Assembly: GCA_003165595.1 (NCBI GenBank)
Contig: PLWQ01000026.1
Coordinates: 61,247-119,657, forward strand
Length of the DNA: 58,411 nucleotides
Direction: 5' to 3'
From: Fibrobacterota bacterium
GTDB lineage: Bacteria > Fibrobacterota > Chitinivibrionia > Chitinivibrionales > FEN-1185
Shown one piece after another: positions 1-58,411 of the stretch (within the stretch, counting starts at the first letter, position 1; each line of letters opens with the position of its first letter). The notes beneath the pieces are model-generated. The model searched no databases. It saw nothing but the letters and a program-made list of their open reading frames with translations, and had not been told where the DNA came from. Made by a program: the position numbers and the translations under genes.

Positions 1-21
1 CTTTGACCTTTGACCTTTGAC
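1..21. repeat. Tandem heptamer CTTTGAC x3
   Basis: Three exact copies of CTTTGAC open the window. The same style of 7-base array (CAACTTT / TTGAAAG / TTGACAG variants) recurs in other intergenic spaces at about 3954-4002, 23036-23056, 27563-27645 and 56331-56362. The array may extend left of the window. Confidence 0.8.
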
Positions 22-29
22 TTCCCCAA

Positions 30-96
30 CCATTTATAAATCAATTTCCGCCGTCTTGCAAGTCAAGAAAAGACTCACCACAGAGACACGGAGAAG
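30..96 (+). repeat. Dispersed 67-bp repeat, copy 1
   Basis: This stretch aligns without gaps to 22966-23032, with about 12 mismatches in 67 bases; the core TATAAATCAATTTCCGCCGT is identical. Both copies sit next to heptamer arrays. Copy 1 runs into an ACCACAGAGACACGGAG-type sequence, a simple intergenic repeat style seen in many environmental bacteria. From 97 to 259 I see no gene. Confidence 0.75.
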
Positions 97-259
97 AAAA
101 GCAAAGATTTACCACAGAGGACAACTAAATAAATTAGATTCTGTTTTGGATTGCCGATCGGGTGCGGCGTGGAAAAAGGAGCGAGAATAAATCAACACGC
201 CCGTTTGTCTTCTACTTGCTTCCCGCTTCTTCCTGCGGTCAGGATTTGAATTAAGATCT

Positions 260-1201
260 ATGACTTATTCCCTTCCACTATTCCTTACCGGCCTCATAAC
301 CGCCGATTCCTACAGGTCCTGGCTTGACAAAAAATCATGGATGCTTTTCAATCGCGACCGGAAGCGTCACCGGCAGTACGATTCCGTCGGCAAGAGAACC
401 GGGATCGTGGTGACAACGCTCCCCAGAAGCGCATACAAACAAAAAATCCACCAGGCCGTGCTTGCAAACGGACCGCTCGATCCGTTCACCGGCGAAACGC
501 TCGCCTGGAACCTTGTCCACGAGTGGGATCCTGTCAAGGCGAAGGGAGACTTTTCGTACGCGCGGCGGTTCTTCCTGCTGCCCACGGTCGATCATGTGGA
601 CCCGTATTCGGATGCGCTGGAGTTCGAAATCTGCTCGTGGCTGGTGAACACCTGCAAGTCGGACCTGACGCCGCCGGCATTTGTGGGCCTGTGTAAGAAG
701 ATCGTGGCGCACAGGGGCGCATCAATGCAGGGGAGAACGCCCGAAGAAGTATATGGCGACCCGGCCAAATATTTTCTCCCGTTGTTTCTGGCCGGGATAT
801 GCGGTCAGGACGTGTACAGGAGGTGGCTTGCCAAAAGGGCTTTGCAGCTTTTTACCCGGGACAGGAAGCAGAACCGGCTCTGTGCACTGGCTGCCTCTAC
901 GAGCATGTACAAGCAGAAGATACACGAGGCTGTGCTGGCAGCCGGGCTGCTCGATCCGTTTACAGGGGACGCGCTTGCGTGGGACAAAATCGGGACCTGG
1001 AATGATGCCCGGGCACGGGATCGGTCCGGATATTTCAAAAAGCAGTTCGACCTTTTGCCCACCGTGGATCACGTTGACCCTGCCGCCGCCTCGCTGATGT
1101 TCGAAATCTGTTCCTGGCTTGTCAATGACTGCAAGGCCGGGCTTTCTCCTGCCGAATTCTTCGCCCTGTGCCAAAAAGTCGCCTGCAAATCGCGAGCGTG
1201 A
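260..1201 (+). CDS. Internally duplicated HNH-like protein
   Basis: The 313-residue protein is two tandem copies of a unit of about 150 residues (about 1-150 and 168-313). Each unit reads LPLFLxGxxxxxxYRxWL, then LFxRDRK, then YKQKIHxAVLAxGxLDPFTG, then LLPTVDHVDP, then FEICSWLVNxCKxxLxPxxF. The DH in TVDHVDP followed by the N..CK segment resembles a degenerate HNH/treble-clef nuclease core, and DPFTG matches a segment seen upstream of such cores, but the CxxC zinc pairs of a classical HNH are missing. It could be an active beta-beta-alpha nuclease or a nuclease-fold binding protein. There is no signal peptide, so it is probably cytoplasmic. It is monocistronic with a weak ribosome site. The HNH link is my inference from motif shape; the duplication is directly visible. 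Confidence 0.7.
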   Translation: MTYSLPLFLTGLITADSYRSWLDKKSWMLFNRDRKRHRQYDSVGKRTGIVVTTLPRSAYKQKIHQAVLANGPLDPFTGETLAWNLVHEWDPVKAKGDFSYARRFFLLPTVDHVDPYSDALEFEICSWLVNTCKSDLTPPAFVGLCKKIVAHRGASMQGRTPEEVYGDPAKYFLPLFLAGICGQDVYRRWLAKRALQLFTRDRKQNRLCALAASTSMYKQKIHEAVLAAGLLDPFTGDALAWDKIGTWNDARARDRSGYFKKQFDLLPTVDHVDPAAASLMFEICSWLVNDCKAGLSPAEFFALCQKVACKSRA

Positions 1202-1588
1202 CACCTAAAGGTGCTCCTGTCGGATACCTTGTCACAGAGCAAAATATTCAGGAAGTATTGCAGCAAACAGTCCTGAAATTCGTCTGATTTTTCCTTATAT
1301 TTTGTGGTAGGGGAGGGCGAATCGGCTTGATTCCATCATTAAGCGATTAACCTTTTCAGTTGGACAATACTATCGCGTCGTGGACCTATGTGGAAAAAAC
1401 CGCGCAGCTCGTCACCACTTTTGCCGTGACCACGGTACAAAAGGAGGGGACCGAAACCGGCACCGCGGGCCATGCTCCCTTTCGGCGGCAATAAACGCTG
1501 CCGGGGAGGCGAAATCCTTACAAGAACAAACATTCTATCTTGACCGGTGGAGATTTGTTAAACCATGTCGGAAGCGGGAGAATACATT
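1202..1588. other. Gene-poor gap with possible gene remnant
   Basis: No convincing gene lies here. An open stretch at 1351-1494 (plus) reads like a beta-rich peptide (SWTYVEKTAQLVTTFAVTTV) but has no ATG and no ribosome site. It could be a remnant of a decayed gene. AT-rich sequence at about 1285-1310 could hold a promoter. Confidence 0.3.
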
Positions 1589-1915
1589 ATGAAAACCCTC
1601 TATGCTTTGAGTATGGTTGTCGTGATGGCGTCGGCTGGCTTGGGTGCGCCGGGTATCGCGGGGACTCACCAATACAAAGGGTATTTGAACGTCGGAACCT
1701 ACGTCGTAACGCTGCCTCAGCAACTGGAGCCCGGCGACCGGATCGCAATAACAAGGGTAAACGGTACGCGGGTGCTCGACCAGCGGGTCACCAATGGATA
1801 CTTTGTACTCGACGTGTCGAAACTGCGTGCCGGCGTCTACGTCGTGAGCGTGAGGCGGAACGGGTTGGTCATCGCCGCCATACGGGTGCCCTATAGCCCG
1901 GGAAGCAGCGCATAG
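1589..1915 (+). CDS. Small secreted protein resembling a lone T9SS sorting domain
   Basis: The protein has 108 residues. The ATG at 1589 is preferred over the one at 1565 because GCGGGAG lies 8 bases before it and the product then starts MKTLYALSMVVVMASAGLGA, a typical signal peptide. The mature part is about 85 residues of beta strands (YVVTLPQQLEPGDRIAITRV, then NGYFVLDVSKLRAGVYVVSV). The LDVSxLxAGVYVVxVxxxG line is the hallmark of C-terminal T9SS sorting domains, which normally hang on the end of large cargo proteins. Here the domain seems to be the whole protein. It could be a truncated cargo gene, a small surface protein or a decoy or chaperone for the secretion machinery. Function is unknown. 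Confidence 0.65.
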   Translation: MKTLYALSMVVVMASAGLGAPGIAGTHQYKGYLNVGTYVVTLPQQLEPGDRIAITRVNGTRVLDQRVTNGYFVLDVSKLRAGVYVVSVRRNGLVIAAIRVPYSPGSSA

Positions 1916-2069
1916 TTCCTGTTTTCGCGCTCCGCCTGTGCAAATCGGATGAGGAGCGTGTGCGGTGCCCGCCGCGCGGCGCACGCTGATGCTCGTATGT
2001 AAATTTTTCGTACGTCAGTAATCACAAACTCATCTTGACCTTGCCGAAATTCCCAGATATTTTTAGACC

Positions 2070-3920
2070 ATGATTGCCGCGCTCGGACTTTCCTATCTGC
2101 ATTTCCTCTGTTTCATTGTAAACCTCGTGATGATCGTTGTGGTACTGGCGAAAGCCCCGCGGTCCGGCGTCAACCGTATCTGTGCGGCGATGTTTGCTTG
2201 CTTTGCGGTATGGAGCGGCGCACTGGTGGTGGTCCACAATCCGTTCGCGGGAAGGCGGCTCGCGGAAATCTTTCTGGACGTCAGCTCGGTCGGCGGAATT
2301 CCGTTCTGTTCGGTTTTCCTGTGGTTTGTTCACCGGTTCTGCGGCATTCCTAAACGCGCGCGGCCAGGCATTCTGTTCCTGTTTCTTGCGGCGCCACCGG
2401 CCTTGTTCCTGTTTGTGCAGCTTCACGGCCACGCGATTTTCGTGATTCCCGATATGCAAAGGCAGCCCTGGGGGTGGGGCACCGCGTTCCGATCCAACCT
2501 TCCGTGGCCCTATCTTAACTTTGTGTATTCCTACGGTTTCGTGATCGCGGGGATCGTCCTGCTTGTGCGACATGCGCTCACGTCGCCCGACTCGGTTGCG
2601 CGGCAACAGGCAAGGATCATAGCGGCCTGCACAATCGCCGGTACAATTGCCGGGCTGGTCCTTACCCTGGTACCGGTGCTGCTTCACAGGCCGTTTCCCT
2701 TCATCGTCGACGCGTCGTTCATGGCATGGGTCGCGGGAATCGTTTATACCATGACCAGGTACAGGCTGTTCGATTTTTCGCCGTCCTACGCCGCGGAGAA
2801 CATTATCGGGACAATGTCCGATGCGCTGCTCATCGTTTCGAACGACGGCAAAATACGCACCGTCAATACGTCCGCGCTGCACCTTTTCGGCCGGTCCGAA
2901 CCGGAAGTGCTGGGACACGCTGCGGGGGAATTCTTTTCCAATCCGGAACATGCTTTTGGCCGGACCGCGGGTTCGGCGCCGCCGGAGAATGTGGAAACCG
3001 AGTGCATCGGGGCCGGCGGCGCGAGAACGCAGGTGCTTTTCTCCGGCTCGGTCCTGCGCGACGATTCCGGCGCCGCGCAGGGCATGGTGTGCGTTTTCCG
3101 GGACATTTCCGGGCACAAGCGCGCGCAAAAGGAAAAGCTCGAACTGGAAGAACGGTTGCTGCGGTCGCAGAAGCTTGAGGCTGTGGGCCGCATCGCAAGC
3201 GGCATTGCCCACGATTTCAACAATTTGCATAGTGCAATATCGGGCTATGCCGACATGATACTGCAAAACTTCGGGCACGTCGACACGCGGCTCGATAAGT
3301 ACGCGGGCGCCATTCTGAGCGCGGCCAGGCGCGCCGGCGGCCTCACCGGCAAATTGTTGACTTTTGCGCCCCGCGGCAGGCACGAAATGAGTGTCGTCGA
3401 TATCAATGACGTCGTCGGCGAGGCCGCCGTGATCCTCAAGCGGAGCCTTGGAAACAGGGTGTCGGTCGAAAAGGATCTCCGCGAAGGGGTAGCGACCGTC
3501 CTGGGCGACGGCGCCATGCTCAGAACGGCGGTTTTGAACGTTGCATTGGCGGCCGGCGAGGCAATGTCCGACGGCGGGGTGCTCTCGCTTTCCACCGCCA
3601 TCGTCAGGTTCGGCGGACCTGTGCAGGACGCCGGCGGAGCAGCCGAAGGGCTCGATCCGTACGTCGTCGTCGCCATCCACGATACCGGAGCCGGGCGGGA
3701 TCAAGAGACAAAATCCGTCACCATGGAATCCCTTCTTGCATACGCAAAGGAACCGGATGCCGGGTTGGGCCTGGCATCGGCATACGGGATTGTCAAGAGC
3801 CACGGCGGCGAGATGGGACTGGAAAGCGAAAAAGGGAAGGGCAGCACGATGCGGATCTACTTGCCGCTCATCAGTGCGGAATTCAGGAAGAACGGCTCGC
3901 TAAATTCATCGGATTTGTAG
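2070..3920 (+). CDS. Membrane histidine kinase (7TM-PAS-HisKA-HATPase) with eroded N-box
   Basis: The 616-residue kinase has seven hydrophobic segments in the first 232 residues (7TM sensor type), a PAS domain at about 240-350 (MSDALLIVSNDGKIRTVN), a HisKA domain with the phospho-acceptor His381 in GIAHDFNN, and an ATPase domain with DTGAG and GLGLASAYGIVKSHGG. The N-box is odd: the family pattern NLxxNARDAM appears here as NVALAAGEAM, so the Mg-binding Asn is Ala at residue 494. The segment between DTGAG and GLGL, which usually reads IFEPFFTTK, is also scrambled (VTMESLLAYAKEP). Autokinase activity may therefore be weak or lost. No response regulator is adjacent, so it is an orphan kinase whose partner and signal cannot be told from here. 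Confidence 0.85.
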   Translation: MIAALGLSYLHFLCFIVNLVMIVVVLAKAPRSGVNRICAAMFACFAVWSGALVVVHNPFAGRRLAEIFLDVSSVGGIPFCSVFLWFVHRFCGIPKRARPGILFLFLAAPPALFLFVQLHGHAIFVIPDMQRQPWGWGTAFRSNLPWPYLNFVYSYGFVIAGIVLLVRHALTSPDSVARQQARIIAACTIAGTIAGLVLTLVPVLLHRPFPFIVDASFMAWVAGIVYTMTRYRLFDFSPSYAAENIIGTMSDALLIVSNDGKIRTVNTSALHLFGRSEPEVLGHAAGEFFSNPEHAFGRTAGSAPPENVETECIGAGGARTQVLFSGSVLRDDSGAAQGMVCVFRDISGHKRAQKEKLELEERLLRSQKLEAVGRIASGIAHDFNNLHSAISGYADMILQNFGHVDTRLDKYAGAILSAARRAGGLTGKLLTFAPRGRHEMSVVDINDVVGEAAVILKRSLGNRVSVEKDLREGVATVLGDGAMLRTAVLNVALAAGEAMSDGGVLSLSTAIVRFGGPVQDAGGAAEGLDPYVVVAIHDTGAGRDQETKSVTMESLLAYAKEPDAGLGLASAYGIVKSHGGEMGLESEKGKGSTMRIYLPLISAEFRKNGSLNSSDL

Positions 3921-3953
3921 CGTCTGGCGTTGACCGTTGCCTCTTGTCCCGTC

Positions 3954-4002
3954 AACTCCTCAACTTCTAAACTTTTCAACTTTTCAACTCTTCAACTCTT
4001 TT
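3954..4002. repeat. Heptamer/octamer array of CAACTTT type
   Basis: About six degenerate units of (T)CAACTTTT/CAACTCT lie between the convergent ends of the histidine kinase gene and the PEGA protein gene. They belong to the same heptamer style as 1-21 and 27563-27645. Confidence 0.7.
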
Positions 4003-6453
4003 TCACTGTCCGCACGGCAGCTTCACTACAATCGCCGGGTTCGAGCCTTCGGCAAAGGTCATCTCCCGCGTGCAGGTTGTGTCGCCCTTGACAAACTGCA
4101 TGGTGTGCTTTCCGGAGGTGACCTTCGCGTATCCGGTGTTGGTTTTCCCCACGAGCTTGCCGTCCATGTAGATGGATGCGACCGGCGGAACCGACGAAAT
4201 GAACACGGTTGCCTCTTTCCGGTCGGCATCGGGTTCGGGCGAAGACGACGCAGCCGCGACCGGGGAGGCAGCAAAAGTCGCGGAATCGGCGGCAGCCGCA
4301 GCCGGTTGGACGGCGGCCTGCGGCAAGCCGGGTTCGGGGGTTTCCACGGTTGCCTGCATTGCCTGGAAAGCCTCCGGGTCGAGGTTTTTTTCGAGAAGCT
4401 TACGGTTGGTTGAAAACGCGCGCCGCGCCGCGTCGGTTTTCCCTTTGTCGATAAGGTCGTACAGGAGCATGAGCTGGCGCTGGGCCGCTTCCCGCGCCGC
4501 CTGGTCCGTGACTTCGACGGGTTGGGCGCGCTGCTTGACAGGAGCGTGAGGCGGTTGATCGGCCAACGGGGGCGCCTGGGGCGGCGGTGCGGCGGCCGGT
4601 TGGGGGGCGGCCGTAGCCATGTCCCGTTCCGTCTCCAGGTCTGGCAGCGCCAGCTCGCCTTTGTGGGCCTCGGCTCTCCGGCCGGCGATCGACGAGGCAA
4701 ACGCCGACTCCTGTTCCAGTCGGTCGCGAGCAGCCGCGGCGCTGTCGCTTTTCGCCCTGGTAATGTCGCCGGCAAGCGCGTCGACCGCGGATTGTTCGCG
4801 GCGCAGTTCCTCCTGTTTTGCGTCGATAGCGCCGGCAGCCTGCGTAACGAACACGCTTTTTTCCGAGAAGACACGAGCGCTGTCGTCGCGGGCGGCCTGC
4901 TGTTTGGCGCGGACCGCGTCCAATGCGGTTTGGGCGTGCCGCACGAGTCCGGCAGCCTGCGCAACGGCGAGTGACGCATTGGAAATCGACTTCAGGTGAA
5001 CGGTCTCCCTGCCGGCCGCGGTAGCGGTGAGCGCGGTCGCCACGCGCCGTACGCTGTCGGCGGCAAAGGCCGCCGCCGCCGAATCGCGCATGAGCGAGAC
5101 ATGCGCTTCCTGGAACGACGATTGCGAAACATGCAGCGCAATGAGGGCGGCCGCCGTGTCCCGTTCCATCTTGGCAAGCCGGGGCTTCGCATTTATCACG
5201 TCCTTCCATGTCGTTGCGATCCGGTCGCTCAGCCGTTTGTTGCGCACGGCGAAATTGGCGATAACCTGCGAAAATTGTTTGCCGGAGAGGACGCCCTCAC
5301 GCACAATCCGCTCTCGCTGGGCGGTGGCCGAATCCAGTGTTGTCTGTGCCCTGCCGATCAGGGCGCCCACGCGCGCGTTCCGGTCCCGCCACGATGAACC
5401 CGGGATCTTGGCGACCAAAGCGGCAAACGCTTCGTCCCGCATTGCGGTTTCGAGTTTGCCTTTGTCAAAATCGAGCGTCTGCGCCTTTTCGGCATCCGGG
5501 CCCGTTGCCTCGCTGCGGACTTCGTAGGGCTTGTTGAGAAAATCGCCCAGTTGGGCCGAGATCGCCTCGATCGCGCTGTCCAGCAGAAACGTTTCACGAA
5601 TGCGAAACAGCCTGTTTTTCTCGTCCTGCAGGGCCGGAACAAGGGAATCGAGCGTTGCAAGATCGCGCTCGCGCTTCCGGCTTTCCTTCAGGTTTTCGGC
5701 CTGGGCGGCAAGACTGTCGCGCTTCGAATTGTTGAGCTCCTCGGTTGCGCCCTGTACTGCCGAATCCTTGACCGCCAGGAGCCGGCGCATGTCCGCAAGG
5801 CGTTTTTGTGCCGCCGCTGCCGAATCGGACTTCACCGCCGCGGCGGCCGAACTGTCGTAAGCGAGCTTGGTAAGGCGGGCTGCACAACTGTCCGCGCGGC
5901 GCGCGGCGGCCGCGGAAAACCTTTCCAGGGCAAACAGGCTGTCCCGTGCGGCCGCGGTCTCCAGGGAAATCCGTTTTGCGCAATCCGCGCTGTCGGCGCG
6001 TGCAAGATCGAGGCCGGCTTTCGCCGCGTCCGCGGAATCTTTCCACGCGTTGGCGGCTGGCTCGAATGCGGCAACCGCCCTGTGCATGCTGTCGGCCGCG
6101 GCGGCGCGCTCCGCTTCACGCGACGCCTTTGTGGTTGTAAACGAGGATACCTTGTCACGCAAGAGCGTCTGGGCCGCGGTCTCCCGGGCACTCCGGGCGG
6201 CGAGTTCGGCAATGGCGCCGGACAGCGAATCAATATGCCTGCCTGCGGCGGCGTGCGCCGCGGCGCTGTCGGCGCGAAGCTTATCCACGGCAAGCGACAG
6301 CGCCGTGTTCCTGGATTTCTGATCTTCGATGCGCCTGTTGATATCCGCGACTTTGAGCGCGGTTTCGGACAATCGCGCGCCCTGCGCGTGGACCGTGCCG
6401 GGCAGCGCGCACAGCGCCCCGAGCACAAGCAATGCGGTGAGGCAGGATTTCAT
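4003..6453 (-). CDS. Periplasmic coiled-coil protein with C-terminal PEGA domain
   Basis: The 816-residue protein begins with a clear signal peptide (MKSCLTALLVLGALCALPG...VHAQ). From about 30 to 640 it is Ala/Asp/Ser/Arg-rich heptad sequence with recurring DSAAAA motifs, predicted as long helical coiled coil. A Pro/Ala-rich linker (about 640-660, APQPAAAPPPQAPP) and a short helical region follow. The last 70 residues (ATVFISSVPPVASIYMDGKLVG...GKHTMQFVKGD) match a PEGA domain, a small beta-sandwich found at the ends of surface and periplasmic proteins. It may span or line the periplasm. It is downstream of the M23 and lytic transglycosylase genes on the same strand, but a 180-base gap with a repeat element separates them, so co-transcription is uncertain. 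Specific function is not recognised. Confidence 0.8.
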   Translation of the reverse strand: MKSCLTALLVLGALCALPGTVHAQGARLSETALKVADINRRIEDQKSRNTALSLAVDKLRADSAAAHAAAGRHIDSLSGAIAELAARSARETAAQTLLRDKVSSFTTTKASREAERAAAADSMHRAVAAFEPAANAWKDSADAAKAGLDLARADSADCAKRISLETAAARDSLFALERFSAAAARRADSCAARLTKLAYDSSAAAAVKSDSAAAAQKRLADMRRLLAVKDSAVQGATEELNNSKRDSLAAQAENLKESRKRERDLATLDSLVPALQDEKNRLFRIRETFLLDSAIEAISAQLGDFLNKPYEVRSEATGPDAEKAQTLDFDKGKLETAMRDEAFAALVAKIPGSSWRDRNARVGALIGRAQTTLDSATAQRERIVREGVLSGKQFSQVIANFAVRNKRLSDRIATTWKDVINAKPRLAKMERDTAAALIALHVSQSSFQEAHVSLMRDSAAAAFAADSVRRVATALTATAAGRETVHLKSISNASLAVAQAAGLVRHAQTALDAVRAKQQAARDDSARVFSEKSVFVTQAAGAIDAKQEELRREQSAVDALAGDITRAKSDSAAAARDRLEQESAFASSIAGRRAEAHKGELALPDLETERDMATAAPQPAAAPPPQAPPLADQPPHAPVKQRAQPVEVTDQAAREAAQRQLMLLYDLIDKGKTDAARRAFSTNRKLLEKNLDPEAFQAMQATVETPEPGLPQAAVQPAAAAADSATFAASPVAAASSSPEPDADRKEATVFISSVPPVASIYMDGKLVGKTNTGYAKVTSGKHTMQFVKGDTTCTREMTFAEGSNPAIVVKLPCGQ

Positions 6454-6544
6454 AGTGGTCGCCTGTTCGGGTTTTTTGTGGAAAGCGCTAAGAATCTACA
6501 ATGGGCTCGGCCGCGACGCAAATACCCGAAGCTCCCGCCGGGAG

Positions 6545-6621
6545 GTGAAGAACCCCGCAGCACCCACACAAAAACCCGATGACCCATGTATGTACGCCCC
6601 GGTGAGCAGCCTGTAATGCGC
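6545..6621 (-). repeat. Dispersed repeat with conserved ends, short copy
   Basis: Read on the minus strand, this element starts GCGCATTACAGGCTGCTCAC and ends GGTGCTGCGGGGTTCTTCAC. The same two ends, in the same order, bound a longer plus-strand copy at 33100-33226. The middle parts differ in length (about 37 versus 87 bases). Just outside, CTCCCGCCGGGAG at about 6532-6544 forms a further small hairpin. The element lies between the M23 gene and the PEGA protein gene. Confidence 0.75.
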
Positions 6622-6633
6622 TCGCCGTGGCAT

Positions 6634-7641
6634 TCAAGAACGCTCGGAAACAGCCTTTTGCGCCGGGGCAAAAGAAGAACGACTAGGCCCCGGCAGCTTT
6701 CCCGAAACAAGAAGTTTCCTTCCAACACCAAGAAGAGAGCGGGGGGTGAGGTGGTTGAGGAGGCAGATATTCTTGATCGAGGTATGGTATCGCAGTGCAA
6801 TATGGCCGAGGGTTTCGCCTTTGTGAACCGTGTGCCACTGCTCCTTGCGCAGTTCCGCGAGATAATTGAAGTTGCCCCTGGTGAGCACCAGCGTGTCGGA
6901 TCGCAGGCCGTACGCTTCGAAGTCTATGATGCAGTTGGGATCGAACGGCTCGCCATAATAGCGCATCTCAAAATGGAGGTGGCAGCCCGTTGATCTACCG
7001 GTGCTGCCGCCGAGGCCGATCACGTCGCCTGCCTTCACTTTTGCATTGCAGGCGGCGCACACCCGCGACAGGTGGCCGTAAATGGTTTCCAATCCGCAGG
7101 GGTGGCGAATCACCACCACGTTGCCGTAGCCGCGGCGGTCCTTCTTGGTCACCCGCACGATGCCGTCGAACGCGGCGCGAACCGTGTCTCCTTTGGCAAG
7201 CCGGATGTCCACGCCCTTGTGCCAGAGCCAGTGACGCAGCCCGAAATCCGAGGTGACAACGTTCCTGAACGGATGGACATAGAATTGTCCCGCCGACGAA
7301 TCGACAAGCGCGATTCTCGCGGTGTCGGCCCACTTGTCGGATTCAAAATGGCCGCTGTTGATCTTCCAGTTGTCCCACGCAAAGGTGTCGACGGCAAATT
7401 CCCGGGCGTCAAACATCGTGTCCATGTCGTCCTGGAATTCGCCTTCCTGGGAATCTGCCGACGCCTGCGACTCGTTGGATCGGGAGAAGTCCGAGGAGTC
7501 CTGGCCGGACGCGGCGGCGAAAGAGGGCTGCACTGGCGCGAAGCACCACAGTCCGATACACAGGAAGACGAGAGACCACAAACCGCGCGGAGCAAACCGC
7601 GCAGCCATTGTGCGGGGGTTTTGTGCGTTGGAAGCGGCCAT
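6634..7641 (-). CDS. Secreted M23 metallopeptidase with C-terminal LysM
   Basis: The 335-residue protein has an N-terminal hydrophobic signal (about 20-44), a low-complexity Ser/Asp stretch, then an M23 (LytM-like) endopeptidase domain at about 118-245. Zinc ligands and catalytic residues are visible as HKGVD (His141, Asp145), YGH (His190) and HLHFE (His221, His223), so it should be active against peptidoglycan cross-bridges. A LysM domain follows at about 272-318 (HTVHKGETLGHIALRYH). Its start lies 36 bases after the stop of the lytic transglycosylase gene, so the two cell-wall enzymes probably share a transcript. The ATG at 7641 has no clear ribosome site, and the in-frame ATG at 7608 is an alternative that keeps the signal. 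Confidence 0.92.
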   Translation of the reverse strand: MAASNAQNPRTMAARFAPRGLWSLVFLCIGLWCFAPVQPSFAAASGQDSSDFSRSNESQASADSQEGEFQDDMDTMFDAREFAVDTFAWDNWKINSGHFESDKWADTARIALVDSSAGQFYVHPFRNVVTSDFGLRHWLWHKGVDIRLAKGDTVRAAFDGIVRVTKKDRRGYGNVVVIRHPCGLETIYGHLSRVCAACNAKVKAGDVIGLGGSTGRSTGCHLHFEMRYYGEPFDPNCIIDFEAYGLRSDTLVLTRGNFNYLAELRKEQWHTVHKGETLGHIALRYHTSIKNICLLNHLTPRSLLGVGRKLLVSGKLPGPSRSSFAPAQKAVSERS

Positions 7642-7677
7642 AGAAATTATGTCGGGCGGGGAAAAGCGTCCGGCGTA

Positions 7678-10245
7678 TTACATGCCGGACGCCTTCACCA
7701 CCCGTAGTACCTTTCCGGGAATGAGTACGGTATCCGGCGCAAGTTTGTTCACTTTGTAAAGGCTGTCCACCGAGACGCCGAATTCGGCGGCTATCCCCAT
7801 GAGGGTGTCGCCGTCCTTCACCTTGTAGTAAATCACGCCGGCCTGCGAAGGTGCGGGCGGCGCACTAGCGGCCGAGTCCTTGCCCGGCGGAATCACCAGG
7901 GTGTCGCCCGCGCGAACGAGCAGCGGATCGGCGATTCTGTTGACCGACAAGAGCGAATCGATGCTCACGCCGTACCGAATCGAGATCCTGAAGACGTCTT
8001 CTCCTTTTGCAACAACATGAAGGCGGCTTGCGGTTCTTTGCGCAACCGGCGCACGGGCCGCAGGCGCGCCGGTATCCGGCTTCCCGGCTGCCGCGGGGGT
8101 TTTCTGCGCTAACGGGGCCGTTATCCGTGCCGCGGTGTCAAGCCGCGCGGAATCGGGCCTGGCGGGGGGGGAAACCTGCGGAGCGCTCTGCGGCTTGAGC
8201 ACAAGCGTCTGGCCGATTCTTACGGTGGGGTGCGCCATGTCGAGACCGTTAAGTGCCGCAAGGTCTTTTATCGAGATGTTGTTTTTCCGCGAAATGGAGA
8301 ACGGGGTTTCGCCGATCTGGACCACATGCGTCTGGCCGGCCGGCGGCCGCGCCGGCGCGATTGCGACCCCGGGTGCCGGGCCGGCGGCGGCTGCCTTGGC
8401 GGGCGCGAGCGTCGGGGCCGGCGCAGCCTCGGGCAATGGCGTCCGGGCCGGCGCGGCCTTGGCGAGCGCGGGCGGAGGCTGGGATTCCACCGGCGGCTGC
8501 GGCCTGCTCACCACCAGGATTCGGCCGGGCCGCAAAATGGTTTTTCCGGTCACGCGGTTCCAGCGGCACAGTTGCGCAATGGACACATGGTAATGGCGTG
8601 CGATCCTTCCCAGGTTGTCGCCGGGGCGCACGCGGTGGCGAAGCGCAACGCCCGAGTATTCGTAGTCCGGAAGGTCAAGCGCCTTGATTTCCGATTCCGG
8701 GGGGAGCGCATAGGCGACGGTGGGCGGCAGCGGCGCCAGTGACACGGGTATAAAAACGTGATGACCGGGAACCAGCTGCGCGGAACCGATCCGGTTTATC
8801 GCGGCAAGCGCGTCGGCAGGCACATTGTATTTCGAACCAAGACCGGCTATGTCGTCCCCGTGCTTGATTTCGTAGCGATACCAGCGGACTCGTTTTTCAG
8901 GCGGAAGCTGGGCAATAAAGGAGTTCCACGCCTTCTTTTTGCCCGCGGGCAGGTACAGCAGGCCGCCCGCGCTGTCGGGCGGAGTGCACCAGCGCAGGAT
9001 ATGCGGGTTCATTTTTTGCAGCGAGTCCTGCCTGATGTTGAGTCCGGCCGCAATGTCGCTCAGACTGATGCATTCCTTCACATGGACCGTGTCGAGCGGA
9101 AGCGTGTCGGTGGCGCGCATGATCACGCCGAAGCATTTCGGGTTCTTTGCAATAGTCAATGCCGCAAGATAACAGGGCACGTAGTTTCTTGTTTGTTTGG
9201 GCAGCCTCTTGAGGCGCCAGTAGTCGTTTACTTTGTAACGCGTGATGCAATGCGAAACCCCGTTCTCGCCGCAGTTGTACGCGGCAAGCGCCAGGTGCCA
9301 GTCGCCGAATTGGCCGTAGAGTTTCCTCATGTAGCCGATGGCGGCTTCGGTAGAGCGTATCGGGTCCCGCCGTTCGTCGATCCAGAAGCTTCTCTTGAGG
9401 CCGTAGAGCTTTCCCGTGGAGGCGATAAATTGCCATATTCCCGATGCATTTGCATAGGAATAGGCGAGCGGATTGAACCCGCTTTCGATTAGCGGGAGAT
9501 AGGCCAGGTCTTTGGGCAAACCGCTGTCGGCGAACATCTTCTTCATGAGGGGCAGGTAATAGGAGGCCCGGGAGAACCAGCGGTCTATGGTGATGTCCCT
9601 GTTGTGAATGTAAAACGACAAGGCGCGCTGCACCCGCTTGTTCACTACCATGGGTACGTCGTATTCCAAGCCCTTCTGGCAGGAAAGCGCGGCAAGAGAA
9701 GCGCTGTCGGGCGCCTCGTTGAGCGAATCGATGGAGCGCATGATTTGCCCCTGAAACACCGCCATGGCGATTTCTTCAGGTATGGTGTAGGACGACGGCA
9801 TTTCTTCTTTGTAAATTGCGGCGATTTCGTCGAAGTAGCGGGACGTCGGCTGCCGTTCTGCGCCGCTGCCTTCCGCGACCTGATCCATGGCTTCAATGAG
9901 GCGAACCGCCTGCCTCAGGGTCGAATCGGCGGCCGCGAAATCCTTGTCGTCGCAATTCGATTTCGCTTCTTCGATGAGGTCTTCCGGGGTCTCATACACC
10001 GTGTCGCCTTCGCCGGCGCCGGAGGAGTCGGCCAGCGCCAGGGAATCGGCAGCGGCCGCTACAACCTTGCGGGGCGGGGCGGTAGTGGTGTCGTGCGGAT
10101 GACGAGCCGGGCCGGCGGGCGAGACAAGGGTCGGGGCGTGACTGCGGGTGGAACTGCACGCGGGAATCAGCGCGAGAACGGCCATCGCGAACAGAAAACC
10201 GCGCACCAACGGAATAAGCGCTTTACGAAAAAGAAAAAACCCCAC
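7678..10245 (-). CDS. Membrane-bound lytic transglycosylase (MltD type) with five LysM domains
   Basis: The product has 855 residues from the GTG at 10245, chosen because GAAAGGA lies 6 bases upstream; a longer reading from a TTG at 10293 has no such site. A lipobox (LALIPAC) follows the first hydrophobic stretch, so it is probably a lipoprotein. The SLT domain carries the catalytic Glu in PLIESGFNPLAYSYANASG and the later LALAAYNCGENGV motif, both diagnostic of MltD/Slt lysozyme-like folds that cut glycan strands to 1,6-anhydroMurNAc. The C-terminal half holds five LysM repeats (each about 45 residues, xHxVxxGExxxxIAxxYxVSxxxLxxxN) separated by Pro/Ala-rich linkers. It precedes the M23 gene and probably works with it in wall remodelling. 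Confidence 0.93.
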   Translation of the reverse strand: MGFFLFRKALIPLVRGFLFAMAVLALIPACSSTRSHAPTLVSPAGPARHPHDTTTAPPRKVVAAAADSLALADSSGAGEGDTVYETPEDLIEEAKSNCDDKDFAAADSTLRQAVRLIEAMDQVAEGSGAERQPTSRYFDEIAAIYKEEMPSSYTIPEEIAMAVFQGQIMRSIDSLNEAPDSASLAALSCQKGLEYDVPMVVNKRVQRALSFYIHNRDITIDRWFSRASYYLPLMKKMFADSGLPKDLAYLPLIESGFNPLAYSYANASGIWQFIASTGKLYGLKRSFWIDERRDPIRSTEAAIGYMRKLYGQFGDWHLALAAYNCGENGVSHCITRYKVNDYWRLKRLPKQTRNYVPCYLAALTIAKNPKCFGVIMRATDTLPLDTVHVKECISLSDIAAGLNIRQDSLQKMNPHILRWCTPPDSAGGLLYLPAGKKKAWNSFIAQLPPEKRVRWYRYEIKHGDDIAGLGSKYNVPADALAAINRIGSAQLVPGHHVFIPVSLAPLPPTVAYALPPESEIKALDLPDYEYSGVALRHRVRPGDNLGRIARHYHVSIAQLCRWNRVTGKTILRPGRILVVSRPQPPVESQPPPALAKAAPARTPLPEAAPAPTLAPAKAAAAGPAPGVAIAPARPPAGQTHVVQIGETPFSISRKNNISIKDLAALNGLDMAHPTVRIGQTLVLKPQSAPQVSPPARPDSARLDTAARITAPLAQKTPAAAGKPDTGAPAARAPVAQRTASRLHVVAKGEDVFRISIRYGVSIDSLLSVNRIADPLLVRAGDTLVIPPGKDSAASAPPAPSQAGVIYYKVKDGDTLMGIAAEFGVSVDSLYKVNKLAPDTVLIPGKVLRVVKASGM

Positions 10246-10407
10246 CCTCCGTCCTTTCGCGCGGCTCAGCGGCACGAACCGGTTTCTCGACAAACACAGC
10301 TACTGCCGGCACCTGAAAAATACGAGAGAAGAAACGGCAAACGCTCACACTGTGCGGCGCACTTCAGAAACGCGTCGGCCGATCTTCAAAATATAATACA
10401 TTCAAGG

Positions 10408-10437
10408 AAAACCACGCACGGTTTCCACCGTGCGTGG
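10408..10437 (-). terminator. Intrinsic terminator of the lipoprotein gene
   Basis: On the minus strand an 11-bp perfect stem (CCACGCACGGT with its complement, 10412-10422 and 10427-10437, loop of 4) is followed by TTTTCCTT. It sits just after the stop of the minus-strand lipoprotein gene and before the transglycosylase gene. Confidence 0.85.
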
Positions 10438-10499
10438 TGCGGAAAATATTGTTTCCGGTCTTAAACGAAGATGCCGCGCGGACTGCGGGGCGCTGTGCG

Positions 10500-10943
10500 C
10501 TAGTGCGCCTTTCGCTTGGCGAGGGACTGAATGATGGAACCTGCCGTTGTCTGGTCGAAGACGACGGTATTGGCCACTTCCGGGGTTATGGCCGCGGACA
10601 TCTGGACGGTGACTTTGAATCCGACCGATATGGACTGTCCCAGGACTTTTGTCCAGACGTATGCGGAGTCGATATAGATGGTTTCGGTACCGGACTTGTT
10701 GGTGACCTTTGTCGCGGAGGTTTGTCCGCCTTGAACGTAATCGTAGTAAAGATCACCTATGGTTATCCCTTGCAAATCGATTGCATCAACATTTGTCGTC
10801 GTACCACCCACGTCGATGGAAAGATTAGTGAGGTCATTTTCGACCTTTACCGTCGTTTGCGGGGGAGGAGTGACGGTGAGCGTGCACCCTCCCACCAGGA
10901 TCACAATGCACAACGCGGCGAGCCCCAAAAGTTTCTTTCTCAT
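10500..10943 (-). CDS. Small lipoprotein
   Basis: The product has 147 residues from the ATG at 10943, which has AGGAGG 7 bases upstream; the longer upstream reading is antisense to its neighbour and is discarded. The N-terminus MRKKLLGLAALCIVILVGGC is a type II signal with the lipidated Cys. The rest is beta-rich with many Thr and Val, no Cys, and no family I recognise. The segment SAYVWTKVLGQSISVGFKV could form part of a beta-barrel or lipocalin-like sheet, but this is speculation. It follows the DUF6600-like gene by 73 bases and ends in a clear terminator, so the two may be co-transcribed. Confidence 0.8.
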   Translation of the reverse strand: MRKKLLGLAALCIVILVGGCTLTVTPPPQTTVKVENDLTNLSIDVGGTTTNVDAIDLQGITIGDLYYDYVQGGQTSATKVTNKSGTETIYIDSAYVWTKVLGQSISVGFKVTVQMSAAITPEVANTVVFDQTTAGSIIQSLAKRKAH

Positions 10944-11016
10944 GTCCGATCCTCCTAAAGCTGATGGTGTATAACAAGCAGGATTCCGTTGATTCGCATC
11001 AGTCAATATGCCGCTC

Positions 11017-11970
11017 CTACTGCGACTCGCCCCTTTCCCGGGGGTTGTTGTTGGCGCGGTCTTTGCCGCGGTCGTCGTTCTGGTCCGCGTCCCGATCCGT
11101 TCTTGATTCCACGCGAACCCTGGGAGACGGCGGGTTGCCTCCCGGCTGCTGCGCATTCGCGTCTACTGCCGCGGGTTCCACCCGGTTTCTCGGATTCTGA
11201 TCGGTGGTAACTCTCACCTTCGTTGACGGCTGCGGCTGGGTGCGCACGGTAATTCTGCGAACCCGCGGTCCCGCGGGTACAACCGCCTGCGGCCGCGCCT
11301 GGCTCTGCACCTCAACTTTCACGAGCGGATGCTCGCCGCCGCCCACGCGGACCCTGTTGGGCGTAACCGTAACAACCGGAGCGCGAACCACGCTCCGCAC
11401 AAAGTCGAGCCGGGGAGGTGCGCTGCTATAAACATGCACGCGCGCTCCACCCGCTACGGCCGCGTGTGCCCGAACCTCAACGTGCGCCCGCAATTCCGGT
11501 GCGGTAAAGAACGGAGCCGGGCAGAATAGCCATTCCGCGTGCCTGAAGGCATGTTGGTGCCGGCCGGCCAGCATCGGCGGCGGCAGGGGAGCCCAGGCGA
11601 TTTCGTCGCTGGACACGTTCCATTCCACTCGGGCAGGCGACCATTCGTATCCCGGGACCCACAGCCAGCCGAGGTTTTCGTCGTTATACCAGTTGCCGTA
11701 GTGGCACACGATCCACCCGAACGGCTCATCCGAATCCCAGAGCCAGCCGTCTGCCGAGTTTACCCAGCGGCCGTACATAAAAGGACGCCAGCCCGGTTCC
11801 GCATCGGGACGCCAGACCGTTCCATACCCGTGCACGTGGATCCATTCGCCGTATTCGTTGAGATCCGAGAAACTTGCGCTCACCGATACTTCAACCTGCG
11901 CGCGACACGGCGTCGCCGCGGCAAGAGCCGCAGCCAACGCGCCTGCGATTGCGAGTGTTCGTATCCCCAT
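11017..11970 (-). CDS. Secreted DUF6600-like protein
   Basis: The product has 317 residues from the ATG at 11970, which has AGGAGG just upstream (about 11976-11981); the reading frame opens 14 codons earlier. A signal peptide (MGIRTLAIAGALAAALAAATPCRAQ) precedes a Trp/Tyr/Gly-rich domain (about 25-160) with the repeating pattern YGEWIHVHGYGTVWRP, GRWVNSADGWLWDSDEPFGW and YGNWYNDENLGWLWVPG, which matches the DUF6600 family of envelope proteins found with FecR-type and surface proteins. The C-terminal half is Arg/Val/Pro-rich, basic and probably disordered, ending in a charged RDADQNDDRGKDRANNN tail. Function is not known; it is predicted to be periplasmic or surface exposed. Confidence 0.8.
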   Translation of the reverse strand: MGIRTLAIAGALAAALAAATPCRAQVEVSVSASFSDLNEYGEWIHVHGYGTVWRPDAEPGWRPFMYGRWVNSADGWLWDSDEPFGWIVCHYGNWYNDENLGWLWVPGYEWSPARVEWNVSSDEIAWAPLPPPMLAGRHQHAFRHAEWLFCPAPFFTAPELRAHVEVRAHAAVAGGARVHVYSSAPPRLDFVRSVVRAPVVTVTPNRVRVGGGEHPLVKVEVQSQARPQAVVPAGPRVRRITVRTQPQPSTKVRVTTDQNPRNRVEPAAVDANAQQPGGNPPSPRVRVESRTDRDADQNDDRGKDRANNNPRERGESQ

Positions 11971-11991
11971 AAAGTCCTCCTCATAATGGTA

Positions 11992-12013
11992 TGAATCCCA
12001 AAGTTTGCGCATT
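11992..12013 (+). repeat. 22-bp exact repeat (copy 1)
   Basis: An exact 22-base match, beginning TGAATCCCAAAG and ending TTTGCGCATT, is shared with 33085-33106. At 33 kb it leads directly into the left end of the dispersed repeat (GCGCATTACAGG); here it leads into a CTTG-loop hairpin instead. Confidence 0.85.
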
Positions 12014-12071
12014 CCCCGAAGCTTGCTTCGGGTTTAGCAAACGACTATAAACATCTTCTTCCTTAGGGATG

Positions 12072-12105
12072 GAAGATGCCCCGCAGCTTGCTGCGGGGCA
12101 TCTTC
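12072..12105. repeat. Perfect 15-bp-stem palindrome with CTTG loop
   Basis: GAAGATGCCCCGCAG (12072-12086), loop CTTG, and its exact complement (12091-12105). A smaller hairpin of the same design (CCCGAAG, loop CTTG, CTTCGGG) lies at 12015-12032. No T-run follows, so it is more like a REP-type palindromic repeat than an intrinsic terminator, although it could stop transcription in either direction. Confidence 0.8.
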
Positions 12106-12338
12106 ACTAACGAAAGTAATATACTAAGCAGATGGCGCGTGATGCCACATTTATGCCGGCCGGCGCGGAACTCGCATTGCCAAAGCAGAGGCGCGATCGC
12201 GGGGAGGCGCAATTCCCCGGAGCGCAACTTCTTCGCGTGTGACAACCCGCTTCGTCAACGCCGCTCGCCGCTGGCCACAATTTCTTGGCCGCGTCCGGGC
12301 CGCCTTTTGTATATTTTCAAATCATAGAAGGATGTACC

Positions 12339-13517
12339 ATGACCCGCTTTGGCCTTGACATCGTGGCAGCGGCGTTCCCCAAAGAACTTGCCGGCAGGCG
12401 AATCGGCCTGCTCTGTCACGCCGCATCAATCACCTCAACGTACAAGCACGCCGTTGACGTTTTTCGGAGTTCGCCATGCGCGCTGTCGGCGCTGTTCGGT
12501 CCGCAGCACGGCATGTTCGGCCAGACCCAGGACAACATGGTTGAATGGGAAGGCTGCACGCATCCGGCGCTGGGCATTCCGGTGTACAGTCTGTACGGCG
12601 AGAGGCGAAAGCCCTCAGCCTCCAGCCTGGCCGGGCTCGACGCGCTGGTGGTGGATTTGCAGGACGTGGGCGCGCGGCCCTACACCTATGTCTGGACCGT
12701 TAAGCTGTGTATGGAGGCCTGCTGCGAGGCGGGAATCCCGGTGTGGCTGCTGGACCGGCCCAACCCCATCGGGGCGATTGCGCTCGACGGGCCCGTGCTC
12801 CAGGACGATTTTCACTCGTTTGTGGGCGGCGCGCCCATTCCTCTTTGTCACAGGATGACAATGGGGGAAATGGCGCTCCTGCTCAAATCGCTGTATTTTC
12901 CCAAAGCCGACGTGCATGTGGTGTGGATGGACGGCTGGTGGCGCAACTCGCTCTGGCCCCACACCGGCCTGCCCTGGGTTCTGCCGTCGCCCAACATGCC
13001 GACGTTCGACACGGCGGTCGTGTATCCCGGCATGGTGCTCCTCGAAGCCACCACCATGTCGGAGGGAAGGGGGACAACGCGGCCGTTTGAGATCGCGGGC
13101 GCGCCGTACGTGAATACCGACGCCGTCATAGGCGAAGTGCGCCGCTGCGGCGTCGGAGGATGCGTCGTGCGGCCGCACGATTTTATCCCCACGTTCCAGA
13201 AATGGCGGGGGGAATACTGCCGCGGTTTCCAGGTGCACGTACTTGACGCGAGCGTGTACGAGCCGGTGTTCGCCACGGCGGTGATCCTCGCGGCCGTACT
13301 CAAAGCGTCGGACGGAAAATTCGCCTTCAAGGACCCGCCGTACGAATACGACGCGGTCCACATGCCTTTCGACATCCTGGCGGGCGGCGAGCGGCTGCGC
13401 CGCATTCTGGAAAGCGGCGGCGACCTTGTTGCCGAAAAGCAAGCGTGGCATGATTCATACGGAGCCTTCAAAGCCGCCTTTGCCGACATTGCCCGCTATC
13501 CCGAGGAGCGCGAGTGA
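12339..13517 (+). CDS. namZ: Exo-beta-N-acetylmuramidase (NamZ, DUF1343)
   Basis: The 392-residue product starts at the ATG with AGAAGGA 6 bases upstream. The sequence follows the DUF1343/NamZ family throughout: GLDIVAAAFPKELAGRRIGLLCHAAS, FGPQHGMFGQTQDNM, PVYSLYGERRKPS, DALVVDLQDVGARPYTYVWT, WLLDRPNPIGA and SEGRGTTRPFEIAGAPY. NamZ enzymes release MurNAc from the non-reducing end of muropeptide-derived disaccharides. No signal peptide is seen, so it would act in the cytoplasm on imported wall fragments. Its stop overlaps the next start by four bases (GTGA), and the next two genes encode the enzymes that turn free MurNAc into UDP-MurNAc, which strongly supports the assignment. Length is normal for the family. 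Confidence 0.9.
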   Translation: MTRFGLDIVAAAFPKELAGRRIGLLCHAASITSTYKHAVDVFRSSPCALSALFGPQHGMFGQTQDNMVEWEGCTHPALGIPVYSLYGERRKPSASSLAGLDALVVDLQDVGARPYTYVWTVKLCMEACCEAGIPVWLLDRPNPIGAIALDGPVLQDDFHSFVGGAPIPLCHRMTMGEMALLLKSLYFPKADVHVVWMDGWWRNSLWPHTGLPWVLPSPNMPTFDTAVVYPGMVLLEATTMSEGRGTTRPFEIAGAPYVNTDAVIGEVRRCGVGGCVVRPHDFIPTFQKWRGEYCRGFQVHVLDASVYEPVFATAVILAAVLKASDGKFAFKDPPYEYDAVHMPFDILAGGERLRRILESGGDLVAEKQAWHDSYGAFKAAFADIARYPEERE

Positions 13518-14464
13518 TCGGATTCATTCTCGCCGCGGGTTTCGGCACGCGGCTCAAGCCGCTCACCGACCACATTCCCAAGGCCCTGGTGCCGGTGTGC
13601 GGAAAACCCCTGCTTGCCCGGTCCATCGATTTCTTCCATCGCAGCGGCGTGGACCGCATTGCGGTAAATGCGCATCACCATCCGGAGAAGATCAAGGCGT
13701 TTCTCGATTCGCAGGATCGGTCCTGCGAGTTTTTCCACGAAACCGGCCGCATCAGGGGAACGGGCGGGGCGCTTCATTTTGCGCGGGAATTCCTTGCCAC
13801 GAGCGACATCTTCTGCGTGGCCAACGTGGATATTGTGGCGGCAATAGATCTTGCGGCGCTCCTTGGGAAATTCGTGCGCCTCGACTGCTGCGCCGGGCTC
13901 ATAGCCATGCCGTCGCAGAACGGCACCATTTGGTACCACCGGCGGTCGATGGACTACCTGGGCGCGCGCTCCGAACCCCTGCCGCCTCCCCGGTGCGCCC
14001 CCGAAGACCTTGCGGGCGGCGAATTCCCGGGCATCGCGTTTTACAGGAGAGAGGCGCTCGCCGTGCTGGACAAAAACGACTTCTCGATCCTGCCGGTGTG
14101 GAAGCGGATGCAGGAGGCGGGCATGCGCGTTTGCATTGTGGAAAGCGGCAGCGCGTACTGGAACGACACGGGCACTCCCCGCAGCCTCGCCGCGATCCAC
14201 TTCGACGTTATCGGCGGCGCCTGCCGGCTCGATATCCCGGACAACGTCATTATCGACGGCGCCGGGAAGAAGGCGTATCCGCGCTCATTCGATTCCGTGA
14301 CGGCGGCCCGGCTCGGCCCGTATTCGTGGGTGGAGGCCGATGCTGTCCCATCGTCAAGCAGCCTGTCGCGCACCGTGGTTTTCAGGGGGGCAACCGTTCC
14401 CGAAAACGCCGATCTGCGCAACACCATCCTCACGCCCTATGGAGCGATTCCCTTTGAAACCTGA
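13514..14464 (+). CDS. murU: Nucleotidyltransferase, probable MurNAc-1-phosphate uridylyltransferase
   Basis: The 316-residue protein starts at a GTG that overlaps the upstream stop. The N-terminus has the sugar nucleotidyltransferase signature FILAAGFGTRLKPLTDHIPK with the catalytic Lys, followed by VCGKPLLARSIDFF and a metal-site region (FCVANVDI in place of the usual NxD). The last 60 residues are an extension with VIIDGAGKKA and TVVFRGATVPE segments reminiscent of a short left-handed beta-helix, longer than Pseudomonas MurU. By sequence alone it could be another hexose-1-phosphate nucleotidyltransferase; placement between namZ and amgK makes UTP + MurNAc-1-P to UDP-MurNAc the best guess. 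Confidence 0.82.
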   Translation: MIGFILAAGFGTRLKPLTDHIPKALVPVCGKPLLARSIDFFHRSGVDRIAVNAHHHPEKIKAFLDSQDRSCEFFHETGRIRGTGGALHFAREFLATSDIFCVANVDIVAAIDLAALLGKFVRLDCCAGLIAMPSQNGTIWYHRRSMDYLGARSEPLPPPRCAPEDLAGGEFPGIAFYRREALAVLDKNDFSILPVWKRMQEAGMRVCIVESGSAYWNDTGTPRSLAAIHFDVIGGACRLDIPDNVIIDGAGKKAYPRSFDSVTAARLGPYSWVEADAVPSSSSLSRTVVFRGATVPENADLRNTILTPYGAIPFET

Positions 14465-15479
14465 AACCGTGGAATTGACACCGGCGCAAGCCGCTTTTCT
14501 CCGGGAAACGGTGGCGTGGTTCGACCTTCGTTCGTGCAGGGTATCGTGCGCCGGCCGCGCGGGATCGGACCGCAGATTCGTTCGGGTGGTTTCGCCCGAC
14601 CGGAAATCCTCGCGCGTGCTCGTGGTGTGGAACAGCGCCGACAACGACTGGCAGCGGTTTATCGCCATCCAGCGCGATCTCGCGGAGGCCGTGCGGTTTT
14701 TACCGCGCATCTTCGCCTACGACGACAAGCACGGTCTTATCCTGGAAGAAGATCTTGGCGACCTCACCCTCAAGAAATACTGCGCGGGCAGGACGCCGGC
14801 CTCCGTTGCCGCAGCGTACCGTACCGTGCTCGATGCGCTTGCGTCGTGGCAACGCGTTGACCCGAAAACAAGCGCCACCATTTCGTCGCGCGATATGGAC
14901 GCGGAAATGTTCTTGTGGGAAAGCGAGTACTTCGCGGTCCATTGCGTCAAGGAATATTTCGGCCTCGACCGCCTGCTCACCCCGGCGTGGGAACGGGAGC
15001 GCGCGTCCCTGGCGGCCCAGGCCGCGGCATTTCCCAGGGTGTGCATACACCGCGATTTCCAGTCGGAGAACATTCTCCTGCGCGGCGCCTCAGTCCGGTT
15101 CGTGGATTATCAGGGCGCGCGCCTCGGTCCGGCCGCCTACGACGTCGCGTCACTGCTGTACGATCCTTACATCGCGCGGCTCACATTCACTTTTAGCAAG
15201 CGGCTGTTCGGCTATTACCAGTCCGTTGCGCCTCTCGCAGTCTCCGCGCATTCCTTCCGGATATGCTCGCTGCAGCGGCTCATGCAGGCGCTGGGCGCCT
15301 ACGGCAACCTCTCGATCCACAAGGGAAAAGACTGGTATCGCGAGTATGTGCCGGTGGCGCTGTCGCGGCTTAAGGCGGTGGTGGCCGGCAAGCCTTCGTT
15401 TCCGGCGCTCTCGGCAATTGTGGATGCCTGTATTGACGCGTGCGAAAAACCAGGAAAAGGTCGTAAGAGAGCACGCTAG
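14442..15479 (+). CDS. amgK: Anomeric MurNAc/GlcNAc kinase (AmgK-like, APH fold)
   Basis: The product has 345 residues from the ATG at 14442, overlapping murU by 23 bases. A TTG at 14457 with GGAG 9 bases upstream is an alternative start. The protein is an aminoglycoside-phosphotransferase-fold kinase: ILEEDLGDLTLKKYC in the hinge, the catalytic loop CIHRDFQSENILL (Asp and Asn visible) and the metal site FVDYQGARLGPAAYDVASLLYD. The last pattern (DYQGA.LGP..YDVASLL) is that of AmgK, which phosphorylates MurNAc at C1. With namZ and murU this gives a complete short cut from muropeptide sugar to UDP-MurNAc that bypasses MurA, as described in Pseudomonas and relatives. Confidence 0.85.
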   Translation, partial: ERFPLKPETVELTPAQAAFLRETVAWFDLRSCRVSCAGRAGSDRRFVRVVSPDRKSSRVLVVWNSADNDWQRFIAIQRDLAEAVRFLPRIFAYDDKHGLILEEDLGDLTLKKYCAGRTPASVAAAYRTVLDALASWQRVDPKTSATISSRDMDAEMFLWESEYFAVHCVKEYFGLDRLLTPAWERERASLAAQAAAFPRVCIHRDFQSENILLRGASVRFVDYQGARLGPAAYDVASLLYDPYIARLTFTFSKRLFGYYQSVAPLAVSAHSFRICSLQRLMQALGAYGNLSIHKGKDWYREYVPVALSRLKAVVAGKPSFPALSAIVDACIDACEKPGKGRKRAR

Positions 15480-15549
15480 GTTATGCAAAACGTTGCTTGC
15501 AAATGCCATCGCAGTCGCGGCATTTTATTTTTGGCCTCCTCTGTGTGCC

Positions 15550-15576
15550 GGAGAGGGGGCGCCGGGGGTGAGGTCA
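15550..15576 (+). repeat. GGAGAGGG/GGGGGTGAGGTCA dispersed repeat
   Basis: GGAGAGGGGG, a short insert, then CGGGGGTGAGGTCA. The same motif recurs at 46667-46690. On the opposite strand it would read LTPxPSPEE, a common intergenic repeat signature in bacterial genomes; no gene is implied. The surrounding 15480-15639 has nothing else I can identify. Confidence 0.65.
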
Positions 15577-15639
15577 CGGACAATCGCAACATTCCTGCTT
15601 TTCTTTCGCCGTAGGAGCCGGTCCCTCGGGCGCCGGATT

Positions 15640-17211
15640 CTAAGTGGAGGGCGCCGTCTCCGGCGGGTATTCCAGCAGCGTCCCCCTATTGAGCAGCCAC
15701 AGCGGATCGAGCGCCGATTTCACGGCAGCCATTTCCGCGATCGCGGCGTCGCCGTACATCATCCGCAAGTAGCCGGTCTTGAGTTTGCCGATGCCGTGCT
15801 CGGCCGACACTGTGCCGCCGGCGTCGATGGTGTCGCGCATCATGTCTTCGTACAGGCGCTTTGCAACGGCAAGCTCGGCCGTGGTGCGCGGCACAAGGTT
15901 GATATGCAGGTGAAAGTCGCCCAGGTGCCCGAACACCGCGTGTTCAAGTTTACTTTCGGTTATCCTGGCGATGTACTCGCCGAAGATCTGTTCGAACACC
16001 GGCGCGGGCAGGGCCGTGTCGGTGGAGACCTTCCGGATGTCCGGGCAGTCGCGCTTGTAGCGGGCGATTGCGTTGTTGACGGTTTCGGGTATCGCGTGGC
16101 GAAGCGCCTTGAGCCTTTCCATTTCCCCGGGCTCAAACCCGCTCCAGGTCGATTCGAAGGAAGAACCGTGCTGCGTGAGCATGGATTCCCATTCGTCCAT
16201 CCGATCTTCAAACGGCGAGCCCTCGTCTTCCATGTATTCCCAATACACCGCGTTTCTCCTGTCGGGCGGCAGCTGGGGCAGGTCGAACGGCAGTTCGCTT
16301 CTCGACTGTTCTAGAAATCGCAGGGCGCTTTCGTCGAAGTATTCTATGGCCGAGACCCGGGCCTGGCCCCGGAGGAAGGCTGCCGCATCAAAACTGCTTT
16401 TCCTGTCCGCAAAGAAACTGAGCCCGGCCGCGAAGCGCGGCAGCGGCAGCAGGCGAATGCCGCACTCCACAAAGATTCCCAGAGTTCCTTCCGACCCGAC
16501 AAAGAGATCGAGAAGGTCCATGTCGGGGCCGGCGAAGTATCCGCCGGCATTCTTGACCGCGGGCGGCCGGTACAATGGTTTACGAACCGTAAATGGGGTC
16601 CCTTGGTCGGAGGTGAAGGCAAAGATCCCGTTTTTCTCCCTGCAATCGCCCCGTTTCAGGCAAATCGTGTCGCCGTTGGCGAGCACGGTTACCAGTTCAT
16701 GCACGTGCTTCCGCGTGGGTCCGAAACGAAACGAGTGTGCGCCCGATGCATTGGTGGCGATCGTGCCGCCGAGCTGCGCGGCTGTTTCGGTGGGGTCGGG
16801 GGCATACAACCACGTGCCCGGGGACAAGAGTCCGGCGCCTTCCACCGGATATTTCCACGACGCGGGATCCTTCAAAAACTCGGTGATTCCGGCAAGCGTC
16901 ACCCCCGGGTCGCAGTGAAGAATCATTGCGCCGCCCGGTTCCTGCGAAACGCGAATAATTTTGCCCATTTCCGAAAAGCACAGTGCCATGCATCCGTCAA
17001 TGGGGACGCTGCCGCCTGCAATGCCCGTCTTCCCGCCGATAATCGTGATTGAAAGGCCGGCCCGGTTCGCTTCGAGAACTGCGTCCCGCACATCGGCCGT
17101 GGTTTGGGGAAAACACACCGCGTCGGGAATCCCGAAAGTAAAGCGGGATTCGTCGTAAAGAAGTTCGGGCAGGGTCTCCCGGATTATCTGTTTTCCGTGG
17201 ATGGTTTTCAT
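15640..17211 (-). CDS. FAD-linked oxidase (GlcD / D-lactate dehydrogenase type)
   Basis: The 523-residue protein has a PCMH-type FAD-binding domain at about 25-215: TIIGGKTGIAGGSVPIDGCMALCFSEMGKI and GGTIATNASGAHSFRFGPTRKHV are the flavin-contacting loops. The C-terminal domain ends with GGTVSAEHGIGKLK and LDPLWLLNRG, the conserved close of FAD-oxidase family C (GlcD, DLD, D-2-hydroxyglutarate dehydrogenase). The expected activity is oxidation of a D-2-hydroxy acid, with electrons passed to quinone or an Fe-S partner; no GlcE/GlcF partner is present here. There is an additional loop at about 300-350 (PPDRRNAVYWEYMEDEGSPFEDR). The start is 30 bases past the NUDIX stop, so the pair is likely an operon. 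Exact substrate cannot be told. Confidence 0.88.
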   Translation of the reverse strand: MKTIHGKQIIRETLPELLYDESRFTFGIPDAVCFPQTTADVRDAVLEANRAGLSITIIGGKTGIAGGSVPIDGCMALCFSEMGKIIRVSQEPGGAMILHCDPGVTLAGITEFLKDPASWKYPVEGAGLLSPGTWLYAPDPTETAAQLGGTIATNASGAHSFRFGPTRKHVHELVTVLANGDTICLKRGDCREKNGIFAFTSDQGTPFTVRKPLYRPPAVKNAGGYFAGPDMDLLDLFVGSEGTLGIFVECGIRLLPLPRFAAGLSFFADRKSSFDAAAFLRGQARVSAIEYFDESALRFLEQSRSELPFDLPQLPPDRRNAVYWEYMEDEGSPFEDRMDEWESMLTQHGSSFESTWSGFEPGEMERLKALRHAIPETVNNAIARYKRDCPDIRKVSTDTALPAPVFEQIFGEYIARITESKLEHAVFGHLGDFHLHINLVPRTTAELAVAKRLYEDMMRDTIDAGGTVSAEHGIGKLKTGYLRMMYGDAAIAEMAAVKSALDPLWLLNRGTLLEYPPETAPST

Positions 17212-17241
17212 GGTGTGTGGTTGCGCCGGCCGCGGAACGGT

Positions 17242-17913
17242 TCAGGCCGGGTGCGGCATCTTCTTTCGGTGCCCGGCAAACAGGTACAGCCCGAGGCGCG
17301 CCTGGAGCGAGGTTGTTTCGCGCTCAGCCTGCTGGCGCGTGCACAGGGTCACGGTTATGGACTCGCCATCGCCCGGGCTGCCCGCAAGCCTGCCCTCCAG
17401 AGAGGCGAATTCCTGTGCGGAAAGGGACACGACGCAGCCGAAATAGTAAATGCCTTCGTCTGCGGCGCCCGGCGAACTGTACAGCGGACCGGAATGCAAG
17501 GGGAAAAGGTCTCCGGCAGACACCGTTAGGCCGGTTTCCTCGATCAATTCCCTTTGCGCAACCGCCTGCACCGCATGAATATCGCGGTCGAGCATGCCTG
17601 CGGGAAATTCGAGGTTGAGCATGCCGTTGCCGATCCTCCGCTGGCGAATCATCAGAAACCGCTCGTCGCCCGTGTCTTTGTTCTTCAGCAGGGGCACCAC
17701 GATCACCGCATGGCCGCGGATAAATATGTATTGGGGAAGTTTGTTGTTATGAGGATCGGCGACGTCTGCCTCGCAGAGCGCAAACAACAGCTCGCCGTTC
17801 TTCTTGTGCAAAAGCGAAAGCGGCGTGATCGTGCCGACGGAACAGCCCGCGTCATGCACGGTCTTTTCCCACTGCGCGACTTTGGGTTCTTTGCGGAAGT
17901 CAAGAAAGGACAT
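17242..17913 (-). CDS. NUDIX hydrolase with an altered Nudix box
   Basis: The product has 223 residues from the ATG at 17913, which has GGAG 5 bases upstream; an in-frame extension to 18009 lacks support. The fold is that of ADP-sugar pyrophosphatase-like Nudix enzymes (HAVIVVPLLKNK..ERFLMIRQRRIGNGMLNLEFPAG then RELIEETGLTV at 121-129). The Nudix box is unusual: between Gly106 and REL there is one residue too many, and the first Glu of GX5EX7REUXEEXGU is missing (GMLDRDIHAVQAVAQREL). The REUxEE metal site is intact, so activity is likely. The substrate is unknown. It lies 30 bases upstream of the FAD oxidase gene and is divergent from the TIGR02147 gene. Confidence 0.85.
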   Translation of the reverse strand: MSFLDFRKEPKVAQWEKTVHDAGCSVGTITPLSLLHKKNGELLFALCEADVADPHNNKLPQYIFIRGHAVIVVPLLKNKDTGDERFLMIRQRRIGNGMLNLEFPAGMLDRDIHAVQAVAQRELIEETGLTVSAGDLFPLHSGPLYSSPGAADEGIYYFGCVVSLSAQEFASLEGRLAGSPGDGESITVTLCTRQQAERETTSLQARLGLYLFAGHRKKMPHPA

Positions 17914-18177
17914 GTGAACTCCGGTAATTTCCTGCGTCGCGGAAGCCGGCGGTCGTGACGCTGTCGGATCTCCCGAATAAGATACGCTGCGGGCCGCAGA
18001 CTGCGCCACAGGAATCGGGGTATAACCACGAGGTCCTCCAGCCTATATCACTCCAAAATAACTTAATATATCAGAATTTCTAAGAGAAACACAATTTTCA
18101 TAATATATCATAACTAGCTATAATATAAGTAAATAATAACACATATGACTGCATGCATTGTGTAGTCCATAAAATAG
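17914..18177. other. AT-rich divergent intergenic region
   Basis: Between the NUDIX and TIGR02147 genes the sequence from about 18035 to 18180 is strikingly AT-rich (ATAATATATCATAACTAGCT and similar), in contrast to the GC-rich coding regions. It probably holds the promoter of the NUDIX operon on the minus strand, and it leads into the TIGR02147 promoter at 18178. No gene is seen. Confidence 0.6.
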
Positions 18178-18206
18178 TTGACTTTCTTCAAGTAACTGCG
18201 TATATT
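18178..18206 (+). promoter_or_regulatory. Consensus-like sigma-70 promoter, apparently leaderless
   Basis: TTGACT (18178-18183), a 17-base spacer and TATATT (18201-18206). The expected start point, about 7 bases on, falls at or next to the ATG at 18214, and no ribosome site precedes that ATG. Confidence 0.75.
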
Positions 18207-18213
18207 TACAAGC

Positions 18214-19059
18214 ATGAAGTCGCTTTTCGAATACACCGATTACCGCCAATACCTGGCCGACTACTACCGGTTCAAAAAGGCGGTTACCGCCGGTTTTTCA
18301 CACCGTGTGTTCCTCCGGAAGGCCGGGATGTCCGGGCCGAATTTCCTAAAGAATGTGATTGACGGAAAAAAGAACCTGTCTGCCGATTCAACAAAAAAGT
18401 TTGCCGCGGCTTGCGGGCTTTCGGCAAAGGAATCTGAATATTTTTCTTGCCTTGTCCAGTACAACCAGGCCAGGACGTTGCAGGAAAAACAGAAATATTT
18501 CGTCGCGCTGTCCGGGTTTTCCCGTCATTCGACAATACAGAAGATCCGCGCCGATCAGTTCGAATACCTTTCTCACTGGTACAACCTCGCTATTCGCGAA
18601 TACATACATTCGCACAGGTTCCTCAATGACTACAAGTCGCTTGTAAAGGCCATCATTCCCGGAATCACCCCGCGTCAGGCAAAAAAATCCGTCAAACTGC
18701 TTCTTGACCTCGGTCTTATCAGGCTCGGGCATGACGGCTTTTATGAGGTGAGCGAGCGGATCATCTCCACGGGATCGGATATCAACGGCATTGCAGCGCG
18801 CAATCTGCACAAGTCTATGATGGAGATAAGCTGTCGCGTCATGGACTGGACTCCCGCCGAAAAACAATACTTGCGGACCATCACGGGCAGTTTTTCGGAC
18901 GAGGCATTCGGCAGGATAAAACTCGAACTTGACAACACGCGCAAAAGGATTCTCGACATTATTTCACAGGACGGGGGCACGCCCGGGAAAGTGCATTCGA
19001 TCGGCATGCAGCTGCTCCCGCTGGAACGGACGCCGAGAAAAAGGGGCAGGCCGTCATGA
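18214..19059 (+). CDS. TIGR02147 family protein
   Basis: The 281-residue protein matches the TIGR02147 family (first defined as a paralogous family in Fibrobacter succinogenes) along its length: SLFEYTDYRQYLADYYRFKK at the start, RVFLRKAGMSGPNFLKNVIDGKKNLS with a helix-turn-helix look, FAAACGLSAKESEYFSCLVQYNQA, then HWYNLAIREY, and a second domain with ITPRQAKKSVKLLLDLGLIR. It has no signal or membrane segment and is likely a DNA-binding regulator, though the family function is not proven. Members often sit just upstream of a secreted lipoprotein gene, as here, where the stop overlaps the next ATG by four bases. The Arg/Lys-rich tail ends RTPRKRGRPS, an AT-hook-like motif. Confidence 0.9.
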   Translation: MKSLFEYTDYRQYLADYYRFKKAVTAGFSHRVFLRKAGMSGPNFLKNVIDGKKNLSADSTKKFAAACGLSAKESEYFSCLVQYNQARTLQEKQKYFVALSGFSRHSTIQKIRADQFEYLSHWYNLAIREYIHSHRFLNDYKSLVKAIIPGITPRQAKKSVKLLLDLGLIRLGHDGFYEVSERIISTGSDINGIAARNLHKSMMEISCRVMDWTPAEKQYLRTITGSFSDEAFGRIKLELDNTRKRILDIISQDGGTPGKVHSIGMQLLPLERTPRKRGRPS

Positions 19060-20288
19060 AAAGGATTTTCTTCATTATGGTGCCGTGTCTGGCGGCCGCA
19101 TTGCTGTCCTGCGGAAGGAGTCCGGTTGCCGCAACCGGCGGATCCGCCACCGATGTGGGTTTCGTACAGGGGAGCGTCTACCGGCAGGACAACTCAGCCG
19201 CATCAAACACTCAGGTGCTGCTGGTTCCGGTTCAGCACAACCCGGTTAATCCGCAGTCCGATAGCGCCGTCCTTTTTGACACGACCGACGATAGGGGTGC
19301 CTACAAGTTCAGGGTTTCCCATCCTGGCCTTTACAACATAGAAGCAGTCCAGCTTGCAGAACGGACACGCTTGTTCATTTCCGGCCTTGATGTCAGGAAA
19401 AACGACACCACGGCGGCGCGGGCCGGTTTTCTCAAGGCTTCCGGGACCGTCACGGTGGTCATCGCAGACAGTTTGCGGCCTTCGTCCGGATTCGTCTCTA
19501 TAACCGGCACCACCTTTTCCTCAGCTTTTTCCGGAACCGGCCCGGCAATCACCGTTGATTCCATTCCTGCGGGATTATTCTCCACAATCCTTTTCAGTTC
19601 CGCTGCACAGCCGGAATCGTCATCGGTCGCGGCGCAAAACGTATCGATCGTCCCGAATGATACCGTTCGGACCGCCAATTTCCGGGTCCTCTATGTCGCC
19701 AAGGACACGTTTCTTGTCAAACGAGACACCTTATTCATGCAGCGGCTGGAATCCAGGGGAATTGCAATGGTGATTACGACGGATGCTTTGCTTTCCGCTG
19801 CGGACACCACGAATATCAATGCGATATTTTTCGCGTCGACAATCGGCAGTTCCGCGACGGCGTTCCTGAGGACCGTGAAAAAGCCGGTGATATCCTGTGA
19901 AACGGTTGTCTTCAGCGCCATGGACCTCTGCGGTCCGCAAACCGGCATTGATTTTGGAAATATCGCCGACAGCACAAACAACATCTCCATCATCGCGCCG
20001 TCGCATCCGCTCGCGGCCGGCTTTACAGGCACAGTGACGGTTGTAAACCAGAACCTGGCTCTGCCGTGGGCCGCGCCTGCCGCATCCGCAACGGTTGTCG
20101 CAAGTATCCCGAATCAGCCGACCCAGGCCACCATATTCTGCTATGAAGCAGGAGCGCCCCTTTACGATGCCGCGCCTGCGCCGGACCGCAGGGTGGGCAT
20201 GCTGCTCAAGATGGAGGTCGCCTTGAATCTAAACGAGAACGGTTGGAAACTTTTTGACGCGGCCGTGAACTGGTGCCTGGGGCTATAG
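19056..20288 (+). CDS. Surface lipoprotein: carboxypeptidase-regulatory-like plus amidotransferase-like domain
   Basis: The 410-residue protein has a lipoprotein signal (MKRIFFIMVPCLAAALLSC). Residues 30-130 (GSVYRQDNSAASNTQVLLVP ... DDRGAYKFRVSHPGLYNIEAV) form a carboxypeptidase-regulatory-like beta sandwich. From about 205 the sequence (AMVITTDALLSAADTTNINA, KKPVISCETVVFSAMDLCGP, SHPLAAGFTGTVTV, GWKLFDAAVNWCLG) resembles the flavodoxin-like/glutamine-amidotransferase-like module common in secreted Fibrobacterota proteins. No catalytic triad is evident. Translation is coupled to the TIGR02147 gene, suggesting that the regulator controls it or works with it. Role is probably extracellular binding or sensing; no enzymatic claim is made. 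Confidence 0.8.
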   Translation: MKRIFFIMVPCLAAALLSCGRSPVAATGGSATDVGFVQGSVYRQDNSAASNTQVLLVPVQHNPVNPQSDSAVLFDTTDDRGAYKFRVSHPGLYNIEAVQLAERTRLFISGLDVRKNDTTAARAGFLKASGTVTVVIADSLRPSSGFVSITGTTFSSAFSGTGPAITVDSIPAGLFSTILFSSAAQPESSSVAAQNVSIVPNDTVRTANFRVLYVAKDTFLVKRDTLFMQRLESRGIAMVITTDALLSAADTTNINAIFFASTIGSSATAFLRTVKKPVISCETVVFSAMDLCGPQTGIDFGNIADSTNNISIIAPSHPLAAGFTGTVTVVNQNLALPWAAPAASATVVASIPNQPTQATIFCYEAGAPLYDAAPAPDRRVGMLLKMEVALNLNENGWKLFDAAVNWCLGL

Positions 20289-20368
20289 CAGGAGAAACAG
20301 GCCGATGAGATTTGAATCCGATTCTCTTCGATGATCGCATGCTGCCGCAAGGAATGTAAGGAGGAAGT

Positions 20369-21559
20369 ATGATTTGTCAACGTATCCTTTGCAAGAAAAA
20401 AGCCCGAATGCTCGCCGGAGCGCTGGCGTTTGTCGGTCTGCTTTGCGCGCCCGGCTATTGCGGGCAGTACGTCCTGACTGTTTCCGGGACAAAAACGCTG
20501 CTAAACGGCCAGCAAATCCTGCTCAAAGGGTTCAGATGCTCAAACTCGCTCATGAGTGATTCTGCGACAAACGACCTCATAGCGCATCTTGACTCGTTCA
20601 GGCTCTACGGCCTCAATTCCTTCAGCGTCTATTTGCAGGGCTCGCGCTACGGCAACATTCCGGGGTATAATTCGGATGCCACGCTCAACCCAAGCATAAG
20701 CGCCCGTGCGGGAAAAATCATCGAGGCTGCGGACGCAAGAGGGATGGTGGTTCTTGTCGGGATGTGTTACTATGGAACGAACACCGCAAATTTTTCGAAC
20801 TGGACGCAGCCGGATTTCGATCGTGCCGTTACAAACACCGTTGCCTGGGCAAAAAACAATAATTACACCAACGTGTTTTTTGATCCCGACAACGAAGGCA
20901 TGGCCTATCAACAAAAAAAATATGCAAGCACGGACAGCACGATTCTGGCGGGAAAAAAAGCCAACCCCGCTGCCATTATGGCGGGATACATCGGGACTTG
21001 TCCTGCTGCAGCAGATCTTGCGATCCATATTTGTTCTTCAGACCCAAATAAACCGTATGTTCAGACCGAAGGCGCCGGCAAGTGGACCTACGGAACCGGA
21101 AACTATACGAATGTCGGGGAATATTCGGCTTCGGAGGTGTCATCCGACATCACCTCATCTATGAATCAATTAAAGAGCGGCCAGGGATTCTTTCTTTCTT
21201 CAACATGGCTGCAGGCGGTTCCGCCCACAGGCCCCAATGCCGGTTTCGGCGGATACGGTTCCGCGGCGGATCCGGGCGTACGCTGGTGGGTGGACACGAT
21301 AAGAGCCAAATACGGGGCGTATGTTCCGCCCGCGCCAACAGCGGTTGCAGTTACTCCTATTTCAATAGACGGGAATGCTTCGTATGATGAGATGAAGATT
21401 TTCGACGTGCGCGGCAGACTGCTGGAACGGTTCACGTTCACGAGCAAAATGCCGATTGAAAACACGCCGCGGATCAGATATGCCGGTTCCTGTCTGGCAC
21501 TGTTCAGCAGGGACGGTGCCGTTGTCAATGTGAAGCGGATTTGCAATCCTGCGCGGTGA
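20369..21559 (+). CDS. Secreted glycoside hydrolase-like protein (clan GH-A type barrel)
   Basis: The 396-residue protein has a strong ribosome site (AAGGAGGAAGT before ATG) and a signal peptide (about 1-32, ending GYCG). The body looks like a cellulase-type TIM barrel: LLNGQQILLKGFRCSNSLM, LDSFRLYGLNSFSVYLQ, IIEAADARGMVVLVGMCYYG, DRAVTNTVAWAKNNNYTNVF, then FDPDNEGMA, whose NE could be the acid/base, and YVQTEGAGKW, whose Glu could be the nucleophile. After about 335 a truncated T9SS-type tail is suggested (YDEMKIFDVRGRLLERFTF) but the usual LDxSxLxxGxYxx close is degraded. Family number and substrate cannot be assigned by eye. It follows the lipoprotein gene by 80 bases. Confidence 0.72.
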   Translation: MICQRILCKKKARMLAGALAFVGLLCAPGYCGQYVLTVSGTKTLLNGQQILLKGFRCSNSLMSDSATNDLIAHLDSFRLYGLNSFSVYLQGSRYGNIPGYNSDATLNPSISARAGKIIEAADARGMVVLVGMCYYGTNTANFSNWTQPDFDRAVTNTVAWAKNNNYTNVFFDPDNEGMAYQQKKYASTDSTILAGKKANPAAIMAGYIGTCPAAADLAIHICSSDPNKPYVQTEGAGKWTYGTGNYTNVGEYSASEVSSDITSSMNQLKSGQGFFLSSTWLQAVPPTGPNAGFGGYGSAADPGVRWWVDTIRAKYGAYVPPAPTAVAVTPISIDGNASYDEMKIFDVRGRLLERFTFTSKMPIENTPRIRYAGSCLALFSRDGAVVNVKRICNPAR

Positions 21560-21678
21560 CTATGAGCGGTTTTACGGTTCACATGCCGCTGTCGTCCGGC
21601 ACGGGCGTATCACCCCCTCGATACACCTGTCCTGCGTGCAACCGCTGTGAACCGGTCACCGCTCGCCCCGGCGCAAAA
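21560..21678. other. Short spacer after the glycoside hydrolase gene
   Basis: No gene. GGTTCACATG...CAACCGCTGTGAACC at about 21577-21655 contains separated complementary pieces (GGTTCAC and GTGAACC) that could pair, but no T-run follows. Confidence 0.35.
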
Positions 21679-21854
21679 TCACACTGCTTCCTTGAGTGTC
21701 TGAAATGATTTTGAAAGATCGGTACATTGCAAAGACTCGGGAGTCACTTTGTAAACCGTCCAGGTCTTAAACCCGTCGCTGCTGATGTAGTTCTTGAAGC
21801 CGGGCGATTTCTGAGCCAGTTATAGCTTACCGCCTCGTCCGCAATTTTGCTCAC
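21679..21854 (-). pseudogene. Frameshifted small gene of about 59 residues
   Basis: On the minus strand AAAGGAG lies 7 bases before a GTG at 21854, which opens VSKIADEAVSYNWL. About 40 bases in, near 21815-21820, the frame must shift to continue as AQKSPGFKNYISSDGFKTW and VYKVTPESLQCTDLSKSFQT, ending in TGA at 21679. Restoring four bases would give an uninterrupted 59-residue protein. Both halves have strong coding character and the ribosome site is good, so this looks like a recently broken gene or an assembly error. The family is not recognised. Confidence 0.6.
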
Positions 21855-21942
21855 GGGATTGCTCCTTTCGAAAGGTTCTTGAGGTCCGGAACACGACCCT
21901 GGTGTACGGCATTCCGCAACGGATTCTACCGGTCACTCTTCT

Positions 21943-22824
21943 CTAATCGCGCGCCCCGAGTTTCTTTGCCGTCACGATCCAGTGTTCGGCCAGTTCGGCG
22001 GGATTTGCGCCGAGGCCACGGCCAAGGTGCAGCGCCAGCCCCATCATTAATCCCGATGCTTCGCGCAGCGCGGCGAAATCGCCCAGTTTGCCGAACGATG
22101 CCTGGGCCTGCGACTGGAGCATATCGTAATGCAGGCGGCAAAAAGCTGCGGGATCGTCTAATTCTTCAGCGACGTCGGGTAGCATCAGCCGATCGATCCA
22201 GTCGGGACCAATGCGCTTTTCCAGGTGTTCGGGAGAATCTTTGCCCAGGTCGCGCCAGAGGCGCAGGGTCAGCCTGTCGCCCGATTCGGCTAGGCCGCTC
22301 TCAAGCAGGAGAGCGAAGGCGCCGTCGGCCAATCGCTGCAACAGCTCCAGATACTCGTCCTGGGCTGCCACGCCCGCGGTCACGTCCTGGCCGGCAAGGT
22401 AGTCGGCAACAGTCAAGTGAGGCAAATTCACGACCTGGGGGCAACCGTCCAGACAAGGGAAGCCGCTGCCTTGGTGTATGTAAAGAAGTTCCTTGCCGCG
22501 CCGCTTGCGGCCGAGAGGATACAGCCGGCAGACCAATGGCCGGCCCGCATGCACGCTGCAGCCGCAATCGGGCACATACTGGCTGCACGCAGCCAGTCCT
22601 TTCCAGCCGGGCGGGCTATCGAAACGCAACCGGATGCCGCCGAACTCGCAGTGACGGTCGCGGAAGACACGCGAGGCAAGGCCCTTTGCCGCGGCCAGAC
22701 AGGCCAGTTCCCAGGGGTTCAGCCAGACCATTTTGCCGTGGCAGCAGGTGCCGCTACGGGTACAGGTGAGCGGCAGACTATCGGTGAGAGCGAGGATGGT
22801 GGTATCGGGTACGGCGGCGGTCAA
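21943..22824 (-). CDS. YkgJ-family cysteine-cluster protein
   Basis: The 293-residue protein starts at a TTG with an AGGAGAAGAG stretch upstream. The N-terminal 130 residues hold the cysteine pattern of the YkgJ/Fe-S or zinc-chelating cluster family: TCTRSGTCCHG, CSQYVPDCGCSVHAGRPLVCRLYPLG and FPCLDGCP. The C-terminal 150 residues are helical (LLQRLADGAFALLLESG ... DIASFCRLHYD-like) and not recognised. The YkgJ domain probably binds a metal or Fe-S cluster; the partner is unknown. It is cytoplasmic. Base use resembles the neighbours but the residue composition (more Gln, Leu) differs slightly, and the flanks on both sides are repeats or a broken gene, so horizontal acquisition is possible. 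Confidence 0.85.
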   Translation of the reverse strand: MTAAVPDTTILALTDSLPLTCTRSGTCCHGKMVWLNPWELACLAAAKGLASRVFRDRHCEFGGIRLRFDSPPGWKGLAACSQYVPDCGCSVHAGRPLVCRLYPLGRKRRGKELLYIHQGSGFPCLDGCPQVVNLPHLTVADYLAGQDVTAGVAAQDEYLELLQRLADGAFALLLESGLAESGDRLTLRLWRDLGKDSPEHLEKRIGPDWIDRLMLPDVAEELDDPAAFCRLHYDMLQSQAQASFGKLGDFAALREASGLMMGLALHLGRGLGANPAELAEHWIVTAKKLGARD

Positions 22825-23261
22825 AGGTTGCTCTTCTCCTATACGACAAGAACGTTATGACCCCAGGGAATTTGTCCAACAAGCTGTTGGACTTTTTTGA
22901 TTTGTGCCACGGATAGTGGGGGTCATTGTGCGAAGTTCCACATGAGCAAGCGAAGGACTTTTCGACCACCTATAAATCAATTTCCGCCGTCCTGCGAGGC
23001 AAGAAAAGACTCGTCACATGGACATGGGGAAGAGTTAAAAGTTGACAGTTGAAAGTGAAGAGAAGCAGATTCCGGATCAGGTCTTTGTAACCGGGTGTTT
23101 CTGGTGTGCGCGCAGCAGGGGGTTCGGCCTAGCCGCAGGTACATCCACGCTGCACACGCTCAGCAAACCAAAACAAGATTTGATTGATCTATGTATCGCC
23201 CCATCCGCACCGCAAACCGGAATCGCGTTTGCCCGTCACTGTCAACCGTCAACTCTGCTTG
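22825..23261. other. Repeat-bearing intergenic region
   Basis: This 437-base space holds copy 2 of the 67-bp repeat (22966-23032), a heptamer array (AGTTGACAGTTGAAAGT, about 23039-23056) and a second small array (CTGTCAACCGTCAAC, about 23237-23251) in the opposite sense, which together could form a long hairpin. A 78-codon open frame at 23042-23278 starts inside the array and has no protein-like character. No gene is supported. Confidence 0.65.
22966..23032 (+). repeat. Dispersed 67-bp repeat, copy 2
   Basis: Matches 30-96 without gaps at about 82 percent identity by eye, sharing the 20-base core TATAAATCAATTTCCGCCGT. It is followed within a few bases by the heptamer array GTTAAAAGTTGACAGTTG. 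Confidence 0.75.
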
Positions 23262-24737
23262 TTATTCTACCGGGGTAGGCGCGTTGGAGAAGTGAGAGAG
23301 GGTTTGCGGGAAAGTTTCCTTGGAAGCGCTGATGAGCTCCGGGATTGTCACGAAGGTGTAGCCGCGCGCCTGAAGTCCGCGAATGATGTCCGGGAGCGCC
23401 TGCACGGTGCTCTGGCGCTGCGGAAAGGGTTTGGTTTCCAATCCGTCGTGCAGCAGGATGATGGAACCGCCGCCGGTCCTTGAAAGCACGCGTTGCTCTA
23501 TGGCTTTAGCCGAGGTTTTTTGCCAGTCGTCCGGTGACACGGTCCATGTAACGACGGTGTAATGTTCCTTGCGGGCCAGACTCATCATCCAGGGGCTGCG
23601 CCAGCCGTGCGGAGGCCGGAAGTATTCCGGAGTAACGCCGCTTGCCTTGCGGATCGCGGCTGATGCCCGGTCGAGTTCGGAGGTGATACTGTTGGGTGAT
23701 TCAACAGGTCCCCAGAACGGGTGCGAATAGGTATGGTTGCCTATGATGTTGCCGCTCTGCGCCACGCGTTTGGCAATGTCGGGGTGCCGTTCCACGTTTT
23801 GGCCGACCATAAAAAACGTTGCCTTAACATTGTATTTGGAAAGCGTGTCGAGGATTTGCTGGGTAAAAAGGCTCGGACCGTCGTCGAAGGTGAGCGCAAC
23901 GAGCGGCTTGTTCTGCTGGCCGTGCGCCAGGACCGACCCGAAAAGCTTGTTCTCGGTATTTTCGGTGACAAAGAAGAAACATGCAATTGCGCACGCCGCA
24001 ACTGCGAATCTCGACATCGACAGCCGTCCTGCTGCAATGACGTACTGGGCTCTTCTTATATTCGGGAAATTGTAAAACGCGGGCCGGTTAAAGATCGCGA
24101 GAGAAAGATCATTGAGATAGTACAACAGAATTGTTTGAAAGAAGGCGAATTGCCACCTTCGTCCTGATGTTTTCACCACCAATTTCCTATCGATGTGGAG
24201 CTTACCCATTCGCGTTATGCGCTGTCCCAGCTCGACGTCGGCGCCCATGTTGACCGTCGGATCCAAGCCGCCGCTCGCGAGGTATACGGATCGCCATACC
24301 GCCATATTTGCGCCGGCCAGATGATAATTCAACCTTCCGGCAACCTCTCCGAGTAGCCGGAGCGGGAGCGGCCCGTCGTGAAACGTGAAAACGCCGCTGC
24401 ATGCCACGGTGCCGGGCCTCGACAGGTTCTTGACAATCCTGGAAATCCAATCGGGCGGGACCATGGTGTCGGCGTCGGTGCAGGCGATAATGTCGCCGCT
24501 TGCCTCGGAGAAGCCGGCTCTGAGCGCATGCACGTAGCCCTGTTTTCGTTCGCAAAGGACCTTGACGCCCAGAGACGCCGCAATGTCGTGGGTCTTGTCG
24601 GTGCAGGCGTTATCGACAATGATGATTTCCAGGCCGCCGTCGTAGTCCTGCCGTTTAAGCGAAGAAACGCACTCGGCAATCAATTCTTCTTCGTTGTAGG
24701 CCGGCACAACGATCGAAACCGAAGGTCTATGCTTCAT
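23262..24737 (-). CDS. GT2 glycosyltransferase fused to NodB polysaccharide deacetylase
   Basis: The 491-residue protein joins two enzymes. Residues 5-230 are a family 2 glycosyltransferase (VSIVVPAYNEEELI, IIIVDNACTDKT, ACTDADTMVPPDW with the metal-binding Asp pair at 88-90, NMGADVELGQRITRMG). A membrane-associated stretch follows (about 197-215) and a clear TM segment at 242-257. Residues 278-470 are a NodB-type deacetylase with TFDDG (283-287), HTYSH, RPPHGWRSP and LLHDG motifs intact. The topology implies sugar transfer in the cytoplasm and deacetylation outside, as for an N-acetylated glycan. The order GT2 then NodB is the reverse of the common deacetylase-GT2 fusions. The GT2 part is short for a processive synthase, so the product may be a short oligosaccharide. 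A good promoter lies upstream at 24843-24870. Confidence 0.9.
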   Translation of the reverse strand: MKHRPSVSIVVPAYNEEELIAECVSSLKRQDYDGGLEIIIVDNACTDKTHDIAASLGVKVLCERKQGYVHALRAGFSEASGDIIACTDADTMVPPDWISRIVKNLSRPGTVACSGVFTFHDGPLPLRLLGEVAGRLNYHLAGANMAVWRSVYLASGGLDPTVNMGADVELGQRITRMGKLHIDRKLVVKTSGRRWQFAFFQTILLYYLNDLSLAIFNRPAFYNFPNIRRAQYVIAAGRLSMSRFAVAACAIACFFFVTENTENKLFGSVLAHGQQNKPLVALTFDDGPSLFTQQILDTLSKYNVKATFFMVGQNVERHPDIAKRVAQSGNIIGNHTYSHPFWGPVESPNSITSELDRASAAIRKASGVTPEYFRPPHGWRSPWMMSLARKEHYTVVTWTVSPDDWQKTSAKAIEQRVLSRTGGGSIILLHDGLETKPFPQRQSTVQALPDIIRGLQARGYTFVTIPELISASKETFPQTLSHFSNAPTPVE

Positions 24738-24842
24738 GCTCTCTCTGGTGTCAAAAATGAAAAAGGTTCAGATGGACAGAAGGATGCAGACAGGATCACT
24801 TGCGCTGACGCTCAAAACAGGCTGTTTGTAGACTAAGTTAAT

Positions 24843-24870
24843 ATAATACAATATCCACAGGTGAAGTCAA
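24843..24870 (-). promoter_or_regulatory. Sigma-70 promoter of the GT2-NodB gene
   Basis: On the minus strand TTGACT (24870-24865), a 16-base spacer and TATTAT (24848-24843), in an AT-rich stretch. This predicts a leader of about 100 bases before the ATG at 24737. Confidence 0.6.
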
Positions 24871-24920
24871 GTGAAACGAGATCAATTACAATACATTACA
24901 ATAATAAATAGTAGTTGATT

Positions 24921-25047
24921 TGGGCGCCCCGCCGCATTCCTGTGGTCTGGTGGGGGCACCGCTTCGCGTCGCTCTGCGCCCTTTCAGTTGGGCGCGCGAA
25001 ATCCCTAGGGTGCAGCTTCCTCCCGCCGGAAATCGGCGGGGCGCCCA
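24921..25047. repeat. 127-bp element with 14-bp perfect terminal inverted repeats
   Basis: TGGGCGCCCCGCCG (24921-24934) and its exact complement (25034-25047) bound a GC-rich element with inner hairpins (GCGCCC...GGGCGC; CCCGCCG GAAAT CGGCGGG). No target-site duplication is visible. The same 14-base end occurs again at 41492-41505. The rest of the gap 24738-25153 is AT-rich promoter sequence and a leader with AGGAGG (25143-25148) before the next gene. Confidence 0.75.
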
Positions 25048-25153
25048 GATGCGAAGACAAAGGAAAATAGCGGACAATTTATGCTTATTCCCCTCACAGA
25101 TTGTATCTTTAGATTGACGACGTATCTGCACCCAAACGCCACAGGAGGATGCC

Positions 25154-25510
25154 ATGGACCGTGACAATGTGTGGGACAAAATAAAAAAGAACGTCAGGGA
25201 AGGCGCGGCCGTCTCAATCGAGAAGATCGAGGAGTATTCGAGGATCGGCAAACTCAAGATTGAAGAATTCGCTGCAAAGAAGAAGATCGAGAAGAACTGC
25301 GTTGACATCGGAGAGCGCGTTTTTGATTTTGCGGAAAGCGGCAAGCTGGCCGATGCCGTAAACGACCTGCTGGTAAAGAAGTCCATAGAAAACATTCGCG
25401 CCCTTAACCAGGAGCTTGCCGCAATCGACAAGAAGATGAAGGCCATTTCCGAAGATGCAAGAAAGACCAGGCCGCAGACCGACGACACTGCCGATTCGGC
25501 GGGCGTCTGA
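25154..25510 (+). CDS. Small charged helical protein
   Basis: The 118-residue protein has an excellent ribosome site (AGGAGG, 5 bases before ATG). It is almost wholly helical and charged, with heptad character: VSIEKIEEYSRIGKLKIEEF, AAKKKIEKNCVDIGERVFDF, LLVKKSIENIRALNQELAAI, and a disordered acidic tail. The pattern KIGKLKxE....KKxIEKxxxxxGxxVxxF is found in small bacterial proteins annotated as hypothetical or YtxH-like coiled-coil proteins. There is no signal peptide. It is 13 bases upstream of the M23 peptidase gene, so the two are surely co-transcribed; it may help position or control that membrane protein from the cytoplasmic side. No precise function can be given. Confidence 0.85.
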   Translation: MDRDNVWDKIKKNVREGAAVSIEKIEEYSRIGKLKIEEFAAKKKIEKNCVDIGERVFDFAESGKLADAVNDLLVKKSIENIRALNQELAAIDKKMKAISEDARKTRPQTDDTADSAGV

Positions 25511-25523
25511 GAATTCTCCCGCG

Positions 25524-26408
25524 ATGAAAAACCGAAAGCGAAAGGCAGCACTGCTCGTCCCGCCCGACGGGGCGAAGGTCCGGACCGTTGCCGTCCCCTG
25601 GAAACTCCTGATTGCCGCATTCGTGCTTGTGATTGCCGGATTCGCCGGGTATTTCATCCCGTTTAACGGATTCACCCTGGACGTCGTCAAGCAGAACCAG
25701 GAACGCAACCTGGAGGAGCAGAACGCCAAGCTTCGCGGCATCATTCGCCCGCTGTACAGGCTGCACGTGACGCTCTCATCGGAGCTGGACCGCCTCGACC
25801 GCAAGCGCATGTCAATCCTGGATAAATTCGGGAAGAAGTACTTCGACCGGCGACAGGCCAAGGCGAAGTCCAGGCCGGCCGGGGCGAGCCCGGACCAGCT
25901 GGTCGCGAGAATCAACAGAGCAGAGGGCGTGTTCAAGAACATCTCGGCAATGATTGCCCAGCGACCCGGGTTCTTCGATTCAACCCCGCTCATCAAGCCC
26001 GTGGACGACAAGTGCCCTGTGGGCGCCCGTTTCGACGTGGAAACGGACCCCTTTACCGGTGTGGCAAAGCATCACTTTGGGACCGACTTCATCGGCACAC
26101 GCGGCGCGCCGATTGTGGCCACCGCATCGGGCACGGTTGTGCGGGTCGAAGACGGGAAAATCTGGGGGAAACGGGTCATTATCAACCACGGATTCGGCTA
26201 CAGTACGGTGTACGCCCACCTGGGCACCGTGGACGCTTTTACGGGAAAGAAAGTGTCGAAGGGCGCCTGCATCGGCACCATGGGGATTTCCGGGGTAACC
26301 AGCGGTCCTCACCTGCATTATGAGGTCCTGTATCAGGGGGCTCCTGTGGATCCGGAAGCCTTGTTTTTCCCCGACGTCGACGGCGCCGGGACTTCCTCTT
26401 TACAGTAG
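25524..26408 (+). CDS. Membrane-anchored M23 metallopeptidase with coiled coil
   Basis: The product has 294 residues from the ATG at 25524. A basic N-terminus is followed by one TM segment (about 27-46), a coiled-coil region (55-145, NQERNLEEQNAKLRGIIR, SSELDRLDRKRMSILDK) and an M23 domain (about 155-285). Catalytic residues are visible as HHFGTD (His184, Asp188), YAH (His232) and HLHYE (His263, His265). The layout TM-coiled coil-M23 is that of MepM/RodA-linked or EnvC-like wall hydrolases and activators; with all ligands present it should be an active endopeptidase. It follows the small helical protein gene and its last 9 bases overlap the end of the convergent Ser/Thr kinase gene. Confidence 0.92.
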   Translation: MKNRKRKAALLVPPDGAKVRTVAVPWKLLIAAFVLVIAGFAGYFIPFNGFTLDVVKQNQERNLEEQNAKLRGIIRPLYRLHVTLSSELDRLDRKRMSILDKFGKKYFDRRQAKAKSRPAGASPDQLVARINRAEGVFKNISAMIAQRPGFFDSTPLIKPVDDKCPVGARFDVETDPFTGVAKHHFGTDFIGTRGAPIVATASGTVVRVEDGKIWGKRVIINHGFGYSTVYAHLGTVDAFTGKKVSKGACIGTMGISGVTSGPHLHYEVLYQGAPVDPEALFFPDVDGAGTSSLQ

Positions 26409-27530
26409 GCCGCACAACCTGGCGAGCGCAAATAAGAGTGAAATCGCCACCACCGAGCCGGCCGCGGTAAGGGCAACGATCTGCCGGGTCGAGAGATGTT
26501 TTCTCACCGGCCGGGCCGCCGCCCCCGCTTCCGGCTTCCATTGGACCGGGTTCTTGACAAAAGAGTAAATGACATCGGCCGGCGCCTGGTCCGACAGAAG
26601 CTTGAATTCGCGGTACAGTGCGCTTCCCATCTCCGCGGCGGTCGAAAAACGGTTTCCCGGCAGCAGGGCCAGGCTCTTATTCACCAGCTCCACCACCGAC
26701 GCGGGCGCGCCCGTGGCAAACGATTCGAGCGGAGCGAATTCGCCTTTCGCCTTCTGCCGAACCAGTTCCGAAATTGTCTTCTGGGGAAATGCCCGCTGGC
26801 CGGTTATCATTTCGTACAGTACCGATCCGAGCGAGAAGATGTCGCTCCGGTGGTCGATGTCCCTTCCCTCAAGCTGTTCCGGGGAGAGATAGGCGAGCGA
26901 CCCCATCACTTTCCCGCCAATGGTGTGCAGGCTCACTTCGGTGGGCCTGGCAATGCCGAAATCCATCAGTTTCACGATGCCGTCCCGCGAAATGAGCACG
27001 TTGTCCGGCTTGATGTCGCGGTGAATGAGGCCTTTGTAAACTTTTCCGTACAGCGTGTAGTCCTTGGTGTGCGCGTAATGCAGCGACTGGCATACAAAAT
27101 AGGCGGTGATGAGTGCCACGGGAAGCGGAAACCTGCCGCACGCGGTAATAAGGTCGCGGATCGACTGCCCGTCGATGAACTCCATTTCGAGAAACGGAAT
27201 CTGCTGATCCCAGTATCCGATGTTGTGGATCTCGATGATGTTCGGATGATGTATGTCGGCGAGGATTTTCGCTTCGGTAAAGAAGCGTTCACGCAGTTCC
27301 TTGTCGGAGGCATTCTTGAGGATCTTAAGCGCCCTGGTCACCTCCAGCGCTTCATGCCAGACCTTGTACACGTTGGCCATGCCGCCTTCACCCACGAGCT
27401 GGGTGATGCGGTTGGGGCCTATCTTATCGCCCACTTTGGGCATGGGTGATTGATAGGGGTTGGCTGCCTGTGCCTGCGCGGGCCGGATGTAGCGTTTGCC
27501 GGGTTCATTGAGTCCGGAAGGTTCGTTCAT
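26400..27530 (-). CDS. Hanks-type Ser/Thr protein kinase with C-terminal TM
   Basis: The 376-residue protein is a membrane-tethered eukaryotic-like kinase. Motifs are complete: Gly loop GEGGMANVYK (47-56), ATP-binding Lys69 (ALKIL), catalytic loop HRDIKPDN (170-177, Asp172), DFG (190-192), and the APE-equivalent SPEQLEG. A helical stretch and linker precede a TM at about 351-373, with only a few residues outside, so it lacks an external sensor such as PASTA. The activation loop contains Ser/Thr (EVSLHTIGG) for autophosphorylation. It converges on and overlaps by 9 bases the gene for the wall peptidase. Its substrates are unknown, but envelope control is plausible from context. Confidence 0.93.
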   Translation of the reverse strand: MNEPSGLNEPGKRYIRPAQAQAANPYQSPMPKVGDKIGPNRITQLVGEGGMANVYKVWHEALEVTRALKILKNASDKELRERFFTEAKILADIHHPNIIEIHNIGYWDQQIPFLEMEFIDGQSIRDLITACGRFPLPVALITAYFVCQSLHYAHTKDYTLYGKVYKGLIHRDIKPDNVLISRDGIVKLMDFGIARPTEVSLHTIGGKVMGSLAYLSPEQLEGRDIDHRSDIFSLGSVLYEMITGQRAFPQKTISELVRQKAKGEFAPLESFATGAPASVVELVNKSLALLPGNRFSTAAEMGSALYREFKLLSDQAPADVIYSFVKNPVQWKPEAGAAARPVRKHLSTRQIVALTAAGSVVAISLLFALARLCGLL

Positions 27531-27562
27531 GGTTGTGCTGCCTTGAAATGAGAAAAGAGGCC

Positions 27563-27645
27563 AAGGTTGAAAGGTGAAAGCTCAACACCGTCAAGATTAC
27601 ATCTTGAACTTGCAACTTTCAACGTTGAACTTTCAACTCTTTCAA
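27563..27645. repeat. Heptamer array (TTGAAAG / CAACTTT)
   Basis: Units of TTGAAAG and GTGAAAG in one sense and CAACTTT/GAACTTT in the other (GCAACTTTCAACGTTGAACT at about 27613-27632) fill the space upstream of the GT9 gene. The two senses could fold back on each other. Confidence 0.7.
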
Positions 27646-27702
27646 AATACATTTTGACTCGACTTTGCTCCTATCGGAAGGTATTTTTGGAACCACAAAG
27701 AC

Positions 27703-28719
27703 ATGGAAATTCTTATCATCCGTCTCTCCTCAATGGGCGACGTGGTTCTGGCCACGAGCGCGCTTGAATACCTGAAGTCCGCATTTCCGCAATCGAACCT
27801 CTGGTTTGTGACCGAGAAAAAATATGCCGGCCTTTTTGCTGGCGATACGCGCCTCGCCAGGGTGATCGCCGTGGAAAAGGACGGGGAGCGCGATGCCGCG
27901 CAAGCTCTGTTCGGCGTAGTGTGGGACAAAATCATCGATCTGCAGCACAACCGGCGAAGTTTACGGATACGAAAGGGACTCGTGTCAAGGCAGGCGGCCT
28001 CGGTGTTCAGGAAGCGGCACTTTGCGCGAAACGCGCTGCTGTTTGCCAGGGCAAACCTGTATCCCCGGGGCGACAGCGTCGTCGTCCGTTATGCCCGCGC
28101 GGCCGGCTATGCCGGCGCGCCCGGCGCTTTTCCCGGGGCGCGGCTGCTGCTCGACGATAGGAAATGCGATGCGGCCCTCAGGCTCCTGCCCCAGAGCGCA
28201 GTGGTGCGGCCGGCCATTGCCCTCTTTCCCTTTAGCGCGTGGAAGAACAAGGAATGGTCCGCAAAGAACTTTGCTTTTGTGGGCCGGTATTTTGCGATAA
28301 AGGGCTGGGACGTCCTGATTGCGGGCGGGCCGCAGGACGCGGCTGCCGCTGCGAAGATGAAGTTCATCGTAGGCGAACGATGCATTTCCGCCGCGGGGAA
28401 ACTGTCGCTCACCGAAACAGCCTGTCTCATTGCCCGGTGCAGGCTCGCGCTGGGGAACGATACGGGCCTGTCGCATATCGCACGGGCCTGCGGCGTAAAG
28501 ACCGGAATCGTCTACGGACCCACCACGTCGCATTTCGGTTTCTATCCGTACGGTGATCCACCGTACCGCGTGTTCGAAGCAGCGCAGTTCTGCCGTCCCT
28601 GCCATGCGCACGGCGGCAACGTATGCCTCCTGGGATCGAGGCAGTGTATGAGGAAAATCCGGCCCGAAGACGTGATAGCGGGCCTGGAAAGCCTGCATTC
28701 CCAGGGGAAGATCGCGTGA
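27703..28719 (+). CDS. GT9 heptosyltransferase-family glycosyltransferase
   Basis: The 338-residue protein is a family 9 glycosyltransferase (WaaC/WaaF/WaaQ type). The N-terminus MEILIIRLSSMGDVVLATSA is the family hallmark, with the Asp of SMGD as likely catalytic base, followed by LWFVTEKKYAGLF and WDKIIDLQHNRRS. The C-terminal Rossmann domain has the donor-binding segments ALFPFSAWKNKEWSAKNFA and LALGNDTGLSHIARACGVK and GIVYGPTTSHFGFYPYG. It probably adds a heptose or related sugar to lipopolysaccharide core on the cytoplasmic face. The C-terminus has extra Cys (CRPCHAHGGNVC) also seen in other GT9 members. It stands apart from the other glycosyltransferase genes by about 3 kb. No clear ribosome site. 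Confidence 0.9.
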   Translation: MEILIIRLSSMGDVVLATSALEYLKSAFPQSNLWFVTEKKYAGLFAGDTRLARVIAVEKDGERDAAQALFGVVWDKIIDLQHNRRSLRIRKGLVSRQAASVFRKRHFARNALLFARANLYPRGDSVVVRYARAAGYAGAPGAFPGARLLLDDRKCDAALRLLPQSAVVRPAIALFPFSAWKNKEWSAKNFAFVGRYFAIKGWDVLIAGGPQDAAAAAKMKFIVGERCISAAGKLSLTETACLIARCRLALGNDTGLSHIARACGVKTGIVYGPTTSHFGFYPYGDPPYRVFEAAQFCRPCHAHGGNVCLLGSRQCMRKIRPEDVIAGLESLHSQGKIA

Positions 28720-28810
28720 GCGGCGCGCGGGCAATTGCGTCGAGAAACTCGCCAAAAACCATCTCTTATGGTCTTGACTCTTTGTTTAGCACCCATCATT
28801 TTTATACAGC

Positions 28811-29113
28811 ATGAAAAAAAACGTGACGGCGTGGTGTGCGGTTTTTCTGTTGAGCGTGATTTGCGTTGTGCATTCCGCCGACCATGCGCTGCCCTATCAG
28901 GATTACGTTTCCTACTTTGCAGGGATGGAATTGCTCACCTCCAACAAAACCCTTTCCCGGACGCAAATAGCCCTTCGCTACCGCCGTCTGTGCGCGGTAA
29001 CCGGAATCAATGGGGCAAGGGCAAAGGCCTTTGTCGCCGGATACAGGAACGATCCGGCCGGATGGCAAAAAGTGAGGGCAGCGGTCCTGGAAGCGCTCCA
29101 GAAACACGGATAA
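28811..29113 (+). CDS. Small exported protein of unknown function
   Basis: The 100-residue protein starts with a signal peptide (MKKNVTAWCAVFLLSVICVVHSA). The mature 77 residues are helical and include DYVSYFAGMELLTSN, TLSRTQIALRYRRLCAVTGI and DPAGWQKVRAAVLEALQKHG. A single Cys remains. I recognise no family. It sits between the GT9 gene and the thioredoxin gene, on the same strand, with no visible ribosome site before the ATG at 28811; AT-rich sequence directly upstream (CATCATTTTTATACAGC) suggests that transcription might start very near the ATG. Confidence 0.7.
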   Translation: MKKNVTAWCAVFLLSVICVVHSADHALPYQDYVSYFAGMELLTSNKTLSRTQIALRYRRLCAVTGINGARAKAFVAGYRNDPAGWQKVRAAVLEALQKHG

Positions 29114-29157
29114 AAGCGGGCGGCCGCAACCGACATCGAACCCAAAAGGAGTCTCGT

Positions 29158-29487
29158 ATGGCAAGTGATGTTCTCGCCGAATTTACCGATGCGAATTTCG
29201 AAACCGAAGTGTTGAAATCCTCCGTCCCGGTCCTGGTCGATTTCTGGGCCGAATGGTGCGGGCCGTGTAAAATGCTCACGCCCATTGTTGAGGAGCTTGC
29301 CCGCGAGTACGGCGCCAGGGTAAAGATCGGCAAGCTCAACGTGGATAATTCGCCGCTTACCGCCTCGCGATACGCGGTGAGCAATATCCCGACAATCCTT
29401 TTTGTAAAGGGCGGCAGCGTAATAGACCAGCACGTTGGTCTCCTGGCAAAAAAGGCGCTTCAGGCTAAAATAGACCAGTTTATCTGA
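29158..29487 (+). CDS. trxA: Thioredoxin
   Basis: The product has 109 residues from the ATG at 29158, with AAAAGGAG 6 bases upstream; a much longer open frame from 28735 overlaps the preceding gene and is not used. The protein is a textbook thioredoxin: FTDANFETEVLKSSVPVLVDFWAEWCGPCKMLTP with the WCGPC active site, KIGKLNVDNSPLTASRYAV, then SNIPTILFVKGG with the cis-Pro, and a C-terminal GLLAKKALQAKIDQFI helix. It has no signal peptide, so it is cytoplasmic and serves as general disulfide reductant, recycled by thioredoxin reductase encoded elsewhere. Confidence 0.97.
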   Translation: MASDVLAEFTDANFETEVLKSSVPVLVDFWAEWCGPCKMLTPIVEELAREYGARVKIGKLNVDNSPLTASRYAVSNIPTILFVKGGSVIDQHVGLLAKKALQAKIDQFI

Positions 29488-29581
29488 AACCTATCCCTGG
29501 TGCAGGGAAGGGGCGGCGCGCGCCGGAGCCAGCGGGCTTCCGGGCGTGAATGTCGTCGCTCCGTAGAATGCGTCTTTCCTG

Positions 29582-31069
29582 ATGAAAATCGCAGCGCTTA
29601 ACCCCCCGTTTCTTCCCCGGTATTCGCGTGAATCGCGTTCGCCCGCGGTTGCAAAAAGCGGCACGCTGTATTATCCCATGTGGCTTGCCTACGCCGTGGG
29701 GTATCTCGAAAAACACGGGCACGAAGTGCTGTTTATCGACGCGCCGGCCGCGGGGCTTTCCCTTGAGGACTCGGCATCGCGCATCACGGCGTTTGCACCC
29801 TCCCTTCTTGTGGTGGACACGTCGACTCCGAGCATTTACAGTGATGTCGCCGCGGCCTGCGAAATCAAGAAGAGAATTCCGGGGTTGTGCACGGTGCTCG
29901 TGGGCGCGCACGTGTCCGCGTTGCCCGAACAGACCCTGGAACTCAATCCCGCACTCGACGCGGTCGCCTACGCCGAATACGAGGCCACGCTGCTTGAGCT
30001 TGCGGCTGCCCTTTCCGCGCAGGGGGGCTCGCGCAATTTCGGCGGCATTCTCGGAATCGCCTACAAAAACGAAGCCGGCGCAATCGTTCGAAACGGCCCG
30101 CGCGAGTACCTCGCAAACCTCGACGAGTTGCCCCTGGTATCGGCAGTGTACAAGAAACACCTTGCGATCGAACCGTATTTCTACGGCCACAGCAGGCATC
30201 CGCTCATCGTCATCATGACCGGGCGGGGATGCCCGTTTCATTGCACCTATTGCGTGGTGCCGCAGGTGCTGCAGGGCCACAAGTACCGGCGGCGTTCCGT
30301 TGCAAGCGTGGTTGAAGAGTTCGTTTATATCAGGGACAATTTTCCTCAAGTCAAGGAAATCATGATCGAAGACGACACGCTCACGGCCGATGCGAAACGG
30401 TGCCGCGAGCTGTCGGCGGCGCTCATCGAGGCTCGCGCGACGGGGATCCCCTGGTCGGCTAATTCGCGCGCCGATGTCGATTACGACACCATGGCGGCGA
30501 TGCACAAGGCCCGATGCAGGCTGTTCTGCGTCGGGTTCGAGAGCGGCGACCAGGAAATCCTCAACAACATACGAAAAGGGACTTCGCTGGAGAAGATCCG
30601 CCGGTTCATGAAGGACGCCCGGCGCGCCGGCATCCTTATCCACGGCTGCTTCATGGTGGGCAACCGGGGAGAAACGGCCGCAACACTCGAGACGACGCTG
30701 CGGTTTGCCAAGGAACTCAATCCCGACACTGCGCAGTTCTACCCGATTATGGTGTATCCCGGCACGAGCGACTACCGGTATTTCAAGGAAAAGGGCTGGA
30801 TCGTCACCGAAGACTTCCGCAAATGGCTCACCGACGACGGGCTGCACTCGTCGGTGGTGTCGAACCCGGCGCTTACCTACGAAACGCTTGTTGATTTTTG
30901 CGACAGAGCGCGGCGCGAGTTTTATCTTCGTCCCGGTTACTTCGTTCAGAAGGCGGTCGAGGCGCTCCGCCATCCCGGTGAATTCAAACGGCTTGCCAAA
31001 GGTTTCCGCACCATTCTTCCTTATTTGCTGCATCGGTCCCTCAAGAGAAAGCCTGCGGCATCATGCTGA
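29582..31069 (+). CDS. B12-binding-domain radical SAM protein
   Basis: The 495-residue protein has an N-terminal cobalamin-binding-like domain (about 1-150: LNPPFLPRYSRESRSP, LAYAVGYLEKHGHEVLFID, ADVVAAACEI-like and TVLVGAHVSALPEQTLE) and a radical SAM core with the cluster motif GCPFHCTYC (Cys-x3-Cys-x2-Cys) at about 217-225, then EEFVYIRDNFPQVKEIMIED and FVGFESGDQEILNNIRKGTS. The architecture matches class B radical SAM methylases and relatives such as the hopanoid and bacteriochlorophyll tailoring enzymes. The B12 domain lacks an obvious DxHxxG, which is also usual in many members. Its C-terminal 150 residues are helical. It overlaps the next gene by 7 bases, so it probably modifies a lipid or glycan made with that GT2. 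The substrate is unknown. Confidence 0.88.
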   Translation: MKIAALNPPFLPRYSRESRSPAVAKSGTLYYPMWLAYAVGYLEKHGHEVLFIDAPAAGLSLEDSASRITAFAPSLLVVDTSTPSIYSDVAAACEIKKRIPGLCTVLVGAHVSALPEQTLELNPALDAVAYAEYEATLLELAAALSAQGGSRNFGGILGIAYKNEAGAIVRNGPREYLANLDELPLVSAVYKKHLAIEPYFYGHSRHPLIVIMTGRGCPFHCTYCVVPQVLQGHKYRRRSVASVVEEFVYIRDNFPQVKEIMIEDDTLTADAKRCRELSAALIEARATGIPWSANSRADVDYDTMAAMHKARCRLFCVGFESGDQEILNNIRKGTSLEKIRRFMKDARRAGILIHGCFMVGNRGETAATLETTLRFAKELNPDTAQFYPIMVYPGTSDYRYFKEKGWIVTEDFRKWLTDDGLHSSVVSNPALTYETLVDFCDRARREFYLRPGYFVQKAVEALRHPGEFKRLAKGFRTILPYLLHRSLKRKPAASC

Positions 31070-32223
31070 TCGCGGCATTGCAGATCGTCTTCTGGCTTTC
31101 GCTGTTCTTGCTTGTCTATTCCTACGCGCTCTATCCGCTGCTGCTGTCCCTGTTCGCGCGCCTGTTCGGCAGGCCCGCGGCCGCAGACGAATCGTATTTT
31201 CCCCGGGTGGGCGTCGTTGTTCCCGTGTACAACGAAGAGGCCGTGGTGCGCAGAAAGATCGAGAATCTTCTCGCGCTGGACTACCCCAAAGACAAGCTTT
31301 CGGTATGGATCGGCTCCGATTGCAGCACCGATGCGACGCATGAGATCGTCGGGTCCATAGGCGATCCTCGCGTGCACCTGTGGGTGGCCCCTGCTCGCGG
31401 CGGCAAGACCGAGGTGATCAACAAACTGGCGCCGCAGGTACCGGTCGAAGTCCTCATGTTTACAGATGCTAATACCATGCATCGCCCCGACAGTCTCAGA
31501 AAGATGGTGCGGCATTTTGCCGACCCGTCCGTCGGCGGCGTGGGAGGCCACATTGAGCATCTGTTCGCCCGCAAGGAGTTCGTGGAGGTGCTGTACCGCT
31601 CCTTCGAGTCGAGGCAGAAGGTCCTGGAGTCGCGTTTGCACAGCACCATTTCGGCCTACGGCGGGTTTTACTCGGTGCGGAAAGAAATGTTCCGGCCCAT
31701 CCAGTACAATGCGTACTCGAACGACGATGTGCTCATTCCCATGAATATCATCCGCAACCACGGCAGGATGATATTCGACGCCGCCGCGGTGTCTGAGGAG
31801 GAAACCACCGAGAACATCAAACACGAATTCTCGCGCCGCATCCGCATCGGCGCCGGCAATTTTCAGGCGTTCTTCTGGCTGCTCGATTTCCAGAACCCCC
31901 TCAAGGGATGGCCGTGGTTCTGCTACGTTTCCCATAAGGCAACGCGATGGTTTTCGCCGTTCTTTATCCTGTTTGCCGCTCTTTCGTGCGCGGCGCTCGC
32001 CTTTGCCGGCGGGCCCGGTTTCTATGCCGTCCTTTTCTATGCCGCGGTATTCCTCACGGCCGTTGCACTCTCGCATCGGATAATTCCGCTTCCGCCGGTG
32101 AGAGCCCTCAACTATTTCATCACAATGAACGCCGCGCTGTTTGCCGGATTCTTCCGGTATGTGTCGGGCATCCGGTCGGCCGCGTGGTCGAGGACCGAGC
32201 GACCGGTCGACAAAAAGAAATAG
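31063..32223 (+). CDS. Membrane GT2 glycosyltransferase
   Basis: The 386-residue protein has an N-terminal TM (about 5-25), a family 2 glycosyltransferase domain (45-250) with PRVGVVVPVYNEEAVVRRKI, WIGSDCSTDAT, MFTDANTMHRPD (metal site), SAYGGFYSVRKEMF and NDDVLIPMNII, and two or three C-terminal TM segments (about 285-360). The C-terminal motif FSRRIRIGAGNFQAFFWL resembles the Q(Q/R)xRW region of processive synthases but lacks the classic sequence. It would transfer a sugar to a lipid or growing polymer at the inner membrane. It is translationally coupled to the radical SAM gene. The last residues are basic and end directly before the toxin-antitoxin promoter. Confidence 0.9.
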   Translation: MLIAALQIVFWLSLFLLVYSYALYPLLLSLFARLFGRPAAADESYFPRVGVVVPVYNEEAVVRRKIENLLALDYPKDKLSVWIGSDCSTDATHEIVGSIGDPRVHLWVAPARGGKTEVINKLAPQVPVEVLMFTDANTMHRPDSLRKMVRHFADPSVGGVGGHIEHLFARKEFVEVLYRSFESRQKVLESRLHSTISAYGGFYSVRKEMFRPIQYNAYSNDDVLIPMNIIRNHGRMIFDAAAVSEEETTENIKHEFSRRIRIGAGNFQAFFWLLDFQNPLKGWPWFCYVSHKATRWFSPFFILFAALSCAALAFAGGPGFYAVLFYAAVFLTAVALSHRIIPLPPVRALNYFITMNAALFAGFFRYVSGIRSAAWSRTERPVDKKK

Positions 32224-32224
32224 C

Positions 32225-32253
32225 TTGAAAAAGATAGTAATATTTACTATACT
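32225..32253 (+). promoter_or_regulatory. Toxin-antitoxin promoter with embedded operator palindrome
   Basis: TTGAAA (32225-32230), exactly 17 bases, then TATACT (32248-32253). Within the spacer, and overlapping the -10, lies a perfect palindrome ATAGTAA-TAT-TTACTAT (32234-32250). This is the expected place for binding by the Xre-type antitoxin and so for autorepression. The ATG of the toxin (32279) has AAGGA 6 bases upstream. Confidence 0.85.
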
Positions 32254-32278
32254 TAACTCGTAGTGATGAAGGACCGAT

Positions 32279-32656
32279 ATGGTTGTATGCATGAACAGGG
32301 TGTTTGTGCGGTTGCTTAGAAAGGCGAACATCGACGATGATACCATCAACGCGGCAATTAGAGAGGTCGTGCAAGGAAATCGCGTGCCGTTGGGCCACGG
32401 GCTTTTCAAGAAGCGTATTGCCTCGAGTTATCAGGGTAAACGCGGAGCATATCGAAGCATTCTGTACTATCGAAGCGGCCGTTTGATGGTGTTTATATAC
32501 CTGTTCGCAAAGAATGATCGCGAAAACATTACACCAAAGGAAATGAATGAGCTCGTACAGATTGCCCGCGCGTACGACTCCCTGAACGGCCAATCCATCG
32601 AAATGGCGATCAGTCAAGAAAGGCTGCGGAGGTGGAAGTATGAAACGAATCAATGA
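32279..32656 (+). CDS. RelE/HigB-type toxin
   Basis: The 125-residue protein matches the PF06296-type RelE/HigB toxins: KANIDDDTINAAIREVVQGN, VPLGHGLFKKRIASSYQGKR, GAYRSILYYRSGRLMVFIYL and FAKNDRENITPKEMNELVQI. These toxins are ribosome-dependent or free mRNA endonucleases. The toxin gene comes first, as in higBA-type operons, and overlaps the antitoxin gene by 17 bases. Upstream is a promoter with an embedded palindrome. The GC content of this pair is visibly lower than that of its neighbours, in line with mobile behaviour. Met5 (32291) is an alternative start without its own ribosome site. Confidence 0.92.
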   Translation: MVVCMNRVFVRLLRKANIDDDTINAAIREVVQGNRVPLGHGLFKKRIASSYQGKRGAYRSILYYRSGRLMVFIYLFAKNDRENITPKEMNELVQIARAYDSLNGQSIEMAISQERLRRWKYETNQ

Positions 32657-32993
32657 AAATCACAGGGCCGCGAGCAAAGTGAAGTGGCCGACAATAACAG
32701 ATACGGTGCGCGAGAGCATTCAAGATCTGGACGGGATCGTTGATGTTACGGAGACCATGAGAAACTTCAATCGACTTCAGTATGAAAGCCCGCAGGAATA
32801 TACGCCCGCCAGGATCGTCAATCTTCGAAAAAACAGGTTGCGCATGAGCCAACCCGTATTTGCGTCTGTCTGCAATATCAAACTTCCGACACTGCAGAAA
32901 TGGGAACGCGGCTACTCGAAACCCACCCCGCCGGTAAACAGGCTCTTTCAGCTCGTTGAAAGAGGCGGTCTTAGCCTGATTATGCAGCGATAG
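32640..32993 (+). CDS. Xre-family antitoxin (HigA/NadS-like)
   Basis: The 117-residue protein has a C-terminal helix-turn-helix (about 60-110: YTPARIVNLRKNRLRMSQPV, FASVCNIKLPTLQKWERGYS, KPTPPVNRLFQLVERGGL), the pattern of NadS/HigA antitoxins that pair with this toxin family. The N-terminal half (KVKWPTITDTVRESIQDLDG...VTETMRNF) is the likely toxin-binding part. It should neutralise the toxin and repress the operon through the palindrome at 32234-32250. Its start lies inside the end of the toxin gene, so translation is coupled. Confidence 0.9.
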   Translation: MKRINENHRAASKVKWPTITDTVRESIQDLDGIVDVTETMRNFNRLQYESPQEYTPARIVNLRKNRLRMSQPVFASVCNIKLPTLQKWERGYSKPTPPVNRLFQLVERGGLSLIMQR

Positions 32994-33084
32994 GCGGCGG
33001 CTCGGGGCAAGATTGGCGCTTGCTTGTAGTTCGCCTGCGGAAGATATCTAAACTGACAAAGGCTAAGAAGATTCTCGCCGCGCG

Positions 33085-33106
33085 TGAATCCCAAAGTTTG
33101 CGCATT
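33085..33106 (+). repeat. 22-bp exact repeat (copy 2)
   Basis: Identical to 11992-12013. Here its last bases, GCGCATT, are also the first bases of the dispersed repeat 33100-33226, so the repeats are mosaic. Confidence 0.85.
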
Positions 33107-33226
33107 ACAGGCTGCTCACTGGAGCGTACATCCGGTTGTAATCGCGCGGTCCCCTAAGGTTCGCTGTCGCGATTACTCCTGTAGCGTTGCGTGCAGTGCT
33201 AGTCGTGGTGCTGCGGGGTTCTTCAC
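33100..33226 (+). repeat. Dispersed repeat with conserved ends, long copy
   Basis: Begins GCGCATTACAGGCTGCTCAC and ends GGTGCTGCGGGGTTCTTCAC, the same ends as 6545-6621 (opposite strand). The longer middle has its own 9-bp-stem hairpin (GTAATCGCG ... CGCGATTAC, about 33136-33175). The ends are conserved while the middle varies, as expected of a structured mobile or REP-like element. Confidence 0.75.
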
Positions 33227-33355
33227 TCCCATCGGGCAAAACCGTTTTTTTTCTAAAGTAATCACCGATTCTGCCGATAGTACATAAAGGGAATGGTTCA
33301 CTCTGAACGTCTCCGCCGCCTGCGCGGAAATAAAATGCGGGCGACCGGAAAGTAA

Positions 33356-33387
33356 AAGAGACAAGAACCATTCGGTTCTTGTCTCTT
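33356..33387. terminator. Perfect 14-bp hairpin, possible terminator
   Basis: AAGAGACAAGAACC (33356-33369), loop ATTC, exact complement (33374-33387). No T-run follows on either strand, so it may be a terminator without a U-tract, an mRNA end protector or an operator. It lies between the toxin-antitoxin operon and the next small gene. Confidence 0.5.
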
Positions 33388-33484
33388 AGGAGTTACACCA
33401 GATAATCTTTGGTGGAAAGAAACGGCAAGTTCCTTACATTATGTTGTATCGGTTCGCGGTGTTTCAAACTTGAGTCAAATTCCT

Positions 33485-33736
33485 ATGATTATTCAGGGTA
33501 TCAATCAGTACCGGCAGCTTGAGGCGAGCTTCAAGGCTTCCAAGATGAAGCCGAAAGCCTCTACTGCGGTATTTACAGTACCCAAGGACAAGATAGAAAT
33601 CGCGCCCAAAAAGCCCGAAATCCGGGAATCTCTCGTGAACAACGTCAGGAAGAAAGTCGACCTCGGTTTCTATAATTCCCCGTCGGTAATCGAACAGCTC
33701 AGCGATTCCTTTGCCCAGGCCATGAACCAGGCATAA
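33485..33736 (+). CDS. Small cytoplasmic protein, possibly FlgM-like
   Basis: The product has 83 residues from the ATG at 33485; a TTG at 33470 would add five residues. Neither has a clear ribosome site. The first half is basic (ASFKASKMKPKASTAVFTVP) and the second half (SLVNNVRKKVDLGFYNSPSV, IEQLSDSFAQAMNQA) resembles the C-terminal helices of FlgM-type anti-sigma factors (xxVRxxVxxGxYxxxxVxxxLxxxxL). The match is short and no flagellar genes are nearby, so this is a tentative reading. It lies upstream of lnt by 123 bases. Confidence 0.55.
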   Translation: MIIQGINQYRQLEASFKASKMKPKASTAVFTVPKDKIEIAPKKPEIRESLVNNVRKKVDLGFYNSPSVIEQLSDSFAQAMNQA

Positions 33737-33859
33737 GCCCCGCGGCGCCGCGACGAATTCTCCCTTCGAACATGCACGAACGCACAACGTATTTTCAACA
33801 GTTGCCACTGATGCAGCCGATGCGATCGTTGCGCTCTGTGTTTCCATCAGATACCCGGT

Positions 33860-35455
33860 ATGAACACCATCCTTTCCAGGGTAACATCGTTCTCGCTGTC
33901 ACGGCACGGCCTGTGGGTCGCCATCGCCGGCGGCGTGTTCTATGCGCTGGCCATGCCGCCGTTCAACGGCATGCTGCACCCGGCCTTTACGCTGTTCCCT
34001 TTGTTAAGTTTCGTCATGTGCCTGCCTCTGTTTCTCGTGAGCCTCACCCCAAAAACGGGACGCGCGGCATGGCGGGCATATTGTTTCGGGCTCATTGCGT
34101 CGGGCTTCCAGTTTTACTGGATCGCCTGTGTGGTTCCCGAAGGCCTGTGGCACCTCGTGCTCATCGGCGTTATCCTGGCCTGCCTGTACGAAGGATTGTA
34201 TTTTCTCGCGCTCGGCATGCTGTTTCGCTGGACAAGAAAGAAATTCCCCGTCCTTTTCCCCGTGATATTTCCCGCTTTCTGGGTGCTGGTCGAATACCTG
34301 CGCAGCCTCGGCGAGATTTCTTTCCCGTGGAACTTTGCCGGCTACGCGCTCACGCCGCTACTTCCGCTGGCGCAGCTCGCCTCGGTGACGGGGGTGTATG
34401 GCCTGAGTTTCGTTGTTATCCTGGGCAATGCCCTTGCGTGGGAGTTTCTGAGTACGCTTCGGCGAAAAGGTTCTATACATCGCGCGCTTCCGGTCTTCGC
34501 GCTTGCCCTGGCGGCCCTTTCCCTGTGGGGATTTTTCCGGATGAAGGCCTCGCCGCCGCCCGGTACCGCGGCCACGAAGATCGCATTGCTTCAGGGGAAT
34601 ATCGACCAGAACCACTGGGGCAACAATTCGCTCGACACGTCGTTTGTGATCCTGGAAACGCTGCTCAAGGAAGCCGGGTTGACAAAACCGGACCTCGTCG
34701 TGATGCCGGAAAGCGCGCTGCTCTGCTACCTCCTTCGACGTCCTCAGTTGAGCGGCCGCGTGTCCGGATGGTCGCGCAGCCTGGGCGTCCCCATTATTCT
34801 CGGCGCGCTTCACTGGGACCCCGCGCCTCGCGGCGGCCGTGAGGACTATCTGGTGTACAACACGGCTTTCTACCTGGATACTGCGGGCCAGAAGTACACG
34901 CCATATTACAAGATGAAGCTCGTGCCGTTTTCGGAAACGCTGCCGTTTACGGGCGCGTTTCCGATCCTGAGCCGGGTAAACCTCGGTCAGGCCGATTTCA
35001 AGCCCGGCAGCGACCCGGTTGTATTTCCAATAGGGAATTCGATAAAGGCGGGACCGTTTATCTGCTACGAAATCACGTATCCGGGCTTCGTGCGCGACCG
35101 GGTGAAGCGCGGGGCCAACCTGCTTGTCAACATCACCAACGACGGATGGTTCGGCAAGACTTCGGGCGCGTTCCAGCATGCCACCATGGTGCGCATGCGG
35201 GCCATCGAAAACGGGGTGCCGCTGGCGCGCGCCGCCAATACGGGAATTTCCATGCTGGTGGACCAATATGGAAGGATCGTGGGCAGGACGCAGCTGTATG
35301 CGCGCACCTTTCTTTCCGGCGCGCTTCGCGTGTACCGGGTTCCCACGCTCTACACGCGGCTCGGCGACTGGCCGGTGCTGCTTTCGGCGTGTATTGTGCT
35401 GCTTGCCGCCGGACTGGCCGCTCTTCGCCGTTTTTCTGCGCGGCCGGCGCGGTAG
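33860..35455 (+). CDS. lnt: Apolipoprotein N-acyltransferase
   Basis: The 531-residue protein has six to seven TM segments in the first 215 residues and one near the C-terminus, with a nitrilase-fold periplasmic domain between (about 230-480). The catalytic triad is visible: Glu284 in VVMPESALL, Lys351 in YYKMKLVPFSE and Cys402 in PFICYEITYP. Other family lines are present (FPWNFAGYALTPLLPLAQLA, NITNDGWFGKTSGAFQHATM). Lnt adds the third acyl chain to lipoproteins in the inner membrane and so feeds the Lol pathway; this suits the many lipoproteins in the window. It converges on the end of the acyl operon with 13 bases between stops. Confidence 0.96.
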   Translation: MNTILSRVTSFSLSRHGLWVAIAGGVFYALAMPPFNGMLHPAFTLFPLLSFVMCLPLFLVSLTPKTGRAAWRAYCFGLIASGFQFYWIACVVPEGLWHLVLIGVILACLYEGLYFLALGMLFRWTRKKFPVLFPVIFPAFWVLVEYLRSLGEISFPWNFAGYALTPLLPLAQLASVTGVYGLSFVVILGNALAWEFLSTLRRKGSIHRALPVFALALAALSLWGFFRMKASPPPGTAATKIALLQGNIDQNHWGNNSLDTSFVILETLLKEAGLTKPDLVVMPESALLCYLLRRPQLSGRVSGWSRSLGVPIILGALHWDPAPRGGREDYLVYNTAFYLDTAGQKYTPYYKMKLVPFSETLPFTGAFPILSRVNLGQADFKPGSDPVVFPIGNSIKAGPFICYEITYPGFVRDRVKRGANLLVNITNDGWFGKTSGAFQHATMVRMRAIENGVPLARAANTGISMLVDQYGRIVGRTQLYARTFLSGALRVYRVPTLYTRLGDWPVLLSACIVLLAAGLAALRRFSARPAR

Positions 35456-35468
35456 AGTGCTGCCGCGC

Positions 35469-35867
35469 CTATTCCTTCGCGAAAAGCAAGACTATCTTGG
35501 AGCACAGCGCGCCGCCTGCGGCTTCGTGAACGGCGCACGCGGCCTGAATGCCGCCGTTCTCCTCCGAAAGGGACACGGCGAGCTCATAGGGAGTGCCCGG
35601 ACCGCACATTTTTGAGAACCGTGATTTGGAAATGCCCGCAAGCTTGTAAGGACCGCAGCGCTCCACCGCCTCCCTGCACACCGCAACCTGATACACGGCG
35701 GGAATAACCGGCATGTCCGGAAAGTGTCCCCGGAAGATGTCGCTGCCTGCGGGGAATTCGAACGTCGCGGTAATGCTGCGGCGGTCGGGCGATGCGCGCA
35801 AGCCGGAAATCGCGTTTGTCAAAGCCTGTTTCATGCCCGCGGCCGCGGGCGGCGAGTTACCGTGCAT
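35469..35867 (-). CDS. Hotdog-fold dehydratase (ApeI/FabZ-like)
   Basis: The 132-residue protein has the hotdog dehydratase motif FRGHFPDMPVIPAVYQVAVC (catalytic-position His48 in GHFP), preceded by ITATFEFPAGSDIF and followed by KLAGISKSRFSKMCGPGTPY. In FabZ the next helix carries an essential Glu (PGVLxxEA); here it reads PAVYQVAV, as in the shorter ApeI-type dehydratases of aryl polyene clusters. It is the last gene of the eight-gene minus-strand operon; its ATG at 35867 lies inside the end of the deacetylase gene and has AAGGTGG just before it. Met12 (35834) is an alternative start. Expected role is dehydration of a 3-hydroxyacyl-ACP. Confidence 0.82.
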   Translation of the reverse strand: MHGNSPPAAAGMKQALTNAISGLRASPDRRSITATFEFPAGSDIFRGHFPDMPVIPAVYQVAVCREAVERCGPYKLAGISKSRFSKMCGPGTPYELAVSLSEENGGIQAACAVHEAAGGALCSKIVLLFAKE

Positions 35868-36651
35868 TGTCCACCTTGTAGGCCGTGATGTCGAACAGGT
35901 CGTTTATGCCGACCGGAACCATTTTGGCATCGCGCATCCTCGAAAACAACAATTCCATCTGCGCAAGGATCTCCGCCTTGTGGGCAGCCACAGGCAGGCT
36001 GTCGTGCAGCAGTACCACGTCGCCGGGCTTCACCGCTAAGGAAGAGATCCGGCGGATATTTCCCAGTCGCCTGTTTCCCGCGTCGCGGGCGCTCCTGTTC
36101 CATCCGACGCATTTCATGCCGAGCCTTGCAAGCGCCGGCCCGAGGTGCGGATTCGCCATTCCCACGGGCGGCCGGTAGAGGAGCGGCTTTGCGCCGATGA
36201 TGTCCCGCACGATTGCCTGGGCCGCGGCAATGTCCCGTACCATTGCATTGCCTAAACGGAAATTTGACAACAGGGAATGTGTGAGGTCGTGACACGCCAC
36301 GACATGGCCGTCGGCGATCATGCGCTTTAGCAGTTGAGGATTGGCGCGCGCCTTGACCCCGACGACAAAAAAGGTGGCGCGGAACCCGAACCGCTTGAGC
36401 AGGTCGAGGATGTCGGCGGTGATATTTTCGTCCGGGCCGTCGTCGAAGGTGAGCCCGACGGCAAACGATTCCCCTTTGTTGTGAATATAGGCGCGAACGA
36501 AGAAGTTACTGCGCAGGTCAACAATTCCCCAGACAAAGACCGCAACGTACGGCACCGCAAGAATCGCGACGATCCACCGGACTTCGGGCAAAAGCACAAA
36601 GGCGGCCGCCAGGCCCGCCAGCGAGCCGAACCAGAAAAGGAGCGGGTTCAC
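35857..36651 (-). CDS. Membrane-anchored NodB polysaccharide deacetylase
   Basis: The 264-residue protein has two hydrophobic N-terminal segments (about 3-22 and 27-46) and then a NodB domain: LTFDDGPDENI (metal Asp), CHDLTHSLLSN (metal His pair), YRPPVGMANPHLG, and VVLLHDSLPVA in place of LHD.G. It would remove an acetyl (or other acyl) group from a sugar on the outer face of the inner membrane. Its ATG overlaps the stop of the upstream ketosynthase-like gene by four bases and its end overlaps the dehydratase start, so it is a full member of the acyl operon. A deacetylase here suggests that the acyl product is attached to, or made on, an amino sugar. Confidence 0.9.
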   Translation of the reverse strand: MNPLLFWFGSLAGLAAAFVLLPEVRWIVAILAVPYVAVFVWGIVDLRSNFFVRAYIHNKGESFAVGLTFDDGPDENITADILDLLKRFGFRATFFVVGVKARANPQLLKRMIADGHVVACHDLTHSLLSNFRLGNAMVRDIAAAQAIVRDIIGAKPLLYRPPVGMANPHLGPALARLGMKCVGWNRSARDAGNRRLGNIRRISSLAVKPGDVVLLHDSLPVAAHKAEILAQMELLFSRMRDAKMVPVGINDLFDITAYKVDNAR

Positions 36652-37448
36652 AGGGTTACCTCGATTGCCGCGCAGGCCTTAGACGAAGGGGAATACGATG
36701 CCGCCACGTGCCTGCCGTGCCTGCCGGCAAGCAGCACCGCGTGAATTCGCAGGGCGGCGCCCAGGTACGACCTCGGGGGCTGCAAACAATCGCCGGATTG
36801 CTCCCCGGCGCCGAGTAATTGCGCGCACCCGGCCGCGCACTCCTCCGGGGTTTGCCCTGCCAGTACTCTTGGCCCAACGGCTCTGATCGCGGCAACGGCA
36901 TCGGCCGGGTCCTTCGACACAAGCAGCGCCACGGCGCCTTCGTCGGCCGGTCCGGGCAGGCTGCTTGCGCAATCGGAAGAGAGATGCGGAACAAGATCGC
37001 GCAGAAGCGGTATGCTCTCGTCGACGGCCGCCACGAGACACGGAAAGGCATCCGGCGGCAGGAGTGCGGCCGACGCCAGGGCCGAGGCAAAGGAGTTCTG
37101 TCCGTCGCACAGCGTGAGGTTGGGACCGTCCATGGAAAATTCGAGCGCCAGTTTGCCGGCCATGCTGTTGTGCACCGAGGCGATAAAATTCCTCGGCGAG
37201 CCGAACCCGTCTTTGAAAACGCCGTCCAGAAAACTCTTTGTTTCGTCAAGCGCGCCGAGCGCCGTTCCCACGCACAGGGATCGGGGCTTGCGGGTCGCGG
37301 CCCCAAGAAGACGCGCCGCGGAAACATAGGCCATTTGCCAGATGCGCGGATCCCTCCGCTTGACATGCGCGGGGACTTCCGCCTGCCAGCCGGTGTCCTC
37401 GAAAGGAATAACTGCGGCGAATCCGCGCACGAAGAGTGAAGTCATCAT
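36648..37448 (-). CDS. Ketosynthase-like chain length factor (KAS N-terminal-like)
   Basis: The 266-residue protein resembles the PF13723-type (Ketoacyl-synt_2) proteins found as ApeC in aryl polyene clusters: RDPRIWQMAYVSAARLLG, SLCVGTALGALDETKSFLDG, GSPRNFIASVHNSMAGKLAL, NLTLCDGQNSFASALASA. It covers only the N-terminal half of a ketosynthase, the nucleophile motif TACxSG is replaced by LCDGQNS, and the His/Lys catalytic residues of the C-terminal half are absent. It should be inactive by itself and probably partners one of the intact ketosynthases to set chain length. It follows the ketosynthase gene by 9 bases and overlaps the deacetylase start by four. Confidence 0.82.
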   Translation of the reverse strand: MMTSLFVRGFAAVIPFEDTGWQAEVPAHVKRRDPRIWQMAYVSAARLLGAATRKPRSLCVGTALGALDETKSFLDGVFKDGFGSPRNFIASVHNSMAGKLALEFSMDGPNLTLCDGQNSFASALASAALLPPDAFPCLVAAVDESIPLLRDLVPHLSSDCASSLPGPADEGAVALLVSKDPADAVAAIRAVGPRVLAGQTPEECAAGCAQLLGAGEQSGDCLQPPRSYLGAALRIHAVLLAGRHGRHVAASYSPSSKACAAIEVTL

Positions 37449-37457
37449 GGCCGGGTC

Positions 37458-38600
37458 CTACGACGAAAGCGAAAATACGGCCGAGGCGTTGTTGCCTCCA
37501 AAGCCGAACGAATTCTTGACGATGTGACGCATGTCCCTTCGCACACCCGCCGAAGGCGCAAGGCCGATGGCGGGGTCGGTTTGCTCGAACCCCGCCGTAG
37601 GCGGAACGATGCCGTCGCGCAGGGCGCACACGGCAAACACCGCCTCCAGGATCCCGGACGCGGCGAGCGTGTGCCCCAGCGTTCGCTTAACGGAAAAGAA
37701 AGGCGGCACGTCGGCGAAAACGGCTCGCACGGCCGCAATTTCCGATTTGTCGTTGTCGGGCGTGGCCGTGCCGTGCGTGGCGATCGCGCCCACGTCCGCC
37801 GGTGCGATGCCTGCCTCGTCAAGCGCCGCCCGCATTGCTTTTTGCGCTCCCAGCCCTTCGGGGTGCGGGGCAGTCATGTGGTGGCAGTCGGCGGAGGCGC
37901 CCCAGCCCGCGACACGCGCCAACGGCGGAACCCCGAGCCTGTGCGCGGTCGCTTCCGATGCAACAAGCATGGCCCCGGCTCCTTCACCCAGGCTCGTGCC
38001 CGCCCTGCGTTCGTCGAACGGCCTGCAGCCGGCAGGGTCTATGAGCATGAGACTGGAAAACCCGCGCAGGGTGAGCAGGGAAAGCGCGTCCGCACCCACG
38101 GCAAGGCACGCGTCGAAATCGCCCTGTTCCACGAGACGTTTTGCCATTCCCACCGCGTGAAGCCCGGTGGAACAAGCCGTAGACAAGGTGTAGAATCCGG
38201 CAAGGCCGAACGCACGGCACAGGAAGCCTGCGGCGGCGCATGGTTCGTGAAACGCAAGCTCGCGGGCGGCATTCGGAGCAACCAAGGCGTCGGTCCGGAG
38301 CGCCTTGTAGAACAGTTCCGATCTGGTAATGCCACCGACCGTGGTGGCGAAGACCAGGCCGATCGCTACGCCCCGGCGGTCGCCGACGGCGGCAAGCGCT
38401 TCCCGGGCTGCGATGCAGGACAGCGCAATGGTTCTGTTGGGCGACTCGAATTCGTCCCGTAGGTCGGTGATCTGGCCGCAGAGCGGGGCCGCCTTGAGGC
38501 CGCTTTCAAAAATAGACAAGGGAGAAAGGCGGTCGCTTCCCCGGTACACGGCGTCGCGTCCGGCGCCTACGCCCGATCCTGCGGTGCAGAGCGCACCCAT
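37458..38600 (-). CDS. Beta-ketoacyl-ACP synthase (active-site residues intact)
   Basis: The product has 380 residues from the ATG at 38600. The frame stays open upstream, antisense-free only to about 38630, and the residues ALPLIGMGALC suggest that a few more codons (CTG 38624 or ATT 38630, touching the ACP stop) belong to the first strand; the long extension further upstream overlaps the ACP gene and is spurious. All catalytic residues are present: Cys143 in TACSTG, His276 in THGTATPDND, Lys305 in SVKRTLGH and His310, with the closing NSFGFGGNNA. It resembles FabF/ApeR-type enzymes that extend an acyl-ACP by two carbons. Confidence 0.9.
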   Translation of the reverse strand: MGALCTAGSGVGAGRDAVYRGSDRLSPLSIFESGLKAAPLCGQITDLRDEFESPNRTIALSCIAAREALAAVGDRRGVAIGLVFATTVGGITRSELFYKALRTDALVAPNAARELAFHEPCAAAGFLCRAFGLAGFYTLSTACSTGLHAVGMAKRLVEQGDFDACLAVGADALSLLTLRGFSSLMLIDPAGCRPFDERRAGTSLGEGAGAMLVASEATAHRLGVPPLARVAGWGASADCHHMTAPHPEGLGAQKAMRAALDEAGIAPADVGAIATHGTATPDNDKSEIAAVRAVFADVPPFFSVKRTLGHTLAASGILEAVFAVCALRDGIVPPTAGFEQTDPAIGLAPSAGVRRDMRHIVKNSFGFGGNNASAVFSLSS

Positions 38601-38629
38601 GCCGATGAGTGGGAGTGCGGCCAGGACAA

Positions 38630-38890
38630 TTACCCTTTGGAACGGTTTTCCTCGATGTAGGAGGCGAGGGAACGCACCGAGGCGAACACCTGCCTGCCCG
38701 TGTTTGCGTCCGGAACGGTGACGCCGTATTCCTTTTCCAGGAGGACGATCAGTTCGAGCGAATCGATGGAATCGAGGCCCAAACCGGCCCCGATGAGCGG
38801 AGCATCGGCGTCGATGTCTTCGGGTTTGAGGTCCGACAGTTTGAGCACCTCGATTATCTGGCGCTTGAGCGTATCGATGAGCGGTTCCAT
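38630..38890 (-). CDS. Acyl carrier protein
   Basis: The product has 86 residues from the ATG at 38890. It is a standard ACP with helix I (LIDTLKRQIIEVLKLSD), the acidic loop and the phosphopantetheine site GLDSIDSLEL (Ser41; DSI rather than DSL), then VLLEKEYGVTVPD. It is dedicated to this operon, lying between two ketosynthase-type genes; the start shares its first base with the stop of the upstream gene (ATGGA at TAATGG-type junction), so translation is coupled. A longer frame to 38932 overlaps the neighbour and is not used. Confidence 0.95.
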   Translation of the reverse strand: MEPLIDTLKRQIIEVLKLSDLKPEDIDADAPLIGAGLGLDSIDSLELIVLLEKEYGVTVPDANTGRQVFASVRSLASYIEENRSKG

Positions 38891-39660
38891 TATTCTTCCT
38901 TTGCAAGGGAGAGCGTGACGGCCACGTCGCATGATGCGGCTTCGATACTGCCGCCTTTTTGCTCGCGCACAAGCCGGATCAGTTCGGTAAAATATAATTC
39001 GTCGCGGGCGGGCGCACCCTCTTTGGCCGCTGGCGAAAACGAGGCGGAAAGTCTCATTGCCGTGCCGCTATTGTCCGGTTGCAGGGAGAGGAGCAGCGCG
39101 AAGGCGTTCGATGCGGCTGCGGTACCGCCGACCAGCGGACTTGTTGCATCCTGCGTCTCCACCGCGTTGACACACAGCGTAAGCACCGCGGATGCCTTTC
39201 CAGTTTTTAGCAGCGACACCGCGAGTTCGAGCGCAGTGAGGCCGCTGGCGCCGTTTCCGGCCACCACCCGGTTCGGTCCCTTGAGGCCATAGTAAATGGC
39301 AATGTCGGCGATGGCCGATGACGGAAGCGTGGCCGAAAAGATTGCGGGGCTGGGAAAGCCCGCGATCACGGATTCCATGTATCGCATGTCGGTGGACAGG
39401 GATCCTGCGGATATGCCGAGCGTTATCGCCGTGGAATCCTTGTGTGCGATCTGGCGGCCGGCCAGGGCCACGGACGCGGCGGCAAACGCGAGCCGGTCGG
39501 CAAGCATAAGCTTCCCGAAAGCGGGATACGGCTTGTCGAGAACCTGATCGCGCCTCACATCCCCGGGACCGGCCTGGCCTTCGTCCCAGGGACGAAGGCC
39601 CAGCGGCCCGGCAATGCCCTGCGGCAGGAGCGCGGCAAACGATTCGACGCGAATGCTCAT
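38890..39660 (-). CDS. Half-size ketosynthase-like protein lacking the nucleophile
   Basis: The 256-residue protein covers only the N-terminal (thiolase-like) half of a ketosynthase: YPAFGKLMLADRLAFAAASV, TLGISAGSLSTDMRYMESVI, ATLPSSAIADIAIYYGLKGP and then VVAGNGASGLTALELAVSLL. The last line aligns with VVSTACASGLxAL of active enzymes, so the nucleophile Cys is Gly at residue 137. It therefore cannot condense and probably acts as a chain length factor or a structural partner. It ends with the ordinary half-domain boundary and has no C-terminal half. Its start overlaps the stop of the upstream intact ketosynthase by four bases (ATGA), which suggests a heterodimer between the two. Confidence 0.82.
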   Translation of the reverse strand: MSIRVESFAALLPQGIAGPLGLRPWDEGQAGPGDVRRDQVLDKPYPAFGKLMLADRLAFAAASVALAGRQIAHKDSTAITLGISAGSLSTDMRYMESVIAGFPSPAIFSATLPSSAIADIAIYYGLKGPNRVVAGNGASGLTALELAVSLLKTGKASAVLTLCVNAVETQDATSPLVGGTAAASNAFALLLSLQPDNSGTAMRLSASFSPAAKEGAPARDELYFTELIRLVREQKGGSIEAASCDVAVTLSLAKEE

Positions 39661-40772
39661 TGCACCTCCGAAAGCACGACCGCGGCGTTAATTCCTCCGA
39701 ACCCGGCGGAGAGGCACAGCATCGAGCTGGTCCTGAGAATCTGGGGCTTGGCCGATATCGGCACCGGCTCGTCCACGCCGAGTGTTTCAAATCCCGCGCT
39801 GGGAGGAGCGAGCCTGCGGCGAAGGCATTCGGCGGCCACGCAGATTTCCAAAAGCGAGCCCGCGCCGCTGGCATGGCCGATTGCGCCTTTTACCGAAAAG
39901 CAAGGAGGATATTCTTCGCCGAAAAGGCTCGTTATGGCCTTTGCCTCCATTGCGTCGTTGTACTTTGTGGCGGTGCCGTGGCATTTGACGCCGCCGATGT
40001 CGCCGGGCGGCAGGGCCGCGTCGGCAAGCGCGGCCTTCGCCGCGCGAAAGAGGCCGTCGCCGGTGCGCGACGGACCGGTGCGGTGGTTTGCGTCGTTGGA
40101 ACTGCCTGCGCCCGCGACTACCACGTCGCCGGCGAAAGGTTCCCTGTATGTCAAGAGCGCAAGGGCCGCGCCGTCGCCGATGGTAAGGCCGTCGCGCGAT
40201 GAGTCGAAGGGTCGCGCGCCCGCGGGCGACAGCGCCGACAGCGCGTGGAAACCGGTTGCCACAAAGCGCGAAATGCCGTCGAATCCCAGCAGCACAACGG
40301 AGCGTGCGCGGCCCGACACGAGCATGTCGCGGCCGATTTCCACTCCCGTTGCGCCGGACGCGCACGCGTCGGAGACAACGATGGTGCGGCCCGCGGCAAT
40401 GTTCAGGATTTTCTTTGCATAGTGGGCCTGCGAAGACAAAAGGGGCATAAACGCTTCGGGCCGAATGCCCGATTCATAGTATGCTTCGAGCGGCGAAATA
40501 TCGCCCTTTGCGGCGCAGAAGATAAACGCGGTTGTGTCTTTGTCAAGATCCGAAGCGTCGATGCAGGGCGCCAGCGCTTCGGCGGCGACCCCGAGGCTCC
40601 GCCACGAAACATCCTTGAACGGCGCATGGGCAACGGGAACGCCGAAACACGGGCCGGGTACAATCGCGCTTGCGCCCTCGAACAGGTCCGCTACGGTTTC
40701 CTCAAGCGTTCCGAGGCTGCTCAGGATGCCGCAGTCTTCGAGCACTACTGCCGTACGTAAAGCCGCGGTCAC
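39657..40772 (-). CDS. Beta-ketoacyl-ACP synthase (active-site residues intact)
   Basis: The product has 371 residues from the GTG at 40772, which overlaps the stop of the dehydratase gene (GTGA); the upstream extension is out of keeping with this coupling. Catalytic residues are Cys137 in SDACASGATG, His265 in CHGTATKYND, Lys295 in SVKGAIGH and His300, with the end motif LSAGFGGINAAVV. It belongs to the FabB/FabF group, divergent from housekeeping enzymes and closer in feel to ApeO/ApeR of aryl polyene clusters. The N-terminus is short, with LEDCGILSSLG in place of the usual ITGxGxxSxxG. Confidence 0.9.
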   Translation of the reverse strand: MTAALRTAVVLEDCGILSSLGTLEETVADLFEGASAIVPGPCFGVPVAHAPFKDVSWRSLGVAAEALAPCIDASDLDKDTTAFIFCAAKGDISPLEAYYESGIRPEAFMPLLSSQAHYAKKILNIAAGRTIVVSDACASGATGVEIGRDMLVSGRARSVVLLGFDGISRFVATGFHALSALSPAGARPFDSSRDGLTIGDGAALALLTYREPFAGDVVVAGAGSSNDANHRTGPSRTGDGLFRAAKAALADAALPPGDIGGVKCHGTATKYNDAMEAKAITSLFGEEYPPCFSVKGAIGHASGAGSLLEICVAAECLRRRLAPPSAGFETLGVDEPVPISAKPQILRTSSMLCLSAGFGGINAAVVLSEVQ

Positions 40773-41167
40773 GATTGCGCCGCCTTGATGAATCCGTGGG
40801 CAAGGGGAAAGCCGTTGCAGGTCGCATTGCATTCGAAAAGGCCGAGATTTCCCATTTTGGCCTTGACGGTAATTTCCGCTTCAAGCGCATCGCCGGCAGC
40901 GGCAGCGCCCGGGAAGACAAAATCGTCGATGCTTGCGAGAACGCCGCGGCGCACAGCCCCGCCCGATTCCATGGCTTCGCACAGGATGGCGGCCTGGGCG
41001 CAGAATTCTACAACGCCTTCCGCCGACATGCCCGGGCCATAGTGTTCGTCGGGCCGCACCGTTCTTGCGCACCGGATCTTTCCCTTTTCGAATGCGACAA
41101 TGGCGTCCACAACAATCGCCGGCGGCCGGTGCGGAAGCAGGGTTTCTACGGCAGGAAAGGTTTGCAA
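40769..41167 (-). CDS. Hotdog dehydratase (ApeP/FabA-FabZ-like), first gene of the acyl operon
   Basis: The product has 132 residues from a TTG at 41167. This start is chosen because GAGGA lies 8 bases upstream and the protein then begins right at the fold (LQTFPAVETLLPHRPPAIVV); the frame stays open for another 117 codons into a repeat-rich gap, which is not coding. His13 in LPHRPP and Glu54 in VVEFCAQAAILCEAM are the expected catalytic pair of this dehydratase group, so it should be active on 3-hydroxyacyl-ACP. It matches ApeP-type dehydratases of aryl polyene clusters. The promoter must lie in 41168-41652. Confidence 0.85.
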   Translation of the reverse strand: MQTFPAVETLLPHRPPAIVVDAIVAFEKGKIRCARTVRPDEHYGPGMSAEGVVEFCAQAAILCEAMESGGAVRRGVLASIDDFVFPGAAAAGDALEAEITVKAKMGNLGLFECNATCNGFPLAHGFIKAAQS

Positions 41168-41652
41168 GAGACAAGTCCTCGGCTGTTGCTGTTTGCATTG
41201 TGCGAAAAGGATGAGTGTTCCAGGAAAACAAAAATAAATTTCGGCAGCAAGGCGATGGAACGAATATGGCAGCATGACGATCGTATGCTTCTGAGGGTGC
41301 CAGGCCTCTGTCAAACCGAATAGCGCGAAAGCCACATCTTGACAATTGTGGGATTGATCCTCTGCCAAGCGCCAGGCCGGACTGCAGGGCGCGCAAGAGC
41401 GCGGGGCCGGCCGACCCTCGCCGCAGGCGACTAGGGCGGCCCGGCACCGAGGCCCTTGGCCGAGCCAGAAAGGAGGGCCGCCGCCGCAAAGCGGCGGGGC
41501 GCCCAATCTCTTAGTCAATTTGCAAATACCCGAGGAATCCTGCTTCGCAGATCACATATTCATCCCGGCCCGGCCCCTCAAAAGACTATTTTTAGTATAT
41601 TCTATCGCTTTGCAAGTTTTTCTTCGAACAGCAGAAAAGGAAACCGCGCCCC
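41168..41652. other. Divergent gap with GC-rich hairpin element
   Basis: The left half (41180-41345) is of ordinary composition and should hold the acyl operon promoter on the minus strand. From about 41370 to 41505 lies a GC-rich hairpin element that ends GCGGCGGGGCGCCCA; its last 14 bases equal the terminal repeat of the element at 24921-25047, and its last hairpin is CCGCCGC AAA GCGGCGG. The serS leader (41510-41652) follows, with AAAAGGA before the ATG. No gene is supported. Confidence 0.6.
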
Positions 41653-42936
41653 ATGCTCGACCCTCAATTCATCCGCGACAATCCCGACCTGGTCAAAACC
41701 GGGGCGGCAAACAAGAAGAGTCCGGTAGACATAGACAAACTCCTCTCGCTCGACGAGCGGCGGCGGAGCATCATCCTGGACGTGGAACGGCTCAAGAGCG
41801 TGCGCAACGCAAAATCTCCGGACATCGCCCGGCTCAAGAAGGAAAAGAAAGAAGCCGAAGCCGCCGCGCTTCTGGCCGAAATGAAGACGCTTTCGGAAAA
41901 GGTGAAGGAGCTCGACGAAAAGCAGAAAGCCGTTGAAGACGAGATTCGCGGCGTGTCGATCTGGATTCCCAATATGCCGCACGCGAGCGTGCCCCACGGC
42001 ACCAGCGCCGCCGACAACGTTACGGTGAGCCAGTGGGGAAGCGAGCCCTCGTTCGATTTCGCCCCCAAAGACCACCTGCAGCTCGGGACGGCACTTGACA
42101 TAATGGACTTTCCGCGCGGGGCAAAGGTGGCGGGCGCGGGGTTTCCGGTGTACAAGGGCGCCGGCGCACTGCTCGAACGCGCGCTTATCAATTTCTTTCT
42201 CGACACCCATACGCTCACCAACGGGTATCGGGAGATATTTCCTCCGTTTCTTGTCAATGCCGACAGCCTTTTCGGCACCGGCCAGCTGCCCAAGTCGCAG
42301 GACCAGATGTACTACATCGGCGAAGACCAGCTGTACTGCATCCCCACGGCCGAAGTGCCGGTGACCAACCTGCACCGCGACGAGATGTTCGAGGCCGAGC
42401 GATTGCCCGTCAAGTACTGCGCGTACAGCGCATGCTTCAGGCGCGAGGCCGGCTCCTACGGCAAGGACACCAAGGGGTTTCTGCGCGTGCACGAGTTCAA
42501 CAAAGTCGAGCTTGTAAAATTCGTGGCCCCGGAAACCTCCTACGACGAGCACGAATCGCTCCGCGGCGACGCCGAGGGAATTCTGCGGGCGCTCGGTCTC
42601 AAGTACCGCGTCCTGCTGCTGTGCGACGCGGACCTGTCCTTTGCCGCGGCAAAGTGCTACGACCTCGAAGCATGGGCGCCGGGCGAGAAGAAGTTTCTCG
42701 AAGTGTCCTCGGTGAGCAACTTCGAGGATTTCCAGGCGCGGCGCATGAACATCCGGTTCCGGCCAAAGGCGGGGGAAAAGCCGCGGTTCGTACACACCCT
42801 CAACGGCAGCGGCCTGGCAACCGCGAGAATCCTGGTTGCGATACTGGAGACCTATCAGACGTCAAGCGGGTCGATCCGGGTACCGGAGGTTTTGCAGCCC
42901 TATATGCACGGGATGAAGGAAATTGTTAAAATATAA
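41653..42936 (+). CDS. serS: Seryl-tRNA synthetase
   Basis: The 427-residue protein has the usual length and layout: an N-terminal helical hairpin (about 30-105, ARLKKEKKEAEAAALLAEMK ... KVKELDEKQKAVEDEIRGV) that holds the tRNA-Ser long arm, and a class II catalytic core with motif 2 (CFRREAGSYGKDTKGFLRVH) and motif 3 (LNGSGLATARILVAILETYQ). The serine-binding line CIPTAEVPVTNLHRDEM is present. It charges tRNA-Ser (and tRNA-Sec if present) in the cytoplasm. It is a single gene, divergent from the acyl operon and followed by a hairpin-rich gap. No T-box or other leader control is seen. Confidence 0.98.
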   Translation: MLDPQFIRDNPDLVKTGAANKKSPVDIDKLLSLDERRRSIILDVERLKSVRNAKSPDIARLKKEKKEAEAAALLAEMKTLSEKVKELDEKQKAVEDEIRGVSIWIPNMPHASVPHGTSAADNVTVSQWGSEPSFDFAPKDHLQLGTALDIMDFPRGAKVAGAGFPVYKGAGALLERALINFFLDTHTLTNGYREIFPPFLVNADSLFGTGQLPKSQDQMYYIGEDQLYCIPTAEVPVTNLHRDEMFEAERLPVKYCAYSACFRREAGSYGKDTKGFLRVHEFNKVELVKFVAPETSYDEHESLRGDAEGILRALGLKYRVLLLCDADLSFAAAKCYDLEAWAPGEKKFLEVSSVSNFEDFQARRMNIRFRPKAGEKPRFVHTLNGSGLATARILVAILETYQTSSGSIRVPEVLQPYMHGMKEIVKI

Positions 42937-42948
42937 GGAGCTTTATGT

Positions 42949-42964
42949 GGGGGAAGTTTCCCCC
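42949..42964 (+). terminator. Short hairpin after serS
   Basis: GGGGGA, loop AGTT, TCCCCC, 13 bases after the serS stop. A run of T is missing, so it is only a candidate terminator. Confidence 0.4.
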
Positions 42965-43009
42965 TCGCTTCGGCCCGGCGTTGCCGCCGGTCCTCCGCTA
43001 CCCCCTCCT

Positions 43010-43065
43010 GGGTGCACCCCAAGCGGGTGTAGTTGCAAGTGTCAACCATCGGTTGGGGGGCACCC
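43010..43065. repeat. Long-range inverted repeat
   Basis: GGGTGCACCCCAA (43010-43022) pairs with TTGGGGGGCACCC (43053-43065) with one A-G mismatch, and the loop has its own GTTG/CAAC stem. It could form a cruciform or a stable RNA structure. Confidence 0.65.
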
Positions 43066-43139
43066 GCGGAGATCTGTTGGGATTGGTTTGCAGCAGCTCT
43101 CTTCCCTTGACAATGGGAATGTGCCAAATCGGAGCCTGA

Positions 43140-43292
43140 CATACCGCAGAGAAGGCGTTGCGGAAACGTGACGCGCGCAATGCGAAGCGTTGCGCATCGC
43201 GCACGTTTCCGCTGGAAAGGGTGTGGGCGCAGATCGCCGCCGCACAGCGGCGGAAGCTGCGCCCCAGGGGAAACCGCGTAGCGGTGTCCCCT
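43140..43292 (+). repeat. Three-hairpin dispersed element, copy 1
   Basis: It starts CATACCGCAG and ends GGTGTCCCCT. Three stems follow one another: GAAACGTG...CACGTTTC; GGGCGCAG (43225-43232) with CTGCGCCC (43257-43264) around CGCCGC/GCGGCG; and GGGGAAACCGC with GCGGTGTCCCC. An inverted copy of almost equal length lies at 46459-46612, where the stems have different bases that still pair. Confidence 0.8.
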
Positions 43293-43320
43293 CCAGAAGT
43301 CTTAATTAATATCAGGAAAT

Positions 43321-44637
43321 ATGGCAAACCCAGCCTTCTACCGTTTCCTCATGCGAATCCGGCCGTTTACCGGCAGGTATGTGCTGCTGCTCGCCTGCAT
43401 CGCCGGGTTCATCTGGTATGCCCAGTACTCGCGCACCGTCATCATGCAGCTGCAGGAGGAATCGGTGAGCGTGACCCAGACCTACGCGGAACTGATTCGC
43501 ACCGCAATCACCGAACGGATGAACAACCAGGAGATGAACGTTATTTTCGAGGAGATCATCCGCAAGGCAAACATCCCCGTCGTCATCACCGATACCTCGT
43601 GGAATCCCGTCATGTGGCGCAACATTGTGGGGGGAACGTTCTTCCACCGTACCGAAGTGCCCGCGCACGACACGTCGGGCGAGGCGGTCGCGAAAGTGCG
43701 GGCCAAGATGGCCGAATACATCAAGAGCTACACCCCGAAAGTTCTTTACTTAAGCGAAACACAGTCCAAACTCGGGTATCTGGTTTTCGGGAACAGCGAA
43801 CTCATCTACAGCCTGTCGCGGATGCCCTACATCGAAGCGGGCCTTGTGGCCGCCTTCATCTTCTTTGCCTTTCTGGGATATCAGAACATCCGCGTCACCG
43901 AGCGCAGCAACCTGTGGGTGGGATTGGCAAAGGAGACCGCCCATCAGCTGGGCACGCCCATATCCTCGCTGATGGGATGGGTCGAATACGTCGGCTCGCT
44001 CACGAACACCGAGGAGCCGATCGATCCCGAGGATTTCGTAAAGCAGGTGCACGCCGTTACCGAAAACATGGGAAACGACCTGCTGCGGCTGCGCAAGGTA
44101 ACGAGCCGGTTTTCCCAGATCGGGTCGGTTCCAGCCCTTGTCGCGTGCGACATCAACGAGGTGCTCAACGACGCGGCGGTGTATTTCCGGACGCGCCTGC
44201 CCTTTCTGGGCAAGCATATAGAAATCCGGCTTACGCCGGGCGCGCTGCCGCAGATACACGCCAACAAGCAGCTTATCGAGTGGGTCTTTGAGAACCTGCT
44301 CAAGAATTCGGTGGACGCAATTGTGAAGGTTGACGGGCTCATCGAGATAAAGACCGAATATCTGGCCGGCGAAAAGATCGTGCGCATTTCGCATGCCGAC
44401 AACGGCAAGGGCATTTCGTGGGAAGACCAGAAGAAGATATTCGCGCCTGGCTTTACAACAAAGAAGCGCGGCTGGGGCCTGGGGCTCACGCTGGCGAAAC
44501 GCATCGTTGAAGATTACCACAAGGGGAAGATCTATCTTTCGTGGACCCAGAAGGACAAGGGCACCGCTTTTTGCATCGATCTTCCGGCCGGACAGGACAA
44601 GCCCGCGCGAGGCGGGGCTGGAACAGGCCGGTCGTGA
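43321..44637 (+). CDS. porY: Sensor histidine kinase, probable PorY
   Basis: The 438-residue kinase has TM segments at about 20-36 and 175-195 flanking a periplasmic sensor (about 37-170), then a HisKA-like domain with the acceptor His208 in KETAHQLGTPISSLMGW and an ATPase domain with intact N-box (NLLKNSVDAI), DNGKG and GWGLGLTLAKRIV. The AHQLGTPxSSLxGW line is the one found in the Bacteroidota-type kinases that include PorY. The next gene on the strand encodes a PorX homologue, so this is best read as the PorY/PorX pair that controls type IX secretion. It has a good ribosome site (AGGA). The C-terminal tail is Gly/Arg-rich and probably not functional. Confidence 0.88.
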   Translation: MANPAFYRFLMRIRPFTGRYVLLLACIAGFIWYAQYSRTVIMQLQEESVSVTQTYAELIRTAITERMNNQEMNVIFEEIIRKANIPVVITDTSWNPVMWRNIVGGTFFHRTEVPAHDTSGEAVAKVRAKMAEYIKSYTPKVLYLSETQSKLGYLVFGNSELIYSLSRMPYIEAGLVAAFIFFAFLGYQNIRVTERSNLWVGLAKETAHQLGTPISSLMGWVEYVGSLTNTEEPIDPEDFVKQVHAVTENMGNDLLRLRKVTSRFSQIGSVPALVACDINEVLNDAAVYFRTRLPFLGKHIEIRLTPGALPQIHANKQLIEWVFENLLKNSVDAIVKVDGLIEIKTEYLAGEKIVRISHADNGKGISWEDQKKIFAPGFTTKKRGWGLGLTLAKRIVEDYHKGKIYLSWTQKDKGTAFCIDLPAGQDKPARGGAGTGRS

Positions 44638-44673
44638 GATGAATTATTTTGAGGCAGACTGAGTACGAAGATC

Positions 44674-44823
44674 CACCGCAAAGGCGCAAAGGACGCAAAG
44701 AGAGAGTGACAAAGTAGCAAAATAACAAAGTGACATAGTCGAAGAAATGGCTGAAGAAGTTTATTATAATCGATTTACCCGTTCCTTTGCGTTTTTCTTC
44801 GCGCCCTTTGCGTCTTTGCGGTG
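44674..44823. repeat. GCAAAG-type inverted repeat between porY and porX
   Basis: Left arm CACCGCAAAGGCGCAAAGG and on to 44700; right arm at 44797-44823, its complement with 3 differences in 27 positions. The right arm in the same sense occurs again at about 47207-47223 (CGCGTCTTTGCGGTG). Between the arms is AT-rich sequence (AGTTTATTATAATCG at about 44757-44771). It could fold as a long stem in the porY-porX leader. Confidence 0.8.
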
Positions 44824-44867
44824 AGATTCAGTTTCCAATCTTCTGACGATGGAGTGAGGCAACCTGC

Positions 44868-46436
44868 ATGAGCGGCAACCGGAAGAGAGTCCTGTGGGCG
44901 GACGACGAGATCGAGTTCCTCCGCTCGCACATTATGTTTCTCGAAACGCGCGGCTACAACGTAACGGCCGTGTACTCGGGTCACGACGCCATACATCTTA
45001 TCAAGGAAGATCCCAAGGCATTCGACATCGTCCTGCTCGACGAACAGATGCCGGGAAAGGACGGCCTCACCACGCTCGAGGAAATCAAGGAGATCGTGCC
45101 GGACCTGCCCGTGGTTATGGTGACAAAGAGCGAAGAAGAACATGTGATGGACGAAGCCCTGGGAAAGAAAATTGACGGGTACCTCACCAAGCCCGTCAAT
45201 CCGAGCCAGATCCTTTCGGTGTGCAAGAATCTGCTCGACTCGAAGCAGATCATCTCCACGCAAATCACGCAGAAATTCGTGCGCAATTACTCCGACACGC
45301 GGCTTGCGATGTCGGCCGCCATGACCGCCAAAGACTGGATGCACCTCTTTGAGGGCCTTACCAAATGGGACCTGGAACTGGAAACAGTCGAAGACGAAGG
45401 GCTGCGCCAGGCCCACGCCGGGCAGAAATCCGACTGCAACACCACGTTCGGTGATTTTATCGCCGAGAACTACGGGCAATGGCTCAAGGGTGAGAACAAC
45501 CCGCCGCTGCTGTCTCCCAATATCGTGGAAACGTTTCTGGTTCCGCGCCTCAGGGATGGGAAGAAAGTCTATTTCGTGGTGCTCGATTGCATGCGGCTCG
45601 ACCAGTACTGCGCAATCGAACGGCTGCTGCGCAAATACTTCGACATAGAACGCAACTTCTACTATTCCATTCTGCCGACCTCAACGCCGTTCGCGCGCAA
45701 CGCGCTCTTCGCGGGAAAATTCCCCATCGAGATCGCGAACGAATACCCGGATCTGTGGAAGACGCCGTCCGACGACGAGAGCAGCCTCAACCGGTTCGAG
45801 CGCCAGCTGCTGGCGAGGAAGCTCAAGAGCTGCGGGCTGCACTACGCCGACGATCCGAAATACGTCAAGATACTTGACGCATCGGATTCCAAGGAATTCC
45901 TCAAGAAGATAGGTTCCTACGAAAAGGACCAGCTTGTTTCCATTGTCGTCAACTTCGTGGATATGCTCACGCACAGCCGTTCCACGTCGAGCATCCTGCA
46001 GGAAATCGCGCCGGACGAGACCGCGTTCCGGTCGCTTACGCAGTCGTGGTTCCAGTTCTCCACCATCTTCTCGATCCTCAAGGAATTCGCCACGCAGGAC
46101 TGCACCGTGATACTCACCACCGACCACGGCTCCACCCTGTGCACGAGGGGTACCGAGGTGTACGGCTCCCGTGAGGTTTCCAAGAACCTCCGGTACAAGT
46201 TCGGTGAAAACATAACCTGCGATGAGCGTCACGCGCTGTTTTTGTCCGATCCCACGGTGTTCAAGCTTCCCGCGTTCTCGCTCAACTCCTACTGCATCAT
46301 CGCGCGCGAGAATTACTACTTTGTCTACCCGGACAAGTCCGAAAATCACCAGCGCCAGTACCAGAACAGCTTCCAGCACGGCGGCATTTCCATGGAAGAG
46401 ATCATTATTCCGCTGGCAATAATGAAGCCGAAATAA
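44868..46436 (+). CDS. porX: PorX: response regulator with PglZ domain
   Basis: The 522-residue protein has an N-terminal receiver domain (1-120) with phospho-acceptor Asp58 in DIVLLDEQMPGKDG, the acidic pair ADDE near residue 11-14, and Lys108 in YLTKPVNP. The C-terminal part (about 210-520) is a PglZ alkaline-phosphatase-like domain: VVLDCMRLDQYCAIE, SILPTSTPFARNALFAGKFP and VILTTDHGSTLCTRG carry the expected metal-binding Asp, Thr and His residues. This two-domain layout defines PorX, the T9SS response regulator of Bacteroidota and Fibrobacterota, which acts with PorY and an ECF sigma factor (SigP). A GAGG ribosome site lies upstream, though a 230-base gap with an inverted repeat separates it from porY. 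Confidence 0.93.
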   Translation: MSGNRKRVLWADDEIEFLRSHIMFLETRGYNVTAVYSGHDAIHLIKEDPKAFDIVLLDEQMPGKDGLTTLEEIKEIVPDLPVVMVTKSEEEHVMDEALGKKIDGYLTKPVNPSQILSVCKNLLDSKQIISTQITQKFVRNYSDTRLAMSAAMTAKDWMHLFEGLTKWDLELETVEDEGLRQAHAGQKSDCNTTFGDFIAENYGQWLKGENNPPLLSPNIVETFLVPRLRDGKKVYFVVLDCMRLDQYCAIERLLRKYFDIERNFYYSILPTSTPFARNALFAGKFPIEIANEYPDLWKTPSDDESSLNRFERQLLARKLKSCGLHYADDPKYVKILDASDSKEFLKKIGSYEKDQLVSIVVNFVDMLTHSRSTSSILQEIAPDETAFRSLTQSWFQFSTIFSILKEFATQDCTVILTTDHGSTLCTRGTEVYGSREVSKNLRYKFGENITCDERHALFLSDPTVFKLPAFSLNSYCIIARENYYFVYPDKSENHQRQYQNSFQHGGISMEEIIIPLAIMKPK

Positions 46437-46458
46437 TTCTTGAAGGTCAAGAGCTGGT

Positions 46459-46612
46459 GGGGAAACCGCGTGCGGTTTCCCCTGGCCCCCGGCTTCCGCC
46501 GCTCTGCGGCGGCGATCCGGGGGCACACCCCTTCCAGCAAAGGTGCGCGCCGAAGTCGCTCGCTTGACGCTCGCGAGGCGCCGCACCTTCGCAACGCAAC
46601 CGCTGCGGTATG
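46459..46612 (-). repeat. Three-hairpin dispersed element, copy 2 (inverted)
   Basis: Read on the minus strand it starts CATACCGCAG and ends GGTTTCCCC, like copy 1 at 43140-43292. Its second stem is GCCCCCGG (46524-46517, read as GCCCCCGG) with CCGGGGGC (46492-46485), compared with GGGCGCAG/CTGCGCCC in copy 1, yet the loop core CGCCGCCGCAxAGCGGCGG is kept. The third stem GGGGAAACCGC/GCGGTTTCCCC is perfect here. The two copies flank porYX. Confidence 0.8.
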
Positions 46613-46666
46613 CCGCTTCGCGGCGATATCCTTTTCGGTAGATTCTCCGGTTCCCTTCTCTCTTCA

Positions 46667-46690
46667 GGAGAGGGGTCGGGGGTGAGGTCA
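46667..46690 (+). repeat. GGAGAGGGG/GGGGGTGAGGTCA dispersed repeat, copy 2
   Basis: Matches 15550-15576 apart from three inserted bases. It ends 14 bases before the tsaE frame. Together with the hairpin element it fills the 268-base gap between porX and tsaE. Confidence 0.65.
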
Positions 46691-46704
46691 AAACAAGATC
46701 CGAG

Positions 46705-47145
46705 ATGCGACTTATGGCCGAGGAAATCGTTTCTCATTCCGTCGAAGAAACTCGCCAGGCAGGCGCCAGGCTGGCAAAAACGGCCGCCTCCGGCGACGTG
46801 TATGCGCTCGTGGGCGAGCTCGGCAGCGGCAAGACCGAATTCGCTCGCGGGTTTGTCGAGGCGCTGTGCGGCCCTGCGGCGGTTCGAAGCCCAACGTTTT
46901 CCATTGTAAATATCCACGAATCCCCGGATTTTCCCGTGTATCATTTCGATTTCTACCGGCTCAAGAGCAAAGAGGAGCTTGTGGAAATCGGGTTCTACGA
47001 GTATGTCCGTTCGAACGGAGTGGTGCTCATCGAATGGGCCGACATGTTTCCCGATGTCCTGCCCCGCGAGACGGCAACAATACGGTTTGTTGACAAAGGG
47101 AACAACCGGCGCGACATCCGAATCGGACCGTTGCAGGAATCGTAG
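46705..47145 (+). CDS. tsaE: TsaE: tRNA threonylcarbamoyladenosine ATPase
   Basis: The 146-residue protein (or 143 from Met4 at 46714) has the TsaE features: Walker A GELGSGKTEFARG, SPTFSIVNIHE, the Asp-containing YHFDFYRL, then GFYEYVRSNGVVLIEWADMF with the conserved GxxEY..xxxxxxIEWA. TsaE is the small ATPase that works with TsaB and TsaD to place the t6A modification on tRNAs that read ANN codons. It is cytoplasmic. No other tsa gene is nearby. Length is typical. Confidence 0.95.
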   Translation: MRLMAEEIVSHSVEETRQAGARLAKTAASGDVYALVGELGSGKTEFARGFVEALCGPAAVRSPTFSIVNIHESPDFPVYHFDFYRLKSKEELVEIGFYEYVRSNGVVLIEWADMFPDVLPRETATIRFVDKGNNRRDIRIGPLQES

Positions 47146-47604
47146 TTGGATCCCCCCGGCACTCGCCGCGTCACCAAAAGCCTCGCAGCCCAATTTCTTT
47201 GCGGTCTTCGCGTCTTTGCGGTGAATATTATCTGTAGAATTTAGGTTCAGGCAACCGTATCTCAGTTCCCTGCTCTCACTTGTGACAACCCGAGCCAGGC
47301 AAAAATTCCCCGAAATGCCGCGCCTATTGTGCTTGCCGCCAACCAAAATTTCATGTGAACCTTGGAGGGCCTTTTTGCGACTGTATACTATAAGGAGTAC
47401 TCTATATATGGGTTTATGCGATTAAGTATGGCATCTGTTGTGCGTTTATTATACACTTTATTATATTGGTCAGACTGGCCTTGTCGGATTTCTTCCGGGT
47501 TCCGGGCGTATCTTTGGGCGCGGCGGGAAAGCGGGAAAAGGCGGCGATAACGGGCAAAGAGGCTTGATGATATGCGGTTCGCATGCAGCAAGAGGTGGGG
47601 AAGA
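47146..47604. other. Upstream region of the giant surface protein
   Basis: The left part has a GCAAAG-type repeat (about 47193-47223, TTTGCGGTCTTCGCGTCTTTGC in two pieces). From about 47372 to 47480 it is AT-rich (ACTGTATACTATAAGG, TTTATTATACACTTTATTAT) and probably holds the promoter of the next gene. AAGGAG at 47391-47396 followed by a five-codon frame (ATG 47408 to TAA 47425) might be a leader peptide, but the support is weak. No other gene is seen. Confidence 0.5.
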
Positions 47605-50600
47605 ATGAGAATTGACAGATGCTGGCTTGTGGCGGGAATGGCCGTCGCGGGAGTGATGGCGATGAACGGGTCGGCTTTTGCCGCTAATGACAATTATGCC
47701 AATTGGACATATGCCAAGAACATCGTCCTGAACACCACAAATGCCGGCGGGGGTGCGAACATAGCCAGCAGCCCCACTGGTTTCCCCGTGCTTATTCACT
47801 TGTCAACCAGCAATTTCACCTTCTCGCAGGCGCAATCCGGCGGACAGGATATCCGCTTTTCAAATTCGAGTAACACTCACATTCCGTATCAGATAGAACG
47901 CTGGGACAATACAAATTCTCTGGCGGATATCTGGGTGAGGGTGGATGTGCTTGGGAATAACAGCACGCAGTACATCACGATGTACTGGGGAAATGGTACT
48001 GCTGCGGACAGTTCCAATGGCGGCAACGTCTTTCAAACGTCAAATAATTTCGTTGGCGTGTGGCACATGGGCGAAGCGGGAGCAGGGGTAAGATATGATG
48101 CGACTGCGAACGCTTTTAATGCAACCCCATACAATTACTCTGGCACAGAATCAACTCCCAACGGAAATGTAGCAAGAGCCGACAGCCTTAAGGGCGGGGC
48201 AAGTTCCCTGCCATCCACGTCTGATTATCTTCAGGTTGGAACCGATATGGGAGACTGGAGCACTTCCGGAATGACCTATTCGGTCTGGGCGTATCCGACC
48301 GCAACTCCAGGTGAAGCCCGACTCATAGATTTCAGCACCGATACGACTGGCCAATCCGAAGGTTACCTTGGAACAAGTAACATAATACTTTCGGGAGCAG
48401 GCGCTGATTTGGTTGCTGAGGTTTACAACGGTACGGTCAACGGCGGGAAAATTACGGCCACCGGTGCTATTGCCACTAATCAATGGCAGCACTTTGCCGT
48501 CACTATTAGCGGTACGACTATCACTATTTACAAGAATGGCGCTCAGGTAAAAACCGGCACGAGCACGCAAGCCATCAACCAGGCAATTCGTACATGGAAT
48601 CTTTTCGGCCGTTCAGCCTGGACCGGGGATCCCTACTATCAAGGAAAATTCGATGAAATGGAACTTTCCAATACACCCCGTTCTGCCGACTGGATAGCCC
48701 TCAGCTACCAAAGCCAGAAATCCGGAAGCACCTGGCTTACCTACGCGACGCCTGCAAACGCCGCACCTGTGATCACAACGCAACCTGTGTCGCAAACGAA
48801 AAACCTTGGCGATCCGGTCACGTTTACAGTTGCGGCTTCGGGATATCCCGTGCCGACCTATCAATGGCGCAAGAACGCCGTTGCCATTGGCGGCGCGACT
48901 GACCCCAGCTACACCATCTCAAGTGTTGCGGCGGGCGATGCAGCTACCTATGACGTTGTCGCTACCAACTCACAGAACAGCGCGACGTCAAATGGCGCTG
49001 TACTCACGATAAACGGTGTTCCTTCAGCGCCTACCATAAGCACGCAGCCCCAATCGCAGACCAAATCCGTGGGACAATCCGTTACGTTCACCGTTGTCGC
49101 AACTGGCAACCCGGCGCCAACATATCAATGGCGCAAGAATACCGTTAGCATTGGCGGGGCGACGGGCGCGAGCTACACCATTGCGTCGATCGCACTCGGC
49201 GATGCCGCCACCTATGACGTGGTGGCTACCAACTCGCAGGGGTCCGCGACTTCAAACGGCGCAGTGCTTACCCTTTGCGCGGTCACCCAGCAACCGTCGA
49301 ACGTGACCGTTCCTGTCAGTCAACCGGCAACATTTACGGTGGTGGTTTCGGCGACAACTCCGGTTTACCAGTGGCAAGTCAGCAGCAACGGTGGCGGCTC
49401 GTGGACCAACGTAACCTATGGTACAGGCTATAATTCCGAAACATTCATCTTCAACAACCCGACGACCGGCGATAGTGGGGAACAATACCGGTGTCAAATA
49501 ACCGGCGGTTGCGGGACCATAAACTCGAATGCCGCGATTCTGAGCGTTTGCGGACCTCCTAACATAGTCACCCAACCGGTGCCCACCCAGATAATCATTG
49601 CTGGCCAAGCGGCAACTTTCACCGTATCCGCCTCTGGGAATAACCTCTTCTATCAATGGGAACGCAACTCAGGTTCGTGGGCCGATATTCCCGGGGCGAC
49701 TGGAGTCACCTATTCGTTCGCAACAGCACAAAGTGACAATGGCGCGCAATTCCGGTGCAGAGTGTACAATACCTGCGCAACTGTTGAATCCAACGTCGCA
49801 ACCCTTTCCGTTTGCACGCCTGCCACGACAACCAACCCGGCGGCTCAAAGCGTGACCGCGGGACAAACCGCCACATTTTCAGTTTCCGGCAGCGGCAGCG
49901 GCACTCTTGCCTATCAATGGCAATACAGTCTCGACGGAGGAGGAACCTGGGGTCCTGTTCCGAGCAACGGCACCTCCGCCACCTACAGTTTCACCACGGC
50001 GTCCGGGGACAACAATAACAAGTACCGCTGCCAGGTTTCCAACGGTTGCGGATCGCCCGTCTACAGCTCGGCGGCCCTGCTCACGGTATGCACGCCGCCA
50101 GCCATAACCGCCAATCCTGCAAACCAGAACGTCTTTGCAGGCTCCGCCGCCTCATTCGGCATTGCCGCAACCGGAAGCGGCACACTCGCATATCAGTGGC
50201 AGCAAAGCACCGACGGCGGAACGTCGTATACTCCAATTGGGGGCGCGACGTCCGCAGCTTACAGCTTTACGGCTTCTGTCAGCCAGAACCAATACCTGTT
50301 CCGATGCCAAGCGAGCAACGGTTGCGGAAGCCCGGCCCTATCGTCGGCTGCAATGCTCACGGTGTGCGTCTCAGCCTCAATCACCACGAATCCCACTGAC
50401 CAGAGCGTGATTTCCGGCCAGACCGCAACGTTCACTGCCGCGGCAAACGGCGGGGCCGGTCTGTATTTTCAATGGCAGCAGGACAGCGGTACGGGCGGCG
50501 CTTCTTGGAACAACGTCGCCGGCGCGGCTCTGGCAAGCTATTCATTTACAACTGCGATAGGCCAGAACGGGTACAAATACCGGTGCGGAGCCGCAGTACC

Positions 50601-53600
50601 CGGGTGCGGAACCATTGTTTACTCAGCACCGGCCACCCTCAGCGTGTGCACGCCGCCCGCCATCACCGCGAACCCTGCAAACCAGAGCGTGGTCACCGGT
50701 TCCAACGCGACATTTACGGCTGCGGCAACCGGCAGCGGGACTATCAATTATCAGTGGCAACAGAGCCCGGACGGCGCCACATGGAACAATGTGACCGGCG
50801 CGACAGCCGCAACCTATGCATTTCCTCCAACTGCCGGCCAGAACGGGTACCTCTACCGCTGCGTCGCCTCCAACGGATGCGGCAGCGCGGCGGTCTCCGC
50901 CTCCGCCTCTCTCACCGTCTGTTCCCAGCCCGTGGTCACGGTGAATCCTACCAACGTAAGCGATACTGCGGGCGATACGGCAAGATTCACCGTTGCCGCC
51001 ACGGGCACGCCGTCGCTTTCGTATCAGTGGCAACAAAGCACTGATGGCGGCGTCACATGGATCGCCTATGCGGGCGCGATCACCCCGGTTTTGAGTTTTA
51101 CGTCAGCGACAATCCTGAACGGGACCAAGTATCGCTGCGTCGTTTCAACCGGATGCTTGACGCCTGCAACATCTACGGCTGCGACACTGTCGGTATGCAC
51201 ACCGCCTGCGATAACCAGCCAGCCCGTGTCGCAGCCGGGCAAGCAGGTGGGGGATGCGGCTTCCTTCAGCCTGACTGTTGCGGCAGCGGTGACAAGCCCG
51301 TCGTACCAGTGGCAGAGGAGCGACGACGGCGCAGCAACGTGGACCAGTGTGACCGCCGGAACAGGTGCAACCACTGCATCGTATAGCTTCACGGTTGCCG
51401 CAGGAGATGCCACCGCCCAGTTCAGATGCATCGTCACGAGCCCGTGCGGCCAACTGAATTCGAATATCGTTTCAATCGGTGTTTGCACGGCAACTTCCAT
51501 ATCGACACAACCTGCAAACCAGAATGCCACTGCGGGCCAGGCCGCGACATTCTCGGTTGTCGCAAGCGGAAACCCCGCGCCCTCGTACCAGTGGCAGAAC
51601 AGCCTCGATACCGGCAAGACCTGGAACAACGTTACCGGCGCCACGGGCGCCGCCTATGCCTTTGCAACCGCTTCAAACCAGGATGGCTGGCTTTTCCGCT
51701 GCACGGTATCCAACGGGTGCGGCGTTGCCGCAACATCCGGCAGCGCGATCCTTTCCGTGTGTACGCCGCCGAAGGTGGTGTCGCAGCCGGGCAACCAGGA
51801 CAAGAACCTTGGCGACACGGCAACGTTCGGGATCGCCGCTACGGGTAGCGTGCTTTCGTACCAGTGGCAGAGAAGCCCGGACGGCGTAGCCTGGACAAAC
51901 GCGACAGCCGGAACCGGCGTCGCCACCGCAACCTACCGCCTGGCGTGCATCGCCGCCGACAACGGCGCACGGTTCCGCTGCGTGGTTTCCAGCAACGGCG
52001 GCTGCGGCGGGGATTCTTCCGCCGCGGCAACGCTTGCGGTTTGTTCGCCTCCGTCAATTACCTCCTCCCCGAAGGACACCAGCGTTGTGACCGGAGGAAC
52101 CGCGACGTTCACCGTCGGTTTCGCTGGCACTTCCCCCGCATACCAATGGCAAAAGAGCGTTGGCGGGCTCGTGTGGACCGACACTGCGGGCGCCACCGCC
52201 GCGTCTTTCTCCATCACGGCCAAAGCCACCGACAACGGGCTCAAATTCAGGTGTCACATCACGAGCAAATGCGGCGACATTACTTCGGCTGCCGCAACCC
52301 TTACCGTATGCGATCCCATAGCCATAACGGCGCAGGCCGTTGCAAACGACACCGTTATTTCGGGTAGCACGGTCGTATTCAGCGTGACCGCGGCCGGGAC
52401 CTCGCCCACGTACCGCTGGGAGAGGAAGGGCGCGGACGACACCGCATTCGCGGCGATCGGGGGAGCCTCGTTTGCTTCATACGCGTTTGTCGCGCAGCCC
52501 GCGGACAGCGGCGCGCGCTACCATTGCGTTGCAGGCGGTTCCTGCGGCGCGCCGGTAACCAGCGCCGCCTCGCTCCTTACCGTTTATACCAAGGTGCACG
52601 CGGCTTTCAGCGCCTCCGCCGTTTCGGGCCAGGTGCCGATTGCCGTGGCATTTGCCGATTCGTCAACCGGCAACTTTGCAAAGCGTGCCTGGGACTTCGG
52701 CGACGGCTCCGTGGATTCGTCGTCCAAGACTCCCCTTCACAACTTTACGCGCGCCGGAACCTTTACCGTGCGCCTCACCGTTACCGGACCCGGCGGCACG
52801 GATTCCGCGTCAAAGCAGATTTTCACCTATAATCCGGGCGCCAATCCGATTCAGATAAAGGGCGTCTATGCGTCGCCGCAGAAGATACGGATCACCCTCA
52901 CCGGCTACAACTCGATAACGCCGCCGTCAACGTTCCCGCCTGTTAATGCGGATTCGGTGGGCATCTGGTACAAGGTGTCGGCATGGCCGGCGTCGCCGGC
53001 GCAGTCGACGTTCCTGGGATACTATTCGGTTGCCGTGCTGCGCGCAAAGGGCGCTTCGTTTGCCGACAGCATCGCGGTGCCCGTGCTGAGCAGCAAGGAC
53101 AGCGTGTACGGCCTGATGACCGGCATTCTCTGGACAGACAAGACAATCACGCCCTTCGACAGCGGCAACGGCGCGCTCGTTCTCATGCGGGACACCATGC
53201 CCATATTCGACTCGCTGCTCATTTCGGGCGTGTACATTCCCGACGACACGGCGCGCATCTCCCTTGCCAACGTGGGCACCATCGACACCGCCCGCGTGGA
53301 CTCGGTGGGGATCTGGTACAGCCTCGCCACCGACACCGTTAATTTCAAGGACAATACCGCCACAAAATGGTTCTCCGCCGCGAATCTGGTGAAGGGGGGC
53401 GCGGGCTTTGCCCTGTCTGTTGTAAACACCCAGTTCAACAACGAGGAAAAGACGATGTACGCCGCGGTGGAACTCCACGGCAAAAACGGGCGGTACAGCC
53501 CCGTGCTTTCGACCTCGTTCCCCGTGGGAAAGAAGCGGCCGCACAATTCGATCCACCTTACGGCGCGGGCGCTTTCGTCAAGCAGGATCAGGCTTTCGTG

Positions 53601-56304
53601 GAACAACGTGTCGCAGACGGGCATCGAACGGATCATGATCTGGTACCGCACGGGCTCGCCCGTGCCGCTGTCTTCGGACGTTACGTCCCTCAAGCTGGAT
53701 TCACTGGTGCCAGCGGTTTCCGACACCGCGATCGAGGGGAACAAGTTCAGCGAAAAGACGCGGTATTTCTTCGGCGCGCAGGTTTTTGCGGGCGGATTGT
53801 GGTCGCTTATTACCGATTCGTCAAGCGCAACCGACTCCACGCTCAAGGCGGGAGATACCCTGCCGTCCAACAGCGCACAGGTAAAGAGCATCGTGTTCGA
53901 CACCTCCGTCAACGAGATAAAGGTGCGATGGAGCGTGAACGTCTCCCAGGCCGAAAGCCTCCAGGTGGGAATCCTGTACTCGACCGATTCCCTGCCCACG
54001 GTGAGCACCGGAGAAGAGCAGGTGATCGACGTGAAATCGGCCGCCGATTCGGCATACGTGAATATTCGCGGCGCCATCATGTTCAACCATACCTATTACG
54101 TAGGCCTGTGGCTGCGGAGATCCGACGGTGCATGGACGCGGCCTTCGCCGGCCGGGTTCGACAGCGTGCACGTTCCCGCGTTTACATGGCAGAACGTGGT
54201 GTACTTTTCAAAACAGAACGATACGGTGTTCGCCTTCAATAGCGAGGTGCGGTTGCTCAACACGCCGGGCGATTCCTCCGTAACGCACAATACGCTGTAC
54301 TACTACACTCCCGCTCCCGTCACGCTTGCCGGGTTCGTGCCTGCCGGCATCGGGTTCAGTTTCAAGAATCAGAGCGCCGGCGTTCCTTTCTATGTGGGAA
54401 TAAAGGTCGACACGATCCCGCCGGGTTATTCCCTGAGCAACGTAAGGATATTCCGGCAGACGGCCACGGGCGCATGGCTTGCGGCGGGCAGCCCGGTTCT
54501 GCTGGACACGGTCGGGCGGTATGTCTACGTGCTCACCAACCAGCTCGATTTGCCGTTTGTCGCCATGGTGGATACCACGCACCCGCGCGCGAGCGTGCTG
54601 CCCGGCGCCTACGATCTGGTTGCCGCCGGCCAGGGATTCAGCGACACCATCGTTGTGCGGGATCACCTTTCCAATGTTTCCTGGTGGCTGCGCGACGCCA
54701 AGGGCGGCTCGTCGCTTGCCACGGGCGATACCAGCCAGAGCGGGACCCTGTCCGACACGCTCGGCACCATCGCGGTATCGGTCTCGAGCGGGAACGTGAG
54801 CCCGGACAACGGCGCACGCGTGATCCTGTATCTCTCGGACGGCTCGCACCTGGATTCCATCGACCTTTCGAGGTCGGTTGTCCGCGACACCTCGGGAATC
54901 GTGCGCACCGTGGAGCAGACGTGGACGCCGCTGGCCACCACCATGATTCTTGACACGCAAGACATAAAGAGCGTGCTCACCACGTTCACAATCAAGGGAA
55001 CGTGGAAGTACGACAACACGGCGTTCAGGATTTTCCGGTGGCTGCCGGGCCCGGCCAACTTGTCCAGCACCTCCAAATGGGTTGAGTTCTCCGACAGCGG
55101 CGCTCCGCAGTTCCGGTTCACCCGCGCCAGCCTGCTGTGGATAAAGACGAAACTCAGGACCGACATCCGGTTCGGCCGGGGCATCACGCCGCCGCTTTCG
55201 CAATCGTTTGCGCTCAAGCTTGTGCCCGGCACCTGGACCGATTTCGCGCTTCCTTTCAAGTTCGACATTACGCTGGGAGACATTCTTGCCGCCACCAGGA
55301 CCGCGACCGTGTTCCCGGATTCACTCCAATTCTACGAGTGGCACAAAGACAACGCCGGCCGGTACCGTTCGGAGGCAAAATTTATTCTCGGCATCGATTC
55401 GCTCAGCGACAAAACAACCGTTCTCCCGGCTGCCGACGGCAGCGGATTCTCGGTGTTCAATACTTTTGCTGATACGGTGACGCTCGTGATCCCGCCGGTT
55501 CCTCAGGCAATGTCGAATATCGGCGTCGCGAAAAAAGCCGCCGGCACGGGAAATTGGGCCCTGAGGGTCACCGCGCTTCTCGCCGACAGCACGCCGATTA
55601 CTTCGGTGTATTGCGGCTACCAGAATGCGAAGACCGGAGGGGTTTCGTATTACCCGCAGGCTCCTTCTCTTGTCAATGCCTACGTTGGGGTGTTCGATCC
55701 GGCGTCGCGGCACGTGCACGGACATGCCATGGTGCACTCGGTGCGCGACGGAGGCGCCTCATACCTGCTCGTGTTCGGCAACGAGTCCGATAAGCGGCTT
55801 GCAATGTCCTACCGGGTGGAAAACGCGCAGACGCTTGCCCAGGGCATGAGCGCGAGGCTCTACAATCCCGAAGCGGACTCTTTTGAAAATGTAAACGGCA
55901 AAGCATCAGTGGCGGTTGGCGCCGGCGCCAAGGAGTTCCGCTGGCTGTTCGCAGGCACGGCCGCGTACCTTGCAAAAGCGCGCGAACTGGCCAGGCCGAG
56001 CGTGCTTCGGTTCGTGGGCACCTATCCAAACCCGTTCCGTTCGTTTGTGCGGATCAGGTACAGCCTGCCGTACGAGGGCGTCGACAGAGTGCTGTTCAGC
56101 ATTTACGATATGCGGGGAAAAACCGTGTGGCAGACCCAGGTGACGGCTGGATTCATGACCGGAAACGCCGATCTCATGTGGAACGCAAGGTCCTCCGACG
56201 GCCGTCCCGTTGCGGCCGGCGTGTATGTCGTGTCGATGAGGGCGATCGGTAAGGCGGGGAAGCCGCTGGGAGTTTTTGAAAGAAAGATGACGATGATACG
56301 ATAG
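47605..56304 (+). CDS. Giant T9SS-secreted protein: DUF2341, LamG, 14 Ig-like repeats, PKD, sorting domain
   Basis: The product has 2899 residues from the ATG at 47605 (GGGGAAG upstream; an ATG 11 codons earlier is also possible). A signal peptide (MRIDRCWLVAGMAVAGVMAM...AFA) is followed by a DUF2341 domain (about 30-145, PVLIHLSTSNFTFSQAQSGG, PYQIERWDNTNSLADIWVRV), a LamG/concanavalin-like domain (about 160-375), 14 Ig-like repeats of about 90 residues (about 387-1662), a PKD domain (about 1664-1750, WDFGDGS), several FN3-like and beta domains (about 1755-2790), and a C-terminal T9SS sorting/FlgD-like domain (YPNPFRSFVRIRYSLPY, DMRGKTVWQTQV, AAGVYVVSMRA). It should be a surface adhesin or carbohydrate-binding fibre. 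The Ig repeats carry Cys at YRC, GCG and LTVC. The repeats are similar enough to recombine. Confidence 0.93.
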   Translation: MRIDRCWLVAGMAVAGVMAMNGSAFAANDNYANWTYAKNIVLNTTNAGGGANIASSPTGFPVLIHLSTSNFTFSQAQSGGQDIRFSNSSNTHIPYQIERWDNTNSLADIWVRVDVLGNNSTQYITMYWGNGTAADSSNGGNVFQTSNNFVGVWHMGEAGAGVRYDATANAFNATPYNYSGTESTPNGNVARADSLKGGASSLPSTSDYLQVGTDMGDWSTSGMTYSVWAYPTATPGEARLIDFSTDTTGQSEGYLGTSNIILSGAGADLVAEVYNGTVNGGKITATGAIATNQWQHFAVTISGTTITIYKNGAQVKTGTSTQAINQAIRTWNLFGRSAWTGDPYYQGKFDEMELSNTPRSADWIALSYQSQKSGSTWLTYATPANAAPVITTQPVSQTKNLGDPVTFTVAASGYPVPTYQWRKNAVAIGGATDPSYTISSVAAGDAATYDVVATNSQNSATSNGAVLTINGVPSAPTISTQPQSQTKSVGQSVTFTVVATGNPAPTYQWRKNTVSIGGATGASYTIASIALGDAATYDVVATNSQGSATSNGAVLTLCAVTQQPSNVTVPVSQPATFTVVVSATTPVYQWQVSSNGGGSWTNVTYGTGYNSETFIFNNPTTGDSGEQYRCQITGGCGTINSNAAILSVCGPPNIVTQPVPTQIIIAGQAATFTVSASGNNLFYQWERNSGSWADIPGATGVTYSFATAQSDNGAQFRCRVYNTCATVESNVATLSVCTPATTTNPAAQSVTAGQTATFSVSGSGSGTLAYQWQYSLDGGGTWGPVPSNGTSATYSFTTASGDNNNKYRCQVSNGCGSPVYSSAALLTVCTPPAITANPANQNVFAGSAASFGIAATGSGTLAYQWQQSTDGGTSYTPIGGATSAAYSFTASVSQNQYLFRCQASNGCGSPALSSAAMLTVCVSASITTNPTDQSVISGQTATFTAAANGGAGLYFQWQQDSGTGGASWNNVAGAALASYSFTTAIGQNGYKYRCGAAVPGCGTIVYSAPATLSVCTPPAITANPANQSVVTGSNATFTAAATGSGTINYQWQQSPDGATWNNVTGATAATYAFPPTAGQNGYLYRCVASNGCGSAAVSASASLTVCSQPVVTVNPTNVSDTAGDTARFTVAATGTPSLSYQWQQSTDGGVTWIAYAGAITPVLSFTSATILNGTKYRCVVSTGCLTPATSTAATLSVCTPPAITSQPVSQPGKQVGDAASFSLTVAAAVTSPSYQWQRSDDGAATWTSVTAGTGATTASYSFTVAAGDATAQFRCIVTSPCGQLNSNIVSIGVCTATSISTQPANQNATAGQAATFSVVASGNPAPSYQWQNSLDTGKTWNNVTGATGAAYAFATASNQDGWLFRCTVSNGCGVAATSGSAILSVCTPPKVVSQPGNQDKNLGDTATFGIAATGSVLSYQWQRSPDGVAWTNATAGTGVATATYRLACIAADNGARFRCVVSSNGGCGGDSSAAATLAVCSPPSITSSPKDTSVVTGGTATFTVGFAGTSPAYQWQKSVGGLVWTDTAGATAASFSITAKATDNGLKFRCHITSKCGDITSAAATLTVCDPIAITAQAVANDTVISGSTVVFSVTAAGTSPTYRWERKGADDTAFAAIGGASFASYAFVAQPADSGARYHCVAGGSCGAPVTSAASLLTVYTKVHAAFSASAVSGQVPIAVAFADSSTGNFAKRAWDFGDGSVDSSSKTPLHNFTRAGTFTVRLTVTGPGGTDSASKQIFTYNPGANPIQIKGVYASPQKIRITLTGYNSITPPSTFPPVNADSVGIWYKVSAWPASPAQSTFLGYYSVAVLRAKGASFADSIAVPVLSSKDSVYGLMTGILWTDKTITPFDSGNGALVLMRDTMPIFDSLLISGVYIPDDTARISLANVGTIDTARVDSVGIWYSLATDTVNFKDNTATKWFSAANLVKGGAGFALSVVNTQFNNEEKTMYAAVELHGKNGRYSPVLSTSFPVGKKRPHNSIHLTARALSSSRIRLSWNNVSQTGIERIMIWYRTGSPVPLSSDVTSLKLDSLVPAVSDTAIEGNKFSEKTRYFFGAQVFAGGLWSLITDSSSATDSTLKAGDTLPSNSAQVKSIVFDTSVNEIKVRWSVNVSQAESLQVGILYSTDSLPTVSTGEEQVIDVKSAADSAYVNIRGAIMFNHTYYVGLWLRRSDGAWTRPSPAGFDSVHVPAFTWQNVVYFSKQNDTVFAFNSEVRLLNTPGDSSVTHNTLYYYTPAPVTLAGFVPAGIGFSFKNQSAGVPFYVGIKVDTIPPGYSLSNVRIFRQTATGAWLAAGSPVLLDTVGRYVYVLTNQLDLPFVAMVDTTHPRASVLPGAYDLVAAGQGFSDTIVVRDHLSNVSWWLRDAKGGSSLATGDTSQSGTLSDTLGTIAVSVSSGNVSPDNGARVILYLSDGSHLDSIDLSRSVVRDTSGIVRTVEQTWTPLATTMILDTQDIKSVLTTFTIKGTWKYDNTAFRIFRWLPGPANLSSTSKWVEFSDSGAPQFRFTRASLLWIKTKLRTDIRFGRGITPPLSQSFALKLVPGTWTDFALPFKFDITLGDILAATRTATVFPDSLQFYEWHKDNAGRYRSEAKFILGIDSLSDKTTVLPAADGSGFSVFNTFADTVTLVIPPVPQAMSNIGVAKKAAGTGNWALRVTALLADSTPITSVYCGYQNAKTGGVSYYPQAPSLVNAYVGVFDPASRHVHGHAMVHSVRDGGASYLLVFGNESDKRLAMSYRVENAQTLAQGMSARLYNPEADSFENVNGKASVAVGAGAKEFRWLFAGTAAYLAKARELARPSVLRFVGTYPNPFRSFVRIRYSLPYEGVDRVLFSIYDMRGKTVWQTQVTAGFMTGNADLMWNARSSDGRPVAAGVYVVSMRAIGKAGKPLGVFERKMTMIR

Positions 56305-56330
56305 GCCGGCGGGGTGATGAGCCAGCCGGT

Positions 56331-56362
56331 TAAAAGTTGAAAGTTGACGGTTGACAGTTGCG
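56331..56362 (+). repeat. Heptamer array (AGTTGAA/AGTTGAC)
   Basis: TTAAAAGTTGAAAGTTGACG and GTTGACAGTTG, the same style as 23036-23056, lies between the giant protein gene and the fibro-slime gene. Confidence 0.7.
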
Positions 56363-56460
56363 CGGAAAGATCAAAGCGCCGTCGGTCGTTCGTTATGCAA
56401 CAGTTTTCACGTTGATACATTGTAACTTTTGTTTTATACGTTTTGCCGAAAGGGCGAAGC

Positions 56461-58411
56461 ATGAAAAAGCGAAATGCCATTGTGGTGGTGATTGGGGTGT
56501 TGCTGACGGCGGGGTGGGCGGGGGCGCAGTATTATCCAGATACCCTGAAAGTGCCGGTGACTTTCTATGATTACCATTCCAATGGTGGCTGTCCCGATTT
56601 TAACCCGGGACACCAGGGAAATTGGTACACAGATGGCCGGCATCTTAACATGGTTGCGAACACTCTTGACGCCAATGGGCTTCCCGTTCTCGGCACGTCA
56701 TGCAACCTGAACTGGGGAATCAACAAGTGGTTCCAGCCGTGGCACACCGGTGATCCCAGGCTCCCCGTGTATTACAGACAGGCGGATGGGTTGGGTGCGC
56801 CGTATGGTGGACTCAAGAGCGTCACCGCAAATGCCGGCTTGGCCGGTGATACGGCCTATAAGAATGTGGTAATTCAAGATACCCTTATTCTCACCTTCAT
56901 CCCGGGTTCGGGCGGATTGTACACGTTCAATGATCAGGCATTCTTCCGACTTGACAATAAGGGGTTCGGTAAGGAGCCAACGTGGGTATATAACTATAAT
57001 GGGAATGATGCCACTGCAAATATTACAAAAGCGAATAACCCAGGCGGTGCCGGATGGGTGCAGGATCACAACTATTCATATGCAATGCGCATGCACTGGC
57101 AATTTACCTACGTTCCGGGCCAGACATTCACCTTTACCGGCGATGACGACGTCTGGGTTTTTATAAATCACAAGCTGGCTCTGGATATCGGCGGTATTCA
57201 TCAAGCGATAACGGACAATTTTACGCTTGATGCGGCCAAGGCCGCCCAGCTTGGCGGGCTTACGGCCGGGCAAAAATACGACTTCGACATGTTCTATTGC
57301 GAACGTCAATCTACCGAATCACATATTCAGATCACTTCCAACATTGTTGCCGCCTCTCCTTCCAAGATAAGCATGACCACGATTCCGGCCACCGACACTA
57401 TCGCAGCGGGCGACTCCGTGCAGATGTTCGCGAAAGTGCTGGACGATACCGGAGGGGTTCGACTGGACTATAGTTCAAAGGTTCAATGGCGGTTTGAGGA
57501 AACGCCGGTTATCAAGACGCCGCAAAGCAGGCTCAAGACGCAAATTGATTCAAACAACGTGTTCTACGGCGTGGAAGCATATCACTGGTATAACATCATA
57601 GCTCTGTTCGACTCCGACCCTTTGCACCCGAATAACGTAATACTTGACACCGTGAAAGTCTATGTCAAGCCCGCCGCTGCAGATCACCTTGTGATTGAAG
57701 CAAGTTCCGATTCCACGGTGAGCCTCAATGCCGACAACCGTCTGGGCGCCGTCACACTGGCAGGTACCACCCAGAATGACAGCGTGTACGCGGTGCTCCG
57801 GGACAGGTTCGGCAACTTCGTTTCGCATTCTCTGGCCACCGGTTGGCAAAGCCGCAGTATAAATGTGGTAACCGCCGCGTCAACCACGCGCACCTATTTG
57901 GGCGAAGGCGTAATAACACGCGTTGCATCGACCACTGGCAACACTTTTGTGGTAGCCACCAACAGCAACCAACCCACAATGCACGATTCCGTTCAAGTGT
58001 TTCTTTCCAATGTTACTTATTCCCAAATTATTATTGCTGCTCGTCAAACTCTCAATGTCGACATGAGCTCGCTTTCCATGCGGACAGACCAGCCAGACAC
58101 CACGCTCTGGGCCAAGGGCCTTCGGGCCGACGGAAGCGGCATCTGGGATGCAGTGCAAGTGCAATGGTCGAACAGCACAAATTTGACATTCGATAATTCG
58201 GCTCCCACCGGGATTTCCTGGACCTTCAGGCCCACAACCGCGGCCACCGGGAAGATTTACATTTCCATGGGAACCCTTAAGGACTCGATCACGGCCATAT
58301 TCAGCCCTGGCCTGCCCAACCGTATGGCTTTGTACCCTGCTGCCGGCACCCCGGACATAGCGGGAAATTTGGCGTACCCGCCTGCGATTACCGCGACTGC
58401 CGGCCAACCTG
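56461..58411 (+). CDS. Fibro-slime domain protein (5' part, runs off the window)
   Basis: An open frame of 650 codons from the ATG at 56461 to the window end has no stop. A signal peptide (MKKRNAIVVVIGVLLTAGWA..AQ) precedes a fibro-slime domain (about 24-290): VPVTFYDYHSNGGCPDFNPG, GLYTFNDQAFFRLDNKGFGK, then HNYSYAMRMHWQFTYVPGQT, FTFTGDDDVWVFINHKLALD, IGGIHQ and GQKYDFDMFYCERQSTESHI. This is the TIGR02148/PA14-like module found in adhesive slime proteins of Fibrobacter. From about 300 on there are Ig/Big-type beta modules (TDTIAAGDSVQMFAKVLDDT, then DSVYAVLRDRFGNFVSH). It is probably a T9SS cargo, but the C-terminus is outside the window. The gene starts 157 bases after the giant Ig protein, so the two may form a surface-protein locus. 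Confidence 0.92.
   Translation, partial: MKKRNAIVVVIGVLLTAGWAGAQYYPDTLKVPVTFYDYHSNGGCPDFNPGHQGNWYTDGRHLNMVANTLDANGLPVLGTSCNLNWGINKWFQPWHTGDPRLPVYYRQADGLGAPYGGLKSVTANAGLAGDTAYKNVVIQDTLILTFIPGSGGLYTFNDQAFFRLDNKGFGKEPTWVYNYNGNDATANITKANNPGGAGWVQDHNYSYAMRMHWQFTYVPGQTFTFTGDDDVWVFINHKLALDIGGIHQAITDNFTLDAAKAAQLGGLTAGQKYDFDMFYCERQSTESHIQITSNIVAASPSKISMTTIPATDTIAAGDSVQMFAKVLDDTGGVRLDYSSKVQWRFEETPVIKTPQSRLKTQIDSNNVFYGVEAYHWYNIIALFDSDPLHPNNVILDTVKVYVKPAAADHLVIEASSDSTVSLNADNRLGAVTLAGTTQNDSVYAVLRDRFGNFVSHSLATGWQSRSINVVTAASTTRTYLGEGVITRVASTTGNTFVVATNSNQPTMHDSVQVFLSNVTYSQIIIAARQTLNVDMSSLSMRTDQPDTTLWAKGLRADGSGIWDAVQVQWSNSTNLTFDNSAPTGISWTFRPTTAATGKIYISMGTLKDSITAIFSPGLPNRMALYPAAGTPDIAGNLAYPPAITATAGQP

Follow-up and report, generated by a model that had tools for sequence, protein, structure and literature searches.

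Gene clusters for flexirubins and aryl polyenes are the described systems closest to the locus reported here. The flexirubin cluster of Chitinophaga pinensis encodes five putative ketosynthases (FlxC, I, L, N and O) along with the polysaccharide deacetylase FlxP, and its FlxA combines a HAL-like motif 1 with a TAL/PAL-type motif 2, the residue at motif 2 being Glu in HAL and Gln in TAL/PAL (PMC3992019). The ketosynthase–chain-length factor (KS–CLF) complex ApeO–ApeC has also been described (PMC8358021). In the literature that we searched, which covers the field in part, we found no description of two KS:CLF pairs in flexirubin clusters. Flexirubin proper needs the dialkylresorcinol genes darA and darB.

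Here we analyze a 58,411-nucleotide stretch of DNA (the window) from a Fibrobacterota bacterium (assembly GCA_003165595.1, contig PLWQ01000026.1, positions 61,247 to 119,657). It contains an eight-gene operon that most probably represents the part of a flexirubin-type aryl polyene pathway in which the chain is built, separated from the other genes of the cluster.

Results

Organization of the operon

The operon occupies positions 35469-41167 on the minus strand and comprises eight intact open reading frames (genes A–H). It is flanked by a convergent Lnt gene and a divergent SerS gene, two landmarks outside the operon that were identified by reading:

Gene A, 40769..41167, minus strand: ApeP-like hotdog dehydratase subunit that keeps the catalytic Glu (VEFCAQ) and lacks the GHFP His
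Gene B, 39657..40772, minus strand: ketosynthase whose lineage is separate from ApeO and lies next to it; partner, C
Gene C, 38890..39660, minus strand: predicted half-size chain-length factor without catalytic Cys
Gene D, 38630..38890, minus strand: ApeE-type acyl carrier protein (ACP) with an LGLDSID motif
Gene E, 37458..38600, minus strand: intact ketosynthase, more ApeO-like than ApeR-like; partner, F; presumed start, ATG 38600
Gene F, 36648..37448, minus strand: predicted half-size chain-length factor of the ApeC family, with CDGQNS in place of the Cys
Gene G, 35857..36651, minus strand: NodB/CE4 deacetylase whose motifs are intact and whose N-terminus has a hydrophobic stretch
Gene H, 35469..35867, minus strand: ApeI-like hotdog subunit that keeps the GHFP His and lacks the Glu
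Lnt, 33860..35455, plus strand: Lnt-like apolipoprotein N-acyltransferase
SerS, 41653..42936, plus strand: seryl-tRNA synthetase

As stated in a preliminary description of this DNA, the eight genes are joined by overlaps or by gaps of less than 40 bases, and every one of the reading frames was found. The A/B, B/C and F/G junctions are 4-base overlaps, the C/D junction is a 1-base overlap and the E/F junction a 9-base gap. The two other junctions depend on the start codons: D/E is a 29-base gap if gene E starts at ATG 38600, and G/H is either an 11-base overlap or, if gene H starts at ATG 35834, a 22-base gap. The latter start may be the true one, as suggested by the relative of gene H in a sister genome. 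Between the ACP stop and ATG 38600 (positions 38600-38630), there is no in-frame ATG, GTG or TTG for gene E; its frame is open upstream of ATG 38600 and resembles a KS N-terminus there, and translation may begin at an ATT that overlaps the ACP stop. The ketoreductase (KR), ligase, acyltransferase and thioesterase genes that the preliminary description reported as missing are indeed missing from the operon.

Condensing enzymes and acyl carrier protein

Alignments bear out the initial recognition of two intact ketosynthases: B and E, like their relatives, have intact KS active sites, gene B displaying the active-site Cys and the first His, with the GH of the second His read in the sequence. Both are PRK09185-type ketosynthases (1.2e-80 for gene E), and the best PDB match of gene B is ApeO (6qsp_A, 7e-36). 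In KS trees, one of which was rebuilt without row L122_ApeO, B and E each fall in a group of their own with full support, and these two groups are distinct from ApeR, FabF and NodE. Gene B constitutes a KS lineage of its own that has counterparts in Planctomycetota and Bacteroidota, as it clusters with the corresponding KS of Aureispira (97/93) and of Planctomycetota (99/98).

Genes C and F had been described as two dead half-size ketosynthase-like proteins. The nucleophile is indeed missing from both alignments (VAGNGASG in C and CDGQNS in F), but the idea that they are decayed ketosynthases was rejected: both are conserved, and sequence, HMM and predicted fold identify them as CLFs of the ApeC/Iga12 type. 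Gene C matches Iga12 in sequence (6kxd_B), and the best PDB match of its AlphaFold model (pLDDT 85) is ApeC (6qsp_B, E 1.5e-12), followed by Iga12. Gene F matches Acinetobacter baumannii ApeC in sequence (7f28_A, E 0.0036) and scores over the cut-off of the Pfam ApeC family (PF13723, 33.1 bits); its model (pLDDT 83) has Iga12 as best PDB match (E 1.4e-10), ApeC ranking fourth. The operon thus encodes two KS:CLF pairs, B:C and E:F. Its single ACP, gene D, exceeds the cut-off of the ApeE-type ACP family (NF006617, 77.8 bits for a cut-off of 70), in keeping with the original assignment.

Putative dehydratase pair and deacetylase

Genes A and H had been taken for hotdog dehydratases resembling ApeP and ApeI. 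Gene A scores below the cut-off of the NCBIfam FabZ model (3.7e-10) and weakly matches ApeP in the PDB (6qsr_B, E 0.19); in an alignment with Fibrobacter ApeP, it has VEFCAQ where the latter has FEYMAQ, and GHFP is missing. Gene H scores below the cut-offs of FabZ models (9.1e-07) and weakly matches ApeI (6qsr_A, E 0.038); aligned with Fibrobacter ApeI, it has GHFP followed by P-V-Q, and the Glu is missing. We take 6qsr to be the ApeI:ApeP complex. This distribution of residues suggests that A and H might assemble into a heteromer and share a single active site, to which one subunit would bring the catalytic Glu and the other the His. While the two genes thus match as described, albeit weakly, they are outside the wider conserved core: they are found inside the operon only in the window's genome (G000) and in the sister genome G001, i.e. 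in the window's own genus.

Gene G is the NodB deacetylase that had been announced, as recognized by its match to PF01522 (1.9e-26) and its intact motifs (TFDDGP, HDLTHS, RPPVG and LLHD).

Conservation within Fibrobacterota

A profile search detected gene C orthologues in 17 of the 168 genomes of the phylum, all of them Chitinivibrionales. The synteny comparison across Fibrobacterota that had been proposed at the outset, made on the neighbourhoods of gene C searched in 60 relatives, showed that B-C-D-E-F-G recur in constant order and orientation across families of Chitinivibrionales, with B-G identities mostly of 40-60% outside the genus. Such a distribution, together with the conserved order, excludes chance. 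In G001, all eight genes lie between the same Lnt and SerS genes. A Lnt homologue also adjoins the operon at loci L037, L042 and L043, and a SerS homologue at L037, L039 and L040; as the operon is found beside Lnt or SerS in other families too, the block is old and has been inherited vertically. The cation efflux, prephenate dehydratase/DUF362 and MlaD genes that adjoin the operon elsewhere were set aside, being shared by close relatives only.

Other genomes of the order and of the phylum carry canonical aryl polyene clusters. The operon could be viewed as a relic of such a cluster, whose condensing block would supply an unusual membrane acyl chain and no pigment, and it does lack a reductase, a ligase, ApeR and an MMPL exporter. 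We nevertheless consider a relic very improbable. Indeed, the genes are intact and the B-G order is kept across families, which implies that they are under selection, and no canonical cluster was seen in the 17 gene C-bearing genomes, which argues for a separate lineage and not for recent decay.

One canonical aryl polyene-type cluster (KS, MMPL, LolA and lyase genes) belongs to a genome of the window's order (G029; L158:2871-6614 and 7426-13060), where it adjoins a gene for a 1248-aa KS fusion protein.

Occurrence of the gene block in other phyla

The annotated plasmid pAUEa of Aureispira anguillae (NZ_AP026868.1) carries a cluster whose first part encodes an aromatic ammonia-lyase, FabG, a KS, an ACP, two hypothetical proteins and a thioesterase, and whose second part encodes, in order, a KS, a half KS, an ACP, a KS, a CLF, a deacetylase and LolA. 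Genes B, C, D, E, F and G correspond one-to-one, and in order, to this second block, the best match being in each case the corresponding gene (B, 1e-55; C, 4e-14; D, 8e-26; E with KS3, 1.2e-63; F with CLF2, 8e-17; G with the deacetylase, 3.5e-36). An HMM built on the gene C orthologues matches Aureispira CLF1 at 1.1e-22, gene D is 51% identical to ACP2, and gene A weakly matches a 153-aa gene of the cluster. The exact gene set, which the preliminary description had presented as unfamiliar, is therefore in its B-G part the block of a Bacteroidota cluster. The identity between the operon and this block is 28-51%, a range that we counted against our best explanation.

In a Planctomycetota metagenome-assembled genome (JAJRPF010000048.1), a series made of KR (44% to Fibrobacter ApeQ), ApeR, KS, CLF, KS, CLF and NodB precedes acyltransferase, glycosyltransferase, LolA and MMPL homologues. 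Judging from the gene letters, genes L-P of the C. pinensis flx cluster would be the same block as B-G. The recurrence of the B-G block in these clusters places the operon with the flexirubin-type clusters. A plasmid search made with gene F alone returned weak Streptomyces matches only.

An aromatic ammonia-lyase encoded elsewhere in the genome

The window's genome contains a member of the TAL/PAL-type aromatic lyase family on a contig separate from that of the operon (G000, C37:540.7-542.3 kb). The MIO motif is present in this protein, motif 1 contains SH and motif 2 contains Gln (NQDVVSMG); its NCBIfam scores are below all family cut-offs. Motif 2 has Gln in all 13 readable operon-associated copies of the lyase, one of which is partial, and Glu in the Hut-type copies of genomes G009 and G003. 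A function of the C37 lyase in histidine degradation was rejected in view of this Gln and of the absence of urocanase (PF01175) from the window's genome.

A TAL/PAL-type lyase is present in 13 of the 17 operon genomes, in all three canonical-cluster genomes of the order and in none of the 20 genomes with neither, lyase–operon co-occurrence having a Fisher p of 6.7e-7 that is uncorrected for kinship. Just four independent contrasts are supported by a FabF tree that is slightly flawed (its G008 row is a different KS, not FabF); on average, 3.2 of them agree and 0 oppose, so that the co-occurrence is not significant once phylogeny is taken into account. In G037, the lyase lies ~5 kb from gene C on the same contig. 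LPLAT-type acyltransferases neighbour the lyase: they are close to it in G000, and either adjacent or close to it in related genomes. Three genomes of family f7 have a LolA-MMPL pair elsewhere.

The four operon genomes in which the lyase is absent (G007 and genus g20) were counted against our best explanation. They would fit a different product, namely a non-aryl polyunsaturated acyl chain, of the kind found in ishigamide or Nod factors, made without an aromatic starter and set on an amino sugar freed by NodB. Such a product would also accord with the resemblance of both C and F to Iga12, with a combination of NodB, ACP and KS that recalls nodB, nodF and nodE, and with the lack of an ApeH-type ligase in the window's genome. 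However, B and E fall apart from Sinorhizobium meliloti NodE in the trees, no NodA- or NodC-type gene was seen in the operon, the same block adjoins an aromatic ammonia-lyase in Aureispira, and the lyase tracks the operon. A non-aryl chain is thus unlikely in our judgement, and a Nod-factor system was rejected because the KSs are outside the NodE clade. We retain the flexirubin-type aryl polyene pathway as the preferred reading.

Near the operon of genus g20, prephenate dehydratase, ACT and DUF362 are fused in one protein (L044:13995-16061 and L045:3890-5956). This fusion is a possible other aromatic supply in g20, a genus without TAL-type lyase.

Other pathway components in the genome

The preliminary description had envisaged that the missing genes might lie elsewhere, as in a split ordinary aryl polyene cluster. 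This proved partly correct: the lyase, which co-occurs with the operon, is on another contig, but neither an ApeH-like ligase nor an ApeM-like exporter was found in the window's genome, where gene F is the only member of the canonical ApeC family. A split ordinary cluster was consequently rejected; the operon is not simply such a cluster cut in two. None of the genome's own KSs outside the operon groups with ApeR in the tree. These absences, like that of A and H from the operon in other families, also count against our best explanation. For the aryl acid ligase (FlxY type) of a flexirubin-type pathway, the genome offers 11 AMP-binding matches as candidates, one of which, PaaK-like by size, lies 18 kb from the lyase. 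Its FabG-like reductases include one beside FabF and AcpP (assigned by position) and SDRs at C37 and C7. As the operon has no KR, keto-reduction is most simply ascribed to a borrowed FabG, as suggested earlier.

Several ladderane-like clusters with SDR reductases (B12 radical SAM, CrtI-like oxidase, KS, CLF and ACP; C37 and C7) are present in the genome, and the operon might conceivably feed acyl chains to them. We give this hypothesis hardly any credence: B and E are outside the tree groups formed by the KSs of those clusters, and the block is accompanied in other phyla by aryl-polyene genes instead.

The C37 cluster (659.9-669.1 kb; L052:6501-15626) encodes two B12-binding radical SAM proteins, an SDR, a KS, a full-length CLF, an ACP, a 275-aa unknown protein and a CrtI-like FAD amine oxidase, which together make a ladderane-like set. 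The C7 locus (68.6-78.4 kb; L053:8630-18438) encodes a radical SAM-KS fusion (1250 aa), a KS-KSIII-like fusion (774 aa), an ACP, GcvT-like and 4HBT proteins, an SDR and a malonyl transferase; frames of ~1250 aa that include a KS are common to many genomes of the order. On C27 (87.9-90.8 kb; L055:9915-12821), a KS and an ACP adjoin a type III polyketide synthase of the chalcone synthase family, and C18 (49.1-53.1 kb; L054:8164-12029) carries a KS, a KS-like N-terminal half and a B12 radical SAM protein.

Discussion

From the observed gene identities, intactness and order, and from the lyase association, we infer an order of reactions, a product and a role for the deacetylase. The C37 lyase would convert Tyr or Phe to 4-coumarate or cinnamate, and some ligase would load the aryl acid on D or another ACP. 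B:C and E:F would then extend the aryl chain with malonyl units, FabG or another SDR would reduce the keto groups and A:H would remove water; without enoyl reduction, a conjugated aryl polyene would remain. In the envelope, the pigment would probably be attached to an amino sugar or lipid that the gene G deacetylase has prepared. The class proposed in the preliminary description, a condensation and dehydration core for an aryl-polyene-type product, is supported, with dehydration being part of the operon in this genus only.

A broader proposal, tentative and to be taken as a whole, is that Fibrobacterota that are for the most part uncultured and probably anaerobic use scattered loci to produce an aryl polyene envelope lipid of an undescribed kind: one KS:CLF pair would take the aryl starter in place of ApeR while the other elongates, a housekeeping FabG would perform all keto-reduction, and export would proceed without the usual MMPL pump.

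A flexirubin-type polyene core is thus found as a free-standing operon in a phylum that otherwise showed, in this analysis, canonical aryl polyene clusters only, and cluster-based mining would miss the remaining pathway genes. The recognition of two predicted CLFs also provides a model, open to testing, of the reason why these pathways retain two KS:CLF pairs, and leads one to ask whether one pair replaces ApeR as the starter enzyme.

With the canonical ApeA-R clusters (Escherichia coli, Xenorhabdus doucetiae and Fibrobacteraceae), the operon shares the ApeO:ApeC-type KS:CLF and the ApeE-type ACP; its A and H proteins would correspond to the ApeI/ApeP-type dehydratases. By contrast, it has two KS:CLF pairs where those clusters have one and ApeR, it includes a NodB gene, and ApeR, ApeQ, ApeH, ApeK and ApeM are not part of it. 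The xanthomonadin and arcuflavin clusters (PMC3949708) and a Roseomonas plasmid cluster (L219) also combine a KS, a half-KS or CLF, an ACP, a dehydratase and a deacetylase, the last being carried by the arcuflavin and Roseomonas clusters as well as by the operon, but these systems have one KS:CLF pair, and the arcuflavin starter is derived from chorismate (XanB2 type), not from an ammonia-lyase. Ishigamide Iga11-Iga12 has the CLF fold predicted for C and F, in an actinomycete system whose CLF is full-length and whose other cluster genes differ.

The closest likeness is with the flexirubin-type clusters: C. pinensis flxA-flxY (PMC3992019) comprises several KS genes, a polysaccharide deacetylase and a TAL-type lyase, and the predicted flexirubin-type cluster of Aureispira pAUEa displays the KS-CLF-ACP-KS-CLF-deacetylase order. 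Unlike these clusters, the Fibrobacterota block stands alone, with the lyase on another contig and with none of KR, ApeR, ligase, thioesterase and LolA next to the block, and a putative ApeP/ApeI pair has been added at both ends of the operon in one genus. The gene set is already known as a block; the novelty lies in its detachment and in the phylum that carries it.
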